Assembly: GCA_947626915.1 (NCBI GenBank)
Contig: CANQUA010000020.1
Location: 1-44,406, forward strand
From: an uncultured Lachnospiraceae bacterium
GTDB lineage: Bacteria > Bacillota > Clostridia > Lachnospirales > Lachnospiraceae
Length of the DNA: 44,406 bases
Reading direction: 5' to 3'
Shown: piece by piece, positions 1-44,406 of the stretch
How positions within the stretch are numbered: position 1 is the first letter of the stretch
Layout of the letters: each line of letters opens with the position of its first letter
Made by a program: the position numbers and the translations under genes
The notes under the pieces: generated by a model
Told to the model about the DNA's origin: nothing
Databases searched by the model: none
The model's input: only the letters and a program-made list of their open reading frames with translations

Positions 1-622
1 GGGGGCCGACCCAGGGATTGGGTTTGCCGGTCAGATAGATGGCGATGACGCCGGGATAGCTGTTATCCCAGGTGTCGCCCAGGATCTGCTTATCCAGCTC
101 GCCGCCGCCCTCGCCGACGGCCATGGTGCCCAGGGCGCCGTAGCGGGTGTGGGAATCGGAACCCAGGATCATCTTGCCGCACCCGGCGTACATTTCACGC
201 ATGAACTGATGGATGACCGCCACATGCGGGGGAACGAAGATGCCTCCGTACTTCTTTGCGGAAGTCAGGCCAAACATGTGGTCATCCTCGTTGATGGTTC
301 CGCCTACCGCGTTCAGGGAGTTGTGGCAGCAGGTCAATACGTAAGGCATCGGGAACGTATCCATGCCTGACGCTCTCGCCGTCTGGATGATGCCTACATA
401 TGTAATGTCGTGGGATGTCAGGGCGTCGAACTTGATCTGCAGATTCTCCATATCGCTGCTCTGATTGTGCGCTTTCAGGATTCCGTAGGCGATCGTTCCT
501 TTTTTCGCCTCTTCCCTGCTCACGGCCCTGCCGGTCAGCGCGGTTACTTTTGCGGCTTCGCTCTCCGGGACTACCTCCGTACCATTCACCAGATAAACTC
601 CGCCATCGTACAACTTAACCAT
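1..622 (-). CDS. Aconitase-family hydratase (YbhJ-like), C-terminus beyond window
   Basis: About 207 codons are present and the gene runs off the left edge. I read it directly from the minus strand, starting at ATG 620-622 with a perfect AGGAGG seven to eight bases upstream. The protein has the aconitase-superfamily signature [12 protein letters not shown] near residue 150, followed by a Gly-rich AVGEGGGEL stretch. An earlier [12 protein letters not shown] segment may supply a cluster cysteine. Members of this superfamily use a [4Fe-4S] cluster to dehydrate and rehydrate hydroxy-acids. The closest family I recognise is the uncharacterised E. coli YbhJ group, which also sits beside a LysR-type gene. 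The substrate is unknown, probably a tricarboxylate or related hydroxy-acid. The divergent LysR gene at 828 shares the upstream region and is the obvious candidate regulator. Family call is firm; substrate is not. Confidence 0.85.
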
Positions 623-682
623 GTAAATACCTCCTGCATGTGATTTTTTCGAGTAACTTTACGTTATCTCTCTGTTGCATTT

Positions 683-711
683 ATCTTAACACAGCGTTAT
701 AATATTGTAAA
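683..711 (-). promoter_or_regulatory. Sigma-A type promoter for the aconitase-family gene
   Basis: On the minus strand, TTTACA (706-711) and TAAGAT (683-688) are separated by 17 bp, about 60 bp upstream of the start codon. The -35 end touches the palindromic half-sites at 699-730, so a regulator bound there would contact RNA polymerase. Confidence 0.5.
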
Positions 712-730
712 ATATTATATACATAATATT
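699..730. promoter_or_regulatory. Candidate LysR operator: three phased half-sites
   Basis: ATAATATT at 699-706, its reverse complement AATATTAT at 711-718 and ATAATATT again at 723-730 start exactly 12 bp apart. The first pair forms a 20-bp inverted repeat with a 4-bp spacer, which contains the T-N11-A geometry typical of LysR sites. It lies between the divergent hydratase and LysR genes. The binding protein is inferred. Confidence 0.55.
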
Positions 731-827
731 GTTGATAGGTTTTTCCTATATATGCCGGGATATGCGGCGGACTGCTTCCCCCCGCTCCGTTTCCCATTCA
801 ACCATGCACGAAAGCCGAGGAACCTTT

Positions 828-1754
828 ATGACCAACCGTGAACTTCTGTACGTCAAAACCATCGCCGATGAAAAAAACATCACCGCCGCGGCCAAAAAAC
901 TCTACGTAGCCCAGCCGTCCTTAAGCCAGGCGCTCCAGAGACTGGAAGAACAGCTGGGGACGCCCCTGTTCAAGCGGACCACCGGGGGACTCCTGCCGAC
1001 CTATGCTGGGGAACGCTACTACCACATGGCCTGTCAGGTCCTGAAAATCTACGAAAATTTCGAGATCGAGATCAGCGACATCAATAATCTGAAAACCGGC
1101 CGTATCCACGCGGGCATCACCAACCATCTGGGCGCTTTGCTTCTGCCTCAGACCATGAAACGGTTTCGCCAAATCTGTCCGTTCGTCGAAGTCAATGTGA
1201 CGGAGGAAACCACGGCCGTCCTGGAAAAACGCCTGCTGACCGGCGAACTGGATTTCGTCGTCATGCACGCTCCCGCCCAGGTCCAGGAAACCCGGATCCG
1301 GTACGAAGTCCTGCAGCGGGATCCGTTCGTCGTCGTGCTGCCGCCGGATCACCCGCTGATTGCCCGGGCCCGCGTCACGGAGCAGGCCCCTTATCCGATC
1401 CTGGACATCCGGCTGCTGCAGGACCAGCCCATGATCCGCTTAAGTCCCGAACAGCGGATCCGCCAGGTCACGGACGCCGTCCTGAAACGCGCCGGCATCC
1501 GTCAGGTCCGGACGGTCATGACGCTGAAAAATCACACGACGGCCCAGCTCCTGGCCGCCCAGGGCATCGGCGTCACCATGGTTCCCCTCGAATACTCCCG
1601 CCTGACCGTGGAGCGCAGCACGCCGGTGCTGCTGTCCATCGAGGAACGCTACAAAGCCTGGTGGGAACTGTGCATCGCCACCACAGACGAAAACTTCCTT
1701 TCCAGGGCCGATCAGCTTTTTATCCGGTGCATGAAAGAATGTATTGCAGGTTGA
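828..1754 (+). CDS. LysR-family transcriptional regulator 1
   Basis: The protein has 308 residues when started at ATG 828, which follows a GAGG site; an upstream in-frame ATG at 729 would add an unlikely 33-residue tail. The N-terminal winged helix-turn-helix occupies about residues 1-60 and carries the LysR pattern ITAAAKKLYVAQPSLSQALQRLE. The remainder is a type 2 periplasmic-binding-protein-like effector domain. Length is normal for the family. Divergent orientation to the aconitase-family gene, with a palindromic cluster between, suggests it controls that gene and itself. The effector is not deducible, although a hydroxy-acid or tricarboxylate would suit the neighbour. It resembles the next LysR gene, so the two may be an old tandem duplication. 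Confidence 0.9.
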   Translation: MTNRELLYVKTIADEKNITAAAKKLYVAQPSLSQALQRLEEQLGTPLFKRTTGGLLPTYAGERYYHMACQVLKIYENFEIEISDINNLKTGRIHAGITNHLGALLLPQTMKRFRQICPFVEVNVTEETTAVLEKRLLTGELDFVVMHAPAQVQETRIRYEVLQRDPFVVVLPPDHPLIARARVTEQAPYPILDIRLLQDQPMIRLSPEQRIRQVTDAVLKRAGIRQVRTVMTLKNHTTAQLLAAQGIGVTMVPLEYSRLTVERSTPVLLSIEERYKAWWELCIATTDENFLSRADQLFIRCMKECIAG

Positions 1755-1779
1755 AATAAAGATTTCTTTATGATATACT
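1751..1779 (+). promoter_or_regulatory. Promoter of LysR 2 with embedded palindrome
   Basis: TTGAAA (1751-1756) and TATACT (1774-1779) are spaced by 17 bp. The -35 overlaps the stop codon of the upstream LysR gene. The spacer holds the inverted repeat ATAAAGATTTCTTTAT (1756-1771), well placed as an operator, possibly for autoregulation. All elements are seen in sequence; function is inferred. Confidence 0.6.
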
Positions 1780-1815
1780 TTTTTTATCAAATTACGCCGA
1801 TTCGGAGAATGGATT

Positions 1816-2733
1816 ATGAATACCAAGCACGCCCAATATATGCTGACGATCCTGCAGGAAGGCAGCATTACCGCCGCAGCACGCAAGCTCTATGTTTCCC
1901 AGCCGTCCCTCAGCCAGATGGTCAAACTGGTGGAAAATAATCTCGGTATGCCGATCTTTAACCGCAATACCGATCCCCTGACCCTGACCTACGCCGGCGA
2001 AAAATATATGGAAGCGGCGCGGATGATCCTGACCATCAACAGCAATCTCCAGAAAGAGATCGACGAGATCAGCCACGAAGACCACGGCACGATCCATCTG
2101 GGGATCCCGGTCCAGAGGGCCATGCAGGTGATGCCCTATGTTCTGCCCCGCTTCATCCGGGACTATCCCCACGTAGACGTGCAGATCCGCGAATTCGGCT
2201 CCGCCACCATCGAGACCATGGTCTTAGAGGGAGACGTGGATTTTGCGTGTCTGACCACCTATCCCCGCCATGAAGAACTGGAATATATCCTGGTGGAACA
2301 TGAAGATCTGGTGCTTCTGACCGGTCAGAATTCCGCTATCGCCAGACGGATCCCCGCGGGCACTCCCATCGACATCACCGAGGCCAAGGACGAGATGTTC
2401 ATCAATATCAAATCCGGCCACAGCGTCCGCACCACCCAGGACCTGCTGTTTATCCGGAAAGATATGAAGCCGAAGGTTCTGCTGGAGACCATGAGCATCG
2501 AGGTCGCCAAACGGACCGCCGTCGCCTGCAACGCCGTGATGATCTGTCCCCAGAATTACATCGAGATGACGCCGGAGCTGCTGCCCCACTGCGTCATGTA
2601 CCCGCTGACCGATATCGGCGACCGGAAACGCTGCTTCTATATCTGCTACCGCAAGGACCGCTATCTGCCCAAATATATGCGGGATTTCATCGGAATTCTG
2701 ACAGAGAAAAAAGACCCGTTCATCGCAGAGTGA
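1816..2733 (+). CDS. LysR-family transcriptional regulator 2
   Basis: The protein has 305 residues. Residues 1-60 form the winged helix-turn-helix (GSITAAARKLYVSQPSLSQMVKLVE) and the rest is the effector-binding fold. It lies 61 bp after the first LysR gene but has its own well-formed promoter, so it need not be co-transcribed. Its stop codon is only 10 bp from the convergent stop of the chromate transporter gene, leaving no room for a separate terminator. Target genes are not evident. The CHR pair is convergent rather than divergent, so the usual LysR logic points instead to itself, the first LysR gene or a distant locus. Confidence 0.9.
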   Translation: MNTKHAQYMLTILQEGSITAAARKLYVSQPSLSQMVKLVENNLGMPIFNRNTDPLTLTYAGEKYMEAARMILTINSNLQKEIDEISHEDHGTIHLGIPVQRAMQVMPYVLPRFIRDYPHVDVQIREFGSATIETMVLEGDVDFACLTTYPRHEELEYILVEHEDLVLLTGQNSAIARRIPAGTPIDITEAKDEMFINIKSGHSVRTTQDLLFIRKDMKPKVLLETMSIEVAKRTAVACNAVMICPQNYIEMTPELLPHCVMYPLTDIGDRKRCFYICYRKDRYLPKYMRDFIGILTEKKDPFIAE

Positions 2734-2743
2734 CCGCTTCCTT

Positions 2744-3313
2744 TTATCCCAGCAGAAGCCCCAGGGCCGCCGCGATCAGGATGGTCTTCGGGATCGACAG
2801 CTTAAACTTCATCAGCAGCACGCCGCTGATCACCGCGATCAGGACCAGATTCCAGGAGACCGCGCCGAACACCGTTCCCAGAGACCAGGCCGCCGGATTC
2901 AGCGCGCCGTCCGCCAGAAACGTGGAAACGCTCAGCGTCACGCCCGCGGCGGCCAGCATACCGAGACTGGCGGGACGCACGCCCCGCATGGCGCTTTCCA
3001 GCAGCTTGTTCCCTTTCAGGCGCAGGATAAAATGCGCCGCGGCCAGAGAAAGCGTCAGGGACGGCATCATCACGCCCAGGCTGGCGACCGCCGCCCCCGG
3101 GATTCCCGCGGTCCTGAGCCCCACGAACGTCGCGCAGTTAATTCCCAGCGACCCCGGCGTCATCTCCGCCACAGCCACGATGTCCATCACCTCAGACGCC
3201 GTCATCCAGCCGTACCGCAGCACCTCGTCGTTGATGACCGGTATCATGGTCATGCCGCCGAAGCTGCAGAAGCCTATTTTCATGAAAGAAAGAAACAATC
3301 TAAGATAGATCAT
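2744..3313 (-). CDS. Chromate transporter family (CHR), half-size subunit B
   Basis: A 189-residue membrane protein of the CHR superfamily, the short (about 190 residue) type that works as a pair with a second half-size protein. The N-terminal FMKIGFCSFGGMTMIP is the usual CHR signature, and PGSLGINCATFVG with hydrophobic segments follows. It overlaps the upstream partner by 14 bases, a sign of translational coupling. CHR proteins export chromate in some bacteria, but many homologues, especially gut Clostridia pairs, have no demonstrated substrate and may move other oxyanions. Nothing here (no reductase, no sulfate genes) points to chromate specifically. Confidence 0.85.
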   Translation of the reverse strand: MIYLRLFLSFMKIGFCSFGGMTMIPVINDEVLRYGWMTASEVMDIVAVAEMTPGSLGINCATFVGLRTAGIPGAAVASLGVMMPSLTLSLAAAHFILRLKGNKLLESAMRGVRPASLGMLAAAGVTLSVSTFLADGALNPAAWSLGTVFGAVSWNLVLIAVISGVLLMKFKLSIPKTILIAAALGLLLG

Positions 3314-3860
3314 CGTTTATCCTCCCTCTCCAGACCAGAAGCCCGATCGCCAGCGCGATCACGATCACCAGCAGCTTGCTGAAATTCGTAAATGTGCAGA
3401 CCAGAAAACTGACGGTCAGCAGCACAACGGCCGACTTCCCTTTCAGGGCCGTGGGCCACATCCGGACGCAGGCGCTCAGAATGATCGGGATCACCACGCT
3501 CCGCACGCCGCTCAGCACCTTCGCCACATAAACGTTATCCCGCAGCGCCCCGTAAAAATAAGTGACCACCGCGATCGCCAGAAGCGCCGGCAGCGACAGG
3601 CCCACGGCCGCCACCGCCGCGCCCGCCGCTCCGGCCATGGCATAGCCCGAAAAGACCGACATATTGATAATCATGATCCCCGGAAAGGACTTCGCCAGCG
3701 ACATATAATCGATGATCTGATCCTCCGTCATCCATTTCCGCTTGTCCACAAACTCATTCTGCATCTGCGCAATGATGCTCCAGCCGCCGCCGAAGGTAAA
3801 CAGGCCGATCTTAAACATCGTGCAAAAGATCGCAAGCAGCCGATTTCCTTTCTTCTCCAC
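3300..3860 (-). CDS. Chromate transporter family (CHR), half-size subunit A
   Basis: A 186-residue membrane protein, first gene of the CHR pair. The signature FKIGLFTFGGGWSIIAQ lies near residues 16-32, with SLAKSFPGIMIINMSVFSGYAMAG after it; both halves match the CHR fold. The start is GTG at 3858-3860; no in-frame ATG sits near a ribosome site, and AAAGGA lies about ten bases upstream. The two proteins probably form one transporter with inverted topology. Upstream is a 400-bp non-coding stretch shared with the divergent CitX-CitG gene. Confidence 0.85.
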   Translation of the reverse strand: MEKKGNRLLAIFCTMFKIGLFTFGGGWSIIAQMQNEFVDKRKWMTEDQIIDYMSLAKSFPGIMIINMSVFSGYAMAGAAGAAVAAVGLSLPALLAIAVVTYFYGALRDNVYVAKVLSGVRSVVIPIILSACVRMWPTALKGKSAVVLLTVSFLVCTFTNFSKLLVIVIALAIGLLVWRGRINDDLS

Positions 3861-3998
3861 CGTATGCGCCGTCCTTTCATTCCGATTTGCAGGGCTCCGC
3901 CCGCTTTGTATCTTCCATTAAGATTACCTCTTTTTTCATCATCGGTCAAATAGCTAAATCCATATAACAGCCATAACCAAAAACTATACCGGTTCCGG

Positions 3999-4230
3999 TC
4001 AGAATGAAAAACGAATGGCCGGAATAACCTTTCCGCTATAAGAGCCATAGATGATTATGTATTTGCTTTCCCCTGCCATTTCTATTATAATGTTTGGACA
4101 AGAAGCATTTGCTTGTGTTCGGATCACTTCTGCCAGACCCTCGTCGGTATGGGATAAGGATTTCACATAAGTCGCACGATCTTTAATCCAATTTTCTGCC
4201 AGAAAATCACGGAGCCTTTTCTCATGCCGC
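3999..4230 (-). pseudogene. Possible remnant of an unrecognised coding sequence
   Basis: One minus-strand frame is open from inside the citXG 5' end to a TGA at 3999-4001. It encodes a protein-like stretch (for example NWIKDRATYVKSLSHTDEGL, then ASCPNIIIEMAGESKYIIIY). There is no ATG with a ribosome site. The stretch is clearly more AT-rich than its neighbours, as expected for a decayed or acquired fragment. I do not recognise the family. It could be chance, since it also covers the citXG promoter region. Confidence 0.25.
4063..4091 (+). promoter_or_regulatory. Promoter for citXG
   Basis: TTGCTT (4063-4068), 17-bp spacer and a perfect TATAAT (4086-4091). This leaves a leader of about 170 bases before the start codon. 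The leader contains ATTTTCTGCCAGAAAAT at 4191-4207, an 8-bp inverted repeat around one base, which could be an operator or a small hairpin. The rest of 3861-4268 shows nothing else recognisable apart from the possible remnant listed separately. Confidence 0.5.
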
Positions 4231-4268
4231 CCCGCAGGGCCGGAAGAATCAGACGGAGGAAAACATTC

Positions 4269-5660
4269 ATGGAAGACGTCAGTTTAATGGAAATGCTGAA
4301 CGCGAGAGAAATGCGGCGCCGGCTGCAGGATCAGCTGCTTGATGCCCATAAAAAGCCGCTGATCTGCCTGACCCTGAATATACCGGGGCCCGTTAAGGTA
4401 CTGCCCGGCGTTCCGGATGCCTTTGAGACAGGACGCGGACGAATCGAAACCATTCTGCAGAAACACCGGATTCCGACGCTCCGCTCAGAGGCCGTCCGGG
4501 CCAAAACCGGTTATGAAGCCTTTTACTGCATCGACGCTTCCGCCGAGGCCGCCAAAGCCCTGATGATATCCATCGAGGACGCGGACCGCCTGGGGCGTCT
4601 TTTTGATATCGACGTTCTGCGCGCAGACGGCGTCAAGGTCTCCCGCGAGGAGCTGGGCTTTCCGCCCCGGCGCTGCCTGCTCTGCGGCGAACCGGCCCAT
4701 GTATGCAGCCGGAGCCGCCGGCACAGCGTGGCGGAACTGACCGCCGAGATCCGGCGCATCCTGCTGCCCTTCACCATCGCCGGCCAAATCGAGGCTGCCC
4801 TGCTGGCTGAGGTTTCCGCCACTCCGAAGCCCGGTCTGGTGGATCTCCATGACAACGGGGCCCATACGGACATGTGCTTCGATACCTTTGCCGCCAGCGC
4901 CGGGGCCATTTCTCCCTGGCTGGCCCGGATGTTTGAGACCGGATACCTCTGGAACGGGCCTCAGGACGAGCTTTTCCCGGCGATCCGCCCCATCGGCATC
5001 CGGGCGGAACAGGCTATGTTCGCGGCCACCGGCGGCGTCAATACCCACAAGGGCATGATCTTCTCCCTGGGAATCATCGCCGCGGCTTTGGGGCTGTGGC
5101 TCCGCACCTCCCCAGGTCCTTTTTCCGCCGGCGCCGTCCTCTCCCTGGCAGGCGAACTCTGCCGCGACAGCCTGGAACAGGATTTCGCAGCGATCCGGCT
5201 CCGCAAGCCCGCGACCCACGGGGAGATCCTGTATCAGAGCTGCGGCCTGAAAGGGATCCGCGGCGAAGCCCAGGCCGGGTTCCCGTCGATCCGCTGGATC
5301 GCTCTCCCCGCCATGGAACGCGCCAAGGCCGCCGGCCTCAGCGACAATGACGCCGCCCTCGATACGCTCCTGGCCCTGATGGCGGAGGTAGACGATACCA
5401 ACGTTCTGATCCGCACCGGCCCCAGGGAGCTCGCCTACGCCAAGGCCGAGGCAAGCCGGATCCTAAAGCTGGGAGGAGCCGCGTCAGAAACGGGGAAAAA
5501 GGAGCTTGCGCTTTTAAACGAGCGGTTCATTCAGTTGAATCTAAGCCCGGGCGGCTGCGCGGATCTTCTGGCAATCACGATCTTTCTGTGGGATCTTGCT
5601 GCCTATACGCTGAATCCGTCGGCCGGAACAGATCCGTCCCGCAGCGGTGCGGACAGCTGA
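4269..5660 (+). CDS. citXG: CitX-CitG fusion: prosthetic group synthesis and transfer for citrate lyase type enzymes
   Basis: 463 residues from ATG 4269, which follows GGAGGA with 8-base spacing. Residues 1 to about 165 match CitX (apo-citrate lyase phosphoribosyl-dephospho-CoA transferase), with LTLNIPGP near the start and RLFDIDVL followed by PPRRCLLCGEPAHVCSRSR. Residues from about 175 match CitG (triphosphoribosyl-dephospho-CoA synthase), with SATPKPGLVDLHDNGAH and GGVNTHKGMIFSLG. CitG makes the 2'-(5''-triphosphoribosyl)-3'-dephospho-CoA group and CitX attaches it to the acyl carrier subunit CitD; fused forms are known. No citD, citE or citF is in the window, so the target enzyme must be encoded elsewhere, or beyond the left edge near the hydratase gene. 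Cytoplasmic. Confidence 0.9.
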   Translation: MEDVSLMEMLNAREMRRRLQDQLLDAHKKPLICLTLNIPGPVKVLPGVPDAFETGRGRIETILQKHRIPTLRSEAVRAKTGYEAFYCIDASAEAAKALMISIEDADRLGRLFDIDVLRADGVKVSREELGFPPRRCLLCGEPAHVCSRSRRHSVAELTAEIRRILLPFTIAGQIEAALLAEVSATPKPGLVDLHDNGAHTDMCFDTFAASAGAISPWLARMFETGYLWNGPQDELFPAIRPIGIRAEQAMFAATGGVNTHKGMIFSLGIIAAALGLWLRTSPGPFSAGAVLSLAGELCRDSLEQDFAAIRLRKPATHGEILYQSCGLKGIRGEAQAGFPSIRWIALPAMERAKAAGLSDNDAALDTLLALMAEVDDTNVLIRTGPRELAYAKAEASRILKLGGAASETGKKELALLNERFIQLNLSPGGCADLLAITIFLWDLAAYTLNPSAGTDPSRSGADS

Positions 5661-5670
5661 CCGGTTCCCG

Positions 5671-6534
5671 TTATTCTTTCAGGCAGAGGAACGCCGCCAG
5701 GTTTCCCCGCTCCCTGCCAAAGGTCCTGTGGGAAAACAGGTAATCGGGATTGCAGTGGGTGCAGAGATCCGTCGTCTGGATCTGCCCGGCCGGCACCCCC
5801 GCCTCCTGCAGCACGATCTCATTGGCGCGCCACAGATCCAGCTGGTACTTTCCGTTTCCCTTGCTGTCATAGAGTTCCGGCCAGCAGCAGGCGTCGTATT
5901 CCCGCCGAAACGCTTCCGCCACTTCCTCCCCCACTTCATAGCAGTCCCGGCAGATGCTGGGGCCGATGCAGCAGAGAACGTCGGCCGGCTCCGTGCCGAA
6001 CTCCCGGTTCATCGCCTCCAGAGTCGCCCGTCCCATCCTGGCCGCGGTTCCCCGCCAGCCGGAATGGCTGAGCCCGATGGCCCTGTGCACCGGGTCCAGG
6101 AAATAAAGCGGCACGCAGTCTGCAAAAAAGGTCACAAGCGTGATCCCCGGCACATCCGTAATCAGGCCGTCCACATCCCTGTAATCCCGTTCCCGGACGA
6201 TCCCCTTTCCCGCGTCCGCCTCCGTGACGCGCCGTACATGGGTCGTATGGGTCTGATAGGACAAAACCATGCGTTCTTCCTCAACGCCCAGCGCCGCGGC
6301 CATCCGCCTGTAATTCTCCCTCACATGTTCCGGACGGTCGCCGGTTGTAAACGTAAAGCTCATCGACGCGTATCTGCCCTCGCTGACGCCGCCCAGGCGC
6401 GTGGAAAAACCCTGGCGCACCAGCCCCGTCTCCTCCAGGAGCGGGAACGACAGATAAGGCGTCTCTCCCGCCCAGACCGTGCGCGGGATGCCGCGCCCAT
6501 TCTTATAGTTCCATGGAATCTGTATTTTCTCCAT
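5671..6534 (-). CDS. pgeF: Peptidoglycan editing factor PgeF (YfiH, multicopper-oxidase-like fold)
   Basis: 287 residues from ATG 6534, chosen because GGGAGG stands six bases upstream; an earlier in-frame start would lack a site. The family motifs are clear: SYQTHTTHV, the VDGLITD segment, FFADCVPLYF with the metal cysteine, HSGWRGT, then CIGPSI followed by CYEVG. PgeF removes or prevents misincorporation of residues other than L-alanine in peptidoglycan stem peptides; homologues have also been described as purine nucleoside phosphorylases or laccases. It acts in the cytoplasm. It converges on citXG with a 10-bp gap. Its promoter region is shared with the divergent tag gene. Confidence 0.9.
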   Translation of the reverse strand: MEKIQIPWNYKNGRGIPRTVWAGETPYLSFPLLEETGLVRQGFSTRLGGVSEGRYASMSFTFTTGDRPEHVRENYRRMAAALGVEEERMVLSYQTHTTHVRRVTEADAGKGIVRERDYRDVDGLITDVPGITLVTFFADCVPLYFLDPVHRAIGLSHSGWRGTAARMGRATLEAMNREFGTEPADVLCCIGPSICRDCYEVGEEVAEAFRREYDACCWPELYDSKGNGKYQLDLWRANEIVLQEAGVPAGQIQTTDLCTHCNPDYLFSHRTFGRERGNLAAFLCLKE

Positions 6535-6587
6535 TCCTTTCCCTCCCGAACCGAACAAGTGCCTGCCGTAATCTGCAATCCTGACCC

Positions 6588-6599
6588 ATTATACCACAG
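6588..6599 (-). promoter_or_regulatory. Extended -10 promoter of pgeF
   Basis: Minus strand CTGTGGTATAAT, an extended -10 (TG-n-TATAAT) with no good -35. The same 12 bases occur in the opposite orientation at 6874-6885 before the tag leader. Confidence 0.5.
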
Positions 6600-6663
6600 C
6601 GCCGGCTCAGATGCCAGCAAGACCTGGGCCCGTCCGCCGATTTCTGCGATTTCTATGACGGGG

Positions 6664-6695
6664 GAAGGGGACTCGCCCCTTTCCTTTTTTATTTT
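6664..6695 (+). terminator. Orphan rightward intrinsic terminator
   Basis: GAAGGGG, loop ACTCG, CCCCTTTC, then CC and TTTTTTATTTT on the plus strand. No plus-strand gene ends just before it; the nearest rightward gene upstream is citXG, 1 kb away across pgeF. It may stop antisense read-through before tag, or be a leftover. Confidence 0.5.
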
Positions 6696-6873
6696 GCCGA
6701 TAAAACGGATCCTCCCGGGCCGGTTTCTCAGAGAATTTCCTCCCCCGCCCTCTCTCCGTCACCTGGAAAAGCCGGGCAGGATGAAAACGCGCAGCCGCAT
6801 GGGCCGGTTCCGTATTTTGTCCGTGCATTTTATTCGGCCCGATTTTCTTTCCGGATGCGCCAAAAACTGTTTT

Positions 6874-6885
6874 CTGTGGTATAAT
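6874..6885 (+). promoter_or_regulatory. Extended -10 promoter of tag-dinB
   Basis: CTGTGGTATAAT on the plus strand, identical to the pgeF element. No convincing -35. It implies a leader of about 225 bases before the tag start codon. Confidence 0.5.
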
Positions 6886-6916
6886 CGGTTCAGGGACCTG
6901 ATCGGGCAATCGGGGG

Positions 6917-7060
6917 CGGCTGCGAAACAAGGAAGCAGCCGGCGTGAAGGCGGACGGCGGCAAAATCCGGGAACTCCCGGCCAACAGGCCGTTATCCTGC
7001 GTTTCACAGGAACCGAAAGCGCCGGGTATCCGTTCTTTCGGACGGTACCCCCGCCGGCGC
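6917..7060 (+). ncRNA. Structured leader RNA upstream of tag (candidate regulatory RNA)
   Basis: Successive stem-loops can be read: CGGCTGC (6917-6923) with GCAGCCG (6935-6941); CCGGG with CCCGG (6967-6980) and GGCC with GGCC (6979-6990), which compete for two bases; TCCTG with CAGGA (6995-7011); and a long helix from GCGCCGGGTA (7019-7028) to TACCC (7046-7050) and CCGGCGC (7054-7060), closed by TCCG/CGGA with loop TTCTTT. No known riboswitch motif fits. There is no T-run before the gene, so translational control or a merely GC-rich leader are alternatives. Confidence 0.3.
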
Positions 7061-7115
7061 GGACATCCGCGGACGGACCGGTTAAAATGATTCCGACGTA
7101 CAGGAGGAGGAGACT

Positions 7116-7745
7116 ATGGGACATTGCGGTTGGGCATTTGCCAATGAGACAGACCGGTTTTATCACGATCATGAATGGGGCGTTCCGGTACACGACGACC
7201 GTCAGATGTTCGAGCATCTGACGCTGGAATGCCTGCAGTGCGGACTCAGCTGGGGACTGATGATGAAAAAGCGGGAAATATTCCGCCAGTGCTTTGAAAA
7301 CTTCGAGTATGACAAGATCGCCGCCTTCGGCGAGGACGACGTGCAGCGGATTTTAAACACGGAAGGCATGCTGCGGTCCGAGCGGAAGATTCGGGCGGTC
7401 ATCCAAAACGCCCGGTGTTACCGGAAGATCCGCGAGGAGTTCGGCAGCTTCTGCAATTATCTGTGGGGCTATACAAACGAAAAGACCATCTTATACGACG
7501 GGCACGCGGACGGCAGAATCCCTGTCAGCAACGGCCTGTCCGACCGGATCAGCCGCGACCTGAAAAAGAGGGGGTTCCAATTCGTCGGCCCGATCACGAT
7601 CTACTCCCACCTGCAGGCCTGCGGCGTGATCAACGACCATGCGGGCGACTGCCCCTGCTATCAGCGGATCAACGAGAACCATCCCACGGTGAACCGGGAG
7701 CCGGACCAGGAAGTAGGACAGGCCGGCGGGAAAAACGGGCAGTAA
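7116..7745 (+). CDS. tag: DNA-3-methyladenine glycosylase I
   Basis: 209 residues, with start ATG 7116 right after AGGAGGAGG. Tag excises 3-methyladenine from alkylated DNA and starts base excision repair. The zinc-snap residues are in place: Cys4 and His17 at the N-terminus (HCGWAF, then FYHDHEWGVP), and the C-terminal His and Cys in NDHAGDCPC. The catalytic-region pattern LTLECLQCGLSW is present. The last 20 or so residues are a polar tail beyond the normal end. dinB starts 36 bp downstream on the same strand, so the two probably form a DNA damage pair. The 5' leader is long and strongly structured. Confidence 0.95.
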   Translation: MGHCGWAFANETDRFYHDHEWGVPVHDDRQMFEHLTLECLQCGLSWGLMMKKREIFRQCFENFEYDKIAAFGEDDVQRILNTEGMLRSERKIRAVIQNARCYRKIREEFGSFCNYLWGYTNEKTILYDGHADGRIPVSNGLSDRISRDLKKRGFQFVGPITIYSHLQACGVINDHAGDCPCYQRINENHPTVNREPDQEVGQAGGKNGQ

Positions 7746-7781
7746 ACTAAGACGGAAAGCCAGCGGGAGACAGACAGAACC

Positions 7782-8996
7782 ATGGAACAGATCATTCTTC
7801 ATGTGGATATGGACGCGTTCTTCGCCTCTGTGGAGATCCGGGACAATCCCGCCCTGCGCGGGAAGCCGCTGATCATCGGCTCTCTTCCGGGAGAACGGGG
7901 CGTAGTCGCCACGTGCAGCTACGAGGCAAGAAAATACGGCGTTCACTCCGCCATGAATATCAAAGAAGCCTACCGGCGGTGTCCGCATGGCATCTACATG
8001 CGCCCGGACATTGACAAGTACAAGGCCGTATCCGGGCAGCTGCATCAGATTTGGAACACCTACGCCTCCGTCGCCGAGACGATCGCTCTGGACGAGGCCT
8101 ATCTCGATGTGACCCAGCAGGCGGGAAATCTGGAGGGCGCGCGCCGGATCGCCATGACCATCAAGCGGCGCACCAAAGCGGAGCTCGGACTTACCTGCTC
8201 CGTAGGCGTTGCTTATTCCAAAACGGCGGCAAAAACGGCAAGCGAAGAAAAGAAACCGGACGGATACTATGAGATTCCCACGCCGCGGGATTTCGTTGCC
8301 CTGATGATCGACCGCGATGTGCGTTCGCTCTATACGGTCGGGGAAATGACGGCGGAAAAGCTGTACGCATCCGGGATCCGCACCGTCCGCGATATCCAGG
8401 AAAAGCAGGATATGGTCGTCCGGCTTCTCGGGAAGCAAGGGCAGTGGATCACGCAGCTCGCCTTCGGGATCGACGAGCGGAAGGTCACGCCCTACCGCCC
8501 GCAGGACGCGAAATCCATCGGCCGGGAGGTCACGTTCCAGGAGGATGTGAACCAGTACGAGCTTCTGAAAGACGTTCTGGTCCTGCTGGCGCTGTGCGTG
8601 GAGCGCAGGGCCAAACGATACGATCTGTACGGAAACGGCGTGACCCTGAAGCTCACCTACTATGACATGAAGGGGATCACCCGCTCCCGGATCACGCCCG
8701 GCTGCGATTCTGCCGTCACGATATGGCAGGAGGCCGGCCGGCTCCTGGACCAGGTGGAAAAACGCCCGGTCCGGCTCATCGGCGTGAGCCTCTATCACCT
8801 GGCCGGCGAGGAAGGCCGGCAGCTGACTCTGGAAGACTGTTTTTCGGACGCCCGGCAGCGCCGGGACGCGGAGCTGAAAGCACGGCTCGACGCCCTGCAG
8901 GACCGTTACCATCTCGACTTCGCCGGACATCTGGAGCAGATCTATCAGGCGGACACGCTCCACAAAACGGTGGAATACATGCGGAAGCACATCTGA
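7782..8996 (+). CDS. dinB: DNA polymerase IV (Y family)
   Basis: 404 residues. This error-prone polymerase copies past damaged bases. Catalytic acids are visible: Asp9 in HVDMDAFF and Asp104-Glu105 in LDEAYLDV. Palm and fingers, the thumb with helix-hairpin-helix elements (YTVGEMTAEKLYASGI) and the little-finger domain follow in the usual order. Near the C-terminus RQLTLEDCF stands where family members often carry a QLSLF-type beta-clamp motif, so clamp binding may be weaker, and about 50 residues extend beyond it. The ribosome site is weak (GGGAGA), consistent with coupling to tag. No LexA-type box is obvious upstream. Confidence 0.93.
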   Translation: MEQIILHVDMDAFFASVEIRDNPALRGKPLIIGSLPGERGVVATCSYEARKYGVHSAMNIKEAYRRCPHGIYMRPDIDKYKAVSGQLHQIWNTYASVAETIALDEAYLDVTQQAGNLEGARRIAMTIKRRTKAELGLTCSVGVAYSKTAAKTASEEKKPDGYYEIPTPRDFVALMIDRDVRSLYTVGEMTAEKLYASGIRTVRDIQEKQDMVVRLLGKQGQWITQLAFGIDERKVTPYRPQDAKSIGREVTFQEDVNQYELLKDVLVLLALCVERRAKRYDLYGNGVTLKLTYYDMKGITRSRITPGCDSAVTIWQEAGRLLDQVEKRPVRLIGVSLYHLAGEEGRQLTLEDCFSDARQRRDAELKARLDALQDRYHLDFAGHLEQIYQADTLHKTVEYMRKHI

Positions 8997-9033
8997 CAGA
9001 GGAAAACGCGCCATTCTTCACCGCGCCGCGGCA

Positions 9034-10821
9034 TTACCCCGCCAGGACCTCCTGAAACTGCGCGCAGTAGAGCTGATAGTACGCCCCCTTCTTCCGCAGA
9101 AGTTCCTCGTGGGTCCCCGTCTCCAGGATCCGCTGCCCGTCGACGAAGAAGATCCGGTCCGCTTTCCGGATCGTAGACAGGCGGTGCGCGATCACAAAGG
9201 AAGTCCTGCCCGCTAAAAGAGCCTGGATTCCGTTCTGCACCAGGATCTCCGTATGGGTATCGATACTGGAGGTGGCCTCGTCCAGAATCAGGATCCCTGG
9301 CTTGGCGATCAGGGTTCTCGCAAACGCCACCAGCTGTCTCTGACCCACGGACAGACCGCTGCCGCTCTGGACCGGCGTGTCGTATCCCTTTTCCAGTTTC
9401 ATGATAAAATCGTGCGCGCCTACGGTTTTAGCCGCCCATTCCACTTCTTCCTCAGTGGCGTCCAGCTTGCCGTAGCGGATATTGTCGGCGATGGTCCCCG
9501 AAAACATATAATTCTCCTGCGTCATAATTCCCATCTGGCTCCGCAGGCTCTCCAGCGTCACATCCTGAACCGGATATCCGTCCACCCGAACCTCCCCGGC
9601 AGTCACGTCATAAAACCGGCTGATCAGATTGATAATCGTGGTTTTCCCGGCCCCCGTCGGCCCCACCAGGGCAATGGTCTCCCCCGGCTGTATATGAAAG
9701 CTGATATCCCGGATCACATCCCGCTCCGGCTCGTCCGGATAGGCAAAACTCACATGGTCAAACTCTACCTCGCCCCGGACCGGCGGCAGCTGCTTCGCGT
9801 CCGCCCTGTCTTTCATCTCCGGCTCCGTATCCAGGATCTCAAAAATGCGCTCCGCACCGGAAATATTGTTGACGATCCGGTTATAAAGGTTCGCCAGATT
9901 GCGGATCGGGCTCCAGAACATGCTCAGATACGTGGCAAAGGCCATAAAGGTCCCCACCTCCGTGCCGCCCATGCCCAGTATGCGGATGCCGATGTAATAA
10001 AGCAGGAAGCTTCCCAGCCCCCAGGTCAGGTCGATCGTCGGCCCAAACGCGTCCGCCAGCTGCACGGCCCGGACGAACGCGCGCTCATGGTCCTCCAGGA
10101 TCCTGCCGAAGGTTTTTTCCGACTCCTGTTCCGCGCAGAAACTCTGCACCACCCGGATGCCGGAGAAATTTTCGTGGGAATAGGCGCTGATATTGGAATT
10201 TTTCATCCGCACCGTCATCCAGCGCCCATGCCCCAGGATCATCACCACATACATGCCCGCCAGCAGAACCGGCATCGTCGCGATGGCGGACATGGCCAGG
10301 GGCGGGCTTTTGACCAGCATAATCGCAATGACCGCGATCACCGTGATCAGATCCGGGATCAGCGTCGTCACGCTGTCCGACATCATGTCTTTCAGCGAAT
10401 TCACGTCCCGGATGATCCGGGACAGGATCTTTCCCGTCGGCCGGCCGTCAAAAAACTGCAGACCCAGGCTCTGGATGTGGACGTAGAGCTGTTCGCGGAT
10501 CTTCAGCACGATCTCATTGGAAATCTCCTCCATCAGGACCATCCGGACTTTCACGCCCATCAGCCAGATGACGTTCAGCGCCAGCGCCAGGACTCCCAGG
10601 CGGAACAGTCCTCTCACATCCCCGCGCGCCACGTGGACATTGATGGCCCGCTCGATCAGCAGCGGATTGACCAGCGCGATCACAACGGTGACAGCCATGA
10701 TCAGAAGCACCGCCGCAATCTTCTTTTTATACGCAAACAGATAACGGTACAGGCGGGCCAGGGTCTCCCGCTTCGGGACGCTGCGCTGCGTCTCGTCTTC
10801 CCTGAATGTATTTACAGACAT
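9034..10821 (-). CDS. Heterodimeric ABC exporter subunit with canonical catalytic Glu (TM288/LmrD-like)
   Basis: 595 residues: a six-helix exporter domain (about 30-320), then the nucleotide-binding domain. Walker A is GPTGAGKTT (387-395), Walker B ends ILILDEATS with catalytic Glu515, and the H-loop is IAHRLSTI. The signature is LSVGQ rather than LSGGQ, as in the TM288-type half of asymmetric exporters. With its partner it would have one working ATP site (this Walker A/B with the partner's LSGGQ) and one degenerate site. It overlaps the upstream partner's stop by 10 bases. Such pairs export drugs, lipids or peptides; the substrate here is unknown. The stop lies 37 bp from the convergent dinB stop. 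Confidence 0.93.
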   Translation of the reverse strand: MSVNTFREDETQRSVPKRETLARLYRYLFAYKKKIAAVLLIMAVTVVIALVNPLLIERAINVHVARGDVRGLFRLGVLALALNVIWLMGVKVRMVLMEEISNEIVLKIREQLYVHIQSLGLQFFDGRPTGKILSRIIRDVNSLKDMMSDSVTTLIPDLITVIAVIAIMLVKSPPLAMSAIATMPVLLAGMYVVMILGHGRWMTVRMKNSNISAYSHENFSGIRVVQSFCAEQESEKTFGRILEDHERAFVRAVQLADAFGPTIDLTWGLGSFLLYYIGIRILGMGGTEVGTFMAFATYLSMFWSPIRNLANLYNRIVNNISGAERIFEILDTEPEMKDRADAKQLPPVRGEVEFDHVSFAYPDEPERDVIRDISFHIQPGETIALVGPTGAGKTTIINLISRFYDVTAGEVRVDGYPVQDVTLESLRSQMGIMTQENYMFSGTIADNIRYGKLDATEEEVEWAAKTVGAHDFIMKLEKGYDTPVQSGSGLSVGQRQLVAFARTLIAKPGILILDEATSSIDTHTEILVQNGIQALLAGRTSFVIAHRLSTIRKADRIFFVDGQRILETGTHEELLRKKGAYYQLYCAQFQEVLAG

Positions 10822-12545
10822 AACATCAACTCCTCCGGTTTCTCATACTGCGCCACAAACGTGTCATAATACCGCCCCTTCAGGGCCATCAGGCTGTCAT
10901 GGTTCCCCCGCTCCGCCACGCGCCCGTTCTCCAGGACCAGGATCTCATCGGCATGGCGCACCGCCGAGATCCGGTGGGCAATGACAATCTTGGTAATGCC
11001 CCTGAGCCGGTTCAGCTCCTGCTGAAGTTCCTGCTCCGTTTCCATATCCAGGGCCGAGGTAGGATCATCCAGGAACAGGATCGGCGCCTTCTTGGCCAGC
11101 GCCCTGGCGATGCTCAGCCTCTGCTTCTGCCCGCCGGACAGGCCCACGCCCCGTTCCCCGATGACCGTCTCATAGCCTTTCGGCAGCTCCCTGACAAATT
11201 CCGCAGCCGACGCCTGCCTGACCGACTCCTCCAAAAGTTCCCGGCTCACTTCGCCCCGGTTTCCGATCCGCACATTCTCCGCGATGGTATCCGAAAACAG
11301 GAATACCTCCTGGGTCACGGCCGAAATATTCCGGCGCAGGCAGTCCAGCGTCAGCCCGCGGATGTCCTTTCCGTCCAGCAGAATGCTTCCCCCGCTCACA
11401 TCGTAGAAACGCTCCGCCAGATTCAGGATCGTGGACTTGCCGGAACCCGTAACGCCCATGATCCCCAGGGTTTTGCCCGCTTCCACGTGAAAGCTTATAT
11501 CCTCGAGAATCGTCTGGTCCTGAAGCTTCAGGCTCACGTGCGAAAAGGTCAGGTCCCCGCGCACCCGGGGCAGGTCCTCCGCATCCTCCGCCGAGACGAT
11601 TTCCGGCTCCTCGTCCAGGATCCGGTTGATCTTCTTATTGGAAGCAATGGCGGCGGCCATGGCGTTGGTCACCCATCCCAGGATCTCCATGGGCCAGACA
11701 ATATTATTGGAATACTCCACAAACGCCCCCAGCTGTCCCAGGGTGATCCGCCCCCGCACCACGAAAATACCGCCGGCGGTGACAGAAAGCAGCAGCATGG
11801 TCTTGGTCAGAAACGAAATATTGGGGTCATACTTCGCCATGGTCCTGGCCAGGCGCATGTTCAGCTCATAATATCTGCCGTTGTGCCGCCGGAACTTCTC
11901 AATCTCGTATTCCCCGCGGAAAAACGCCTTGACCGTCCGCATACCGCTTAAATTCTCCTGCGCCACCGTATTCAGCTGCGCATTCTCCTCGCTGATCTCA
12001 TCATAGACCTTATCCAGGCTGTTCTCCAGCCTCACGGCCACATAACCCACCATCGGCATGACGCAGAGCGGGATCAGCGTCAGAAACGGGTCCAGCCGGA
12101 GCATATTGTAAAGCACCATGACCGTGTGGACCACGGCCTCGATGCACATGATCCCGATGAAGCCCATGGCCTCCCAGATCCGCTCCGCGTCATCCGAGAT
12201 CCTGGCCATCAGCTCGCCGGTATTGTTCTTCTCGAAAAATCCCACCGACATTTTCTCGATATGCGCAAAAAGCTGCCTGCGTATATCCTCCGCAATCTTC
12301 ACGCCGATGCAGTCCCCGGTGAACTCCTGGAGATATTTGAAGACTCCGCGGCCGATCCCCACCGCCAGAAGCATCCATATGAGTCCCGTCAAAAGCTCCG
12401 CCCGGCCGCCTACGATCACGTCGTCGATGATCCGTCCGATGATCTTCGGGGCCTGCAGATCCGTATAAATGCCCAGATACAGGCAGACCAGCGCAAACAG
12501 ATAGTACCATTTGTACCTGATAAAATACTTTCCTAATCCTTTCAT
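10812..12545 (-). CDS. Heterodimeric ABC exporter subunit with degenerate catalytic site (TM287/LmrC-like)
   Basis: 577 residues from ATG 12545, preceded by GGTGAGG; a longer in-frame version would start inside the upstream repeat-rich leader and is unlikely. Six transmembrane helices (about 15-300) precede the nucleotide-binding domain: Walker A GVTGSGKST (364-372), canonical LSGGQ (469-473), and Walker B FLDDPTS where Asp494 replaces the catalytic Glu. That substitution, complementing the other subunit's altered signature, is the hallmark of TM287/288-type asymmetric exporters. First gene of the pair. Its leader holds dense inverted and direct repeats, so regulation by a repressor encoded elsewhere is likely. 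Confidence 0.93.
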   Translation of the reverse strand: MKGLGKYFIRYKWYYLFALVCLYLGIYTDLQAPKIIGRIIDDVIVGGRAELLTGLIWMLLAVGIGRGVFKYLQEFTGDCIGVKIAEDIRRQLFAHIEKMSVGFFEKNNTGELMARISDDAERIWEAMGFIGIMCIEAVVHTVMVLYNMLRLDPFLTLIPLCVMPMVGYVAVRLENSLDKVYDEISEENAQLNTVAQENLSGMRTVKAFFRGEYEIEKFRRHNGRYYELNMRLARTMAKYDPNISFLTKTMLLLSVTAGGIFVVRGRITLGQLGAFVEYSNNIVWPMEILGWVTNAMAAAIASNKKINRILDEEPEIVSAEDAEDLPRVRGDLTFSHVSLKLQDQTILEDISFHVEAGKTLGIMGVTGSGKSTILNLAERFYDVSGGSILLDGKDIRGLTLDCLRRNISAVTQEVFLFSDTIAENVRIGNRGEVSRELLEESVRQASAAEFVRELPKGYETVIGERGVGLSGGQKQRLSIARALAKKAPILFLDDPTSALDMETEQELQQELNRLRGITKIVIAHRISAVRHADEILVLENGRVAERGNHDSLMALKGRYYDTFVAQYEKPEELMLCL

Positions 12546-12649
12546 GTCCTCACCTCGTTGTTTCCGTTCCAACGCCGCGCCGCAGCCTGCCGGTCCTTTC
12601 CCGTAAACAGACAATGGTTTGCACAATACAAAAAGCGCGTCACTGGCAC

Positions 12650-12712
12650 GTTTTTTGCATCCTGACGCAAAAAACCGCGGCATATACACCTTTTGCGGCA
12701 TATATGTCGCGG
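12650..12712. promoter_or_regulatory. Operator-like repeats upstream of the ABC exporter
   Basis: GTTTTTTGC (12650-12658) and GCAAAAAAC (12667-12675) form a perfect 9-bp inverted repeat with an 8-bp gap. Directly adjoining, CCGCGGCATATA (12675-12686) pairs 11 of 12 with TATATGTCGCGG (12701-12712), and GCGGCATATA occurs twice in direct orientation 18 bp apart (12677, 12695). The region lies 105-170 bp before the exporter start. Repressor and exact promoter are not identified. Confidence 0.45.
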
Positions 12713-12765
12713 TCTCATCCCGCTTTACGCACTGGGAACAGACGCTCTCTCCCCTTCGTGCGCAC

Positions 12766-12794
12766 AAAAATGCCGCAGTCACACAGACTGCGGC
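12766..12794 (-). terminator. Intrinsic terminator of the 26-codon gene
   Basis: A nine-base-pair stem GCCGCAGTC/GACTGCGGC with a five-base loop (12772-12794) is followed on the minus strand by ATTTTT. It lies 28 bases after the stop codon of the small ORF. Confidence 0.8.
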
Positions 12795-12821
12795 CCATCA
12801 TCCGTTCCGTTTACAGAAAAA

Positions 12822-12902
12822 TTACAGGCAGGCAAGCTGTGCGACACTGGTTTTATTGACTTTCCGCTCCATCCCAAAGTTTCCAAAATAAAACAGCATC
12901 AT
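12822..12902 (-). CDS. Small protein of 26 residues, unknown function, own transcription unit
   Basis: Read directly from the minus strand: ATG 12900-12902 to TAA 12822-12824. AAAGGAG (12912-12918) lies nine bases before the ATG; a GTG directly upstream would add one residue and is spaced equally well. The peptide begins MMLFYFGNFGMERK, continues with KTSVAQ and ends ACL. A promoter with 17-bp spacing stands about 60 bp upstream and a strong terminator follows the stop, so this is a complete gene between yraN and the ABC exporter operon. It is aromatic and basic with one Cys, too short for a classical membrane toxin. I do not recognise the family. A leader peptide, small regulator or quorum-like peptide are possible; none is shown. 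Confidence 0.6.
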   Translation of the reverse strand: MMLFYFGNFGMERKVNKTSVAQLACL

Positions 12903-12959
12903 CACACTTGTCTCCTTTCTGAATTATTTGCTGCAGCGATGCTCCCTGCAACGATTCCC

Positions 12960-12988
12960 ACTATACCATGTTTTTCCTCGTTTGTAAA
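12960..12988 (-). promoter_or_regulatory. Promoter of the 26-codon gene
   Basis: Minus strand TTTACA (12983-12988), 17-bp spacer and TATAGT (12960-12965), each one mismatch from consensus. Just before it, hairpin-forming GGCCG repeats at 13014-13035 lie after the yraN stop and may be a weak terminator for the long upstream operon. Confidence 0.7.
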
Positions 12989-13043
12989 GCACTTATTTAA
13001 AAATACGGCAGGATCCGGCCGATTTCCGGCCGAAGCCGGCCGT

Positions 13044-13409
13044 TCATCCCCGATAATCGAAAGCGTTCTCGATATGCCGTATGGTCCCGTCCCCGTAAAT
13101 GCCGATCACATCAAAGCGGCAGGCCTTTCCGTAAGGCGCGCCCCATTGTTCATAATGGGCGGCGGCCGCGCGGCTGATCCGCCGCTGCTTGCGCAGATCC
13201 ACCGCCTCCAGGGGATCGCCGAACCGGCCGTCCCGGCGGAATTTGATCTCCGCATAGACGATCACGCCGTCCTTTTCAGCGATCAGATCCACCTCTCCGG
13301 CCCTGCTGCGGTAATTCCGCTCCAGAACCTTATACCCCTGCCCGATCAGATAATCCGCGGCCACGGCCTCATAATCCGCCCCAACCTGACGTCTGTTCAG
13401 TCCGCCCAC
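13044..13409 (-). CDS. yraN: YraN-family (UPF0102) nuclease-like protein
   Basis: 121 residues from GTG 13407-13409; a GTG at 13419-13421 that overlaps the rnhB stop is an alternative. Upstream codons in frame lie inside rnhB, so the longer reading is rejected. The protein shows the family features RRQVGADYEAVAADYL, ERNYRSRAGEVDLIAEKDG and VYAEIKFRR, which resemble a restriction-endonuclease-like core with an E..D..ExK pattern. Biochemical function is unproven; homologues sit beside rnhB in many genomes, as here. Last gene of the long leftward operon. Confidence 0.85.
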   Translation of the reverse strand: MGGLNRRQVGADYEAVAADYLIGQGYKVLERNYRSRAGEVDLIAEKDGVIVYAEIKFRRDGRFGDPLEAVDLRKQRRISRAAAAHYEQWGAPYGKACRFDVIGIYGDGTIRHIENAFDYRG

Positions 13410-13417
13410 CCCGCTTC

Positions 13418-14065
13418 TCACTCCACGTTTACAAAATTTCCGATAAACGTCTTCCGGTGGATCGGACACGGCCCCAGGGTCCGGAGCGCCTCGATATGCG
13501 CCGCCGTGCCGTACCCTTTATGTTTGGCAAACCCGTACCCCGGATACAGCGCGTCGTACTCCTCCATCAAATGATCCCTGGTCACCTTCGCCAGAATACT
13601 GGCGGCCGCGATGGACACGCTTTTCGCGTCCCCCTTGATGATCGGAACCTGCTTTATGGCCACGCCCGGAATAGTCACCGCGTCGTTCAGCAGGAGATCC
13701 GGCGTCACCGAAAGCTGACTGACCGCCTGGCGCATGGCCTCATAAGTCGCCTGGAGAATATTGATCTCATCGATCCGCCCAGGGGACACGATCCCGACGC
13801 CGTACGCGACGGCCTTCTCCCGGATCTCCTCATACAGCTCCTCCCGCCGCTTTTCCGACAATTTTTTCGAATCGTTCAGATACAGGATCCGGCAGTCCTT
13901 CGGCAGGATCACAGCCCCTGCCGCCACCGGCCCCGCCAATGGCCCCCGTCCCGCTTCGTCGATCCCGCAGATGCAGGCGTACTCGCTGAAACGCTCCTCA
14001 TATTCCCGCATGGCGTCCAGCCTGGCCAGCTCCGCCTCCAGCTTTTCTCCCTTTAACTGCCGCAT
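13418..14065 (-). CDS. rnhB: Ribonuclease HII
   Basis: 215 residues from ATG 14065, which follows AAAGGAG with 7-base spacing; the longer reading would overlap lepB. RNase HII cuts the RNA strand of RNA-DNA hybrids and nicks at single ribonucleotides in DNA. The motif IDEAGRGPLAGPV with the first catalytic Asp-Glu, the DSKKLSEKRRE segment and GDAKSVSIAAASILAKVTRD are typical, and HKGYGT near the C-terminus belongs to the family. An N-terminal helix of about 30 residues precedes the catalytic domain, as in Gram-positive members. It sits 23 bp after the second signal peptidase gene. Confidence 0.95.
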   Translation of the reverse strand: MRQLKGEKLEAELARLDAMREYEERFSEYACICGIDEAGRGPLAGPVAAGAVILPKDCRILYLNDSKKLSEKRREELYEEIREKAVAYGVGIVSPGRIDEINILQATYEAMRQAVSQLSVTPDLLLNDAVTIPGVAIKQVPIIKGDAKSVSIAAASILAKVTRDHLMEEYDALYPGYGFAKHKGYGTAAHIEALRTLGPCPIHRKTFIGNFVNVE

Positions 14066-14088
14066 ACATTCGCTCCTTTTATCCCTGA

Positions 14089-14658
14089 TCACCTCGCCGG
14101 CGGTCCTCCCCCCGGTTTTCTCCAAAAGTTCTTCTCCGGGCAAAGCTTCCCGTCCCGGAAGCGCAGGAACACGCGTCCGATGATATCTTCCGACCGGATG
14201 TCCCCGATATCGTAATCTCTGCTGTCCGCGCTGTCGTTCCGGTTATCGCCCAGAACAAAATACGTGCCTTCCGCCAGACAGACCGGTTCCGCGGCCCTCC
14301 CCGCGTTTTCGATCAGGCTGTTCCCAAAGTCCCCGTCCGGCTCCTCTCCATCGATCCGCAGACGTCCGTCCCGAATCTCCACGGTCTCACCGGGCAGGCC
14401 GACGATCCGCTTGATATAGTAACGCTCCGGTCTGTAACGGTAGCGGAACACGATCACATCGTTCCTCCGAAGGCCGGTCAGACGCCAGGAAACCTTATCT
14501 ACCAGAACCACGTCCCCGTCGGACAGAGCCGGTTCCATGGAAACTCCGGAAACCTCCGCTCTTTCCACCGAAATACATGCCGCCGCGGCCGTCACGGAAA
14601 CGGCGACAAGCACCGCAATTCTCTTTCTCAGTATCCTGATGCCGCTTTTTCCGTTCAT
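14089..14658 (-). CDS. lepB: Signal peptidase I, second copy
   Basis: 189 residues. One N-terminal membrane segment (about 11-29) anchors the protein with the catalytic domain outside. The catalytic Ser lies in SGVSMEPAL, the general-base Lys in YYIKRIVGLPGE, and GDNRNDSADSR closes the active-site box. It removes signal peptides from secreted proteins. Its ATG overlaps the rbgA stop by four bases (ATGA), so translation is coupled. A second, distinct signal peptidase gene lies on the other side of rbgA. Upstream of the catalytic Ser it has Val where the first copy has Gln, so substrate preference could differ. Confidence 0.93.
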   Translation of the reverse strand: MNGKSGIRILRKRIAVLVAVSVTAAAACISVERAEVSGVSMEPALSDGDVVLVDKVSWRLTGLRRNDVIVFRYRYRPERYYIKRIVGLPGETVEIRDGRLRIDGEEPDGDFGNSLIENAGRAAEPVCLAEGTYFVLGDNRNDSADSRDYDIGDIRSEDIIGRVFLRFRDGKLCPEKNFWRKPGGGPPAR

Positions 14659-15542
14659 GACTCTTCTTTTGGAAATTCCAGCGTAATCCTCCCGAGCCTT
14701 CCGCTCCGGTAGTCCTCCAGCAGCAGGCCGGCTGTTTTTCCGTAGTCAGGGCTCCCTCCCTTCAGAACGCATCCGCGGGCGGCGGCGATCTGTTCCAGGA
14801 CCCGCAGCGGCTCCCCGGTCCCGGCTGACGGCTCCCCTGCCTCCGTCTGCGCCGCAGCGCCGGTCCCATAACGGGCAGGCAGCACTTCCGGGTAACGCTC
14901 CGTCAGGAAACGGATCAGTTCCAGGGCCAGTTCCTCTCTGGGAAGGATCTGATCGTTGATCGAACCGATCACAGCCAGATGGATCCCCACCTGCCGGTCC
15001 TCGAATTTCGGCCATAAGAGCCCCGGCGTATCCAGAAGCTCCAGCGTTTTATTCAGGCGGATCCACTGATTCCCCTTCGTGACCCCCGGCTTATTGCCGG
15101 TCTTTACGCAGGCCTTTCCCGCGATCGAATTGATAAAGGTGGACTTCCCTACATTGGGAATCCCCACCACCATGGCGCGGATCGGGCGGTTCAGTATACC
15201 GCGTTTCCGGTCTCTTTCCAGCTTCTCCCTGCAGGCCTCCTGCACAACCGCGCTGACCCGCTTCAGCTGGGCGCTGCTGCGGGAATCTGCCCTGACCACG
15301 GCATAGCCCTCCCGGGCGAACCGGCGCTCCCAGGCCGCGTTCCCCGCTTCGCTGGCCAGATCCGCTTTATTCAGCAGGATCATACGGGCTTTGCCCCTGC
15401 CCAGCTGATCGATATCCGGGTTCCTGCTGGAAACCGGCACGCGCGCATCCAGCACTTCGATCAGCAGATCGACCAGCCTGACTTCCTCCTGCATGGCGCG
15501 CCTGGCTTTCGTCATATGTCCGGGATACCATTGTATATTCAT
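14655..15542 (-). CDS. rbgA: Ribosome biogenesis GTPase RbgA (YlqF)
   Basis: 295 residues. A circularly permuted GTPase that helps late assembly of the 50S subunit. The permuted motif order is visible: G4 NKAD near residue 59, then G1 GIPNVGKST near 128, the G2 segment GVTKGNQ and G3 DTPG. The N-terminus MNIQWYPGHMTKARRAM is diagnostic. The C-terminal RNA-binding helical domain follows a short Gly/Ala/Glu-rich linker (near 235-245) that looks like an insertion. Location next to lepB and rnhB is the standard Gram-positive order. Confidence 0.95.
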   Translation of the reverse strand: MNIQWYPGHMTKARRAMQEEVRLVDLLIEVLDARVPVSSRNPDIDQLGRGKARMILLNKADLASEAGNAAWERRFAREGYAVVRADSRSSAQLKRVSAVVQEACREKLERDRKRGILNRPIRAMVVGIPNVGKSTFINSIAGKACVKTGNKPGVTKGNQWIRLNKTLELLDTPGLLWPKFEDRQVGIHLAVIGSINDQILPREELALELIRFLTERYPEVLPARYGTGAAAQTEAGEPSAGTGEPLRVLEQIAAARGCVLKGGSPDYGKTAGLLLEDYRSGRLGRITLEFPKEES

Positions 15543-15560
15543 ACAGACTCCTGTTCCATC

Positions 15561-16103
15561 CTATTTTACAAATCCTATCTCCAACAGCGGGAGGATACAG
15601 AACCAGGCCCTGCCCTGTATCTGGGAACGCTTCACATTGCCGATACTGGCGGACCGGCTGTCCTCGCTGCCCTCCCGGTTATCTCCCAGCACAAAATATT
15701 CTCCCTCATCCAGAATGACCGGCCGTTCCGCCAGTCCGGCCAGCGAGACATGGCAGAGGGACTCCTCCGCCTCCATCGGCTGTCCGTCTATATAAATCAG
15801 ACCGTCCGCGATCTGAACCGTCTCGCCGGGCAGTCCGATCACGCGCTTCACGTTGGTACGCCCGTCCTCGCGGACAAACACGATCACATCCAGCCGCTGC
15901 GGGTCCGTAAAACTGTACCGCAGGCGGTCCACCAGCACCACGTCCCCGCCGCTCAGGCCCGGAGTCATGGACTGTCCCGAGATCGTAACCTGCGTTCCGA
16001 ACGAATCCACCACGAACCAGGCCAGGGCAATCATGACGATGATATCCACGATCCATCCGACCGCTCTCCGTACCAGGCTGACCTCTTCCTCATAAAATTC
16101 CAA
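15561..16103 (-). CDS. lepB: Signal peptidase I, first copy
   Basis: 180 residues. The start is TTG at 16101-16103, supported by AGGAG eight bases upstream; no ATG fits. A membrane segment at about 15-35 precedes the catalytic Ser in SGQSMTPGL, the Lys in NVKRVIGLPGE and GDNREGSEDSR. The protein is a complete, probably active signal peptidase. Unusually, a strong terminator-like hairpin (16121-16156) stands only about 20 bases before its start, after rplS, so expression depends on read-through or a promoter I cannot see. Confidence 0.93.
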   Translation of the reverse strand: MEFYEEEVSLVRRAVGWIVDIIVMIALAWFVVDSFGTQVTISGQSMTPGLSGGDVVLVDRLRYSFTDPQRLDVIVFVREDGRTNVKRVIGLPGETVQIADGLIYIDGQPMEAEESLCHVSLAGLAERPVILDEGEYFVLGDNREGSEDSRSASIGNVKRSQIQGRAWFCILPLLEIGFVK

Positions 16104-16120
16104 TCAACCAACTCCTGACT

Positions 16121-16156
16121 TTAAGAAAAGGACAATAAATAATTTATTGTCCCTTT
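16121..16156 (-). terminator. Intrinsic terminator after rplS
   Basis: Minus strand stem GGACAATAAAT/ATTTATTGTCC (arms at 16142-16152 and 16130-16140), flanked by AAAGG and followed by TTTTCTT. The stem is AT-rich but eleven pairs long. It splits the ribosomal block from the lepB-rbgA block. Confidence 0.7.
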
Positions 16157-16173
16157 GCTTTCCTTACCATCGA

Positions 16174-16521
16174 TTATCTGACACGCTCTTTTACCTTGGC
16201 AGCCTTGCCGACGCGCTTTCTCAAATAGAACAGCTTCGCTCTTCTGACCTTACCTCTGCGGATGACCTCAACGTCCGCCACAGACGGGGAATGAAGCGGC
16301 CAGGTTTTCTCTACGCCGATACCGCCGGAAGTCTTGCGGACCGTAAATGTCTCTCTGGCGCCGCCGTTCTGCCTCTTGATCACGGTCCCCTCGAATATCT
16401 GGATCCTCTCTCTGTTTCCCTCTTTGATCCGGTTGTGCACCCGCACGGTGTCGCCGACCCGGAACTCCGGTACAGATTCTTTCATCTGCTCAGCTTCGAT
16501 GCTTTTGATAATCTCGTTCAT
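16174..16521 (-). CDS. rplS: 50S ribosomal protein L19 (bL19)
   Basis: 115 residues from ATG 16521 (MNEIIKSIE), the standard length and N-terminus of bL19; an in-frame start seven codons earlier lies on the ribosome-site sequence AAGGAG and is rejected. Family features include [28 protein letters not shown] and [14 protein letters not shown]. bL19 lies at the 30S-50S interface. Last gene before the terminator at 16121-16156. Confidence 0.97.
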
Positions 16522-16653
16522 TGCCTGTGAATCTCCTTCCATCTATTTGATGTTCTTAATACGCTTACCCGTAACAGAGGACCATCTCTTATTTGTCACA
16601 ATCATGGATTCTATCATAATTTTCCGGAAAATGCAAGAAGTTTTTCCGGGAAT

Positions 16654-17730
16654 TTACGCTGTTTTCCCGCCTGTTCTCCCGTTTTTCCCGTCTGTCCGGG
16701 CGGCCTGCGGATCCTTTTTCCGCCGTCTCCGCCCCTCCGGTTCCCTGTGCGCCGTCACGAGCGTATAGCTGCTCCGGTTGACTGTCAGGACGCAGTCCCC
16801 CGTGCTCACATACCAGTTTTTGCCTCTCTCCGTGACAACCGCCCCGCCGGACAGAATTTTCTCCCGGCACCAGGCCGCGACGTCCTCCGTCTCCAGGCAC
16901 AGATTTCTTCTGATCCGGGCCGCGCCCGCTTCCGTCGTATGCAGGCGCTCCAGTCCGGCCAGAAATATCTCCCGTCCCGACGGGGAAACTTCCTCCGGAC
17001 CGCCTCCCTGCAGCAGAGCCAGGTACTCCCGCTCTTTTTTCGAGAGGTTCGCTCCCGGCAGCAGATCCGGGCGGCGTTCAAACGTCCTGCGGATCGACTG
17101 CTCCCTGCGCCAGCGCTCGATATTCCTGTGGTGGCCCGACAAAAGGACCTCCGGCACCCGCATTCCTTCATAGACCTCCGGCCGCGTATACTGAGGATAT
17201 TCCAGCAGATTGTCATGGAACGACTCGATCTCGGCGGAAGCATCGTTATTCAGGACGCCGGGCACCAGGCGGGAAATGCAGTCGATCATGAGCATGGCCG
17301 GCAGCTCTCCGCCGGTCAGCACATAATCTCCGACAGACAGATGATCCGTGACGATCCGCTCCAGGGCCCTTTCATCGATCCCCTCATAATGCCCGCACAA
17401 AAACACCAGATCCTCCTCGGCGGACAGCTCCCGGGCGATGGTCTGGTTAAACACCCGGCCCTGGGGCGTCATATAAAGGACCCGCGGCCTCCTGCCCAGA
17501 CGCCGGCACAAATCCTCATAGCAGTCGCAGATCGGTCCCGGCTGCATGACCATTCCCGCGCCGCCGCCATAGGGAGCGTCGTCCACGTGACGGTGCTTCT
17601 CCGTCGAATAATCCCGGATATTCACGGCCTCGACGGAGATCGCGCCTTTCTCCATGGCGCGGCCCGTGATGCTGACGCCAAGCCCGTTCATCACCATCTC
17701 CGGAAACAATGTCATAACATAAAAATTCAT
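16654..17730 (-). CDS. trmD: tRNA (guanine-37-N1)-methyltransferase TrmD fused to a DUF3781-like domain
   Basis: 358 residues, about 110 longer than normal TrmD. Residues 1-240 are a complete SPOUT methyltransferase: MNFYVMTLFPEM, YGGGAGMVMQ near 54-63, the trefoil-knot segments LCGHYEGIDER and VGDYVLTGGELPAM, and the C-terminal helix HRNIERWRREQSIRRT. It methylates G37 of tRNAs reading CNN codons and needs S-adenosylmethionine. Residues 256-328 read LERLHTTEAGAARIRRNLCL, then WCREKI, RGKNWYV and SYTLVTAHR, matching the small stand-alone DUF3781 family as I recall it. Residues 331-358 are Lys/Arg-rich. There is no frameshift, so the fusion is genuine in this sequence. The role of DUF3781 is unknown; the basic tail could help bind RNA. 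Confidence 0.9.
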   Translation of the reverse strand: MNFYVMTLFPEMVMNGLGVSITGRAMEKGAISVEAVNIRDYSTEKHRHVDDAPYGGGAGMVMQPGPICDCYEDLCRRLGRRPRVLYMTPQGRVFNQTIARELSAEEDLVFLCGHYEGIDERALERIVTDHLSVGDYVLTGGELPAMLMIDCISRLVPGVLNNDASAEIESFHDNLLEYPQYTRPEVYEGMRVPEVLLSGHHRNIERWRREQSIRRTFERRPDLLPGANLSKKEREYLALLQGGGPEEVSPSGREIFLAGLERLHTTEAGAARIRRNLCLETEDVAAWCREKILSGGAVVTERGKNWYVSTGDCVLTVNRSSYTLVTAHREPEGRRRRKKDPQAARTDGKNGRTGGKTA

Positions 17731-17786
17731 ACGGCATCTCCCTCTGTCCGCACGGACAAAAGCCCGTTCTGCAGGCGTCCCGGCCC

Positions 17787-18299
17787 TTACAGATCCAAAA
17801 GCCCGTCCAGCAGATGAACCGTGACCCGGCCCGCTTCCAGATCTATATCCAGCACGCAGTCTTTGATCGCCGGGAGCAGCAGCTCCTTCCCCGTCTCCCT
17901 CTTCACCACGTATACGTCGTTGGCGCCGGTCTGAAGCACATCCGTCAGCTGCCCCAGGCGGCCGCCCTCGTCGGTAACGACCTCAAGGCCGATCAGATCC
18001 GCGATGAAGTTTTCATCCGGCCCCAGCTCCACGGCATTGGCACGGGTCACCAGCAGATCCCGCCCCTTGTAAGCTTCGACCTCCTCAATGCGGTCGAGGC
18101 CCCTGAACTTCACAATCACCAGATTCTTAAAAAAGCGGACCTGCTCCACCTCCAAAGGCTTCAGCTCCGTGCCTGTATCCAGAAGCACGTCTTTCAGCTG
18201 CCTGAAGCGCTGCGCGTCGTCCGTCGTCGGAAATACCTTCACCTCGCCCCGGAGCCCGTGGGCAGAAGTGATCACTCCGACGCGAAGTGTCTCTTCCAT
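17787..18299 (-). CDS. rimM: Ribosome maturation factor RimM
   Basis: 170 residues. RimM helps mature the 30S head domain by binding S19. The N-terminal domain begins RVGVITSAHGLRGEVKVFP, the family signature; the C-terminal PRC barrel contains DLIGLEVVTDEGGRLGQLTDVLQTGANDVYVV in the usual pattern, ending LLPAIKDCVLDIDLEAG. Start ATG 18299. It lies 56 bp before trmD and about 130 bp after khpA in the conserved operon. Confidence 0.96.
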   Translation of the reverse strand: MEETLRVGVITSAHGLRGEVKVFPTTDDAQRFRQLKDVLLDTGTELKPLEVEQVRFFKNLVIVKFRGLDRIEEVEAYKGRDLLVTRANAVELGPDENFIADLIGLEVVTDEGGRLGQLTDVLQTGANDVYVVKRETGKELLLPAIKDCVLDIDLEAGRVTVHLLDGLLDL

Positions 18300-18427
18300 C
18301 GCTAAAATTCCTTTCTGAAAAGCCGGAAATGAGAACGCTCCGGCCGCCGCTCTCCCTGTCCCGGAAAAGCCCCCTTATGTGACAAAGAAAGGTAAGCGGC
18401 CTCCGCCATTTACCTTTCTCCCCACTC

Positions 18428-18655
18428 TCAATCAATATCTACGACTACTTTTTTGTCTTCCTTAGAGGCTGCCGCCTTGACTACGGAACGAATCGCCTTC
18501 GCGATCCTGCCCTGCTTTCCAATAACTTTTCCCATGTCGGAAGGAGCCACTTTCAATTCCACGATGGTTTCTCCATCCTTCTCAGTTTCGGTGACAATCA
18601 CTTCCTCCGGGTGTTCCACCAGAGCTTTCGCCATAACTTCCACTAACTCTTTCAT
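18428..18655 (-). CDS. khpA: KH-domain RNA-binding protein KhpA (YlqC)
   Basis: 75 residues from ATG 18655, with GAGGTGA about eleven bases upstream; the longer reading overlaps rpsP and is rejected. A single KH domain with the GxxG loop GKQG (in MGKVIGKQGRIAKAIR). KhpA pairs with KhpB (Jag) as a global RNA-binding partner that affects cell division and wall growth in Gram-positive bacteria. Position between rpsP and rimM is conserved. Confidence 0.95.
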   Translation of the reverse strand: MKELVEVMAKALVEHPEEVIVTETEKDGETIVELKVAPSDMGKVIGKQGRIAKAIRSVVKAAASKEDKKVVVDID

Positions 18656-18675
18656 ATCGTTATCGTTCACCTCAA

Positions 18676-18918
18676 TTACTGGATGCCGGCAAGCTTTAAG
18701 AGTTTCGCAACCCGGTCTGTCGGCTGTGCGCCTGTGGATAACCACTTCTTCGCTGCTTCTTCGTCGAATTTAATCACGCTGGGGTCCTGATTGGGATCGT
18801 AATAGCCGATCTCCTCAATGAACTTGCCGTCTCTGCTGGATCTGGAATCCGCAACTACTACTCTATAAAAGGGCGCCTTTTTCTGTCCCATTCTTCTAAG
18901 TCTGATTTTTACTGCCAT
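18676..18918 (-). CDS. rpsP: 30S ribosomal protein S16 (bS16)
   Basis: 80 residues, normal length. [26 protein letters not shown] and [10 protein letters not shown] are diagnostic, with [11 protein letters not shown] near the end. A strong AAGGAGGTG site precedes ATG 18918. bS16 is an early 30S assembly protein. The 182-bp gap to ffh on its upstream side holds an open frame of 49 codons, described separately. Confidence 0.97.
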
Positions 18919-18948
18919 GTCCGTTTCACCTCCTTATCCCAAAAGTTT

Positions 18949-19098
18949 CTATGCAAAAACAGGTAAAACCTGCTCTGCTGCCATAACCGTCCCGGCGGTT
19001 TTCACACGCTCCGCCCCGCTATCCGATCCGGACGCGCCGGTTTCGGAAAACGATTCTTCTTTCCCGGCACGTTCGAAAGCCCGGCAGATCGCGCACAT
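18949..19098 (-). CDS. Possible small ORF of 49 codons between ffh and rpsP
   Basis: ATG 19096-19098 lies two bases after the ffh stop and the frame runs to TAG 18949-18951, filling most of the ffh-rpsP gap. A weak ribosome site (GAGG inside the ffh end) is about 14 bases upstream. The product starts MCAICRAFERAGKEESF, is polar, and has a CxxC pair. I recognise no family. Tight coupling to ffh argues for translation; the weak site and plain composition argue for chance. Confidence 0.25.
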   Translation of the reverse strand: MCAICRAFERAGKEESFSETGASGSDSGAERVKTAGTVMAAEQVLPVFA

Positions 19099-19100
19099 GT

Positions 19101-20468
19101 TCAGAACGGCATCCTCATCTTTCCAAACATGCCGCCCAGGCCGCCCATCATGCCGCGTTTTTTGCCTCCCCCCATCATGCCGGGGAGCTGCTTCATCATC
19201 TTCCGCATCTGCTCGAACTGTTTGACGATCCGGTTGACCTCGCTGATCTGGACGCCGGCCCCTCTGGCAATACGCTGCTTGCGGGAGGGGTTCAGGATCG
19301 ACGGGTTCGCCCGCTCCTCCTTCGTCATCGAGAGAATGATCGCCTCCACCCGCGCCATCGCGGATTCATCCACTTCCAGATTTCCCTTCATCTGGGACAT
19401 CCCGGGCATCATCCCCAGAATGCTGTTCATGCCGCCCATTTTTTTGATCTGGCGCATCTGCTCCAGGAAATCATTAAAGTCGAACTCGGCTTTGCGCAGC
19501 TTCCGGTTCATCTCCCTGGCCTGGTCCTCGTCGATCTCCAGCTCCGCTTTCTCGATCAGAGAGAGAACGTCTCCCATCCCCAGGATCCGGGAAGCCATAC
19601 GGTCCGGATAAAACTGTTCCAGATCCGACAATTTCTCCCCCATGCCCACATACAGGATCGGGCGCCCGGTCACGGCCTTGATGGAAAGAGCCGCGCCGCC
19701 GCGGGTATCGCCGTCCAGCTTCGTCAGGATCACGCCGTCGATGCCGATCTTCTCCTGAAACGTCTCCGCCACATTGACCGCATCCTGTCCGGTCATGGCG
19801 TCCACGACCAGAACCGTCTGATAGACGTCCACCGCCGCCTTGATGTCCTGAAGCTCCTGCATCATGCCCTCGTCAATATGCAGACGGCCCGCGGTATCGA
19901 TGAGCACCGTATTGTATCCGTTTTTCTTCGCATGTTCGACCGCCGCCCTGGCAATGTCCACCGGACTGACGCTGTCGCCCATGGAAAATACGGGAACGCC
20001 CTGTTTCTCTCCGTTGATCTGCAGCTGCTGGATCGCGGCCGGCCGGTACACGTCGCAGGCAGCCAGAAGCGGTTTTTTCCCTTTGGCCTTCAGCTTTCCG
20101 GCGATCTTGGCCGCCGTCGTCGTCTTGCCGGCGCCCTGCAGGCCCGCCATCAGGATCACTGTAATCTCATTGCCGGGCTTCAGCGCGATCTCCTTCGTCT
20201 CGCTGCCCATGAGAGAAATCAGTTCCTCGTGAACGATCTTGATCACCATCTGCCCGGGAGTCAGACTGTTAAGCACATCCTGACCCACCGCGCGGGTCTG
20301 GACGGAGTTCACAAACTGCTTCACGACCTTGAAGCTGACGTCCGCCTCCAAAAGGGCCATCTTGACCTCTTTCAGGGCCGCTTTGACATCCGCTTCGCTC
20401 AGACGGCCTTTGCCGCGCAGGTTCTTAAATACATTCTGCAGTTTGTCCGACAAACTCTCAAATGCCAT
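19101..20468 (-). CDS. ffh: Signal recognition particle protein Ffh
   Basis: 455 residues from ATG 20468 (MAFESLSDKLQNVFKNLRGKGRLSE); the longer reading runs into ylxM. N domain, then G domain with GLQGAGKTTTAAKIAG, DTAGRLHIDE and TKLDGDTRGG, then the Met-rich M domain (NSILGMMPGMSQ, FEQMRKMMKQLPGMMGG). With SRP RNA it delivers nascent membrane and secreted proteins to FtsY. The C-terminal Gly/Met/Lys tail is typical. It follows ylxM by 10 bp. Confidence 0.97.
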   Translation of the reverse strand: MAFESLSDKLQNVFKNLRGKGRLSEADVKAALKEVKMALLEADVSFKVVKQFVNSVQTRAVGQDVLNSLTPGQMVIKIVHEELISLMGSETKEIALKPGNEITVILMAGLQGAGKTTTAAKIAGKLKAKGKKPLLAACDVYRPAAIQQLQINGEKQGVPVFSMGDSVSPVDIARAAVEHAKKNGYNTVLIDTAGRLHIDEGMMQELQDIKAAVDVYQTVLVVDAMTGQDAVNVAETFQEKIGIDGVILTKLDGDTRGGAALSIKAVTGRPILYVGMGEKLSDLEQFYPDRMASRILGMGDVLSLIEKAELEIDEDQAREMNRKLRKAEFDFNDFLEQMRQIKKMGGMNSILGMMPGMSQMKGNLEVDESAMARVEAIILSMTKEERANPSILNPSRKQRIARGAGVQISEVNRIVKQFEQMRKMMKQLPGMMGGGKKRGMMGGLGGMFGKMRMPF

Positions 20469-20478
20469 CGCTTCCTCC

Positions 20479-20820
20479 TTACAATTCCATGATGTCTCCG
20501 GCGATCTGCTCGATCTCATCGATCAGGCCGAAATCCCCGCTGCCCCTGGATTCCTCCGCCAGAAGCCGGATCCGGGCGACCTTCTCCCTGGTTATGCGGA
20601 ATTTCTCCACCAGCTTCAGCTTCTCCTCATAGGACTCAAGGATCCGGTCACAGCGTTTTACCAGATCATACACTCCCTGTCTGCTGATTCCCTGTTCCTG
20701 GGCGATCTCCCCCAGAGACATATCGTCAAAGACCACATCCTCATAGATCTGACGCTGCCTCTTGGTCAGGAGTTCCCCATAAAAATCATAGAGCATGGCC
20801 TGTTCGCCGATTGCTTTCAT
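20479..20820 (-). CDS. ylxM: YlxM-family helix-turn-helix protein, SRP-associated
   Basis: 113 residues. A sigma-70 region 4 like helix-turn-helix is visible (LTKRQRQIYEDVVFDDMSLGEIAQEQGISRQGVYDLVKR), followed by a charged helical tail. YlxM precedes ffh in most Firmicutes and has been linked to SRP function. First gene of the leftward translation and secretion operon. The leader is very short, because the -10 of its promoter is only 17 bases from the start codon. A later Met in frame (20796) is a less likely start. Confidence 0.93.
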   Translation of the reverse strand: MKAIGEQAMLYDFYGELLTKRQRQIYEDVVFDDMSLGEIAQEQGISRQGVYDLVKRCDRILESYEEKLKLVEKFRITREKVARIRLLAEESRGSGDFGLIDEIEQIAGDIMEL

Positions 20821-20837
20821 ACGCGCTCACCTGTGTT

Positions 20838-20866
20838 ATCATACACGATAATCCCATAGGTGTCAA
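20838..20866 (-). promoter_or_regulatory. Promoter of the ylxM-ffh operon
   Basis: Minus strand TTGACA (20861-20866), 17-bp spacer and TATGAT (20838-20843): perfect -35, one mismatch in the -10. It is the only strong promoter I see for the translation block down to rplS. Confidence 0.8.
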
Positions 20867-20957
20867 GTATTTTTACTTTACATCTGCAAATTTTTAAACT
20901 CTTCCATTCGCCGGTCTGCCGGAAACACTGCCGCCGCAGGTTTTTCGCCGCAGTTTC

Positions 20958-21842
20958 TCAGTAAACCAGCTCCGGCTTCCCCGTATCCAGCGTGGCCGTC
21001 CTGCCGATGGGGAAGATCGCGTGATTGCTTCCATGGCCGAAATCATCGCAATAAACCACCGGGATCCCGTACCGCTCTCCCAGCCGCTTAAGCCGCGCCA
21101 GAAGTTCCGGATGAGGCTCGTCAGAATAATTGCCGAAAATCAGTCCCGTCACCGATCCCATGAACCCGCTCAGTTCGATATGGGTCAGCATGGCGCTGAC
21201 ATAGGCCACACCGCCGAACTGCTCATGGTCCTCGATAAAGAGAATGTACTTCCTGTCCCGGTCGATAGGAAAATACCGGCTTCCCAGCATCAGCGCCACG
21301 TTGCGGGCGTAGCCGCCCACCAGGATCCCCGTTCCGGCGCCCGCCGTCTGCACCTGCCAGGGGCTGTTGGGAATGTGCTTTTTTATATCCCCCTCCACCA
21401 GATGTTTCCTGAACTGTTCCTCATCATAAGCGGAAATATCCGGGAAAAGGCTGGGCGACTGACCGTAATAGGTCTCCAGGCCGGTCATGGCCCATACCGC
21501 ATTCAGGATCGTCGTTCCGTCGCTGAACCCGCAGATCCGCTTCGGATTCCTGCGGACCGCTTCATAGTCAATGTAAGGCAGCAATTCATTGCTTCCTTCT
21601 CCCCCGCCGAAGAAAACCAGCTCCACAGCCGGGTCCGCGATCAGCTGATTGAAATCCGCCGCCCGCTCCCTGGGGGCGGAAAGGTAACCGTACGTATCCT
21701 TATAAAGGTTGTCCGCCTCCAGGACCCGGTAGCCGCGTTCCCTCAGGCCGGCCGCTATCCGGCCGTATTTCTCCCGATCCGCAATGTGGCTGGGCGAACA
21801 GATGCCGATCTTCCCGCCCGGCGATAAGCACTTCGCAATCAT
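20958..21842 (-). CDS. LD-carboxypeptidase (peptidase family S66)
   Basis: 294 residues. S66 enzymes remove the terminal D-Ala from L,D-linked muropeptides (LdcA) or cleave related amides such as microcin C (MccF). The nucleophile Ser is in CGFSDGTT, the FFGGGEGSNELLPYIDY segment precedes it, the catalytic Glu is in FIEDHE and the His in GHGSNHAIFPIG. No signal peptide, so cytoplasmic: muropeptide recycling or resistance to an amide antibiotic. GGGEGS replaces the more common GGYGS, nearer to the MccF side, so a detoxifying role is possible. It has its own promoter and a short upstream ORF whose end carries this gene's ribosome site. Confidence 0.88.
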   Translation of the reverse strand: MIAKCLSPGGKIGICSPSHIADREKYGRIAAGLRERGYRVLEADNLYKDTYGYLSAPRERAADFNQLIADPAVELVFFGGGEGSNELLPYIDYEAVRRNPKRICGFSDGTTILNAVWAMTGLETYYGQSPSLFPDISAYDEEQFRKHLVEGDIKKHIPNSPWQVQTAGAGTGILVGGYARNVALMLGSRYFPIDRDRKYILFIEDHEQFGGVAYVSAMLTHIELSGFMGSVTGLIFGNYSDEPHPELLARLKRLGERYGIPVVYCDDFGHGSNHAIFPIGRTATLDTGKPELVY

Positions 21843-21843
21843 T

Positions 21844-21897
21844 TCATTTTCCTCCCCTGTTACTCATTGCACGAAAGTCCAATCCCTCATCAGTCAT
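21844..21897 (-). CDS. Possible 17-residue leader peptide upstream of the S66 peptidase
   Basis: ATG 21895-21897 follows GAGGGAG with 7-base spacing and runs 17 codons to TGA 21844-21846, one base before the ATG of the peptidase gene. The AGGGGAGG site of the peptidase lies inside this ORF, so the two would be translationally coupled. The peptide begins MTDEGLDFRAM; no family recognised. Confidence 0.35.
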   Translation of the reverse strand: MTDEGLDFRAMSNRGGK

Positions 21898-21927
21898 CCT
21901 TTTTCTCCCTCTTAACTTCTGTTTTGT

Positions 21928-21956
21928 ATTATAACTTAACTTTAATTTTTTTACAA
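21928..21956 (-). promoter_or_regulatory. Promoter of the S66 peptidase gene
   Basis: Minus strand TTGTAA (21951-21956), 17-bp spacer and perfect TATAAT (21928-21933). Upstream the DNA to about 22080 is very AT-rich and includes TGATAC-N9-GTATCA (22005-22025), a possible operator; I see no gene in 21957-22141. Confidence 0.65.
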
Positions 21957-22141
21957 TTTTTAATTTGATAAAAAACATTCATAATAAAGGAATAATGCTT
22001 GAATTGATACTTGCCTTTGGTATCAGACATTAAAAAATGGCGTTAACTCATCAAAAATGAAAGCTGTTGATCGAGACTGTCAGTGGGCATGGTAAAGGAA
22101 AATACAAATTCAAAAAAGGAAATGAATAAAGCTCCGATTCA

Positions 22142-22199
22142 AAAGACCGCGCAGCAGAAGCACATCCGCAGCCGGACGTACTTTCGCTGCGCGGTCTTT
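22142..22199 (-). terminator. Long stem-loop ending the catabolic cluster
   Basis: Perfect 14-bp arms AAAGACCGCGCAGC (22142-22155) and GCTGCGCGGTCTTT (22186-22199) around a 30-base loop. On the minus strand the stem ends in TTTTG, 60 bases after the esterase gene, so it is a likely terminator with a short T-run and unusually large loop. Confidence 0.5.
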
Positions 22200-22259
22200 C
22201 CCACCATTTTCTGCCGGGCGTCATGCGCCGCATCGGGAATTTATCCCTTTCACAGGCAA

Positions 22260-22916
22260 TTACAGCGCCTTCAAAAAATCCATCAGCCTCTCCGCGATCC
22301 GTTCGTTGCCGGCGTCGCTGGGATGAAGGCCGTCCGGCATAAAACGCTCGCGCTGCGCAGGAATCTTGGGCTGGATGCCGCTGGTGCGGAACAGATCCAG
22401 TACAGGGATCCCGTAACAGGCGGCCGTCGACCGGATCGCATCCACGTACCCTTCCAGATCCGCGGCCAGCCGCACGCCGAATTCATTATAATCATAATTC
22501 GATTCGCTGAGCCGATGGAGCGGCGTCATCACTATAATCCTTCCGGCCGGATACCGGTTGATCAGCTTCTGCAGCAGCACATGCAGGGCTCCGTAAAACG
22601 TGTCTTCCGTTCGGTCCCCCAGCCGTCCCAGGGCCGCATCTCCATGGCCAAAATCATTGGTTCCGCCAAAAACGACCACAATGTCCGCGTCGGGGATCAT
22701 TTCTTCCACCCGCGAGCCAAAATACAGATCGTGCTTCGGATTGGGAGACGGGACCCTCTGCGGCGCGATCCGCGTACCGCCGATCCCATAGCCATAGCAA
22801 AGCGCGCCGGTACGCTTCTGCAGAACGTTCCAGAAAACGAACTCCGGCGAGGACGTCCCGACTCCCTCCGTAATACTGTCTCCTAAAAATGCGATTTTCT
22901 TTCCCTTTAATTCCAT
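22260..22916 (-). CDS. SGNH/GDSL-family esterase
   Basis: 218 residues from ATG 22916. Block I is FLGDSITEG with nucleophile Ser, block II Gly lies in GYGIGGTR, block III is GGTNDFG and block V is DGLHPSDAGN with the Asp-His pair, so the hydrolase is complete. No signal peptide, so intracellular. SGNH enzymes remove acyl or acetyl groups from sugars, lipids or glycans. As the last gene of the catabolic cluster it could deacylate the imported substrate. Substrate unknown. Confidence 0.88.
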   Translation of the reverse strand: MELKGKKIAFLGDSITEGVGTSSPEFVFWNVLQKRTGALCYGYGIGGTRIAPQRVPSPNPKHDLYFGSRVEEMIPDADIVVVFGGTNDFGHGDAALGRLGDRTEDTFYGALHVLLQKLINRYPAGRIIVMTPLHRLSESNYDYNEFGVRLAADLEGYVDAIRSTAACYGIPVLDLFRTSGIQPKIPAQRERFMPDGLHPSDAGNERIAERLMDFLKAL

Positions 22917-23018
22917 ATTTCTTTCCTTTCCCACAACAGCCGAACCGCATGGTTCCTGTCGTTTTTTGATCCCGAAATACGTCTGGTCCTCGCTTACCCG
23001 GCATTTTCCCTCCGGTTT

Positions 23019-23972
23019 TTACTGCCTCAGGCGAATCGATCCGCTCCTTCCAGCAAAGGGCTGTTCGCTTCTTCTGCCGCGGCTGCCCAGCGTCAGCATA
23101 TATTCTCCCAACTCTCTGGCAAAAACCACCGCTTTCTGATGAAACCCCTGATCGAATCCTTTGGAAAAATTATGGATCTCATAGGTAAAATCTCCCTCGT
23201 ATCCGATTTCCTCCAGCGCTTCCATAAATGGCTGCCAGCAAATAGTCCCTGCAAACGGCAGAATATGTTCATCCTTTTGTCCGTGGTTATCATTAATATG
23301 AAGAGCCTTGAGCCGCCGTCCCATCTGTCGAACCGCAGCCGGCTGATCCACCTTATTTAAGTTTCCATGTCCCGTATCCCAGCAAAGGCCAAATAATGAA
23401 TCATCTCCCAGACGGTCTAAAAGTTCTATCAGATCCTCCGAAGAAGCTGCAAAGCAGGGCATACTGTGGATAAACATGTTTTCTATCGCAATTCCAACGC
23501 CGTATTTGGCAGCCGCTTCCCCATAGCGGGCAAACAGCTCCCGGTTTTTCTCCAGAGAAAGACTGTGGGAGTACCAAACCGAATCACAGTAGGATTCCGG
23601 ATGAAGCACCAGCCACTTCACGCCGCAGAGCCCGGCAGCCTCGATATCCCTCAAAATGGTCCTGTCACGGAAAGCCCTCTCCTCTTCTGTCAGAAGCTCG
23701 CAGTGATCCAGAGCAAAAAAATGCGCGTGGCCCTGGGAAAAAGAAAGTCCCGCTTCCCGAGCACAGTCTCTCTGGCGTTCGACCCATTCCTTCCAGTTAT
23801 CCTTCGCCATATAATCGGTGCTCAATCTCCAAAACGCCAGATCCAGATCGACCGCCCCGTAGCCAGCCTCTGCAATCAGCCGGATTGCGTCCTCGCTTTC
23901 ATAGGTTTCCTGCGTCCACAGAACATGATTGCATAAATTGGTGGAAGTTGATACTTTTACCTGCGGTTTCAT
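23019..23972 (-). CDS. Sugar phosphate isomerase/epimerase-like TIM barrel B (AP endonuclease family 2)
   Basis: 317 residues, xylose-isomerase-like TIM barrel. Candidate metal ligands: Glu in IAIENMFIHS, Asp and His in CWDTGHGN, His in HINDNHGQKDEH, and a late Glu in YEIHNF. The family includes hydroxypyruvate, tagatose/psicose and inosose isomerases and dehydratases, so the exact reaction cannot be named. It is clearly related to the other TIM-barrel gene of the cluster (29451-30380), sharing the ENM, CWDTGH and HINDNH blocks. It lies 39 bp downstream of the MalG-like permease. The last 20 or so residues are a basic tail. Confidence 0.85.
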   Translation of the reverse strand: MKPQVKVSTSTNLCNHVLWTQETYESEDAIRLIAEAGYGAVDLDLAFWRLSTDYMAKDNWKEWVERQRDCAREAGLSFSQGHAHFFALDHCELLTEEERAFRDRTILRDIEAAGLCGVKWLVLHPESYCDSVWYSHSLSLEKNRELFARYGEAAAKYGVGIAIENMFIHSMPCFAASSEDLIELLDRLGDDSLFGLCWDTGHGNLNKVDQPAAVRQMGRRLKALHINDNHGQKDEHILPFAGTICWQPFMEALEEIGYEGDFTYEIHNFSKGFDQGFHQKAVVFARELGEYMLTLGSRGRRSEQPFAGRSGSIRLRQ

Positions 23973-24011
23973 CTATAAACGCCCCTTTTTCCTTTTTGTG
24001 CGGTCCTTCTG

Positions 24012-24872
24012 TTACTTCACACCCCGGTACGCCATCGCCTCGATGATCTTTTTGCTGGCCAGGAAGAACAAAATCAGAACCGGCAGCACCAGGATCACGT
24101 TGCCTGCCATGATAATGGGCCATTCCAATCCGCCTTCCAGATTCCGCAGGCTCTGAATCGCAATGGTGATCGGACGCACGGAATCATGCAGCGTCATGAC
24201 CAACGGCCAGAAATAGGAATTCCAGGTTCCGATCATGCTGAGCAGCATGATTGTCACCAACGTCGATTTGGACATGGGAAGCATGATCTTCAGCATGATT
24301 TTCAGTTCTCCCGCTTCATCCAGACGGGCTGATTCCAGAAGTTCTTCCGGTATCTGCATGAAATTCTGCCGCAAAAGGAAAATGCCGAACGCGTTGCAGA
24401 TACAGGGAATGATCTGAGGCAGCAACGTATCTAAAAGCTGCATCTTGGAAAACATTTGGAATACCGATACAAACGTGATCTGGGTCGGCACCATGAACGC
24501 CACCATGACCGCGCCAAACAGAACCCCCTTCATCTTGAAATTATATTTTGCAAACGCATAGGCCGCAGGAACCATGATGAGCACCTGCAAAAGCGTCACA
24601 CTGACTAAAATGATCAAAGAGTTTAAAATGTACCGCTCCAGATGTACCTGCTCAAACAGAGAAATATACGCATCTACGGTAAAATTCTGCGGAAGCAGAG
24701 TAGGCGGGTAAAGCAGCGACTCGTACAGCGTTTTAAACGACGTGCTGATCATCCACAAAAACGGGAAAGCAAAAATCACGCACACCAGAAGCTTGAAAAA
24801 CGTACTGATAACGGCAAATACAATCTTTTTCACCTTAAGCAGCTTTTTATTGGGCTTCTTATATTCGTACAT
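24012..24872 (-). CDS. CUT1 ABC importer permease, MalG/UgpE-like
   Basis: 286 residues with about six membrane helices. The coupling motif is ELLESARLDEAGELKIMLKIMLPMSK (EAA loop, near 190), the contact site for the ATPase. PFLWMISTSFKT near the N-terminus is typical of MalG-type subunits. It pairs with the MalF-like permease 12 bp upstream. Substrate is set by the UgpB-like binding lipoprotein of the same cluster. Confidence 0.92.
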   Translation of the reverse strand: MYEYKKPNKKLLKVKKIVFAVISTFFKLLVCVIFAFPFLWMISTSFKTLYESLLYPPTLLPQNFTVDAYISLFEQVHLERYILNSLIILVSVTLLQVLIMVPAAYAFAKYNFKMKGVLFGAVMVAFMVPTQITFVSVFQMFSKMQLLDTLLPQIIPCICNAFGIFLLRQNFMQIPEELLESARLDEAGELKIMLKIMLPMSKSTLVTIMLLSMIGTWNSYFWPLVMTLHDSVRPITIAIQSLRNLEGGLEWPIIMAGNVILVLPVLILFFLASKKIIEAMAYRGVK

Positions 24873-24884
24873 TCCTTTCCCTCC

Positions 24885-25769
24885 TTATTGATAATGCACC
24901 CGCTTACCCAGGATGCGGAAATAAATCACAGTCATAACAAGAAGAATCAGCAAAAGGATGGTTCCTGCCGCCGCGGACAGACCATATTTGCTGTAGTTGA
25001 ACGCCTGGCGGTAAATATAAAATACCAGCACGTCCGACGAATTGCCGGGGCCGCCCCCGGTCATGATCCGTACTGCGTCGAACACTTTGAAAGAATTGAT
25101 GGTAATCGTAATCAGCAGGAAAAACAGCTGAGGCGAAAGCATCGGCAGCGTGATCTTAAAAAAGGTCCGCAGCTTTCCCGCATCGTCCAGATCCGCCGCC
25201 TCCAGAAGCTCCGGCGGAATGGACTTTACGGACGACAAAAGAATCAGCGCATAATATCCCACGCCTTTCCAGATCGCTACGATCAGAATCGACAAAAGCG
25301 CCGTATGGGAGCTGTTCAGCCATCTGAGCGCCGGCAGATTAAACACCGACAGCACTGCGTTAAAAAGTCCCCTGTCATCCATCAGCCACTGAAACACCAT
25401 CGCTACCGTCAGCATGGCGCAGATGTGAGGCAAAAACATAAATCGCTGGACAATGGCATTGACCCAGGTGCTTCTCTGCAGCCAGAGCGCAAAGATCAAA
25501 GCCAGGGAAATCATAAAGACAATTACTCCCAATGTATAAAACACCGTATTTTTAAGTGCCGCAATAAAATCAATATTAACAAAGAAAAGCTGGTAATAGT
25601 TATCCCATCCCACAAATTTTTTCGGCGTCAGCATATCATATTTGAAAAAGCTCAAATAAACCATGTTGAACAGCGGATAGAACGTAAAAACTGCCAGAAG
25701 GGCCACTGCCGGCAGTATCATAACATAAGGCAATACCAGCTTTCCGATCCGGAACTGCTTATGCTTCAT
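24885..25769 (-). CDS. CUT1 ABC importer permease, MalF/UgpA-like
   Basis: 294 residues, six membrane helices. YVMILPAVALLAVFTFYPLFNMVYLSF is the usual N-terminal helix of UgpA-type permeases, and the EAA loop ELLEAADLDDAGKLRTFFKITLPML sits near 195. Its ATG overlaps the stop of the ATPase gene by four bases, so translation is coupled. With the MalG-like partner it forms the membrane channel of the importer. Confidence 0.92.
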   Translation of the reverse strand: MKHKQFRIGKLVLPYVMILPAVALLAVFTFYPLFNMVYLSFFKYDMLTPKKFVGWDNYYQLFFVNIDFIAALKNTVFYTLGVIVFMISLALIFALWLQRSTWVNAIVQRFMFLPHICAMLTVAMVFQWLMDDRGLFNAVLSVFNLPALRWLNSSHTALLSILIVAIWKGVGYYALILLSSVKSIPPELLEAADLDDAGKLRTFFKITLPMLSPQLFFLLITITINSFKVFDAVRIMTGGGPGNSSDVLVFYIYRQAFNYSKYGLSAAAGTILLLILLVMTVIYFRILGKRVHYQ

Positions 25770-26836
25770 GATTCTCCTCCTTCCGCCGTCATTTTCTCCA
25801 GGCTCGGAGAAATCCCGTCCCCGCGCAGCCTCCGCCCTTCTTCATCAAAATAGTACAAATCCTTCCGGTCTACTCCGATATAGACCCGGCTGTCCACCTC
25901 AAACATCAGATTCGGCGTTTTCGCCATCACCGCCGTTTTCCCGCTTCCGTCGTCCGCCTCTTCCAGCTGCAGCTTATAGATGGTCTCCGATCCCAGCATC
26001 TCTCTTGTCAGAACAACTGCTTTCCTGGCATACAAAAGATCCGGTTTCGTTTCCGAAAGCTGCACCTTTTCCGCACGATAACCCAGCTGATGTTTCCCAT
26101 CCTTCATTTTCTGGATATTCATCGGAGGCGTACCGATAAACTGAGCCGTAAAAACATTGTTCGGATCATTATAGATCTCCATGGGAGAAGCCATCTGCTG
26201 AATCTTGCCCCGGTCCATCAATACGATCGTATCCGCCATACTCATGGCCTCCGTCTGATCATGAGTCACATAGACGAACGTGGTCTTCAGCCGGTGATGC
26301 AGTTCGATCAGCTCTGTCCGCATGGAAACGCGCAGCTTGGCGTCCAGATTGGATAACGGCTCGTCCAGCAGAAATACTTTCGGTTTTTTTACCATCGCCC
26401 TGGCCAAAGCAACTCTCTGCCTCTGTCCTCCGGAAAGTTCCGACGGTTTGCGTTTCAGATAAGGCGTAAGCCCCACCGTCTCCGCCACTTCTGCAATCAA
26501 AGTCTCCCGCTCCGCTTTCGGTATCTTTCTGTTTTTCAGACCGAATTCAATATTTCCTTTTACGGTCATGGTAGGATAGATGGCGTAATTCTGAAACACC
26601 ATGGCAATGCCGCGCTTGCCCGGCGGGACATCACTGATCTCCTCTCCATCGATATACAGCTCGCCGGAGGTAGCAGGACCAATCCCGGCGATCATCCGCA
26701 GCAGCGTCGTTTTGCCGCATCCGGACGCGCCGACCAGCACTGTAAACTCTCCGTCGCGGATCGTCAGATTCAGATCTTCGATTACCTTCGTCTCTCCAAA
26801 CGATTTACATATATTCTTAAATACAATTTCTCCCAT
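25766..26836 (-). CDS. ugpC: CUT1 importer ATPase, UgpC/MsmK-like
   Basis: 356 residues. Walker A GASGCGKTT near 37-45, signature LSGGQRQRVALARA, Walker B VFLLDEPLSNLDAKLR, then the C-terminal TOBE/OB regulatory domain (from about 240). It powers the importer formed with the two downstream permeases. In many Firmicutes CUT1 operons lack an ATPase and share one multitask MsmK; here a dedicated copy lies inside the operon, as in the ugp glycerol-phosphate systems. The gene symbol marks the family, not a proven substrate. Confidence 0.9.
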   Translation of the reverse strand: MGEIVFKNICKSFGETKVIEDLNLTIRDGEFTVLVGASGCGKTTLLRMIAGIGPATSGELYIDGEEISDVPPGKRGIAMVFQNYAIYPTMTVKGNIEFGLKNRKIPKAERETLIAEVAETVGLTPYLKRKPSELSGGQRQRVALARAMVKKPKVFLLDEPLSNLDAKLRVSMRTELIELHHRLKTTFVYVTHDQTEAMSMADTIVLMDRGKIQQMASPMEIYNDPNNVFTAQFIGTPPMNIQKMKDGKHQLGYRAEKVQLSETKPDLLYARKAVVLTREMLGSETIYKLQLEEADDGSGKTAVMAKTPNLMFEVDSRVYIGVDRKDLYYFDEEGRRLRGDGISPSLEKMTAEGGES

Positions 26837-26898
26837 GCAATCCGTTCCTTTCTATAATGGTGGCTCCTTTTGACTGCGTTCCGGCCGGCCATAGCCGA

Positions 26899-26931
26899 GG
26901 ACGCCCGAACACGAAAATCATCCGGGCGTCC
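26899..26931 (-). promoter_or_regulatory. Stem-loop between binding protein and ATPase genes
   Basis: Perfect 9-bp arms GGACGCCCG (26899-26907) and CGGGCGTCC (26923-26931) with no T-run after them. Stem-loops here in importer operons protect the binding-protein mRNA or lower read-through, giving excess binding protein. Function inferred. Confidence 0.5.
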
Positions 26932-26941
26932 GCTTCTTCCG

Positions 26942-28339
26942 TCACGGGAAGATAATCGCCGCCTGTTTTCTCAGATAATCGATCGCCTCTGCGGGAGTCA
27001 TGGAGCCGTCTATTATTACATTGGTAATGCAATTGGTCACTTGATCTCTCCATTCCTCCAAATAAATGGACCAATCCTGATAGGTACAGATATCCAATTG
27101 ATCATATGCCACCTTATAATGCGGATTATCTGCCCAGAAATCCTGCATGGTCTGACTTTCAGCCGCACTGTAACTGAACGGCAGATATCCGGTCTTGATT
27201 GCCACCAGAGCCTGCTGTTCATCCTCCATCAGGAATTTGATAAATTCCCAGGCCGCCGCTACTTTCTGCTGATCATCACTGGTCATGATTGCTACTCCTC
27301 CGCCCCCGATCGGCCCGCAGTAACCACCGTATCCAACCATCCTGGCCACGCCCATCTCGATGCCTGCTTCCTTGCAAGATTTTTCCATATTGCCCATACC
27401 GCCAGAGCTGGTTGCCATTGCCGCCAAATTACCGCTAAAAAACTGCTGCTTCATCACGTTCTGAGAATCCGTTACATTCAAAGGCGCACAATAACCTTCC
27501 TGAATCCAAGTAGACCAGTCAGTCATAAATCTTTCCAAAGAGCCATCATCCAATAAAGCCGGAGCGTCCCCTTCTTCACCTTCCGTCATGGCATTAGCAC
27601 CAAGTGACTGTAGAATTGATTTATACATACCTGTATCCAGGACAAGACCCATGCCGTAAACACCAGGATTTTCTGCCGTGATTTTTTTAGCTATCTCCAC
27701 CCATTCCTCAATGGACTCAGGTTCTTTATCAAAAAAGGCCTTATTATAGTAAATTACAGCAGAAGACACCAGCCACGGAAATTCTATCACTTTTCCCTCG
27801 TAATGCTGCATATAGAGGCGCAATGTCTCCGGAATATTTTCCAGATCATAATTGTCCCTTGCCACATAGTCGGCCACGTCCATCAGAACGCCGGCATTGG
27901 CCAGCTCTTCAATGCCTCCCGCACCGACTACCGCTATCGCAGGACCGCTTCCCGTACTGTACGCGGTTTTCACTTTCGACAGTACGTCTGCATATCCGCC
28001 CTGATAAGTCGCCTCTACCGTGATCCCGTAGGGATTGGTAGCGTTAAAGGTCTCTACCTCTTCCGTCACCGCCTCCAGGTTACTGCCGGAGCCCATCGTA
28101 TGCCAGAATTCAATCGTAATTGGCGCCGTCACATAGTCCGGATACTCAGGAGCCGCCGCGACAGTCGTTTCTGCCGCCGCAGTAGTCTGAGACGCAGCTG
28201 TGGTCGCGGCCGTAGTTGCAGCTGCGGCAGTTGTCTGGGGCGCCGCCGTAGTATTCGTTGTTCCTCCGGAAGAACATGCTGCCAAAGATGCGATCATGGT
28301 CAAACTAAGAGCTGCAGCCAGTTGTTTTCTCAATTTCAT
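26942..28339 (-). CDS. UgpB-like extracellular solute-binding lipoprotein
   Basis: 465 residues. Lipoprotein signal peptide with lipobox LAAC (Cys near 22), then a Thr/Ala-rich flexible linker to about residue 64 and the type 1 binding-protein fold. It follows the E. coli UgpB pattern closely as I recall it: ITIEFWHTMGSGSN at the start, FFSGNLAAMATSSGGMGNM, IGGGGVAIMTSDD and KTGYLPFSY each align with UgpB segments. UgpB binds sn-glycerol-3-phosphate and glycerophosphocholine. That makes a glycerophosphodiester-like ligand a reasonable guess, but many sugar binders share this fold. Anchored outside the membrane, delivering to the permeases downstream. Confidence 0.85.
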   Translation of the reverse strand: MKLRKQLAAALSLTMIASLAACSSGGTTNTTAAPQTTAAAATTAATTAASQTTAAAETTVAAAPEYPDYVTAPITIEFWHTMGSGSNLEAVTEEVETFNATNPYGITVEATYQGGYADVLSKVKTAYSTGSGPAIAVVGAGGIEELANAGVLMDVADYVARDNYDLENIPETLRLYMQHYEGKVIEFPWLVSSAVIYYNKAFFDKEPESIEEWVEIAKKITAENPGVYGMGLVLDTGMYKSILQSLGANAMTEGEEGDAPALLDDGSLERFMTDWSTWIQEGYCAPLNVTDSQNVMKQQFFSGNLAAMATSSGGMGNMEKSCKEAGIEMGVARMVGYGGYCGPIGGGGVAIMTSDDQQKVAAAWEFIKFLMEDEQQALVAIKTGYLPFSYSAAESQTMQDFWADNPHYKVAYDQLDICTYQDWSIYLEEWRDQVTNCITNVIIDGSMTPAEAIDYLRKQAAIIFP

Positions 28340-28398
28340 TTTCTTTCCTCCTGTTGATCTGAATTCCTTTTATCTCTTTCTATTTTTTGCCCATCCGT

Positions 28399-29436
28399 TC
28401 ATTCTTTCAGCAGACTAAAATCATACTCGACCCGATATACCCTTCCGCCTGCGGTATAAAACGTCACATAATAATCCTCTCCGACATGAAACAGAGCCTC
28501 CTGTTCCGACACACTGCCGAGCCTGAAAATACCCTTGTATGCTCCGTCCCAGCCATAAACCTTGACTACCTCCGTACCGGCCCTTTTGGTGCCAACCCCG
28601 GAATTACCCACATAAATATACTTCTCATCGCAATCAATATTCTGGTTGCCTAAGACTTTGTGCCCTTCAAAATAATCTGTCTCGTCAAATTCCGCATCCA
28701 AAACCGCCAGATCCGGCGTTCCCTGGATCCCGACCACATATTGATCCCTGGCCTCGCAGTAGGATATCGCGTAAATCTTCTGTTCCAGGCTCCTTCTGTC
28801 TAAAATTTCCAGAGAATCCGGGTCCAGAAACGAGATATCATTGGGCGCTCCCTTTCCATGCGATTCTCCGTGAGCCAGGATCAGCTGTCCCAGCTTCGCA
28901 TTGTACGTGATGCTGTTGGCGTGATCCACCTCCAGCGGTTCGCTGGTCTTCACAATCTCCCAGCCGTCCATGTCCACCTTGAAAAGCAGACTGAGCGGAA
29001 CCCATTCGTCCCCATCCATCCTTCCGTTCGGGTCATTTAAGATCAGATAAACGTACTTGCCGTCAGTACAGCCCCCCTGCATGACCCTGTAATCGTCAAC
29101 CGCTTTCAGATTGAAATATTTTCCTTCTTCTGTCACACCTGAAACCGGTGCAACGGGAAGATGATCGAGAATATCCGGTTCCTGAAGCGAAGCCGGATCC
29201 GTAAAATCATAAGGATATTCCGCCTCTGTTTCTGAAGCCGCGCTTTCCGACGCAGTTTCTTCTGGGACCGCACTCTCAGACTGAGACGTTTCCAGAATCT
29301 CTTCTTCCCCCGTGCTCTGCGCCTTCTGTGTGTCTTCTTCTGCGTTTAAGAGATTCGGCTGCGTCTGACATCCGGCTAAAAGCAGGACGAGCACAGCAGA
29401 CGCCAAACTCATTTTTATTATCTTTTTCTTAATCAA
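28399..29436 (-). CDS. Lipoprotein with beta-propeller-like repeats, unknown function
   Basis: 345 residues. Signal peptide SLASAVLVLLLAGC with lipobox LAGC (Cys near 23), then an acidic Ser/Glu-rich linker to about 75. The rest has repeated short strands ending in patterns such as DGKYVYLIL, AKLGQLILAHG, DQYVVGIQG, EKYIYVGNSG and EDYYVTFYTAGG, spaced 40-50 residues apart. That suits a five- or six-bladed propeller resembling NHL or strictosidine-synthase-like folds. I know no named family for it. It sits between isomerase A and the binding lipoprotein, so it may bind or process the same substrate on the cell surface. Confidence 0.65.
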   Translation of the reverse strand: MIKKKIIKMSLASAVLVLLLAGCQTQPNLLNAEEDTQKAQSTGEEEILETSQSESAVPEETASESAASETEAEYPYDFTDPASLQEPDILDHLPVAPVSGVTEEGKYFNLKAVDDYRVMQGGCTDGKYVYLILNDPNGRMDGDEWVPLSLLFKVDMDGWEIVKTSEPLEVDHANSITYNAKLGQLILAHGESHGKGAPNDISFLDPDSLEILDRRSLEQKIYAISYCEARDQYVVGIQGTPDLAVLDAEFDETDYFEGHKVLGNQNIDCDEKYIYVGNSGVGTKRAGTEVVKVYGWDGAYKGIFRLGSVSEQEALFHVGEDYYVTFYTAGGRVYRVEYDFSLLKE

Positions 29437-29450
29437 CTCCTCCTTCCTCC

Positions 29451-30380
29451 TTATATTTTTCCGGTACTCCTTTTTGCTGTCTCATATATTTTCATCAGAT
29501 AACAGCCATTTTCGTAGGTAAGCCGCAGATACGCGTCCTGCATCTCCCCCTCTGCCCGGATCCCCACCTGCGGCGTTTCATAGGTCAAATCCCCGTCGTA
29601 GCCGATCTCCGCCAGAACCGGAATCAGCCTGAACCAGTCGATCTCTCCCATGAACGGCTGCAGATGTTCGTCTCTCGTGCCGTAATGGTTGTCATTGATG
29701 TGCAGATTTTTGAGGCGGCTTCCCACCGCCCTGAGCGCCCGCGCCTGATCGAAGCGCATCTGGTTGGCATGGCCCGTATCCCAGCAGGCCCCAACCATCG
29801 GATCCTGAAAGCTGTCAATCAAACGGTTCAGCTGCTCATACCGGGTGCAGTAGCGGTCCGGAAATTTCCGGTCCAGACTCGGCAGCATATTCTCAAAAGC
29901 AGTTCCCACATGACAGCGGATCCCCAGTTCCACATAGGAATCGTAATATTCCCGGTTCCCTTTCAGGTTCGGCTCCTCTTCATAATTAAATTCCGGAAAA
30001 CTCAGAGGATGCGCGGTGGCGTACCGTACCCCCAGCATACCGCTTCCGATATAAGCCCGCCGCATACATTCCGCGAAATATTCCGCATAACCCGTACTGG
30101 CAAAGTTCGGATCTGTCTGAAACTGCGTCGTCTGCACGTAAGGCAAATGACTCTGGGAAAAACGGATCCCCAATTTTGCAGCCAGTTCCGCGATCCGGTC
30201 GATCCTCTCCTGCCAGTCGTCATATCTCAGAATATAATTGGAATAATTCTGGCAGACAAACGTAAAATCCAATGTACGGTACCCCGCATCGTACAGCCGG
30301 CGTACGGCAGTCTCATAGTCATTCAGCAGCGGATTCCCAAAGCTTCTGAGACAAACTCCTATGGTTGTTGATACCTCCAT
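29451..30380 (-). CDS. Sugar phosphate isomerase/epimerase-like TIM barrel A (AP endonuclease family 2)
   Basis: 309 residues, xylose-isomerase-like TIM barrel. Candidate metal residues: Glu in TAFENMLPS, Asp and His in CWDTGHANQ, His in HINDNHYGTRDEH, and Glu in TYETPQVG. It is a paralogue of the 23019-23972 gene, with the same order of blocks but low overall similarity. Two such enzymes suggest consecutive steps, for example isomerisation then epimerisation or dehydration of a keto-sugar or inosose. The exact reaction is not readable from sequence. It lies 18 bp downstream of the phosphodiesterase gene. Confidence 0.85.
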   Translation of the reverse strand: MEVSTTIGVCLRSFGNPLLNDYETAVRRLYDAGYRTLDFTFVCQNYSNYILRYDDWQERIDRIAELAAKLGIRFSQSHLPYVQTTQFQTDPNFASTGYAEYFAECMRRAYIGSGMLGVRYATAHPLSFPEFNYEEEPNLKGNREYYDSYVELGIRCHVGTAFENMLPSLDRKFPDRYCTRYEQLNRLIDSFQDPMVGACWDTGHANQMRFDQARALRAVGSRLKNLHINDNHYGTRDEHLQPFMGEIDWFRLIPVLAEIGYDGDLTYETPQVGIRAEGEMQDAYLRLTYENGCYLMKIYETAKRSTGKI

Positions 30381-30398
30381 GCCCTGCGTCCCTTTCTC

Positions 30399-31691
30399 TC
30401 AGCTTATAAATTCTTCCAGCACCCTTCCGTCCGCCCCCTGCAGGTCGATCCCCAGGGCCCTGGCAAACGTAGGAGCCTCATCCACCAGATCCGCCCGTTC
30501 AAGCGTCACGTTCTCCCGGAAAGCCGGTCCTTTCGCCGAGAATACCGGCTGCGGACCTTTATCCGGCAGATGTCCGTGGGTCGCTTTCCCGTACCGGTAA
30601 TCCTCGCAGCGGAAAGCCGATACCAGCGGCCTTTTCAGCGACTCCCCGAAAGAAGTAAACCCGTCCGTCTCCAGCGCGAACGCGAAACTGCCTCCCAGGT
30701 GCTCCTGTCTGCGGATCTCCGCTTCCGTATAGACCTTTTCAAAACCGTAAACCCCTTCTTCCGCCAGGCGGCATAACAGCTTATACGTCTTATCATAGGC
30801 GTCCCGGTCGTTCGGATCTCTCAGATAAACCAACGCCTGCGATCCTCCTGACTGACAATAGGCTTTCCAGTCCTTAAGCTTTCCATCCCCGTCCGTCTCG
30901 ATCAGTCCGGCCTCCGCCAGCAGGACGTTCGGAGAAACGATGCGTTTGATATCGATCTGTCCATGATCGCTGACCAGCGCCAGATTGGTGCAGTCAGAAA
31001 GTCCCGCCTCTTCCACCGCCTCCATCAGCTCCCCGATATAGCGGTCGGTTTCCTCAATGCCTTTCGTCACCCGGTCGTTAAACAGACCGTAACTGTGACG
31101 GTATGTATCGATATTGGCCGGGTGCAGCATCAGCAGGTCCGGCTGATACCGGCGGATAAACTCTCCGGCGCACCGCATGATGAAATCGTCCGTCTGCGGA
31201 TGAGTGCGGATCCGGATCCCATGGAGCTGCCTCTCGATGATATCCAGAACCTCCCCGGAGGAACCCGCTCTGGCAAACACCTGCCGCAGGTCATCCTCTC
31301 CCGGCTGGGGCCAGTATTCGTCGATCAGATAATCGATCGCCGGATGGCCTCCGGTTACCGGCCAGAAAATGGCGGCTGTGGTCAGGCCCGCCCGTTTCGC
31401 CGCTGTAAAGAGATCTTCTTTCCACAAAACCGAGGAATAAAACCACTTCCACGGAACATACTCCGCCCCGGGCCTCAGCTCCATATTTCCCAGCACCCCG
31501 TGTTTCTCAGGCCACACGCCCGTCATCATCGTCGTGTGGCAGGGGTAGGTGATCGTGGGATAGATCGAACGGACCCGTTTCACCCTGCACCCGCCTTCCA
31601 GGTATTTTTGGTAATTCGGCAGGGTTTTTAAATATTCCACATCCTCACAGGTCATCGCATCCGCCGATAAAACGATCAGTTTCTGCTTCAT
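30399..31691 (-). CDS. Type I phosphodiesterase / nucleotide pyrophosphatase (NPP, alkaline phosphatase superfamily)
   Basis: 430 residues from ATG 31691, preceded by GGAGGAG. Metal-site Asp11 lies in LSADAM; the NPP signature YPTITYPCHTTMMTGVWPEKHG (44-65) holds the likely nucleophile Thr48; later DTYRHSYG, SDHGQ and THGHLPD supply the other Asp and His ligands. The family hydrolyses phosphodiester or phosphonate bonds using two zinc ions. No signal peptide, so it acts on imported substrate in the cytoplasm, unlike most secreted NPPs. In this cluster it would do the job UgpQ does in E. coli: split an imported diester into a phosphate ester and an alcohol. Substrate is inferred. Confidence 0.85.
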   Translation of the reverse strand: MKQKLIVLSADAMTCEDVEYLKTLPNYQKYLEGGCRVKRVRSIYPTITYPCHTTMMTGVWPEKHGVLGNMELRPGAEYVPWKWFYSSVLWKEDLFTAAKRAGLTTAAIFWPVTGGHPAIDYLIDEYWPQPGEDDLRQVFARAGSSGEVLDIIERQLHGIRIRTHPQTDDFIMRCAGEFIRRYQPDLLMLHPANIDTYRHSYGLFNDRVTKGIEETDRYIGELMEAVEEAGLSDCTNLALVSDHGQIDIKRIVSPNVLLAEAGLIETDGDGKLKDWKAYCQSGGSQALVYLRDPNDRDAYDKTYKLLCRLAEEGVYGFEKVYTEAEIRRQEHLGGSFAFALETDGFTSFGESLKRPLVSAFRCEDYRYGKATHGHLPDKGPQPVFSAKGPAFRENVTLERADLVDEAPTFARALGIDLQGADGRVLEEFIS

Positions 31692-31801
31692 AGTTCTCCT
31701 CCGCACCAATCTTTCCGGATACTCTGTTTGGGGGCCGTCTCCCGGGCGGTATCCTGACCCCGGCCGGCTTTTCCAAATGGCATCCGTCTCCGCCGTGTCT
31801 A

Positions 31802-32845
31802 TCAGAAGCGAATAACCGTTTTCACAATGTTCGATTTATCGGAAACGCTTTTGTCCATGGCTTCCTGCACGTCGTCAAAATCAAAGATATCGGTGACGAC
31901 GCCTTTCAGGTTCACCCGGCCGGCCGCTACCGCGTCGATCGCCATCGGATAAATATGCCGGTACCGGAACACGGTTTTGAAGGTTAATTCCTTATCCAGG
32001 ACCAGGCTCATGGGCAATTTCATCTCCCCGCTGGCGGAATATCCCACCAGCACGATATTGGCGCCTTTTTTCACCATATCGATACACTGACGGGTTGTCG
32101 TCTCCGTCCCTGCCGTTTCGATCGCCAGATCGCATCCCGCTCCTTCGGTTAATCTCTGAACGGCCAGGACCGGATCCTCCAGGCTGGCGTCGATGACGCC
32201 GTCCGCTCCCAGCTCCAGCGCTTTGTCCAGGCGTTTCCGCATCAGGTCGACCACGTAAACCCGGCTGACTCCTCTGTCCCTCAGCGCCATCATGGAAACC
32301 AGGCCGATACAGCCGGCCCCCATCACCACCGCCGTCTGTCCGGGGCCCGCCTCGCCCTGATTGGCCGCATGGAATCCCACAGCCAGCGGTTCGATCAGCG
32401 CTCCTTCCAGTGTGCTCACATTCTCCGGCAGCTTGAAGCACAATTCCTCCGGATGGGCCACGTATTCCTGAAATACCCCGTCCACCGGCGGCGTGGCAAA
32501 AAATACCACGTCCGGGCAAAGATTGTACCGGCCGGTTCTGCAAAATTCGCAGTGTCCGCAGGTTTTGCCGGGTTCCAGCGCCACCCGGTCCCCTGCTGCC
32601 AGATGCTTTACATTTGCACCTACCTCCACTACCGTTCCCCCGGGCTCATGGCCCAGAACGAAAGGAGGCTTCACTACGTATGCGCCGATGGCTCCGGTTT
32701 CATAATAGTGAATATCGCTGCCGCAGACGCCTACGTATTCCAACTTAACCAATACCTCATCCGGCTTTGGTGACGGAACCGGTTTTCGCAAATATCGAAT
32801 CTTTCCGATCCCGTCCATAGCCGCTGCCTTCATGGTGCCATTCAT
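31802..32845 (-). CDS. Zinc-dependent medium-chain dehydrogenase, sorbitol/xylitol dehydrogenase type
   Basis: 347 residues. Catalytic zinc region GVCGSDIHYYE and GHEPGGTVVEVG; structural zinc cysteines CGHCEFCRTGRYNLC (four Cys, spacing 2-2-7); Rossmann NAD site VVMGAGCIGLVSM near 170. HYYETG is typical of polyol dehydrogenases that oxidise a secondary alcohol to a ketose. First gene of the catabolic cluster, after a strong promoter whose downstream edge carries an operator-like motif. Substrate is probably a polyol or cyclitol released from the imported compound. The preceding few N-terminal residues (MNGT) are a short extension. Confidence 0.9.
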   Translation of the reverse strand: MNGTMKAAAMDGIGKIRYLRKPVPSPKPDEVLVKLEYVGVCGSDIHYYETGAIGAYVVKPPFVLGHEPGGTVVEVGANVKHLAAGDRVALEPGKTCGHCEFCRTGRYNLCPDVVFFATPPVDGVFQEYVAHPEELCFKLPENVSTLEGALIEPLAVGFHAANQGEAGPGQTAVVMGAGCIGLVSMMALRDRGVSRVYVVDLMRKRLDKALELGADGVIDASLEDPVLAVQRLTEGAGCDLAIETAGTETTTRQCIDMVKKGANIVLVGYSASGEMKLPMSLVLDKELTFKTVFRYRHIYPMAIDAVAAGRVNLKGVVTDIFDFDDVQEAMDKSVSDKSNIVKTVIRF

Positions 32846-32876
32846 ACTCTTCCTCCGAAAATTACTTTTATAATGT

Positions 32877-32890
32877 ATTTTATTAAGTAT
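32877..32890 (-). promoter_or_regulatory. Candidate ROK operator at the dehydrogenase promoter
   Basis: Minus strand ATACTTAATAAAAT, directly after the -10. It matches the site at the ROK promoter (34155-34168) in 12 of 14 positions. It also overlaps the inverted repeat TTATTA-N6-TAATAA (32880-32897), which spans the -10. Confidence 0.5.
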
Positions 32891-32919
32891 ATAATAAACT
32901 ATACAATTTGATTTGTCAA
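32891..32919 (-). promoter_or_regulatory. Strong promoter of the catabolic cluster
   Basis: Minus strand perfect TTGACA (32914-32919), 17-bp spacer and TATTAT (32891-32896), about 45 bp before the dehydrogenase start. The surrounding DNA is very AT-rich. Confidence 0.75.
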
Positions 32920-32973
32920 GAGCAAATTACATTTTAGTGAAAAGATATTAAAATTATTTCTGAATTTTATGAA

Positions 32974-33009
32974 AAATAGACAAATGGCCCTGATTTCTCA
33001 AGGCCATTC
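32974..33009 (-). terminator. Intrinsic terminator of the ROK gene
   Basis: Arms AATGGCC (32984-32990) and GGCCATT (33003-33009), followed on the minus strand by TGTCTATTTTT. It isolates the ROK gene from the cluster promoter just downstream. Confidence 0.65.
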
Positions 33010-33019
33010 TTCGATTTAA

Positions 33020-34132
33020 TCATATTTCGCGGATAAATCTTCTGACATGCAGGAGAGCCGCTCCCACCGCCGACGCCTCCAAATGATACCGGCTGCTCCT
33101 GAAATACGAATCGTCCGGCTGGAACGTGTTGCGCTGCCGGAGCATTTCGCGGAGAGGCGCCCCAAATTCCTCCAAAAAACCTCCGACATAACCGCCGACA
33201 ATCACATCGCAGTCAAAGCTCATGCGCAGGTTGTTGATCTCCACGGCCAGATACTGCAGATATTCTCTCCACACCTCTGCGGCCTGGGCATCCCCGCTCC
33301 GCAGCCAGTTAAAGAAGCCTATGATCGTACCATCCGCCCGGTCGGCCAGGACTTTGGCGGAGCAGTAGGCGTCCAGGCAGCCGTCTTTCCCGCAATAGCA
33401 CTGCCGGCCGCCCGGAACCAGCGTATTGTGCCCGAACTCTCCGGCGCGGAGATTATCGCCAAGATAGATTTCCCCGTTTTTCACGATGGCCCCGCCCACG
33501 CTGTTGCTCAAAGACAGGTAGACCAGATTTTCGTTTTCATCCTTTCCCCATACCTCCGCCATGGCCGCGGCGTTGGCGTCGTTTGTAAAGGCGCAGGGAT
33601 ATTCGATATAGCGGCTGAAGGTGGACGTGGGAATATCTCTCAGCCCCAGGGCGTGGGAAAACAAAAGAATGCTTCCCGTCTCATTGATGATCCCCGGCAG
33701 GGATATCCCGACGCCCAAAAGATTTGTTTTCCCTCCTGCAAACTCATCCACGATGCTTTTCAGCTGCCGGAAATACCCGTCGTCCATGGAGAACGGATAT
33801 TTTTTCCGGGAATAATCCAGGACCTTCCCGCTCAGATCCACCAGTACGATGCCCACATGATTCAGGGTCACATCCAGTCCGACCGCCAGCCTGGCGCTCC
33901 GGACAGGCGCATAGGCCCTGGCCTTCCGTCCTCCGGTCGATTCGTAGGTACCTACCTCGCATACCAGCCCCATCGCAGCCAGCTCTTTCACATTCTGCAG
34001 GACCGTGGGCCAGCTGAGGGCCAGCCTCCGGGCCAGCTCCGGCTGGGAAATGCTTTCGCAGTTCAGGATACACCGCAGCGTGTTTGCCCGGTTCCGCCTT
34101 TTTACGTCTACATTATTGGAAGGTTCCGTCAT
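33020..34132 (-). CDS. ROK-family transcriptional regulator (NagC/XylR-like)
   Basis: 370 residues. An N-terminal winged helix-turn-helix (about 10-75; CESISQPELARRLALSWPTVLQNVKEL) is joined to a sugar-kinase-like ROK domain: GVGISLPGII, FTNDANAAAMAEVWG, and zinc ligands CYCGKDGCLDAYC near 245. The phosphate-loop residues are weak (GLDVTLNHVG), as expected for a regulator rather than a kinase. It normally represses sugar genes until a sugar or sugar phosphate binds. It has its own promoter and terminator and lies between the catabolic cluster and the divergent glycerol-1-phosphate dehydrogenase gene, so it probably controls both and itself. Confidence 0.9.
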   Translation of the reverse strand: MTEPSNNVDVKRRNRANTLRCILNCESISQPELARRLALSWPTVLQNVKELAAMGLVCEVGTYESTGGRKARAYAPVRSARLAVGLDVTLNHVGIVLVDLSGKVLDYSRKKYPFSMDDGYFRQLKSIVDEFAGGKTNLLGVGISLPGIINETGSILLFSHALGLRDIPTSTFSRYIEYPCAFTNDANAAAMAEVWGKDENENLVYLSLSNSVGGAIVKNGEIYLGDNLRAGEFGHNTLVPGGRQCYCGKDGCLDAYCSAKVLADRADGTIIGFFNWLRSGDAQAAEVWREYLQYLAVEINNLRMSFDCDVIVGGYVGGFLEEFGAPLREMLRQRNTFQPDDSYFRSSRYHLEASAVGAALLHVRRFIREI

Positions 34133-34154
34133 ACACTATTGCCCTTTCATAAGC

Positions 34155-34168
34155 ATTTAATAAAGTAT
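34155..34168 (-). promoter_or_regulatory. Candidate ROK operator at its own promoter
   Basis: Minus strand ATACTTTATTAAAT, four bases after the -10, over the expected transcription start. It is 12 of 14 identical to the site after the -10 of the dehydrogenase promoter. A weaker related sequence beginning ATACT overlaps the -10 of the divergent promoter at 34276. Confidence 0.5.
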
Positions 34169-34172
34169 CTAT

Positions 34173-34201
34173 ATATTAGCCGATTTCTCCGGAATTGGCA
34201 A
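34173..34201 (-). promoter_or_regulatory. Promoter of the ROK regulator
   Basis: Minus strand TTGCCA (34196-34201), 17-bp spacer and TAATAT (34173-34178), about 40 bp before the start codon. Confidence 0.6.
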
Positions 34202-34248
34202 GTCCCGTCCCTGTCTTTTTCATATTTTTCCGTTTTTCATAAAAGCTC

Positions 34249-34277
34249 TTGACTATTATTCATAATTTTTATATGAT
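34249..34277 (+). promoter_or_regulatory. Promoter of the glycerol-1-phosphate dehydrogenase gene
   Basis: TTGACT (34249-34254), 17-bp spacer and TATGAT (34272-34277), 47 bp before the chosen start. It runs back to back with the ROK promoter, whose -35 is 47 bp away. Confidence 0.7.
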
Positions 34278-34324
34278 ACTATTGTAATGTCTTTATGAAA
34301 GATTCATCAAAAGAGGGAATAAAC

Positions 34325-35638
34325 ATGAAAAACTATTTGCCATCCGAACCTTGTCCCTGCGGCCGGAGCCATCAGGCCGCGATCCTGGAAACCGTCGTCC
34401 GTCCCGGAGCGATCCGGGAACTTCCGGAGTGGATCTCCCGTCTGGGCGCGCAGAAACCTTTTTTGCTGGCCGACGCCCATACCCGTGCCGCAATCGACGC
34501 CGTCTGCGGCGTACTGGACGCTCATCAGATCCCTTACAGCGCCCATATATTTGAGGATCCGCACCTGGAACCGGATGAACGGGCCGCCGGCTCCGCCGTC
34601 ATGCACTTCGATACCGGCTGCGATCTGATCGTCGCCATCGGGTCCGGCGTGATCAACGACATCGGGAAGCTTTTGAGCAGCCGCCTGAACCTCGGCTACA
34701 TCATCGTGGCCACGGCCCCCTCCATGGACGGCTACGCGTCCTCCACCTCCTCCATGGCGGTAGACGGGCTCAAGGTATCCCTGAATACGCGCTGCGCGGA
34801 CGTGATCATCGGCGATATCTCCCTTCTCAAAGACGCGCCCCTGCCCATGCTGCAGGCCGGTCTCGGCGATATGCTGGCCAAATACGTCAGCATCGCGGAA
34901 TGGAGGATCGCCCATCTGATCACCGGAGAATATTACTGCGAAGCGGTGGCCCGGCTGGTCCGCGACGCCTTAAAGCGGTGCATCAGCCGGGCGGAAGGCT
35001 TAAAAGCCCGGGAGGAAGAGGCCGTGAGCGCCGTGTTCGAGGGCCTGGTCGTCACCGGAATCGCCATGTCCTATGCAGGCGTTTCCCGTCCCGCTTCCGG
35101 CGTTGAACATTATTTTTCCCATATATGGGACATGCGGGGGCTGGAATTCGGTACGCCGGTCCATCTGCACGGGATCCAATGCGCCGTCGCCACCCTGACC
35201 GCCGTCCGTCTTTATGAGAAGCTGAAAACTTTCACGCCTGACCGTGGGCTGGCCGAGGCCGGCGTCCGCGCCTTCGATCCCGACGCCTGGAACCGCGAAC
35301 TGCGGGATTTCCTGGGCAGCGCTGCCGAAGCCATGATCCGGCTGGAGGAAAAAGAGAAAAAATACGATTTGGACCGCCATGCCGCCCGCTTTGAGCGAAT
35401 CGCCTCCCACTGGGACGAAATCCTGCGCATCCTGGACGAGGAACTGCCGTCCTCGGAAACCATCCTCGGCATTCTGGAGACCATCGGCCTGGACGGCTCT
35501 CTGTCCTCTCTCGGCGTCGATCTGCCGACCGCCCGGAGAACCTTCAAGGCTACGAAAGATATCCGCGACAAATACGTGCTGTCCCGGCTGGCCTGGGATC
35601 TGGGCATTCTGGATCCGCTGGCCGAAGAGATCTGTTAA
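34325..35638 (+). CDS. egsA: sn-Glycerol-1-phosphate dehydrogenase (EgsA/AraM family)
   Basis: 437 residues from ATG 34325 after GAGGGA; an earlier in-frame start would add ten residues without a site. The family interconverts dihydroxyacetone phosphate and sn-glycerol-1-phosphate with NAD(P)H. The cofactor region is IVAIGSGVINDIGK, followed by VATAPSMDGYASSTSSM with a metal Asp; metal His residues lie in GVEHYFSHIWD and VHLHGIQCAVAT. The bacterial AraM subfamily carries a similar long C-terminal helical region. In this setting a catabolic direction (oxidising G1P released from an imported diester) is as plausible as lipid synthesis. It is divergent from the ROK gene and ends in a large terminator. 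Confidence 0.88.
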   Translation: MKNYLPSEPCPCGRSHQAAILETVVRPGAIRELPEWISRLGAQKPFLLADAHTRAAIDAVCGVLDAHQIPYSAHIFEDPHLEPDERAAGSAVMHFDTGCDLIVAIGSGVINDIGKLLSSRLNLGYIIVATAPSMDGYASSTSSMAVDGLKVSLNTRCADVIIGDISLLKDAPLPMLQAGLGDMLAKYVSIAEWRIAHLITGEYYCEAVARLVRDALKRCISRAEGLKAREEEAVSAVFEGLVVTGIAMSYAGVSRPASGVEHYFSHIWDMRGLEFGTPVHLHGIQCAVATLTAVRLYEKLKTFTPDRGLAEAGVRAFDPDAWNRELRDFLGSAAEAMIRLEEKEKKYDLDRHAARFERIASHWDEILRILDEELPSSETILGILETIGLDGSLSSLGVDLPTARRTFKATKDIRDKYVLSRLAWDLGILDPLAEEIC

Positions 35639-35661
35639 ATGTGTTCATACAAATCATAAAA

Positions 35662-35740
35662 GCTGCCGCGTCAGAACCTTCCGTCCGCCGGTTTTCCGGA
35701 TCCGGACCATGGTTCTGCCCTGCGGCAGCATTTTCTTTTT
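35662..35740 (+). terminator. Large intrinsic terminator after egsA
   Basis: Outer arms GCTGCCGC (35662-35669) and GCGGCAGC (35722-35729), inner arms CAGAACC (35672-35678) and GGTTCTG (35711-35717), innermost CCGG-TTTT-CCGG, followed by ATTTTCTTTTT. Read the other way it could also serve the convergent CarD-family gene. The rest of the gap to 35829 holds nothing I recognise. Confidence 0.75.
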
Positions 35741-35829
35741 ACGCATACCAATTTCCTGTTTTACCTTTCTGCGGCATTTTCATCATCTGTGCAGCACCGT
35801 TCCCTTTTCAATGTCTGCAGACGGCCCCG

Positions 35830-36345
35830 TCATTTGACCGCATACAGCCGCGAAGTGATGAACGCTTCTACCTGGGACACCGGGATCCCCAGCGGAATCG
35901 CCAGCTCTCCGTACAGGTTCTCTTTCGCTTTCTTCATATAACGCTCGTCGACTTCCGTCAGGCGTTTGCCGCGGTTCATACGGTCTTTCTTGCGCAGATA
36001 CAGGGTCTTGATGATGCCGACCCAGATCCGGCAGTCGCAGGTCATCAGCGCTTCCTTGTACCGGTTCTCCCGCTGCTTATCCTCCGTGATGCCCAGACCC
36101 TCGATCTCCTCCAGCCGGTTGATCAAATCGTAAGCCTCTTCACTGGTCATGATCCGCCTCATCACATTCTTATTTCCTTCCACCGGGGTAATGATGCGGC
36201 TTCCCCGGGTACTCGTCGGCTCCAGCACATAATACAGCCTGTTTTTGCCTGCTCCATCCAGGTCCATCTCTGTGATATCGCTCACCCGGCATACACCTGT
36301 CATTCCGTATACGATATATTCGCCCTTTTCAAACAAACCGATCAT
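35830..36345 (-). CDS. CarD-family transcriptional regulator
   Basis: 171 residues. The N-terminal 60 or so residues form the RNA-polymerase-interacting CarD/TRCF Tudor-like domain (FEKGEYIVYGMTGVCRVSDI, then YYVLEPTSTRGSRIITPVEG); the rest is the helical DNA-contacting domain ending IPVSQVEAFITSRL. CarD-type proteins bind the RNA polymerase beta subunit and stabilise open promoters. Clostridia usually carry several such paralogues; this one stands alone with its own promoter and no evident target. Confidence 0.88.
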   Translation of the reverse strand: MIGLFEKGEYIVYGMTGVCRVSDITEMDLDGAGKNRLYYVLEPTSTRGSRIITPVEGNKNVMRRIMTSEEAYDLINRLEEIEGLGITEDKQRENRYKEALMTCDCRIWVGIIKTLYLRKKDRMNRGKRLTEVDERYMKKAKENLYGELAIPLGIPVSQVEAFITSRLYAVK

Positions 36346-36397
36346 CCTTTCTCACTCATCCAATCACTATTCGGGCTTCTTCTTTCATCATATCTCT

Positions 36398-36427
36398 ATT
36401 TTATCACTTTTATTCGGAAAATGACAA
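36398..36427 (-). promoter_or_regulatory. Promoter of the CarD-family gene
   Basis: Minus strand TTGTCA (36422-36427), 18-bp spacer and TAAAAT (36398-36403), about 53 bp before the start codon. The surroundings are AT-rich. Confidence 0.6.
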
Positions 36428-36564
36428 TATTTTGAATAAATAAACAAATTTTCGTGACTTTTTCCAGTCTATTACCAGGGATAATTTTGTGCACTTTTAC
36501 CAGAATCGACATCCTGTGATCTCTTTGCGCCGGACGGCAGCGCCGCGCCGGACGAAGCTTTCCG

Positions 36565-37218
36565 TCATACCGACAGCAATAGCTCAGAAAGTTCTTTCAC
36601 CGTCTCCGCGATCCTAAACGCTCCCACCTCCTCCAGCTCTTTCCTGCTTCCGTAGCCAAACAGTACGCCCACGCAGTCCAGTCCGTTCTCGCGGGCCCCC
36701 AGAACATCATGTTCCCGGTCCCCGACCATCAGCGCCTCACTCCTGCAGGCAATCCCCGCTTTCTCCAGCGTATAGCGGATCACCTCGCCTTTCGCCACCC
36801 GGATCTCATCCATGCTGGCCCCGCCGACAAAATCAAAATACCGGTAAAGATCAAAATGCTTCAGAATCTGCACCGCAAACTCCTCCGGTTTGGAAGTCGC
36901 CACCAAAAGGGACTTGCCGGCTTTCTGCAAAGCCGCCAGCATCTCCTCGATCCCGTCGTTAACCTGGTTTTCAAACATTCCTCTCGCCGTGAAATATTCC
37001 CGGTACCGTCCGATCGCCTCTTTCGCCCGGCTCTCCGGAAAACCGTAATACTTCATGAAGCTGTCCTTTAGCGGCGGCCCGATAAACGGATAGAGCCTCG
37101 TAAGATCCGGCTCCTCGATCCCGTAGGTCCGCAGCGCGTACTGCACCGACTTCGTGATTCCCAGACCCGGATCGGTAAGCGTACCGTCCAGATCAAACAG
37201 AATGCAGCGTCTTCTCAT
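36565..37218 (-). CDS. HAD-family hydrolase, phosphoglycolate phosphatase type
   Basis: 217 residues. HAD motif I FDLDGTLTD (Asp8 nucleophile, Asp10 acid), a helical cap (about 15-80), motif II Thr in LLVATSKP, motif III Lys in RVAKGEVI and motif IV GDREHD. Subclass IA enzymes remove phosphate from phosphoglycolate, pyrophosphate or sugar phosphates; FIGPPLKDSF is common in the Gph/PpaX-like group. Substrate cannot be fixed. It has a perfect consensus promoter with a long hairpin-bearing leader, unusual for a housekeeping phosphatase. Confidence 0.88.
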   Translation of the reverse strand: MRRRCILFDLDGTLTDPGLGITKSVQYALRTYGIEEPDLTRLYPFIGPPLKDSFMKYYGFPESRAKEAIGRYREYFTARGMFENQVNDGIEEMLAALQKAGKSLLVATSKPEEFAVQILKHFDLYRYFDFVGGASMDEIRVAKGEVIRYTLEKAGIACRSEALMVGDREHDVLGARENGLDCVGVLFGYGSRKELEEVGAFRIAETVKELSELLLSV

Positions 37219-37279
37219 CCCAAGCTTCTCCTGTCTCTCCCCTGTTCCGCCGCAGCAGAGTCCCTGCCTCTACGGCAAA

Positions 37280-37327
37280 GGGGACCGCTATCAATACAGG
37301 CTTTCGTCTGTATCCATAACAGTCCCC
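37280..37327 (-). ncRNA. Hairpin leader with mini-ORF upstream of the HAD gene
   Basis: On the minus strand GGGGAC (37322-37327) pairs with GTCCCC (37280-37285), and inside it ATACAG pairs with CTGTAT across a loop, leaving two facing unpaired runs of equal length, like a structured internal loop. An ATG at 37315-37317 begins an eight-codon frame that ends at TGA 37291-37293 within the hairpin. No known riboswitch class fits. It could be a leader-peptide or ligand-binding device. Confidence 0.3.
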
Positions 37328-37349
37328 CACTATTTTTTTGCCTGAGTTT

Positions 37350-37378
37350 ATTATACCTGTTTTTTCCTCCGATGTCAA
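37350..37378 (-). promoter_or_regulatory. Perfect consensus promoter of the HAD gene
   Basis: Minus strand TTGACA (37373-37378), 17-bp spacer, TATAAT (37350-37355). Both hexamers match consensus fully. The start codon is about 130 bases further on. Confidence 0.85.
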
Positions 37379-37478
37379 ATCCAATCTGAAATAGCACCGG
37401 AACAGGCAGTCCGGGCAGCCGGACGCAAAACCGCTTTCCGCGCTCTGCAGCGGGAAACCAGGTCTGCCGCCGGACGGT

Positions 37479-39083
37479 TTACAGCTGCGGGCCGGCGGCT
37501 ACCAGAGCCTTGCCGTGCTCATTGCCCTCATACTTGACAAAGTTCTTGATAAATCTCTGGGCCAGATCCTTCGCCTTCGCATCCCACTCGGACGGATCCG
37601 CATAGGTGTCGCGCGGGTCCAGGATGCCGGTGTCCACGCCGTTCAGTTCGGTCGGAACCTCGAAATTGAAGTACGGGATCTTTTTGGTCGGGACGCCCTT
37701 GATATCGCCGTTTAAGATCGCGTCGATGATGCCGCGGGTATCCTTGATGGAGATACGCTTGCCGGTGCCGTTCCAGCCGGTGTTCACCAGGTAAGCTTTC
37801 GCTCCGTTCATCTCCATCCTCTTGACCAGCTCTTCCGCATACTTGGTCGGATGCAGCTCCAGGAAAGCCTGGCCGAAGCATGCGGAGAAGGTGGGCGTCG
37901 GCTCGGTGATGCCGCGCTCCGTGCCGGCCAGCTTCGCCGTGAAGCCGGACAGGAAGTAGTACTGGGTCTGCTCCGGGGTCAGGATCGATACCGGCGGAAG
38001 CACGCCGAACGCGTCGGCGGACAAAAAGATCACATTCTCTGCCGCCGGAGCCGCGGAAACCGGACGCACGATCTTCTCGATGTGGTTGATCGGATAGGAA
38101 ACGCGGGTATTTTCGGTCACGCTCTTGTCGGCGAAATCGATCTTGCCGTTCTCATCTACCGTCACGTTCTCCAGAAGCGCGTTCCTCTTGATCGCGTTGT
38201 AAATGTCGGGCTCGGACTCTTTGTCCAGGTTGATGACTTTCGCGTAGCAGCCGCCCTCGAAATTGAAGACGCCCTTGTCGTCCCAGCCGTGCTCGTCGTC
38301 GCCGATCAGCAGACGCTTCGGGTCGGTGGACAGGGTGGTCTTGCCGGTGCCGGACAGGCCGAAGAAGATCGCGGTGTGTTCGCCGTTCATATCGGTGTTG
38401 GCGGAGCAGTGCATGGAAGCGATGCCCTTAAGCGGCAGGTAGTAGTTCATCATCGAGAACATGCCTTTCTTCATCTCGCCGCCGTACCAGGTGTTCAGGA
38501 TAACCTGCTCACGGCTGGTGATATTGAAGACGACCGCGGTCTCGGAGTTGAGGCCCAGCTCCTTGTAGTTCTCTACTTTCGCCTTGGAAGCGTTGTAGAT
38601 GACGAAATCCGGCTCGAAGTTCCTAAGCTCTTCCTCGGAAGCCTGGATGAACATGTTCTTTACGAAATGGGCCTGCCATGCGACTTCCACGATGAAACGG
38701 ATCGCCATGCGGGTGTCTTTGTTGGCGCCGCAGAAGGCGTCCATCACGTACAGCTTTTTATTGGAGAGCTCTTTCACCGCCAGGTCCTTGACCGCTTTCC
38801 AGGTCTCCTCGGAAGCCGGATGGTTGTCGTTTTTGTAAGCGTCGGAAGTCCACCATACGGTGTCTTTGGAATTCTCGTCCATGACGATGAATTTGTCCTT
38901 GGGGGAACGTCCGGTGTAAACGCCGGTCATAACGTTTACCGCGCCCAGTTCGCTGAGCTGGCCCTTGTCGTAGCCTTCCAGACTGGGATCCATCTCCGCC
39001 TCGAACAGATATTCATAGGAGGGGTTGTAAACGATCTCGGTGGTTCCAGTAATGCCGTACTTGGTTAAATCCGGAGTAGCCAT
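37479..39083 (-). CDS. pckA: Phosphoenolpyruvate carboxykinase (ATP)
   Basis: 534 residues, normal length. It interconverts oxaloacetate plus ATP and phosphoenolpyruvate plus CO2 plus ADP. In fermenting gut bacteria it often runs toward oxaloacetate to fix CO2 and make ATP. The kinase P-loop [12 protein letters not shown] lies at 241-252; the substrate and metal regions include GRSPKDKF near 59 and [11 protein letters not shown] near 197; [10 protein letters not shown] is the second metal motif, and WNGTG lies near the C-terminus. It is monocistronic by position, with its own promoter. Codon use looks biased to C-ending codons, as in highly expressed genes. Confidence 0.97.
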
Positions 39084-39146
39084 GATGTATCTTACCTCTT
39101 TTCTTAAAAAAATATATAATAGTTCCGAAATCCAAATTCAGTAGTT

Positions 39147-39175
39147 ATTATCCCACTTTGTTAAGAAAAAGTCAA
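39147..39175 (-). promoter_or_regulatory. Promoter of pckA
   Basis: Minus strand TTGACT (39170-39175), 17-bp spacer and GATAAT (39147-39152), each hexamer one mismatch from consensus, about 65 bp before the start codon. Confidence 0.75.
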
Positions 39176-39370
39176 GCTTTTCCGTGGAATTCAATGGTTC
39201 TTCCCCTGTTTTTTCCTTTTTTCTTCTAATCCGGCGGGACCGGAAGCGAAATTCCGTCATTTTGCACAAAAATCCCCCTCTATCCTGCCCTGGCGCGGGA
39301 ACTGCAAACGCATTTTTCGACGTATTATACAAAATACAGGCTGCCGGGCGAACGCCGGAAATAAACCGTC

Positions 39371-41323
39371 TTACCGGATCACCGTCACCGAATCTCCCAG
39401 CACCTCAAAATTGGAGACCGGGTTGTCAGTACAGGTGACCTGTTTCAAAGCCCGCAGGCCGGACAGGGGCGACAGGTCCGTCACATAATTATCCCCGAAA
39501 TCGATGGACTCCAGGGCCGGCAGTTCCGACACAAAACTCAGATCCGTCAGATCGTTTTCGCGGATGCTCAAATGCTTCAGTCCCTTCAGCTTCGCCAGGA
39601 AATCCAGATGCTCCGTAAACTCCACGTCGTCCCAGTCGACGGAGTAGATGCCGCCCCCGCCGCTGACGCTCACATTGGCGTAGGTTTTCATATGGTTCAC
39701 GGATAAACTTTCCAGATGAGTGTTTTCCTCGATCCGGTCAAACCCGATGACGCACTCCATCCCGCTGATATTCAGGGTTCTAAGCGACGGCATGTTGAAG
39801 ATGTCCGCGATGTCCCCGTATGTAATGGTCCCGTGCATATCCAGCTCTTCCAGCGCGGGCAGAGAGGTCACGAAGCTGTAATCCCGCTCCATGTAGCCGA
39901 AGGACGAGCAGGTCAGGGACTTCAGATTGACCAGTCCCCCAAAATCTGACGGCGTATCCACGGTGCAGCTGTCCAGCGTCAGTTCCCGGAGATTTTCCAT
40001 GGAACGCAGGAAGCCCGTCTGCGTAAAACCGTCCAGGTACATTTCTTCCATGGCGGTCAGCGCGCTCAGATCCGGCTCCGGACAGCCGTAGGGCAGCTCC
40101 AGCGTCAGACTGCGCAGGCCGGTCAGGCCCTCAAGCACGGACAGATCCTTGAGCTCGCCGCAGCTCAAAATGGAAAGCGCTTCCAGCCGGGTATTGTCTT
40201 TGAGCGCGTCCAGGGATATAAATTCGCCGTACCGCAGGTTCAGCTCTTTAAGCCCGGTCATTTTCGATACAAAACCGATGTCCCGGAGGTTCTCCGACTC
40301 GATCGTCAGAGCTTCCAGCCAGGGCATCACCCCGAAGATCGTAAAATCCATGGAGCCGCTGTACATATCGAGCGCGACCTCTTTTAAGGATGTGCCGCTG
40401 ACCAGCAGGCGTTCTTCCTCCAGGCTGTCCGTGTCAAGGATCAGGGATTCCAGATGGGGGAGCTTTTCGATCCCGCTGAGGCTTACGGTGCTGCCGGTGA
40501 TTGCGATCCGTTTCAGCAGTTCCGGCTGTTCCACCAGCGCCGCCGCCTCATCCAGGCTGTCAAAATACCCGCTGACGCTCTCCAGCTTCAGCCCGGCCAC
40601 GTTCTCCGCGCGCAGCGACTGACCGGCGTCCAGCGCTTTCAGGCCGGTAAACGCCGGGAGACAGGAAAGCTCCACCGCGTAGCCGTCGTCCCGCGGAAAT
40701 TCGAGCCAGATAAGCGCCGCCTCCGGATCCTCCAGGAGATTTTCAAAACTGTAGCCCACGCGGCGGTTCTCGATCGTGGACCGGATCTCCAGCCACTGGA
40801 TCCGCGCCAGCTCTTCCTCCCGGATCTCCCCGGCTGGCCTGCCGAAGACCGCTTCCGCAAATTTCGCCAGAAGTCCCGAAAGTTCCGTATCCGCGGCCGC
40901 GTCTTTCCCCGCTTCTTCGGCGGTTGTCTGGGAACCAGCGCCCCCCTGGACCGATCCCGTATGAGCCGGGAGCCCGTCCTCGCTCCGGCCCTGACGGTAC
41001 AGCTCCACGCCGGTGACCACGGCTATAAACGCCGCGGCGCACGCCCCCGCGACGATGATCTGCTTCAGCTTCGCGCCCTTGGACAGGGGCGGCCTCGGAC
41101 GGTCGGGGACCGGCTGGTACTGGATCCTGGGAGGCAGGCCCTCTCCCGGATTTACGCGGGTCAGATGAGCGTCCCCCTCTCCCGGCGCGCCGTGGCTGCC
41201 GGGACGGTCCCATTCGATGGTATAGCGGGTATGACAATATTCGCACTCAGCATAATGCGGATTCTGTTCGTCGATCTTCAGTGTTCCGTCGCAGGCAGAA
41301 CATTTTAATTCCGTAATCTTCAT
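39371..41323 (-). CDS. Zinc-ribbon, single-membrane-segment, leucine-rich-repeat protein
   Basis: 650 residues from ATG 41323 (MKITELKCSACDG); an upstream in-frame start adds 18 basic residues and is less likely. Residues 8-30 form a zinc ribbon (Cys8, Cys11, Cys27, Cys30). A Pro-rich stretch precedes one membrane helix at about 88-108 (QIIVAGACAAAFIAVVTGVELY). A polar linker follows, and from about 230 to the end come many 22-24 residue leucine-rich repeats of the SDS22/internalin type (LKELNLRYGEFISLDALKDN and similar). The predicted layout is ribbon inside and repeats outside. Such proteins are common in Lachnospiraceae with no known role; binding to proteins or glycans outside the cell is likely. 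Confidence 0.8.
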   Translation of the reverse strand: MKITELKCSACDGTLKIDEQNPHYAECEYCHTRYTIEWDRPGSHGAPGEGDAHLTRVNPGEGLPPRIQYQPVPDRPRPPLSKGAKLKQIIVAGACAAAFIAVVTGVELYRQGRSEDGLPAHTGSVQGGAGSQTTAEEAGKDAAADTELSGLLAKFAEAVFGRPAGEIREEELARIQWLEIRSTIENRRVGYSFENLLEDPEAALIWLEFPRDDGYAVELSCLPAFTGLKALDAGQSLRAENVAGLKLESVSGYFDSLDEAAALVEQPELLKRIAITGSTVSLSGIEKLPHLESLILDTDSLEEERLLVSGTSLKEVALDMYSGSMDFTIFGVMPWLEALTIESENLRDIGFVSKMTGLKELNLRYGEFISLDALKDNTRLEALSILSCGELKDLSVLEGLTGLRSLTLELPYGCPEPDLSALTAMEEMYLDGFTQTGFLRSMENLRELTLDSCTVDTPSDFGGLVNLKSLTCSSFGYMERDYSFVTSLPALEELDMHGTITYGDIADIFNMPSLRTLNISGMECVIGFDRIEENTHLESLSVNHMKTYANVSVSGGGGIYSVDWDDVEFTEHLDFLAKLKGLKHLSIRENDLTDLSFVSELPALESIDFGDNYVTDLSPLSGLRALKQVTCTDNPVSNFEVLGDSVTVIR

Positions 41324-41482
41324 GAGACTCTGTCCCTGCTCTTTCTCTGTTTTGCGCCGCCGCGTCCGTCCGGACATCCCGGCTGCGCGGGAATCCTCCC
41401 GCCCCCGGTCCCGGGCGGACTGCTTCTGTCAGAAAAATATTACCACCTGAAGAACATTTCCGCAAGCTGAAATCTCCGCGTC

Positions 41483-42409
41483 CTACTTAAAAAATTCATG
41501 CCGGCCATGGCTGAACAAAAACGTCAGGTCCCGGTCAAACCAGCTGGCCGCTCCCGCGCTGGAACCCTGCCGGTACATAAAATACAGCGCCCCCTGAGAA
41601 TAATCCTCGCCTCCCAGGGCACGGTTGACGCAGTCGATGGTCTCTTTCGTCACGGTGCAGGTGTCGATCTTTCCGTTGGCGACCGGAGAGAACTGCTTCT
41701 TCTGATAGACGACCTCCGTGATCGTATTGGGGAATTTTTTGCTGCGGACACGGTTCAGCACCACGTTCGCAACCAGAATCTTCCCTTTCTCATCGCAGAT
41801 TCCCGCTTCCGCCTCCACGATCTTTAAAAGCACCTGATAATCGCTCTCGGTATAGGAAACCGCCGACGCCGCCTTCCGGACGACCGGCAGTTCCTCGGTC
41901 TGCTCCAGCGCGATCTCTTCGGCGATCTTTTCGCCGTCTTCGCTTAAAACCGGCTGTTCCGGTTCCTTCTGCGCATTCTCCGCCTTTCCGTTTTTACGGT
42001 TCAGTTCCTCCCTGCGGGCCTGGCGGAGGGCCTGCGTCATTTCCTTACTGAATTCCTCCCGCTCCTGTTCATCCTCCCGGATCCCCTGCATCAGCAGGGA
42101 ACCGACCAGCTGCTGTCCCTGCCGGATCGGATCTTCGGCCTCTTCCTCTATCTTCTCTGCCGTAAGCTCGTTCGATTCTTCCGTCTCCCGCTCCGTTTCC
42201 TTCACCGTCACGGCGGGCGTCTCCGCGAACGCCGTCAGGGAGCCGCTGTTTTCCGCACCGGGATCTCCCAAAGACAGGCCCGCCGCGGCCAGCAGAAGAC
42301 CCGCGCACAGAAGCGCCGTCTTGTGCCTGCGGGCTTTTTCGGCCGTCCGTTTCACGCCGCAGCCGGCGGCCCGAAAAACTTTTTGAAGAAATGAATATCC
42401 TGTCAGCAT
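41483..42409 (-). CDS. SleB-type cell wall hydrolase, membrane-anchored or secreted
   Basis: 308 residues. An N-terminal hydrophobic segment (about 31-50, TALLCAGLLLAAAGLSLG) acts as signal or anchor; a Glu-rich, probably coiled linker runs to about 190; the C-terminal Hydrolase_2 domain begins SESDYQ-like (YTESDYQVLLKIVEAEAG) with the catalytic Glu in VEAEAG, followed by VANVVLNRVRSKKFPNTITEVVYQKKQFSPV and ALYFMYR. SleB-type lytic transglycosylases cut spore cortex; vegetative paralogues such as this remodel the wall. No peptidoglycan-binding repeat is present. The upstream region carries phased repeats and two other repeat types, so regulation looks elaborate. Confidence 0.87.
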   Translation of the reverse strand: MLTGYSFLQKVFRAAGCGVKRTAEKARRHKTALLCAGLLLAAAGLSLGDPGAENSGSLTAFAETPAVTVKETERETEESNELTAEKIEEEAEDPIRQGQQLVGSLLMQGIREDEQEREEFSKEMTQALRQARREELNRKNGKAENAQKEPEQPVLSEDGEKIAEEIALEQTEELPVVRKAASAVSYTESDYQVLLKIVEAEAGICDEKGKILVANVVLNRVRSKKFPNTITEVVYQKKQFSPVANGKIDTCTVTKETIDCVNRALGGEDYSQGALYFMYRQGSSAGAASWFDRDLTFLFSHGRHEFFK

Positions 42410-42464
42410 GTCACAAGTCTCTCCTTTTTCTGATTTCCGATAAAAAATGAGGTATCACCCCCAC

Positions 42465-42536
42465 TTTCCGGTCTGTTTTCCGGTCGATACAGGCAATTTT
42501 ATGGGATATGGCTTTCAATCGCCGGGGACCGGAAAA
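42465..42536. repeat. Three copies of TTTCCGGTC upstream of the wall hydrolase
   Basis: TTTCCGGTC at 42465-42473, TTTTCCGGTC at 42476-42485, and the inverted copy GACCGGAAAA at 42527-42536. They lie in the leader or promoter of the hydrolase gene and could be an operator or pair in the mRNA. Confidence 0.45.
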
Positions 42537-42581
42537 TGATATTGTTACAAATTGCAGCGGATTTTTCAGCTGTATATTACA

Positions 42582-42631
42582 TTTTATTCACCATATGCCA
42601 GTTTTTATTCCGTTTTTGTAACATTTTATTC
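42582..42631. repeat. Iterons TTTTATTC at exact 21-bp spacing
   Basis: TTTTATTC occurs at 42582-42589, 42603-42610 and 42624-42631, each start 21 bp from the last, that is two helical turns. Copies 1 and 3 share the longer ACATTTTATTC. The array lies 175-225 bp upstream of the wall hydrolase start in AT-rich DNA. The rest of 42410-42884 shows no gene I would support. Confidence 0.5.
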
Positions 42632-42884
42632 CGATTTCTGTCTCAAATTATTTCTAATATATTACGATTCTGTTAAAATGTCAAGTTGTTCTTTTAAATG
42701 GACTGCCGGAGAGGCTGTTTCGGCGTTTTCTCGGCCGGAACACGCAGGTTTCAGGGACCGGAAGGGTACAAGCGGGGGAAAGGAAATAAAGGGAGTGGGG
42801 GAAATTTAAAAAATGAGACGAGATTTGCCAAGGGTGTTCTGCAAATATGACTGAAATCTATTATTTCAGAAAGTGCAACGGATG

Positions 42885-42924
42885 AAAAAAGCGCAGCTTT
42901 CGACCCATCCCGGCCGAAAGCTGC
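42885..42924 (-). terminator. Intrinsic terminator of the ABC exporter
   Basis: Ten-pair stem GCAGCTTTCG (42893-42902) and CGAAAGCTGC (42915-42924) followed on the minus strand by GCTTTTTT, 10 bases after the exporter stop. A second smaller stem CTGAAAT/ATTTCAG (42851-42869) follows. Confidence 0.85.
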
Positions 42925-42934
42925 TTCTATCGGA

Positions 42935-44406
42935 TTACTTTGCCGTATAATACTGCGCCTGCGCGTTCCAGAGTTCGTGGTATTTTCCGGCCGCATCGGC
43001 TATGAGCTCCTCGTGGCGGCCGGTTTGGACGATTTTGCCCTCGTGGAAGACGGCTATATTGTCGCAGAAGCGGCAGGAGGCCAGGCGGTGGCTGATGTAG
43101 ACGGTGGTTTTGTCTCCGGCAATGGCGTTGAAGCGGCTGTAGACTTCATACTCCGACACCGGGTCCAGGGCGGCGGTGGGTTCGTCCAGGATGATGAAGG
43201 GCGCGTCCTTGTAGAGGGCGCGGGCCAGGGCGATCTTCTGAGCCTCGCCGCCGGAGATCTCCACGCCGTCCTTGTCGAAGTCCTTGTAGAGGGGCGTGTC
43301 CAGGCCCCGGGGCATGTCTGCCTCCCGCTTGTCAAACCCAGCGCGTTTCAGGCAATCCTCCACTCGTGCCTGGTCGTAATCTGTGCTGGCGGCTACGTTC
43401 TGCCCCAGGCTGACGGAGAAGAGCCGGAAGTCCTGGAACACTACGGAGAAAAGGGACATGTACTCGTCATAGTCGTATTTGCGGATGTCCACGCCGTTCA
43501 GAAGTATGACGCCCTCCGTGGGGTCGTATAGGCGGCAGAGGAGCTTGATAAACGTGGTCTTGCCGGAGCCGTTCATGCCCACCACGGCCAGCTTTTCGCC
43601 AACCTTGAATTTCAAATTGACGTGCCGCAGGGCCCAGGCGTCCGTGTGGGGGTACTTGAAGGACACATCCCGGAACTCCACGTAATATTCATTGTCGTCC
43701 CGCTTCTCCACGGTGAGGGTGCCCTTGTACATATCGTTGGGGATGTCGAACCAGGAGAAGTAGCGCTTTAGATACGTGTCGTTGAGAAGCGTCATCTGCA
43801 CGGTGCTCACAAGCTCGGTAACGGCGGCGATGAGCAGGGTGATGCAGGACACGTATTGGGCGATGAATCCCACGGACACCCCGCCCCGGAGGGAGGCGAA
43901 GATCAGGATCATATAAACGCCGAACCGGAGGCTGTAATCGAATACCTTCCCCACGGAATTGAGGAGGCTTGCGGGGATGTCCGTCCGGGCAATCTCCCGG
44001 CAAAACTCGTTTCCGAACCGGAGAGACCGCGCCGCCAGGTCCTTTGCCATGCCATAGAGTCGGATGTCCTTGCCGTTGGAATACCCTGTTATGAAGGACT
44101 CCAGCTTTTCACTGCGGATATTGGTGTCCACCAGCCGGTCAAAAAAGACTTTCATGATTCGCTCGCTCCGCGACTTGAGAAGCATACCAGCCAGCAAGGT
44201 CAGGAGAACGCCGCCCATCAGGGCCAGCTTCATCCACAGGGGGATGCTTTTGACGCCGAAAAAGGACGCGGTGAGAGTGATACTGGCGGCGATTTGGGCC
44301 ATAAAGCGGATGATCTCAGCCGCGGCGGTCTCCAGATACCAGTAGTTGTAGCCGGTCATGGACTCCTTTTGTATCCGCTCCCGCAAAAGGGCCGTGTCCC
44401 GGTCCT
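42935..44406 (-). CDS. ABC exporter (fused membrane and ATPase domains), N-terminus beyond window
   Basis: About 490 residues are present; the frame stays open to the right edge, so the start and the first membrane helices are missing. Remaining membrane helices lead to the ATPase: Walker A GMNGSGKTT, signature ISGGEAQKIALARAL, Walker B FIILDEPTAALD with the catalytic Glu, and ISHRLASC. ISGGE instead of LSGGQ and the FRLFSVSLGQNVA Q-loop region mark a group common in Lachnospiraceae, often in pairs near peptide-processing or regulatory genes. Base composition of the strand is somewhat different from the neighbours (many G-runs on the plus strand). It probably works with a second exporter gene to the right. 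Substrate unknown. Confidence 0.85.
   Translation of the reverse strand, partial: DRDTALLRERIQKESMTGYNYWYLETAAAEIIRFMAQIAASITLTASFFGVKSIPLWMKLALMGGVLLTLLAGMLLKSRSERIMKVFFDRLVDTNIRSEKLESFITGYSNGKDIRLYGMAKDLAARSLRFGNEFCREIARTDIPASLLNSVGKVFDYSLRFGVYMILIFASLRGGVSVGFIAQYVSCITLLIAAVTELVSTVQMTLLNDTYLKRYFSWFDIPNDMYKGTLTVEKRDDNEYYVEFRDVSFKYPHTDAWALRHVNLKFKVGEKLAVVGMNGSGKTTFIKLLCRLYDPTEGVILLNGVDIRKYDYDEYMSLFSVVFQDFRLFSVSLGQNVAASTDYDQARVEDCLKRAGFDKREADMPRGLDTPLYKDFDKDGVEISGGEAQKIALARALYKDAPFIILDEPTAALDPVSEYEVYSRFNAIAGDKTTVYISHRLASCRFCDNIAVFHEGKIVQTGRHEELIADAAGKYHELWNAQAQYYTAK

What the first reader, a model, noticed from the sequence alone, without database searches (positions are those of the whole stretch)
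22260..35638. Putative glycerophosphodiester (glycerol-1-phosphate) scavenging system
The cluster joins a UgpB-like binding lipoprotein with a dedicated UgpC-type ATPase and permeases, a cytoplasmic NPP-type phosphodiesterase in the place of UgpQ, a divergent sn-glycerol-1-phosphate dehydrogenase, a polyol dehydrogenase, two isomerases and an esterase. A simple reading is import of an X-phospho-glycerol, cleavage inside, oxidation of G1P to DHAP, and processing of X as a polyol or cyclitol. G1P units occur in lipoteichoic acid (from phosphatidylglycerol head groups) and in archaeal lipids, both present in the gut. I know of no described pathway with this gene set.
Basis: inference. Interest (0 to 1): 0.75.

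Follow-up and report, generated by a model that had tools for sequence, protein, structure and literature searches.

The report
Glycerol-phosphodiester uptake and breakdown operon
A gut bacterium carries an operon that appears to import a phosphate-bridged molecule and cut it up inside the cell, with an archaeal-type enzyme that may burn the mirror-image glycerol phosphate released, as could come from cell-wall polymers.

Summary
I support phosphodiester import and intracellular cleavage, keep the G1P step as likely but unproven, and correct one assignment. The binding protein keeps the four phosphate-holding residues of UgpB (3 of 20 scored binding proteins of this genome do, itself included) but not its tryptophan clamp. 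In two related loci GDPD, the UgpQ family, stands in for NPP beside a like importer, lipoX, TIM barrel and EgsA; Clostridium sp. MCC353 has importer, lipoX, TIM barrel and NPP with a divergent EgsA. EgsA keeps the G1P-dehydrogenase signature, and PcrB was found in 0 of 11 EgsA genomes, which argues for catabolism. The two 'isomerases' keep nine of nine metal ligands of endonuclease IV, against four to six in four E. coli sugar isomerases/epimerases, so they are more likely phosphoesterases. Against: the four most similar EgsA proteins lie in other neighbourhoods; many relatives sit beside an FGGY kinase; X and stereochemistry are untested. New variant of the Ugp kind.

The parts
22142..22199 (-). 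inverted repeat (27-nt arms, 4-nt loop), likely operon terminator
   Evidence: the repeat finder I1
22260..22934 (-). GDSL esterase
   Evidence: PF13472 81.4 bits; 50-60% homologs beside NPP or GDPD clusters in L046, L138, L257
23019..23972 (-). isoB: AP_endonuc_2 TIM barrel with the nine endonuclease IV metal ligands; proposed metallo-phosphoesterase
   Evidence: PF01261 103.5 bits; nine ligands
24012..24872 (-). UgpE-type permease
   Evidence: PF00528; NCBIfam UgpE 103.6 bits, cutoff 297
24885..25769 (-). UgpA-type permease
   Evidence: PF00528; NCBIfam UgpA 131.7 bits, cutoff 335
25766..26836 (-). UgpC/MsmX-type ATPase
   Evidence: NCBIfam UgpC subfamily 389.1 bits, cutoff 432
26942..28339 (-). 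UgpB-like binding lipoprotein with the Tyr-Ser-Ser-Tyr phosphate quartet
   Evidence: PF13416 124.1 bits, PDB hits, residue check
28399..29436 (-). lipoX: lipoprotein (lipobox by eye) of an undescribed family with a QGxCTDGxY motif
   Evidence: no Pfam or NCBIfam hit at E 0.001, no PDB hit at E 1; family alignment; loci
29451..30380 (-). isoA: AP_endonuc_2 TIM barrel with the nine endonuclease IV metal ligands; proposed metallo-phosphoesterase
   Evidence: PF01261 85.9 bits; only PDB match MJ1311 3wqo; nine ligands
30399..31709 (-). NPP-type phosphodiesterase, cytoplasmic by eye
   Evidence: PF01663 165 bits; catalytic and metal residues kept
31802..32845 (-). zinc polyol dehydrogenase (sorbitol/xylitol dehydrogenase type)
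   Evidence: PF08240/PF00107; PDB 5vm2, sorbitol and xylitol dehydrogenases
32891..32919 (-). promoter-like site of the operon (11 of 12)
33020..34132 (-). ROK-family regulator with winged HTH
   Evidence: PF00480 142.2 bits, PF13412
34249..34277 (+). promoter-like site of egsA (10 of 12)
34295..35638 (+). EgsA/AraM-type glycerol-1-phosphate dehydrogenase family enzyme
   Evidence: PF13685 96.9 bits; PDB 9h4x G1PDH 4.4e-43; conserved signature

Best explanation
A Ugp-like scavenging system. The UgpB-like lipoprotein captures a phosphodiester larger than glycerol phosphate, and the ABC importer brings it in whole. NPP and the two endonuclease-IV-like TIM barrels hydrolyse phosphoester bonds inside the cell, and the GDSL esterase removes acyl groups. 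One product is sn-glycerol-1-phosphate, which EgsA oxidises to dihydroxyacetone phosphate for glycolysis; the zinc dehydrogenase oxidises the other, polyol or sugar, part. ROK represses the operon and perhaps egsA. A fitting source is glycerol-1-phosphate polymer of the lipoteichoic acid kind or another glycan decorated with phosphatidylglycerol-derived glycerol-1-phosphate. Shown here: gene content, family and active-site residues, recurrence of the set, exchange of NPP and GDPD, no PcrB found. Inferred: substrate, stereochemistry, direction of EgsA, phosphoesterase role of the TIM barrels, regulation.
For: (1) The binding protein keeps Tyr65, Ser144, Ser270, Tyr346 of E. coli UgpB, whose Phaeobacter equivalents hold the phosphate and are reported kept in glycerophosphocholine- and dinucleotide-binding proteins but not in glucose binders (PMC12718374, passages). 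12 of 14 other cluster binding proteins given keep all four, against 3 of 20 scored in the window's genome, window protein included; all three lie with phosphoester enzymes (on C53 a nine-ligand TIM barrel is near and the NPP 14 kb off). (2) In the 299-genome draw this binding-protein clade has 8 loci: NPP or GDPD close by in 5, NPP 14 kb away in 1, neither in 2; EgsA in 5. (3) L257 (with L134, same contig) carries homologs of GDSL, ROK, dehydrogenase, ATPase, both permeases, lipoX, binding protein, TIM barrel and EgsA, with GDPD instead of NPP. (4) EgsA: 47 of 47 homologs compared keep D192, H272, H276 and H292. (5) PcrB found in 0 of 11 EgsA genomes, 7 of them at least 90% complete and at most 5% contaminated; B. 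subtilis control positive. (6) LTA is sn-glycerol-1-phosphate and GlpQ cannot cleave intact LTA (PMC7086022, passages). (7) L207, with the most similar binding protein seen outside the window (51%), adds GDPD, PHP and a GH13 enzyme like trehalose synthase/oligo-1,6-glucosidase.
Against: The most similar EgsA proteins (60, 58, 55-58, 52%) lie beside other genes, though one has a nine-ligand TIM barrel and two have distant CUT1 permeases within 10 kb. 15 of 41 EgsA genes have an FGGY kinase within 10 kb and two sit in ara-type operons. GlpQ-type GDPDs are reported strictly specific for sn-glycerol-3-phosphoryl groups, so a GDPD beside EgsA does not by itself predict G1P. The Trp clamp and the Glu that hold glycerol in UgpB are lost, and the Arg column reads Asp (an Arg is next to it). 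EgsA scores 170.5 bits against a 413-bit equivalog cutoff. Two of 8 loci of the binding-protein clade show neither NPP nor GDPD. The genome has five GDPD places elsewhere, so NPP does not make up for a missing GDPD. The window operon holds no obvious extracellular depolymerase.
Confidence: 0.48

Rival explanations
1. Uptake and breakdown of a pentitol- or polyol-phosphodiester (for example ribitol- or arabinitol-phosphate polymers). NPP frees polyol and polyol phosphate; EgsA-type enzymes oxidise a polyol or polyol phosphate other than G1P; kinase, epimerase and transketolase carry the pentulose on.
For: L042 and L046 join two EgsA, NPP and the importer with ribulokinase-type kinase, ribulose-phosphate epimerase and transketolase (the last named by reading its sequence); L043 and L114 also have the kinase; L138 has NPP, GDSL, ROK, dehydrogenase, kinase and epimerase but no EgsA in 20 kb. 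The window dehydrogenase resembles sorbitol and xylitol dehydrogenases.
Against: The window operon has no kinase, epimerase or transketolase. The EgsA metal site is unchanged in 47 of 47 homologs and its signature is shared with solved G1P dehydrogenases. GDPD recurs in clusters without an FGGY kinase in the stretch held (L207, L226).
Confidence: 0.27
2. An oligosaccharide operon of the CUT1 + dehydrogenase + epimerase kind, like E. coli ycj, in which NPP and EgsA are incidental.
For: CUT1 importer, zinc dehydrogenase, AP_endonuc_2 proteins, ROK and GDSL are common in such operons (recalled); the annotated E. coli ycj operon joins importer, dehydrogenases and the epimerase YcjR.
Against: Phosphate quartet kept; repeated NPP or GDPD; YcjR lacks the nine-ligand set; YcjN and YcjQ are only remotely similar.
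Confidence: 0.12
3. EgsA works in the biosynthetic direction and supplies G1P for ether lipids or mixed-chirality membranes; its place beside the operon is accidental.
For: B. subtilis AraM serves a pathway to an ether phospholipid, and PlsY accepts both glycerol phosphates (PMC13400652, passages).
Against: PcrB found in 0 of 11 genomes (other G1P users were not searched); EgsA recurs with the importer, lipoX, NPP or GDPD in other genera.
Confidence: 0.07

Closest known systems
E. coli UgpBAEC-UgpQ glycerophosphodiester uptake
   Same: CUT1 importer with UgpB-like phosphate quartet, dedicated UgpC-type ATPase, phosphodiesterase gene in the operon
   Different: NPP instead of GDPD in the window, Trp clamp lost, added EgsA, two endonuclease-IV-like TIM barrels, polyol dehydrogenase, lipoX, ROK regulator
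G1P transport by UgpB/GpxB in marine bacteria (PMC12718374)
   Same: bacterial uptake of glycerol-1-phosphate, one route being a CUT1 binding protein
   Different: free glycerol phosphates there; here a phosphodiester is proposed, with NPP and EgsA in the cluster
AraM of Bacillus subtilis and archaeal EgsA
   Same: family, metal ligands, SRPASGxEHxxSH signature
   Different: no PcrB found in the genome; gene divergent from an importer operon; proposed catabolic direction
Endonuclease IV / MJ1311 / CbiR
   Same: AP_endonuc_2 family and, compared with endonuclease IV, all nine metal ligands
   Different: below the curated cutoffs of nfo and CbiR; no DNA-repair or cobamide gene in the operon

Membership tests
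UgpBAEC(Q) sn-glycerol-3-phosphate/glycerophosphodiester system | binding protein with phosphate-holding Tyr/Ser/Ser/Tyr | tested here: met
UgpBAEC(Q) sn-glycerol-3-phosphate/glycerophosphodiester system | Trp pair and Glu that hold the glycerol | tested here: not met
   L, G and A in place of W192, W195 and E89
UgpBAEC(Q) sn-glycerol-3-phosphate/glycerophosphodiester system | curated NCBIfam scores for UgpA, B, C, E | tested here: not met
   131.7/335, 78.7/411, 389.1/432, 103.6/297 bits
UgpBAEC(Q) sn-glycerol-3-phosphate/glycerophosphodiester system | GDPD (UgpQ) in the operon | tested here: not met
   absent from the window operon; present in related loci: L131, L257 by Pfam, L207 by NCBIfam, L226, L233 by BLAST
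G1P dehydrogenase (EgsA/AraM) | Fe-ADH_2 domain with Asp/His/His metal site and family signature | tested here: met
   96.9 bits, cutoff 28; D192, H272, H276, H292 kept; roles recalled
G1P dehydrogenase (EgsA/AraM) | curated equivalog score | tested here: not met
   170.5 against 413 bits; the model has 350 positions, the protein 447 residues
G1P dehydrogenase (EgsA/AraM) | activity with G1P | not testable with these tools
   needs the enzyme
NPP phosphodiesterases (alkaline phosphatase superfamily) | Thr nucleophile and two-metal ligands | tested here: met
   D17, T54, D201, H205, D248, H249 in 56 of 56 homologs, H378 in 55 of 56; assignment of roles recalled
Endonuclease IV-type trinuclear site | nine metal ligands | tested here: met
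   isoA and isoB 9 of 9; Hyi, UlaE, YcjR, FrlC 4 to 6 of 9; ligand list recalled
Endonuclease IV (nfo) proper | curated family score | tested here: not met
   isoB 19.8 against 129.65 bits; isoA no match
Sugar isomerase/epimerase equivalogs (FrlC, IolO, psicose epimerase, Hyi, IolE) | curated family score | tested here: not met
   20.8 to 36.4 bits against 290 to 353

The most novel reading that the evidence does not exclude
A dedicated catabolic pathway of gut clostridia for sn-glycerol-1-phosphate polymers (lipoteichoic-acid type). Decorated glycerol-1-phosphate diesters are imported whole, stripped of esters and sugars, cut by NPP and by a new group of endonuclease-IV-like phosphodiesterases that resemble sugar isomerases, and G1P is burnt by a bacterial EgsA. 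This would explain how the GlpQ-resistant enantiomer of teichoic acid is recycled.
Probability: 0.27. Interest if true: 0.82.

Novelty: new variant of a known kind. Interest (0 to 1): 0.6.

Why it matters
G1P is usually discussed as an archaeal lipid precursor. A bacterial operon that imports and oxidises it would give bacterial EgsA/AraM genes a catabolic role and would show one fate for lipoteichoic acid, whose glycerol phosphate is the enantiomer that GlpQ cannot release. Independently, the nine-ligand TIM barrels suggest that a share of proteins taken for sugar isomerases/epimerases are phosphoesterases: in this genome 8 of 10 PF01261 places keep the full set.

Tried and rejected
Rejected: 35641-36435 (+) as a gene (no Pfam match; odd composition by eye). 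Rejected: lipoX as a marker exclusive to the system. Of 78 named loci 3 show EgsA in the stretch scored (two of them in one genome), 5 if two cut loci are completed from the whole-genome copies; many loci are cut by contig ends. In the 299-genome draw lipoX was found in 9 genomes, and outside the window's genome 3 lipoX loci lie within 15 kb of EgsA against 0.12 expected (rough p 3e-4). Rejected: archaeal ether lipids as the main source (ether bonds; inference). A shared ROK operator between the egsA and operon promoters was looked for by eye and by the repeat finder; only an AT-rich 21-nt pair (86%) came up, not claimed.

Papers: searches were run; among the rows listed (15 of 22, 10 of 13, 10 of 13, 15 of 43, 15 of 222, 15 of 34, 1 of 1, 1 of 1) I saw no title or abstract start on an NPP-EgsA-UgpB operon. 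They cover the held open-access library only. Of the papers cited I saw abstract and passages of PMC12718374 and passages of PMC7086022, PMC7733943 and PMC13400652. Passages of PMC8603345 and PMC5059525 were read and added nothing decisive.

Limits. The Poisson tests use genome sizes and counts typed by hand, with EgsA at E <= 1e-40, and treat places as random, so they are rough. In one search the seven rows of L038, L042, L043, L044 and L046 come from loci fetched through NPP and inflate the NPP count; the GDPD of the L134 contig (seen in L257) is not in that count. In some searches one of 21 SBP places (L176) gave no frame and was dropped. The ligand columns of distant proteins depend on the alignments.
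Full report
What is there. The window is contig C20 of a 3.18-Mb genome (99.4% complete). Ten minus-strand genes from 32845 down to 22260 lie with gaps of -4 to 105 bp: zinc polyol dehydrogenase, NPP, TIM barrel isoA, lipoX, binding lipoprotein, ATPase, two permeases, TIM barrel isoB, GDSL esterase. A ROK regulator (33020-34132) with a terminator-like site lies upstream of them, and EgsA (34295-35638) is divergent from it. A 27-nt inverted repeat after the esterase is a likely terminator.

The importer. The closest solved relatives of the binding protein are a 'sugar' binding protein (7c0r and variants; by recall from Thermus and from the group that described the dinucleotide binder, not tested) and E. 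coli UgpB. A 2025 paper on G1P transport (PMC12718374; abstract and passages) names Tyr64, Ser143, Ser266 and Tyr342 of Phaeobacter UgpB as phosphate ligands, kept in glycerophosphocholine- and dinucleotide-binding proteins and not in glucose binders, and two Trp plus Glu, Gly and Arg for the glycerol. In the alignment with E. coli UgpB the window protein has Tyr, Ser, Ser, Tyr and Gly at these columns but no Trp and no Glu; the Arg column reads Asp with an Arg beside it. Of the 14 other cluster proteins given, 12 have the quartet; the other two have Thr for one or both Ser. As a control, 21 SBP_bac_8 places of the same genome were found; 20 gave a frame and 3 have the quartet. These are the window protein, its paralog on C53, and one on C56 that lies beside a metallo-beta-lactamase, SurE and a 5'-nucleotidase. 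This fits a phosphodiester ligand with a pocket unlike that for free glycerol phosphate.

Exchange of the phosphodiesterase. In a draw of 299 family genomes the binding protein (E <= 1e-60) has 8 loci in 7 genomes. NPP or GDPD lies in the cluster in five (window, G304, G114, G119, G311), NPP is 14 kb away in one (C53), and two (G331, G126) show a HAD hydrolase but neither enzyme. EgsA is in five of the eight. L257 (Lachnospiraceae SC0379_S9_8; same contig as L134 by length) reads GDSL, ROK, dehydrogenase, ATPase, permeases, nucleoside-hydrolase-like, PHP, GDPD, lipoX, a 2396-aa beta-helix protein, binding protein, TIM barrel, EgsA, with further genes on L134 including MgtC, an AraL-like HAD, an FGGY kinase and two transketolase-like halves. 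G114 (L131, L233) has the same kind of set with GDPD. L208 (Clostridium sp. MCC353, = L114) reads kinase, DeoR, EgsA divergent from NPP, ATPase, permeases, binding protein, lipoX, TIM barrel. In the window's own genome a second locus (C8) has a 46% isoA homolog, a binding protein with Tyr-Ser-Thr-Tyr, permeases and GDPD. The importer thus keeps company with two unrelated phosphodiesterase families. The genome has five GDPD places, none in the window.

EgsA. The best solved matches are G1P dehydrogenases (9h4x 4.4e-43, then three further entries so named). In 47 homologs compared D192, H272, H276 and H292 never change and the SRPASGxEHxxSH stretch is nearly invariant. PcrB, by recall the enzyme that uses G1P for lipids in B. 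subtilis, was found in 0 of 11 EgsA genomes (0 of 7 among those at least 90% complete), while the B. subtilis control rings. This argues against lipid synthesis by that route. A tree places the window EgsA in a 9-row clade (SH-aLRT 99) with L114 and the second EgsA of L042 and L046, but also with L110, L111, L112 and L113, which lie elsewhere, and L200, which is cut by its contig end. Linked EgsA proteins fall in at least three clades, so the association is modular, by exchange or repeated recruitment. Of 41 EgsA genes examined, 12 have NPP or GDPD within 10 kb and 15 an FGGY kinase (seven rows were fetched through NPP). ara-type operons with EgsA occur in L116 and L132 (araA and araD named from size, order and mutual similarity; araB of L116 by NCBIfam).

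The 'isomerases'. isoA and isoB match no isomerase model near its cutoff; the only solved match of isoA is MJ1311, which by recall is described as keeping the nine zinc ligands of endonuclease IV. Aligned with E. coli endonuclease IV, isoA and isoB have 9 of 9 ligands, as have the six other cluster rows of alignment A3 and 20 of 20 further rows chosen by similarity (some are one gene in two loci), while Hyi, UlaE, YcjR and FrlC have 4 to 6. Endonuclease IV hydrolyses phosphodiester bonds, and CbiR, which acts on cobamides with a phosphodiester, belongs to this superfamily (PMC7733943, passages). I therefore read isoA and isoB as metallo-phosphoesterases. This would also give a cleaving enzyme to clusters without NPP or GDPD in the stretch held (L201/L205, L203/L206). 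The caution is that 8 of 10 PF01261 places of the genome keep the set, so the site is common and its function there is unknown; conservation among similar proteins may be by descent alone.

Source of substrate. LTA consists of sn-glycerol-1-phosphate and GlpQ cannot cleave it intact; WTA is the opposite enantiomer (PMC7086022, passages). A decorated glycerol-1-phosphate polymer would need an esterase, glycosidases, a phosphodiesterase other than GlpQ and a G1P dehydrogenase. The window has esterase, phosphodiesterases and EgsA; L207 adds a GH13 enzyme like trehalose synthase/oligo-1,6-glucosidase beside GDPD, without EgsA in the 17 kb held. This is an inference; pentitol-phosphate polymers fit some sister clusters better (L042, L046, L138).

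Verdict. Phosphodiester import and internal cleavage is well supported by anatomy, residues and comparison; oxidation of G1P is likely; identity of X and the polymer source are open. New variant of the Ugp kind, not a member of the curated UgpBAEC models.

Noticed in passing
L131:8617-18051, L257:10691-17881, L207:10953-16985: Giant proteins (3144, 2396 and at least 2011 aa) with beta-helix stretches, one with a GDSL domain, next to lipoX and the importer; possible depolymerases of the parent polymer.
   Followed up: partly
window 28399-29436; L205-L282: lipoX family: proteins sharing a QGxCTDG motif, no Pfam entry for the window member, found in 78 loci of clostridial genomes, mostly from gut and rumen and mostly outside this system.
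   Followed up: partly
L297 (G000:C56): Another CUT1 importer with the phosphate quartet beside metallo-beta-lactamase, SurE and 5'-nucleotidase genes; looks like nucleotide or phosphoester uptake.
   Followed up: partly
L298 (G000:C8): Second Ugp-like cluster of the same genome: LacI, isoA homolog (46%), binding protein, permeases, GDPD.
   Followed up: partly
L116, L132: ara-type operons with an adjacent AraM/EgsA gene, as in B. subtilis; why a G1P dehydrogenase family member travels with arabinose genes is unexplained.
   Followed up: no
G219:C95, G119:C39, G264:C74, G217:C21 (table): EgsA matches with one stop codon counted inside the matched stretch; possible frame ends or decay, not examined.
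   Followed up: no
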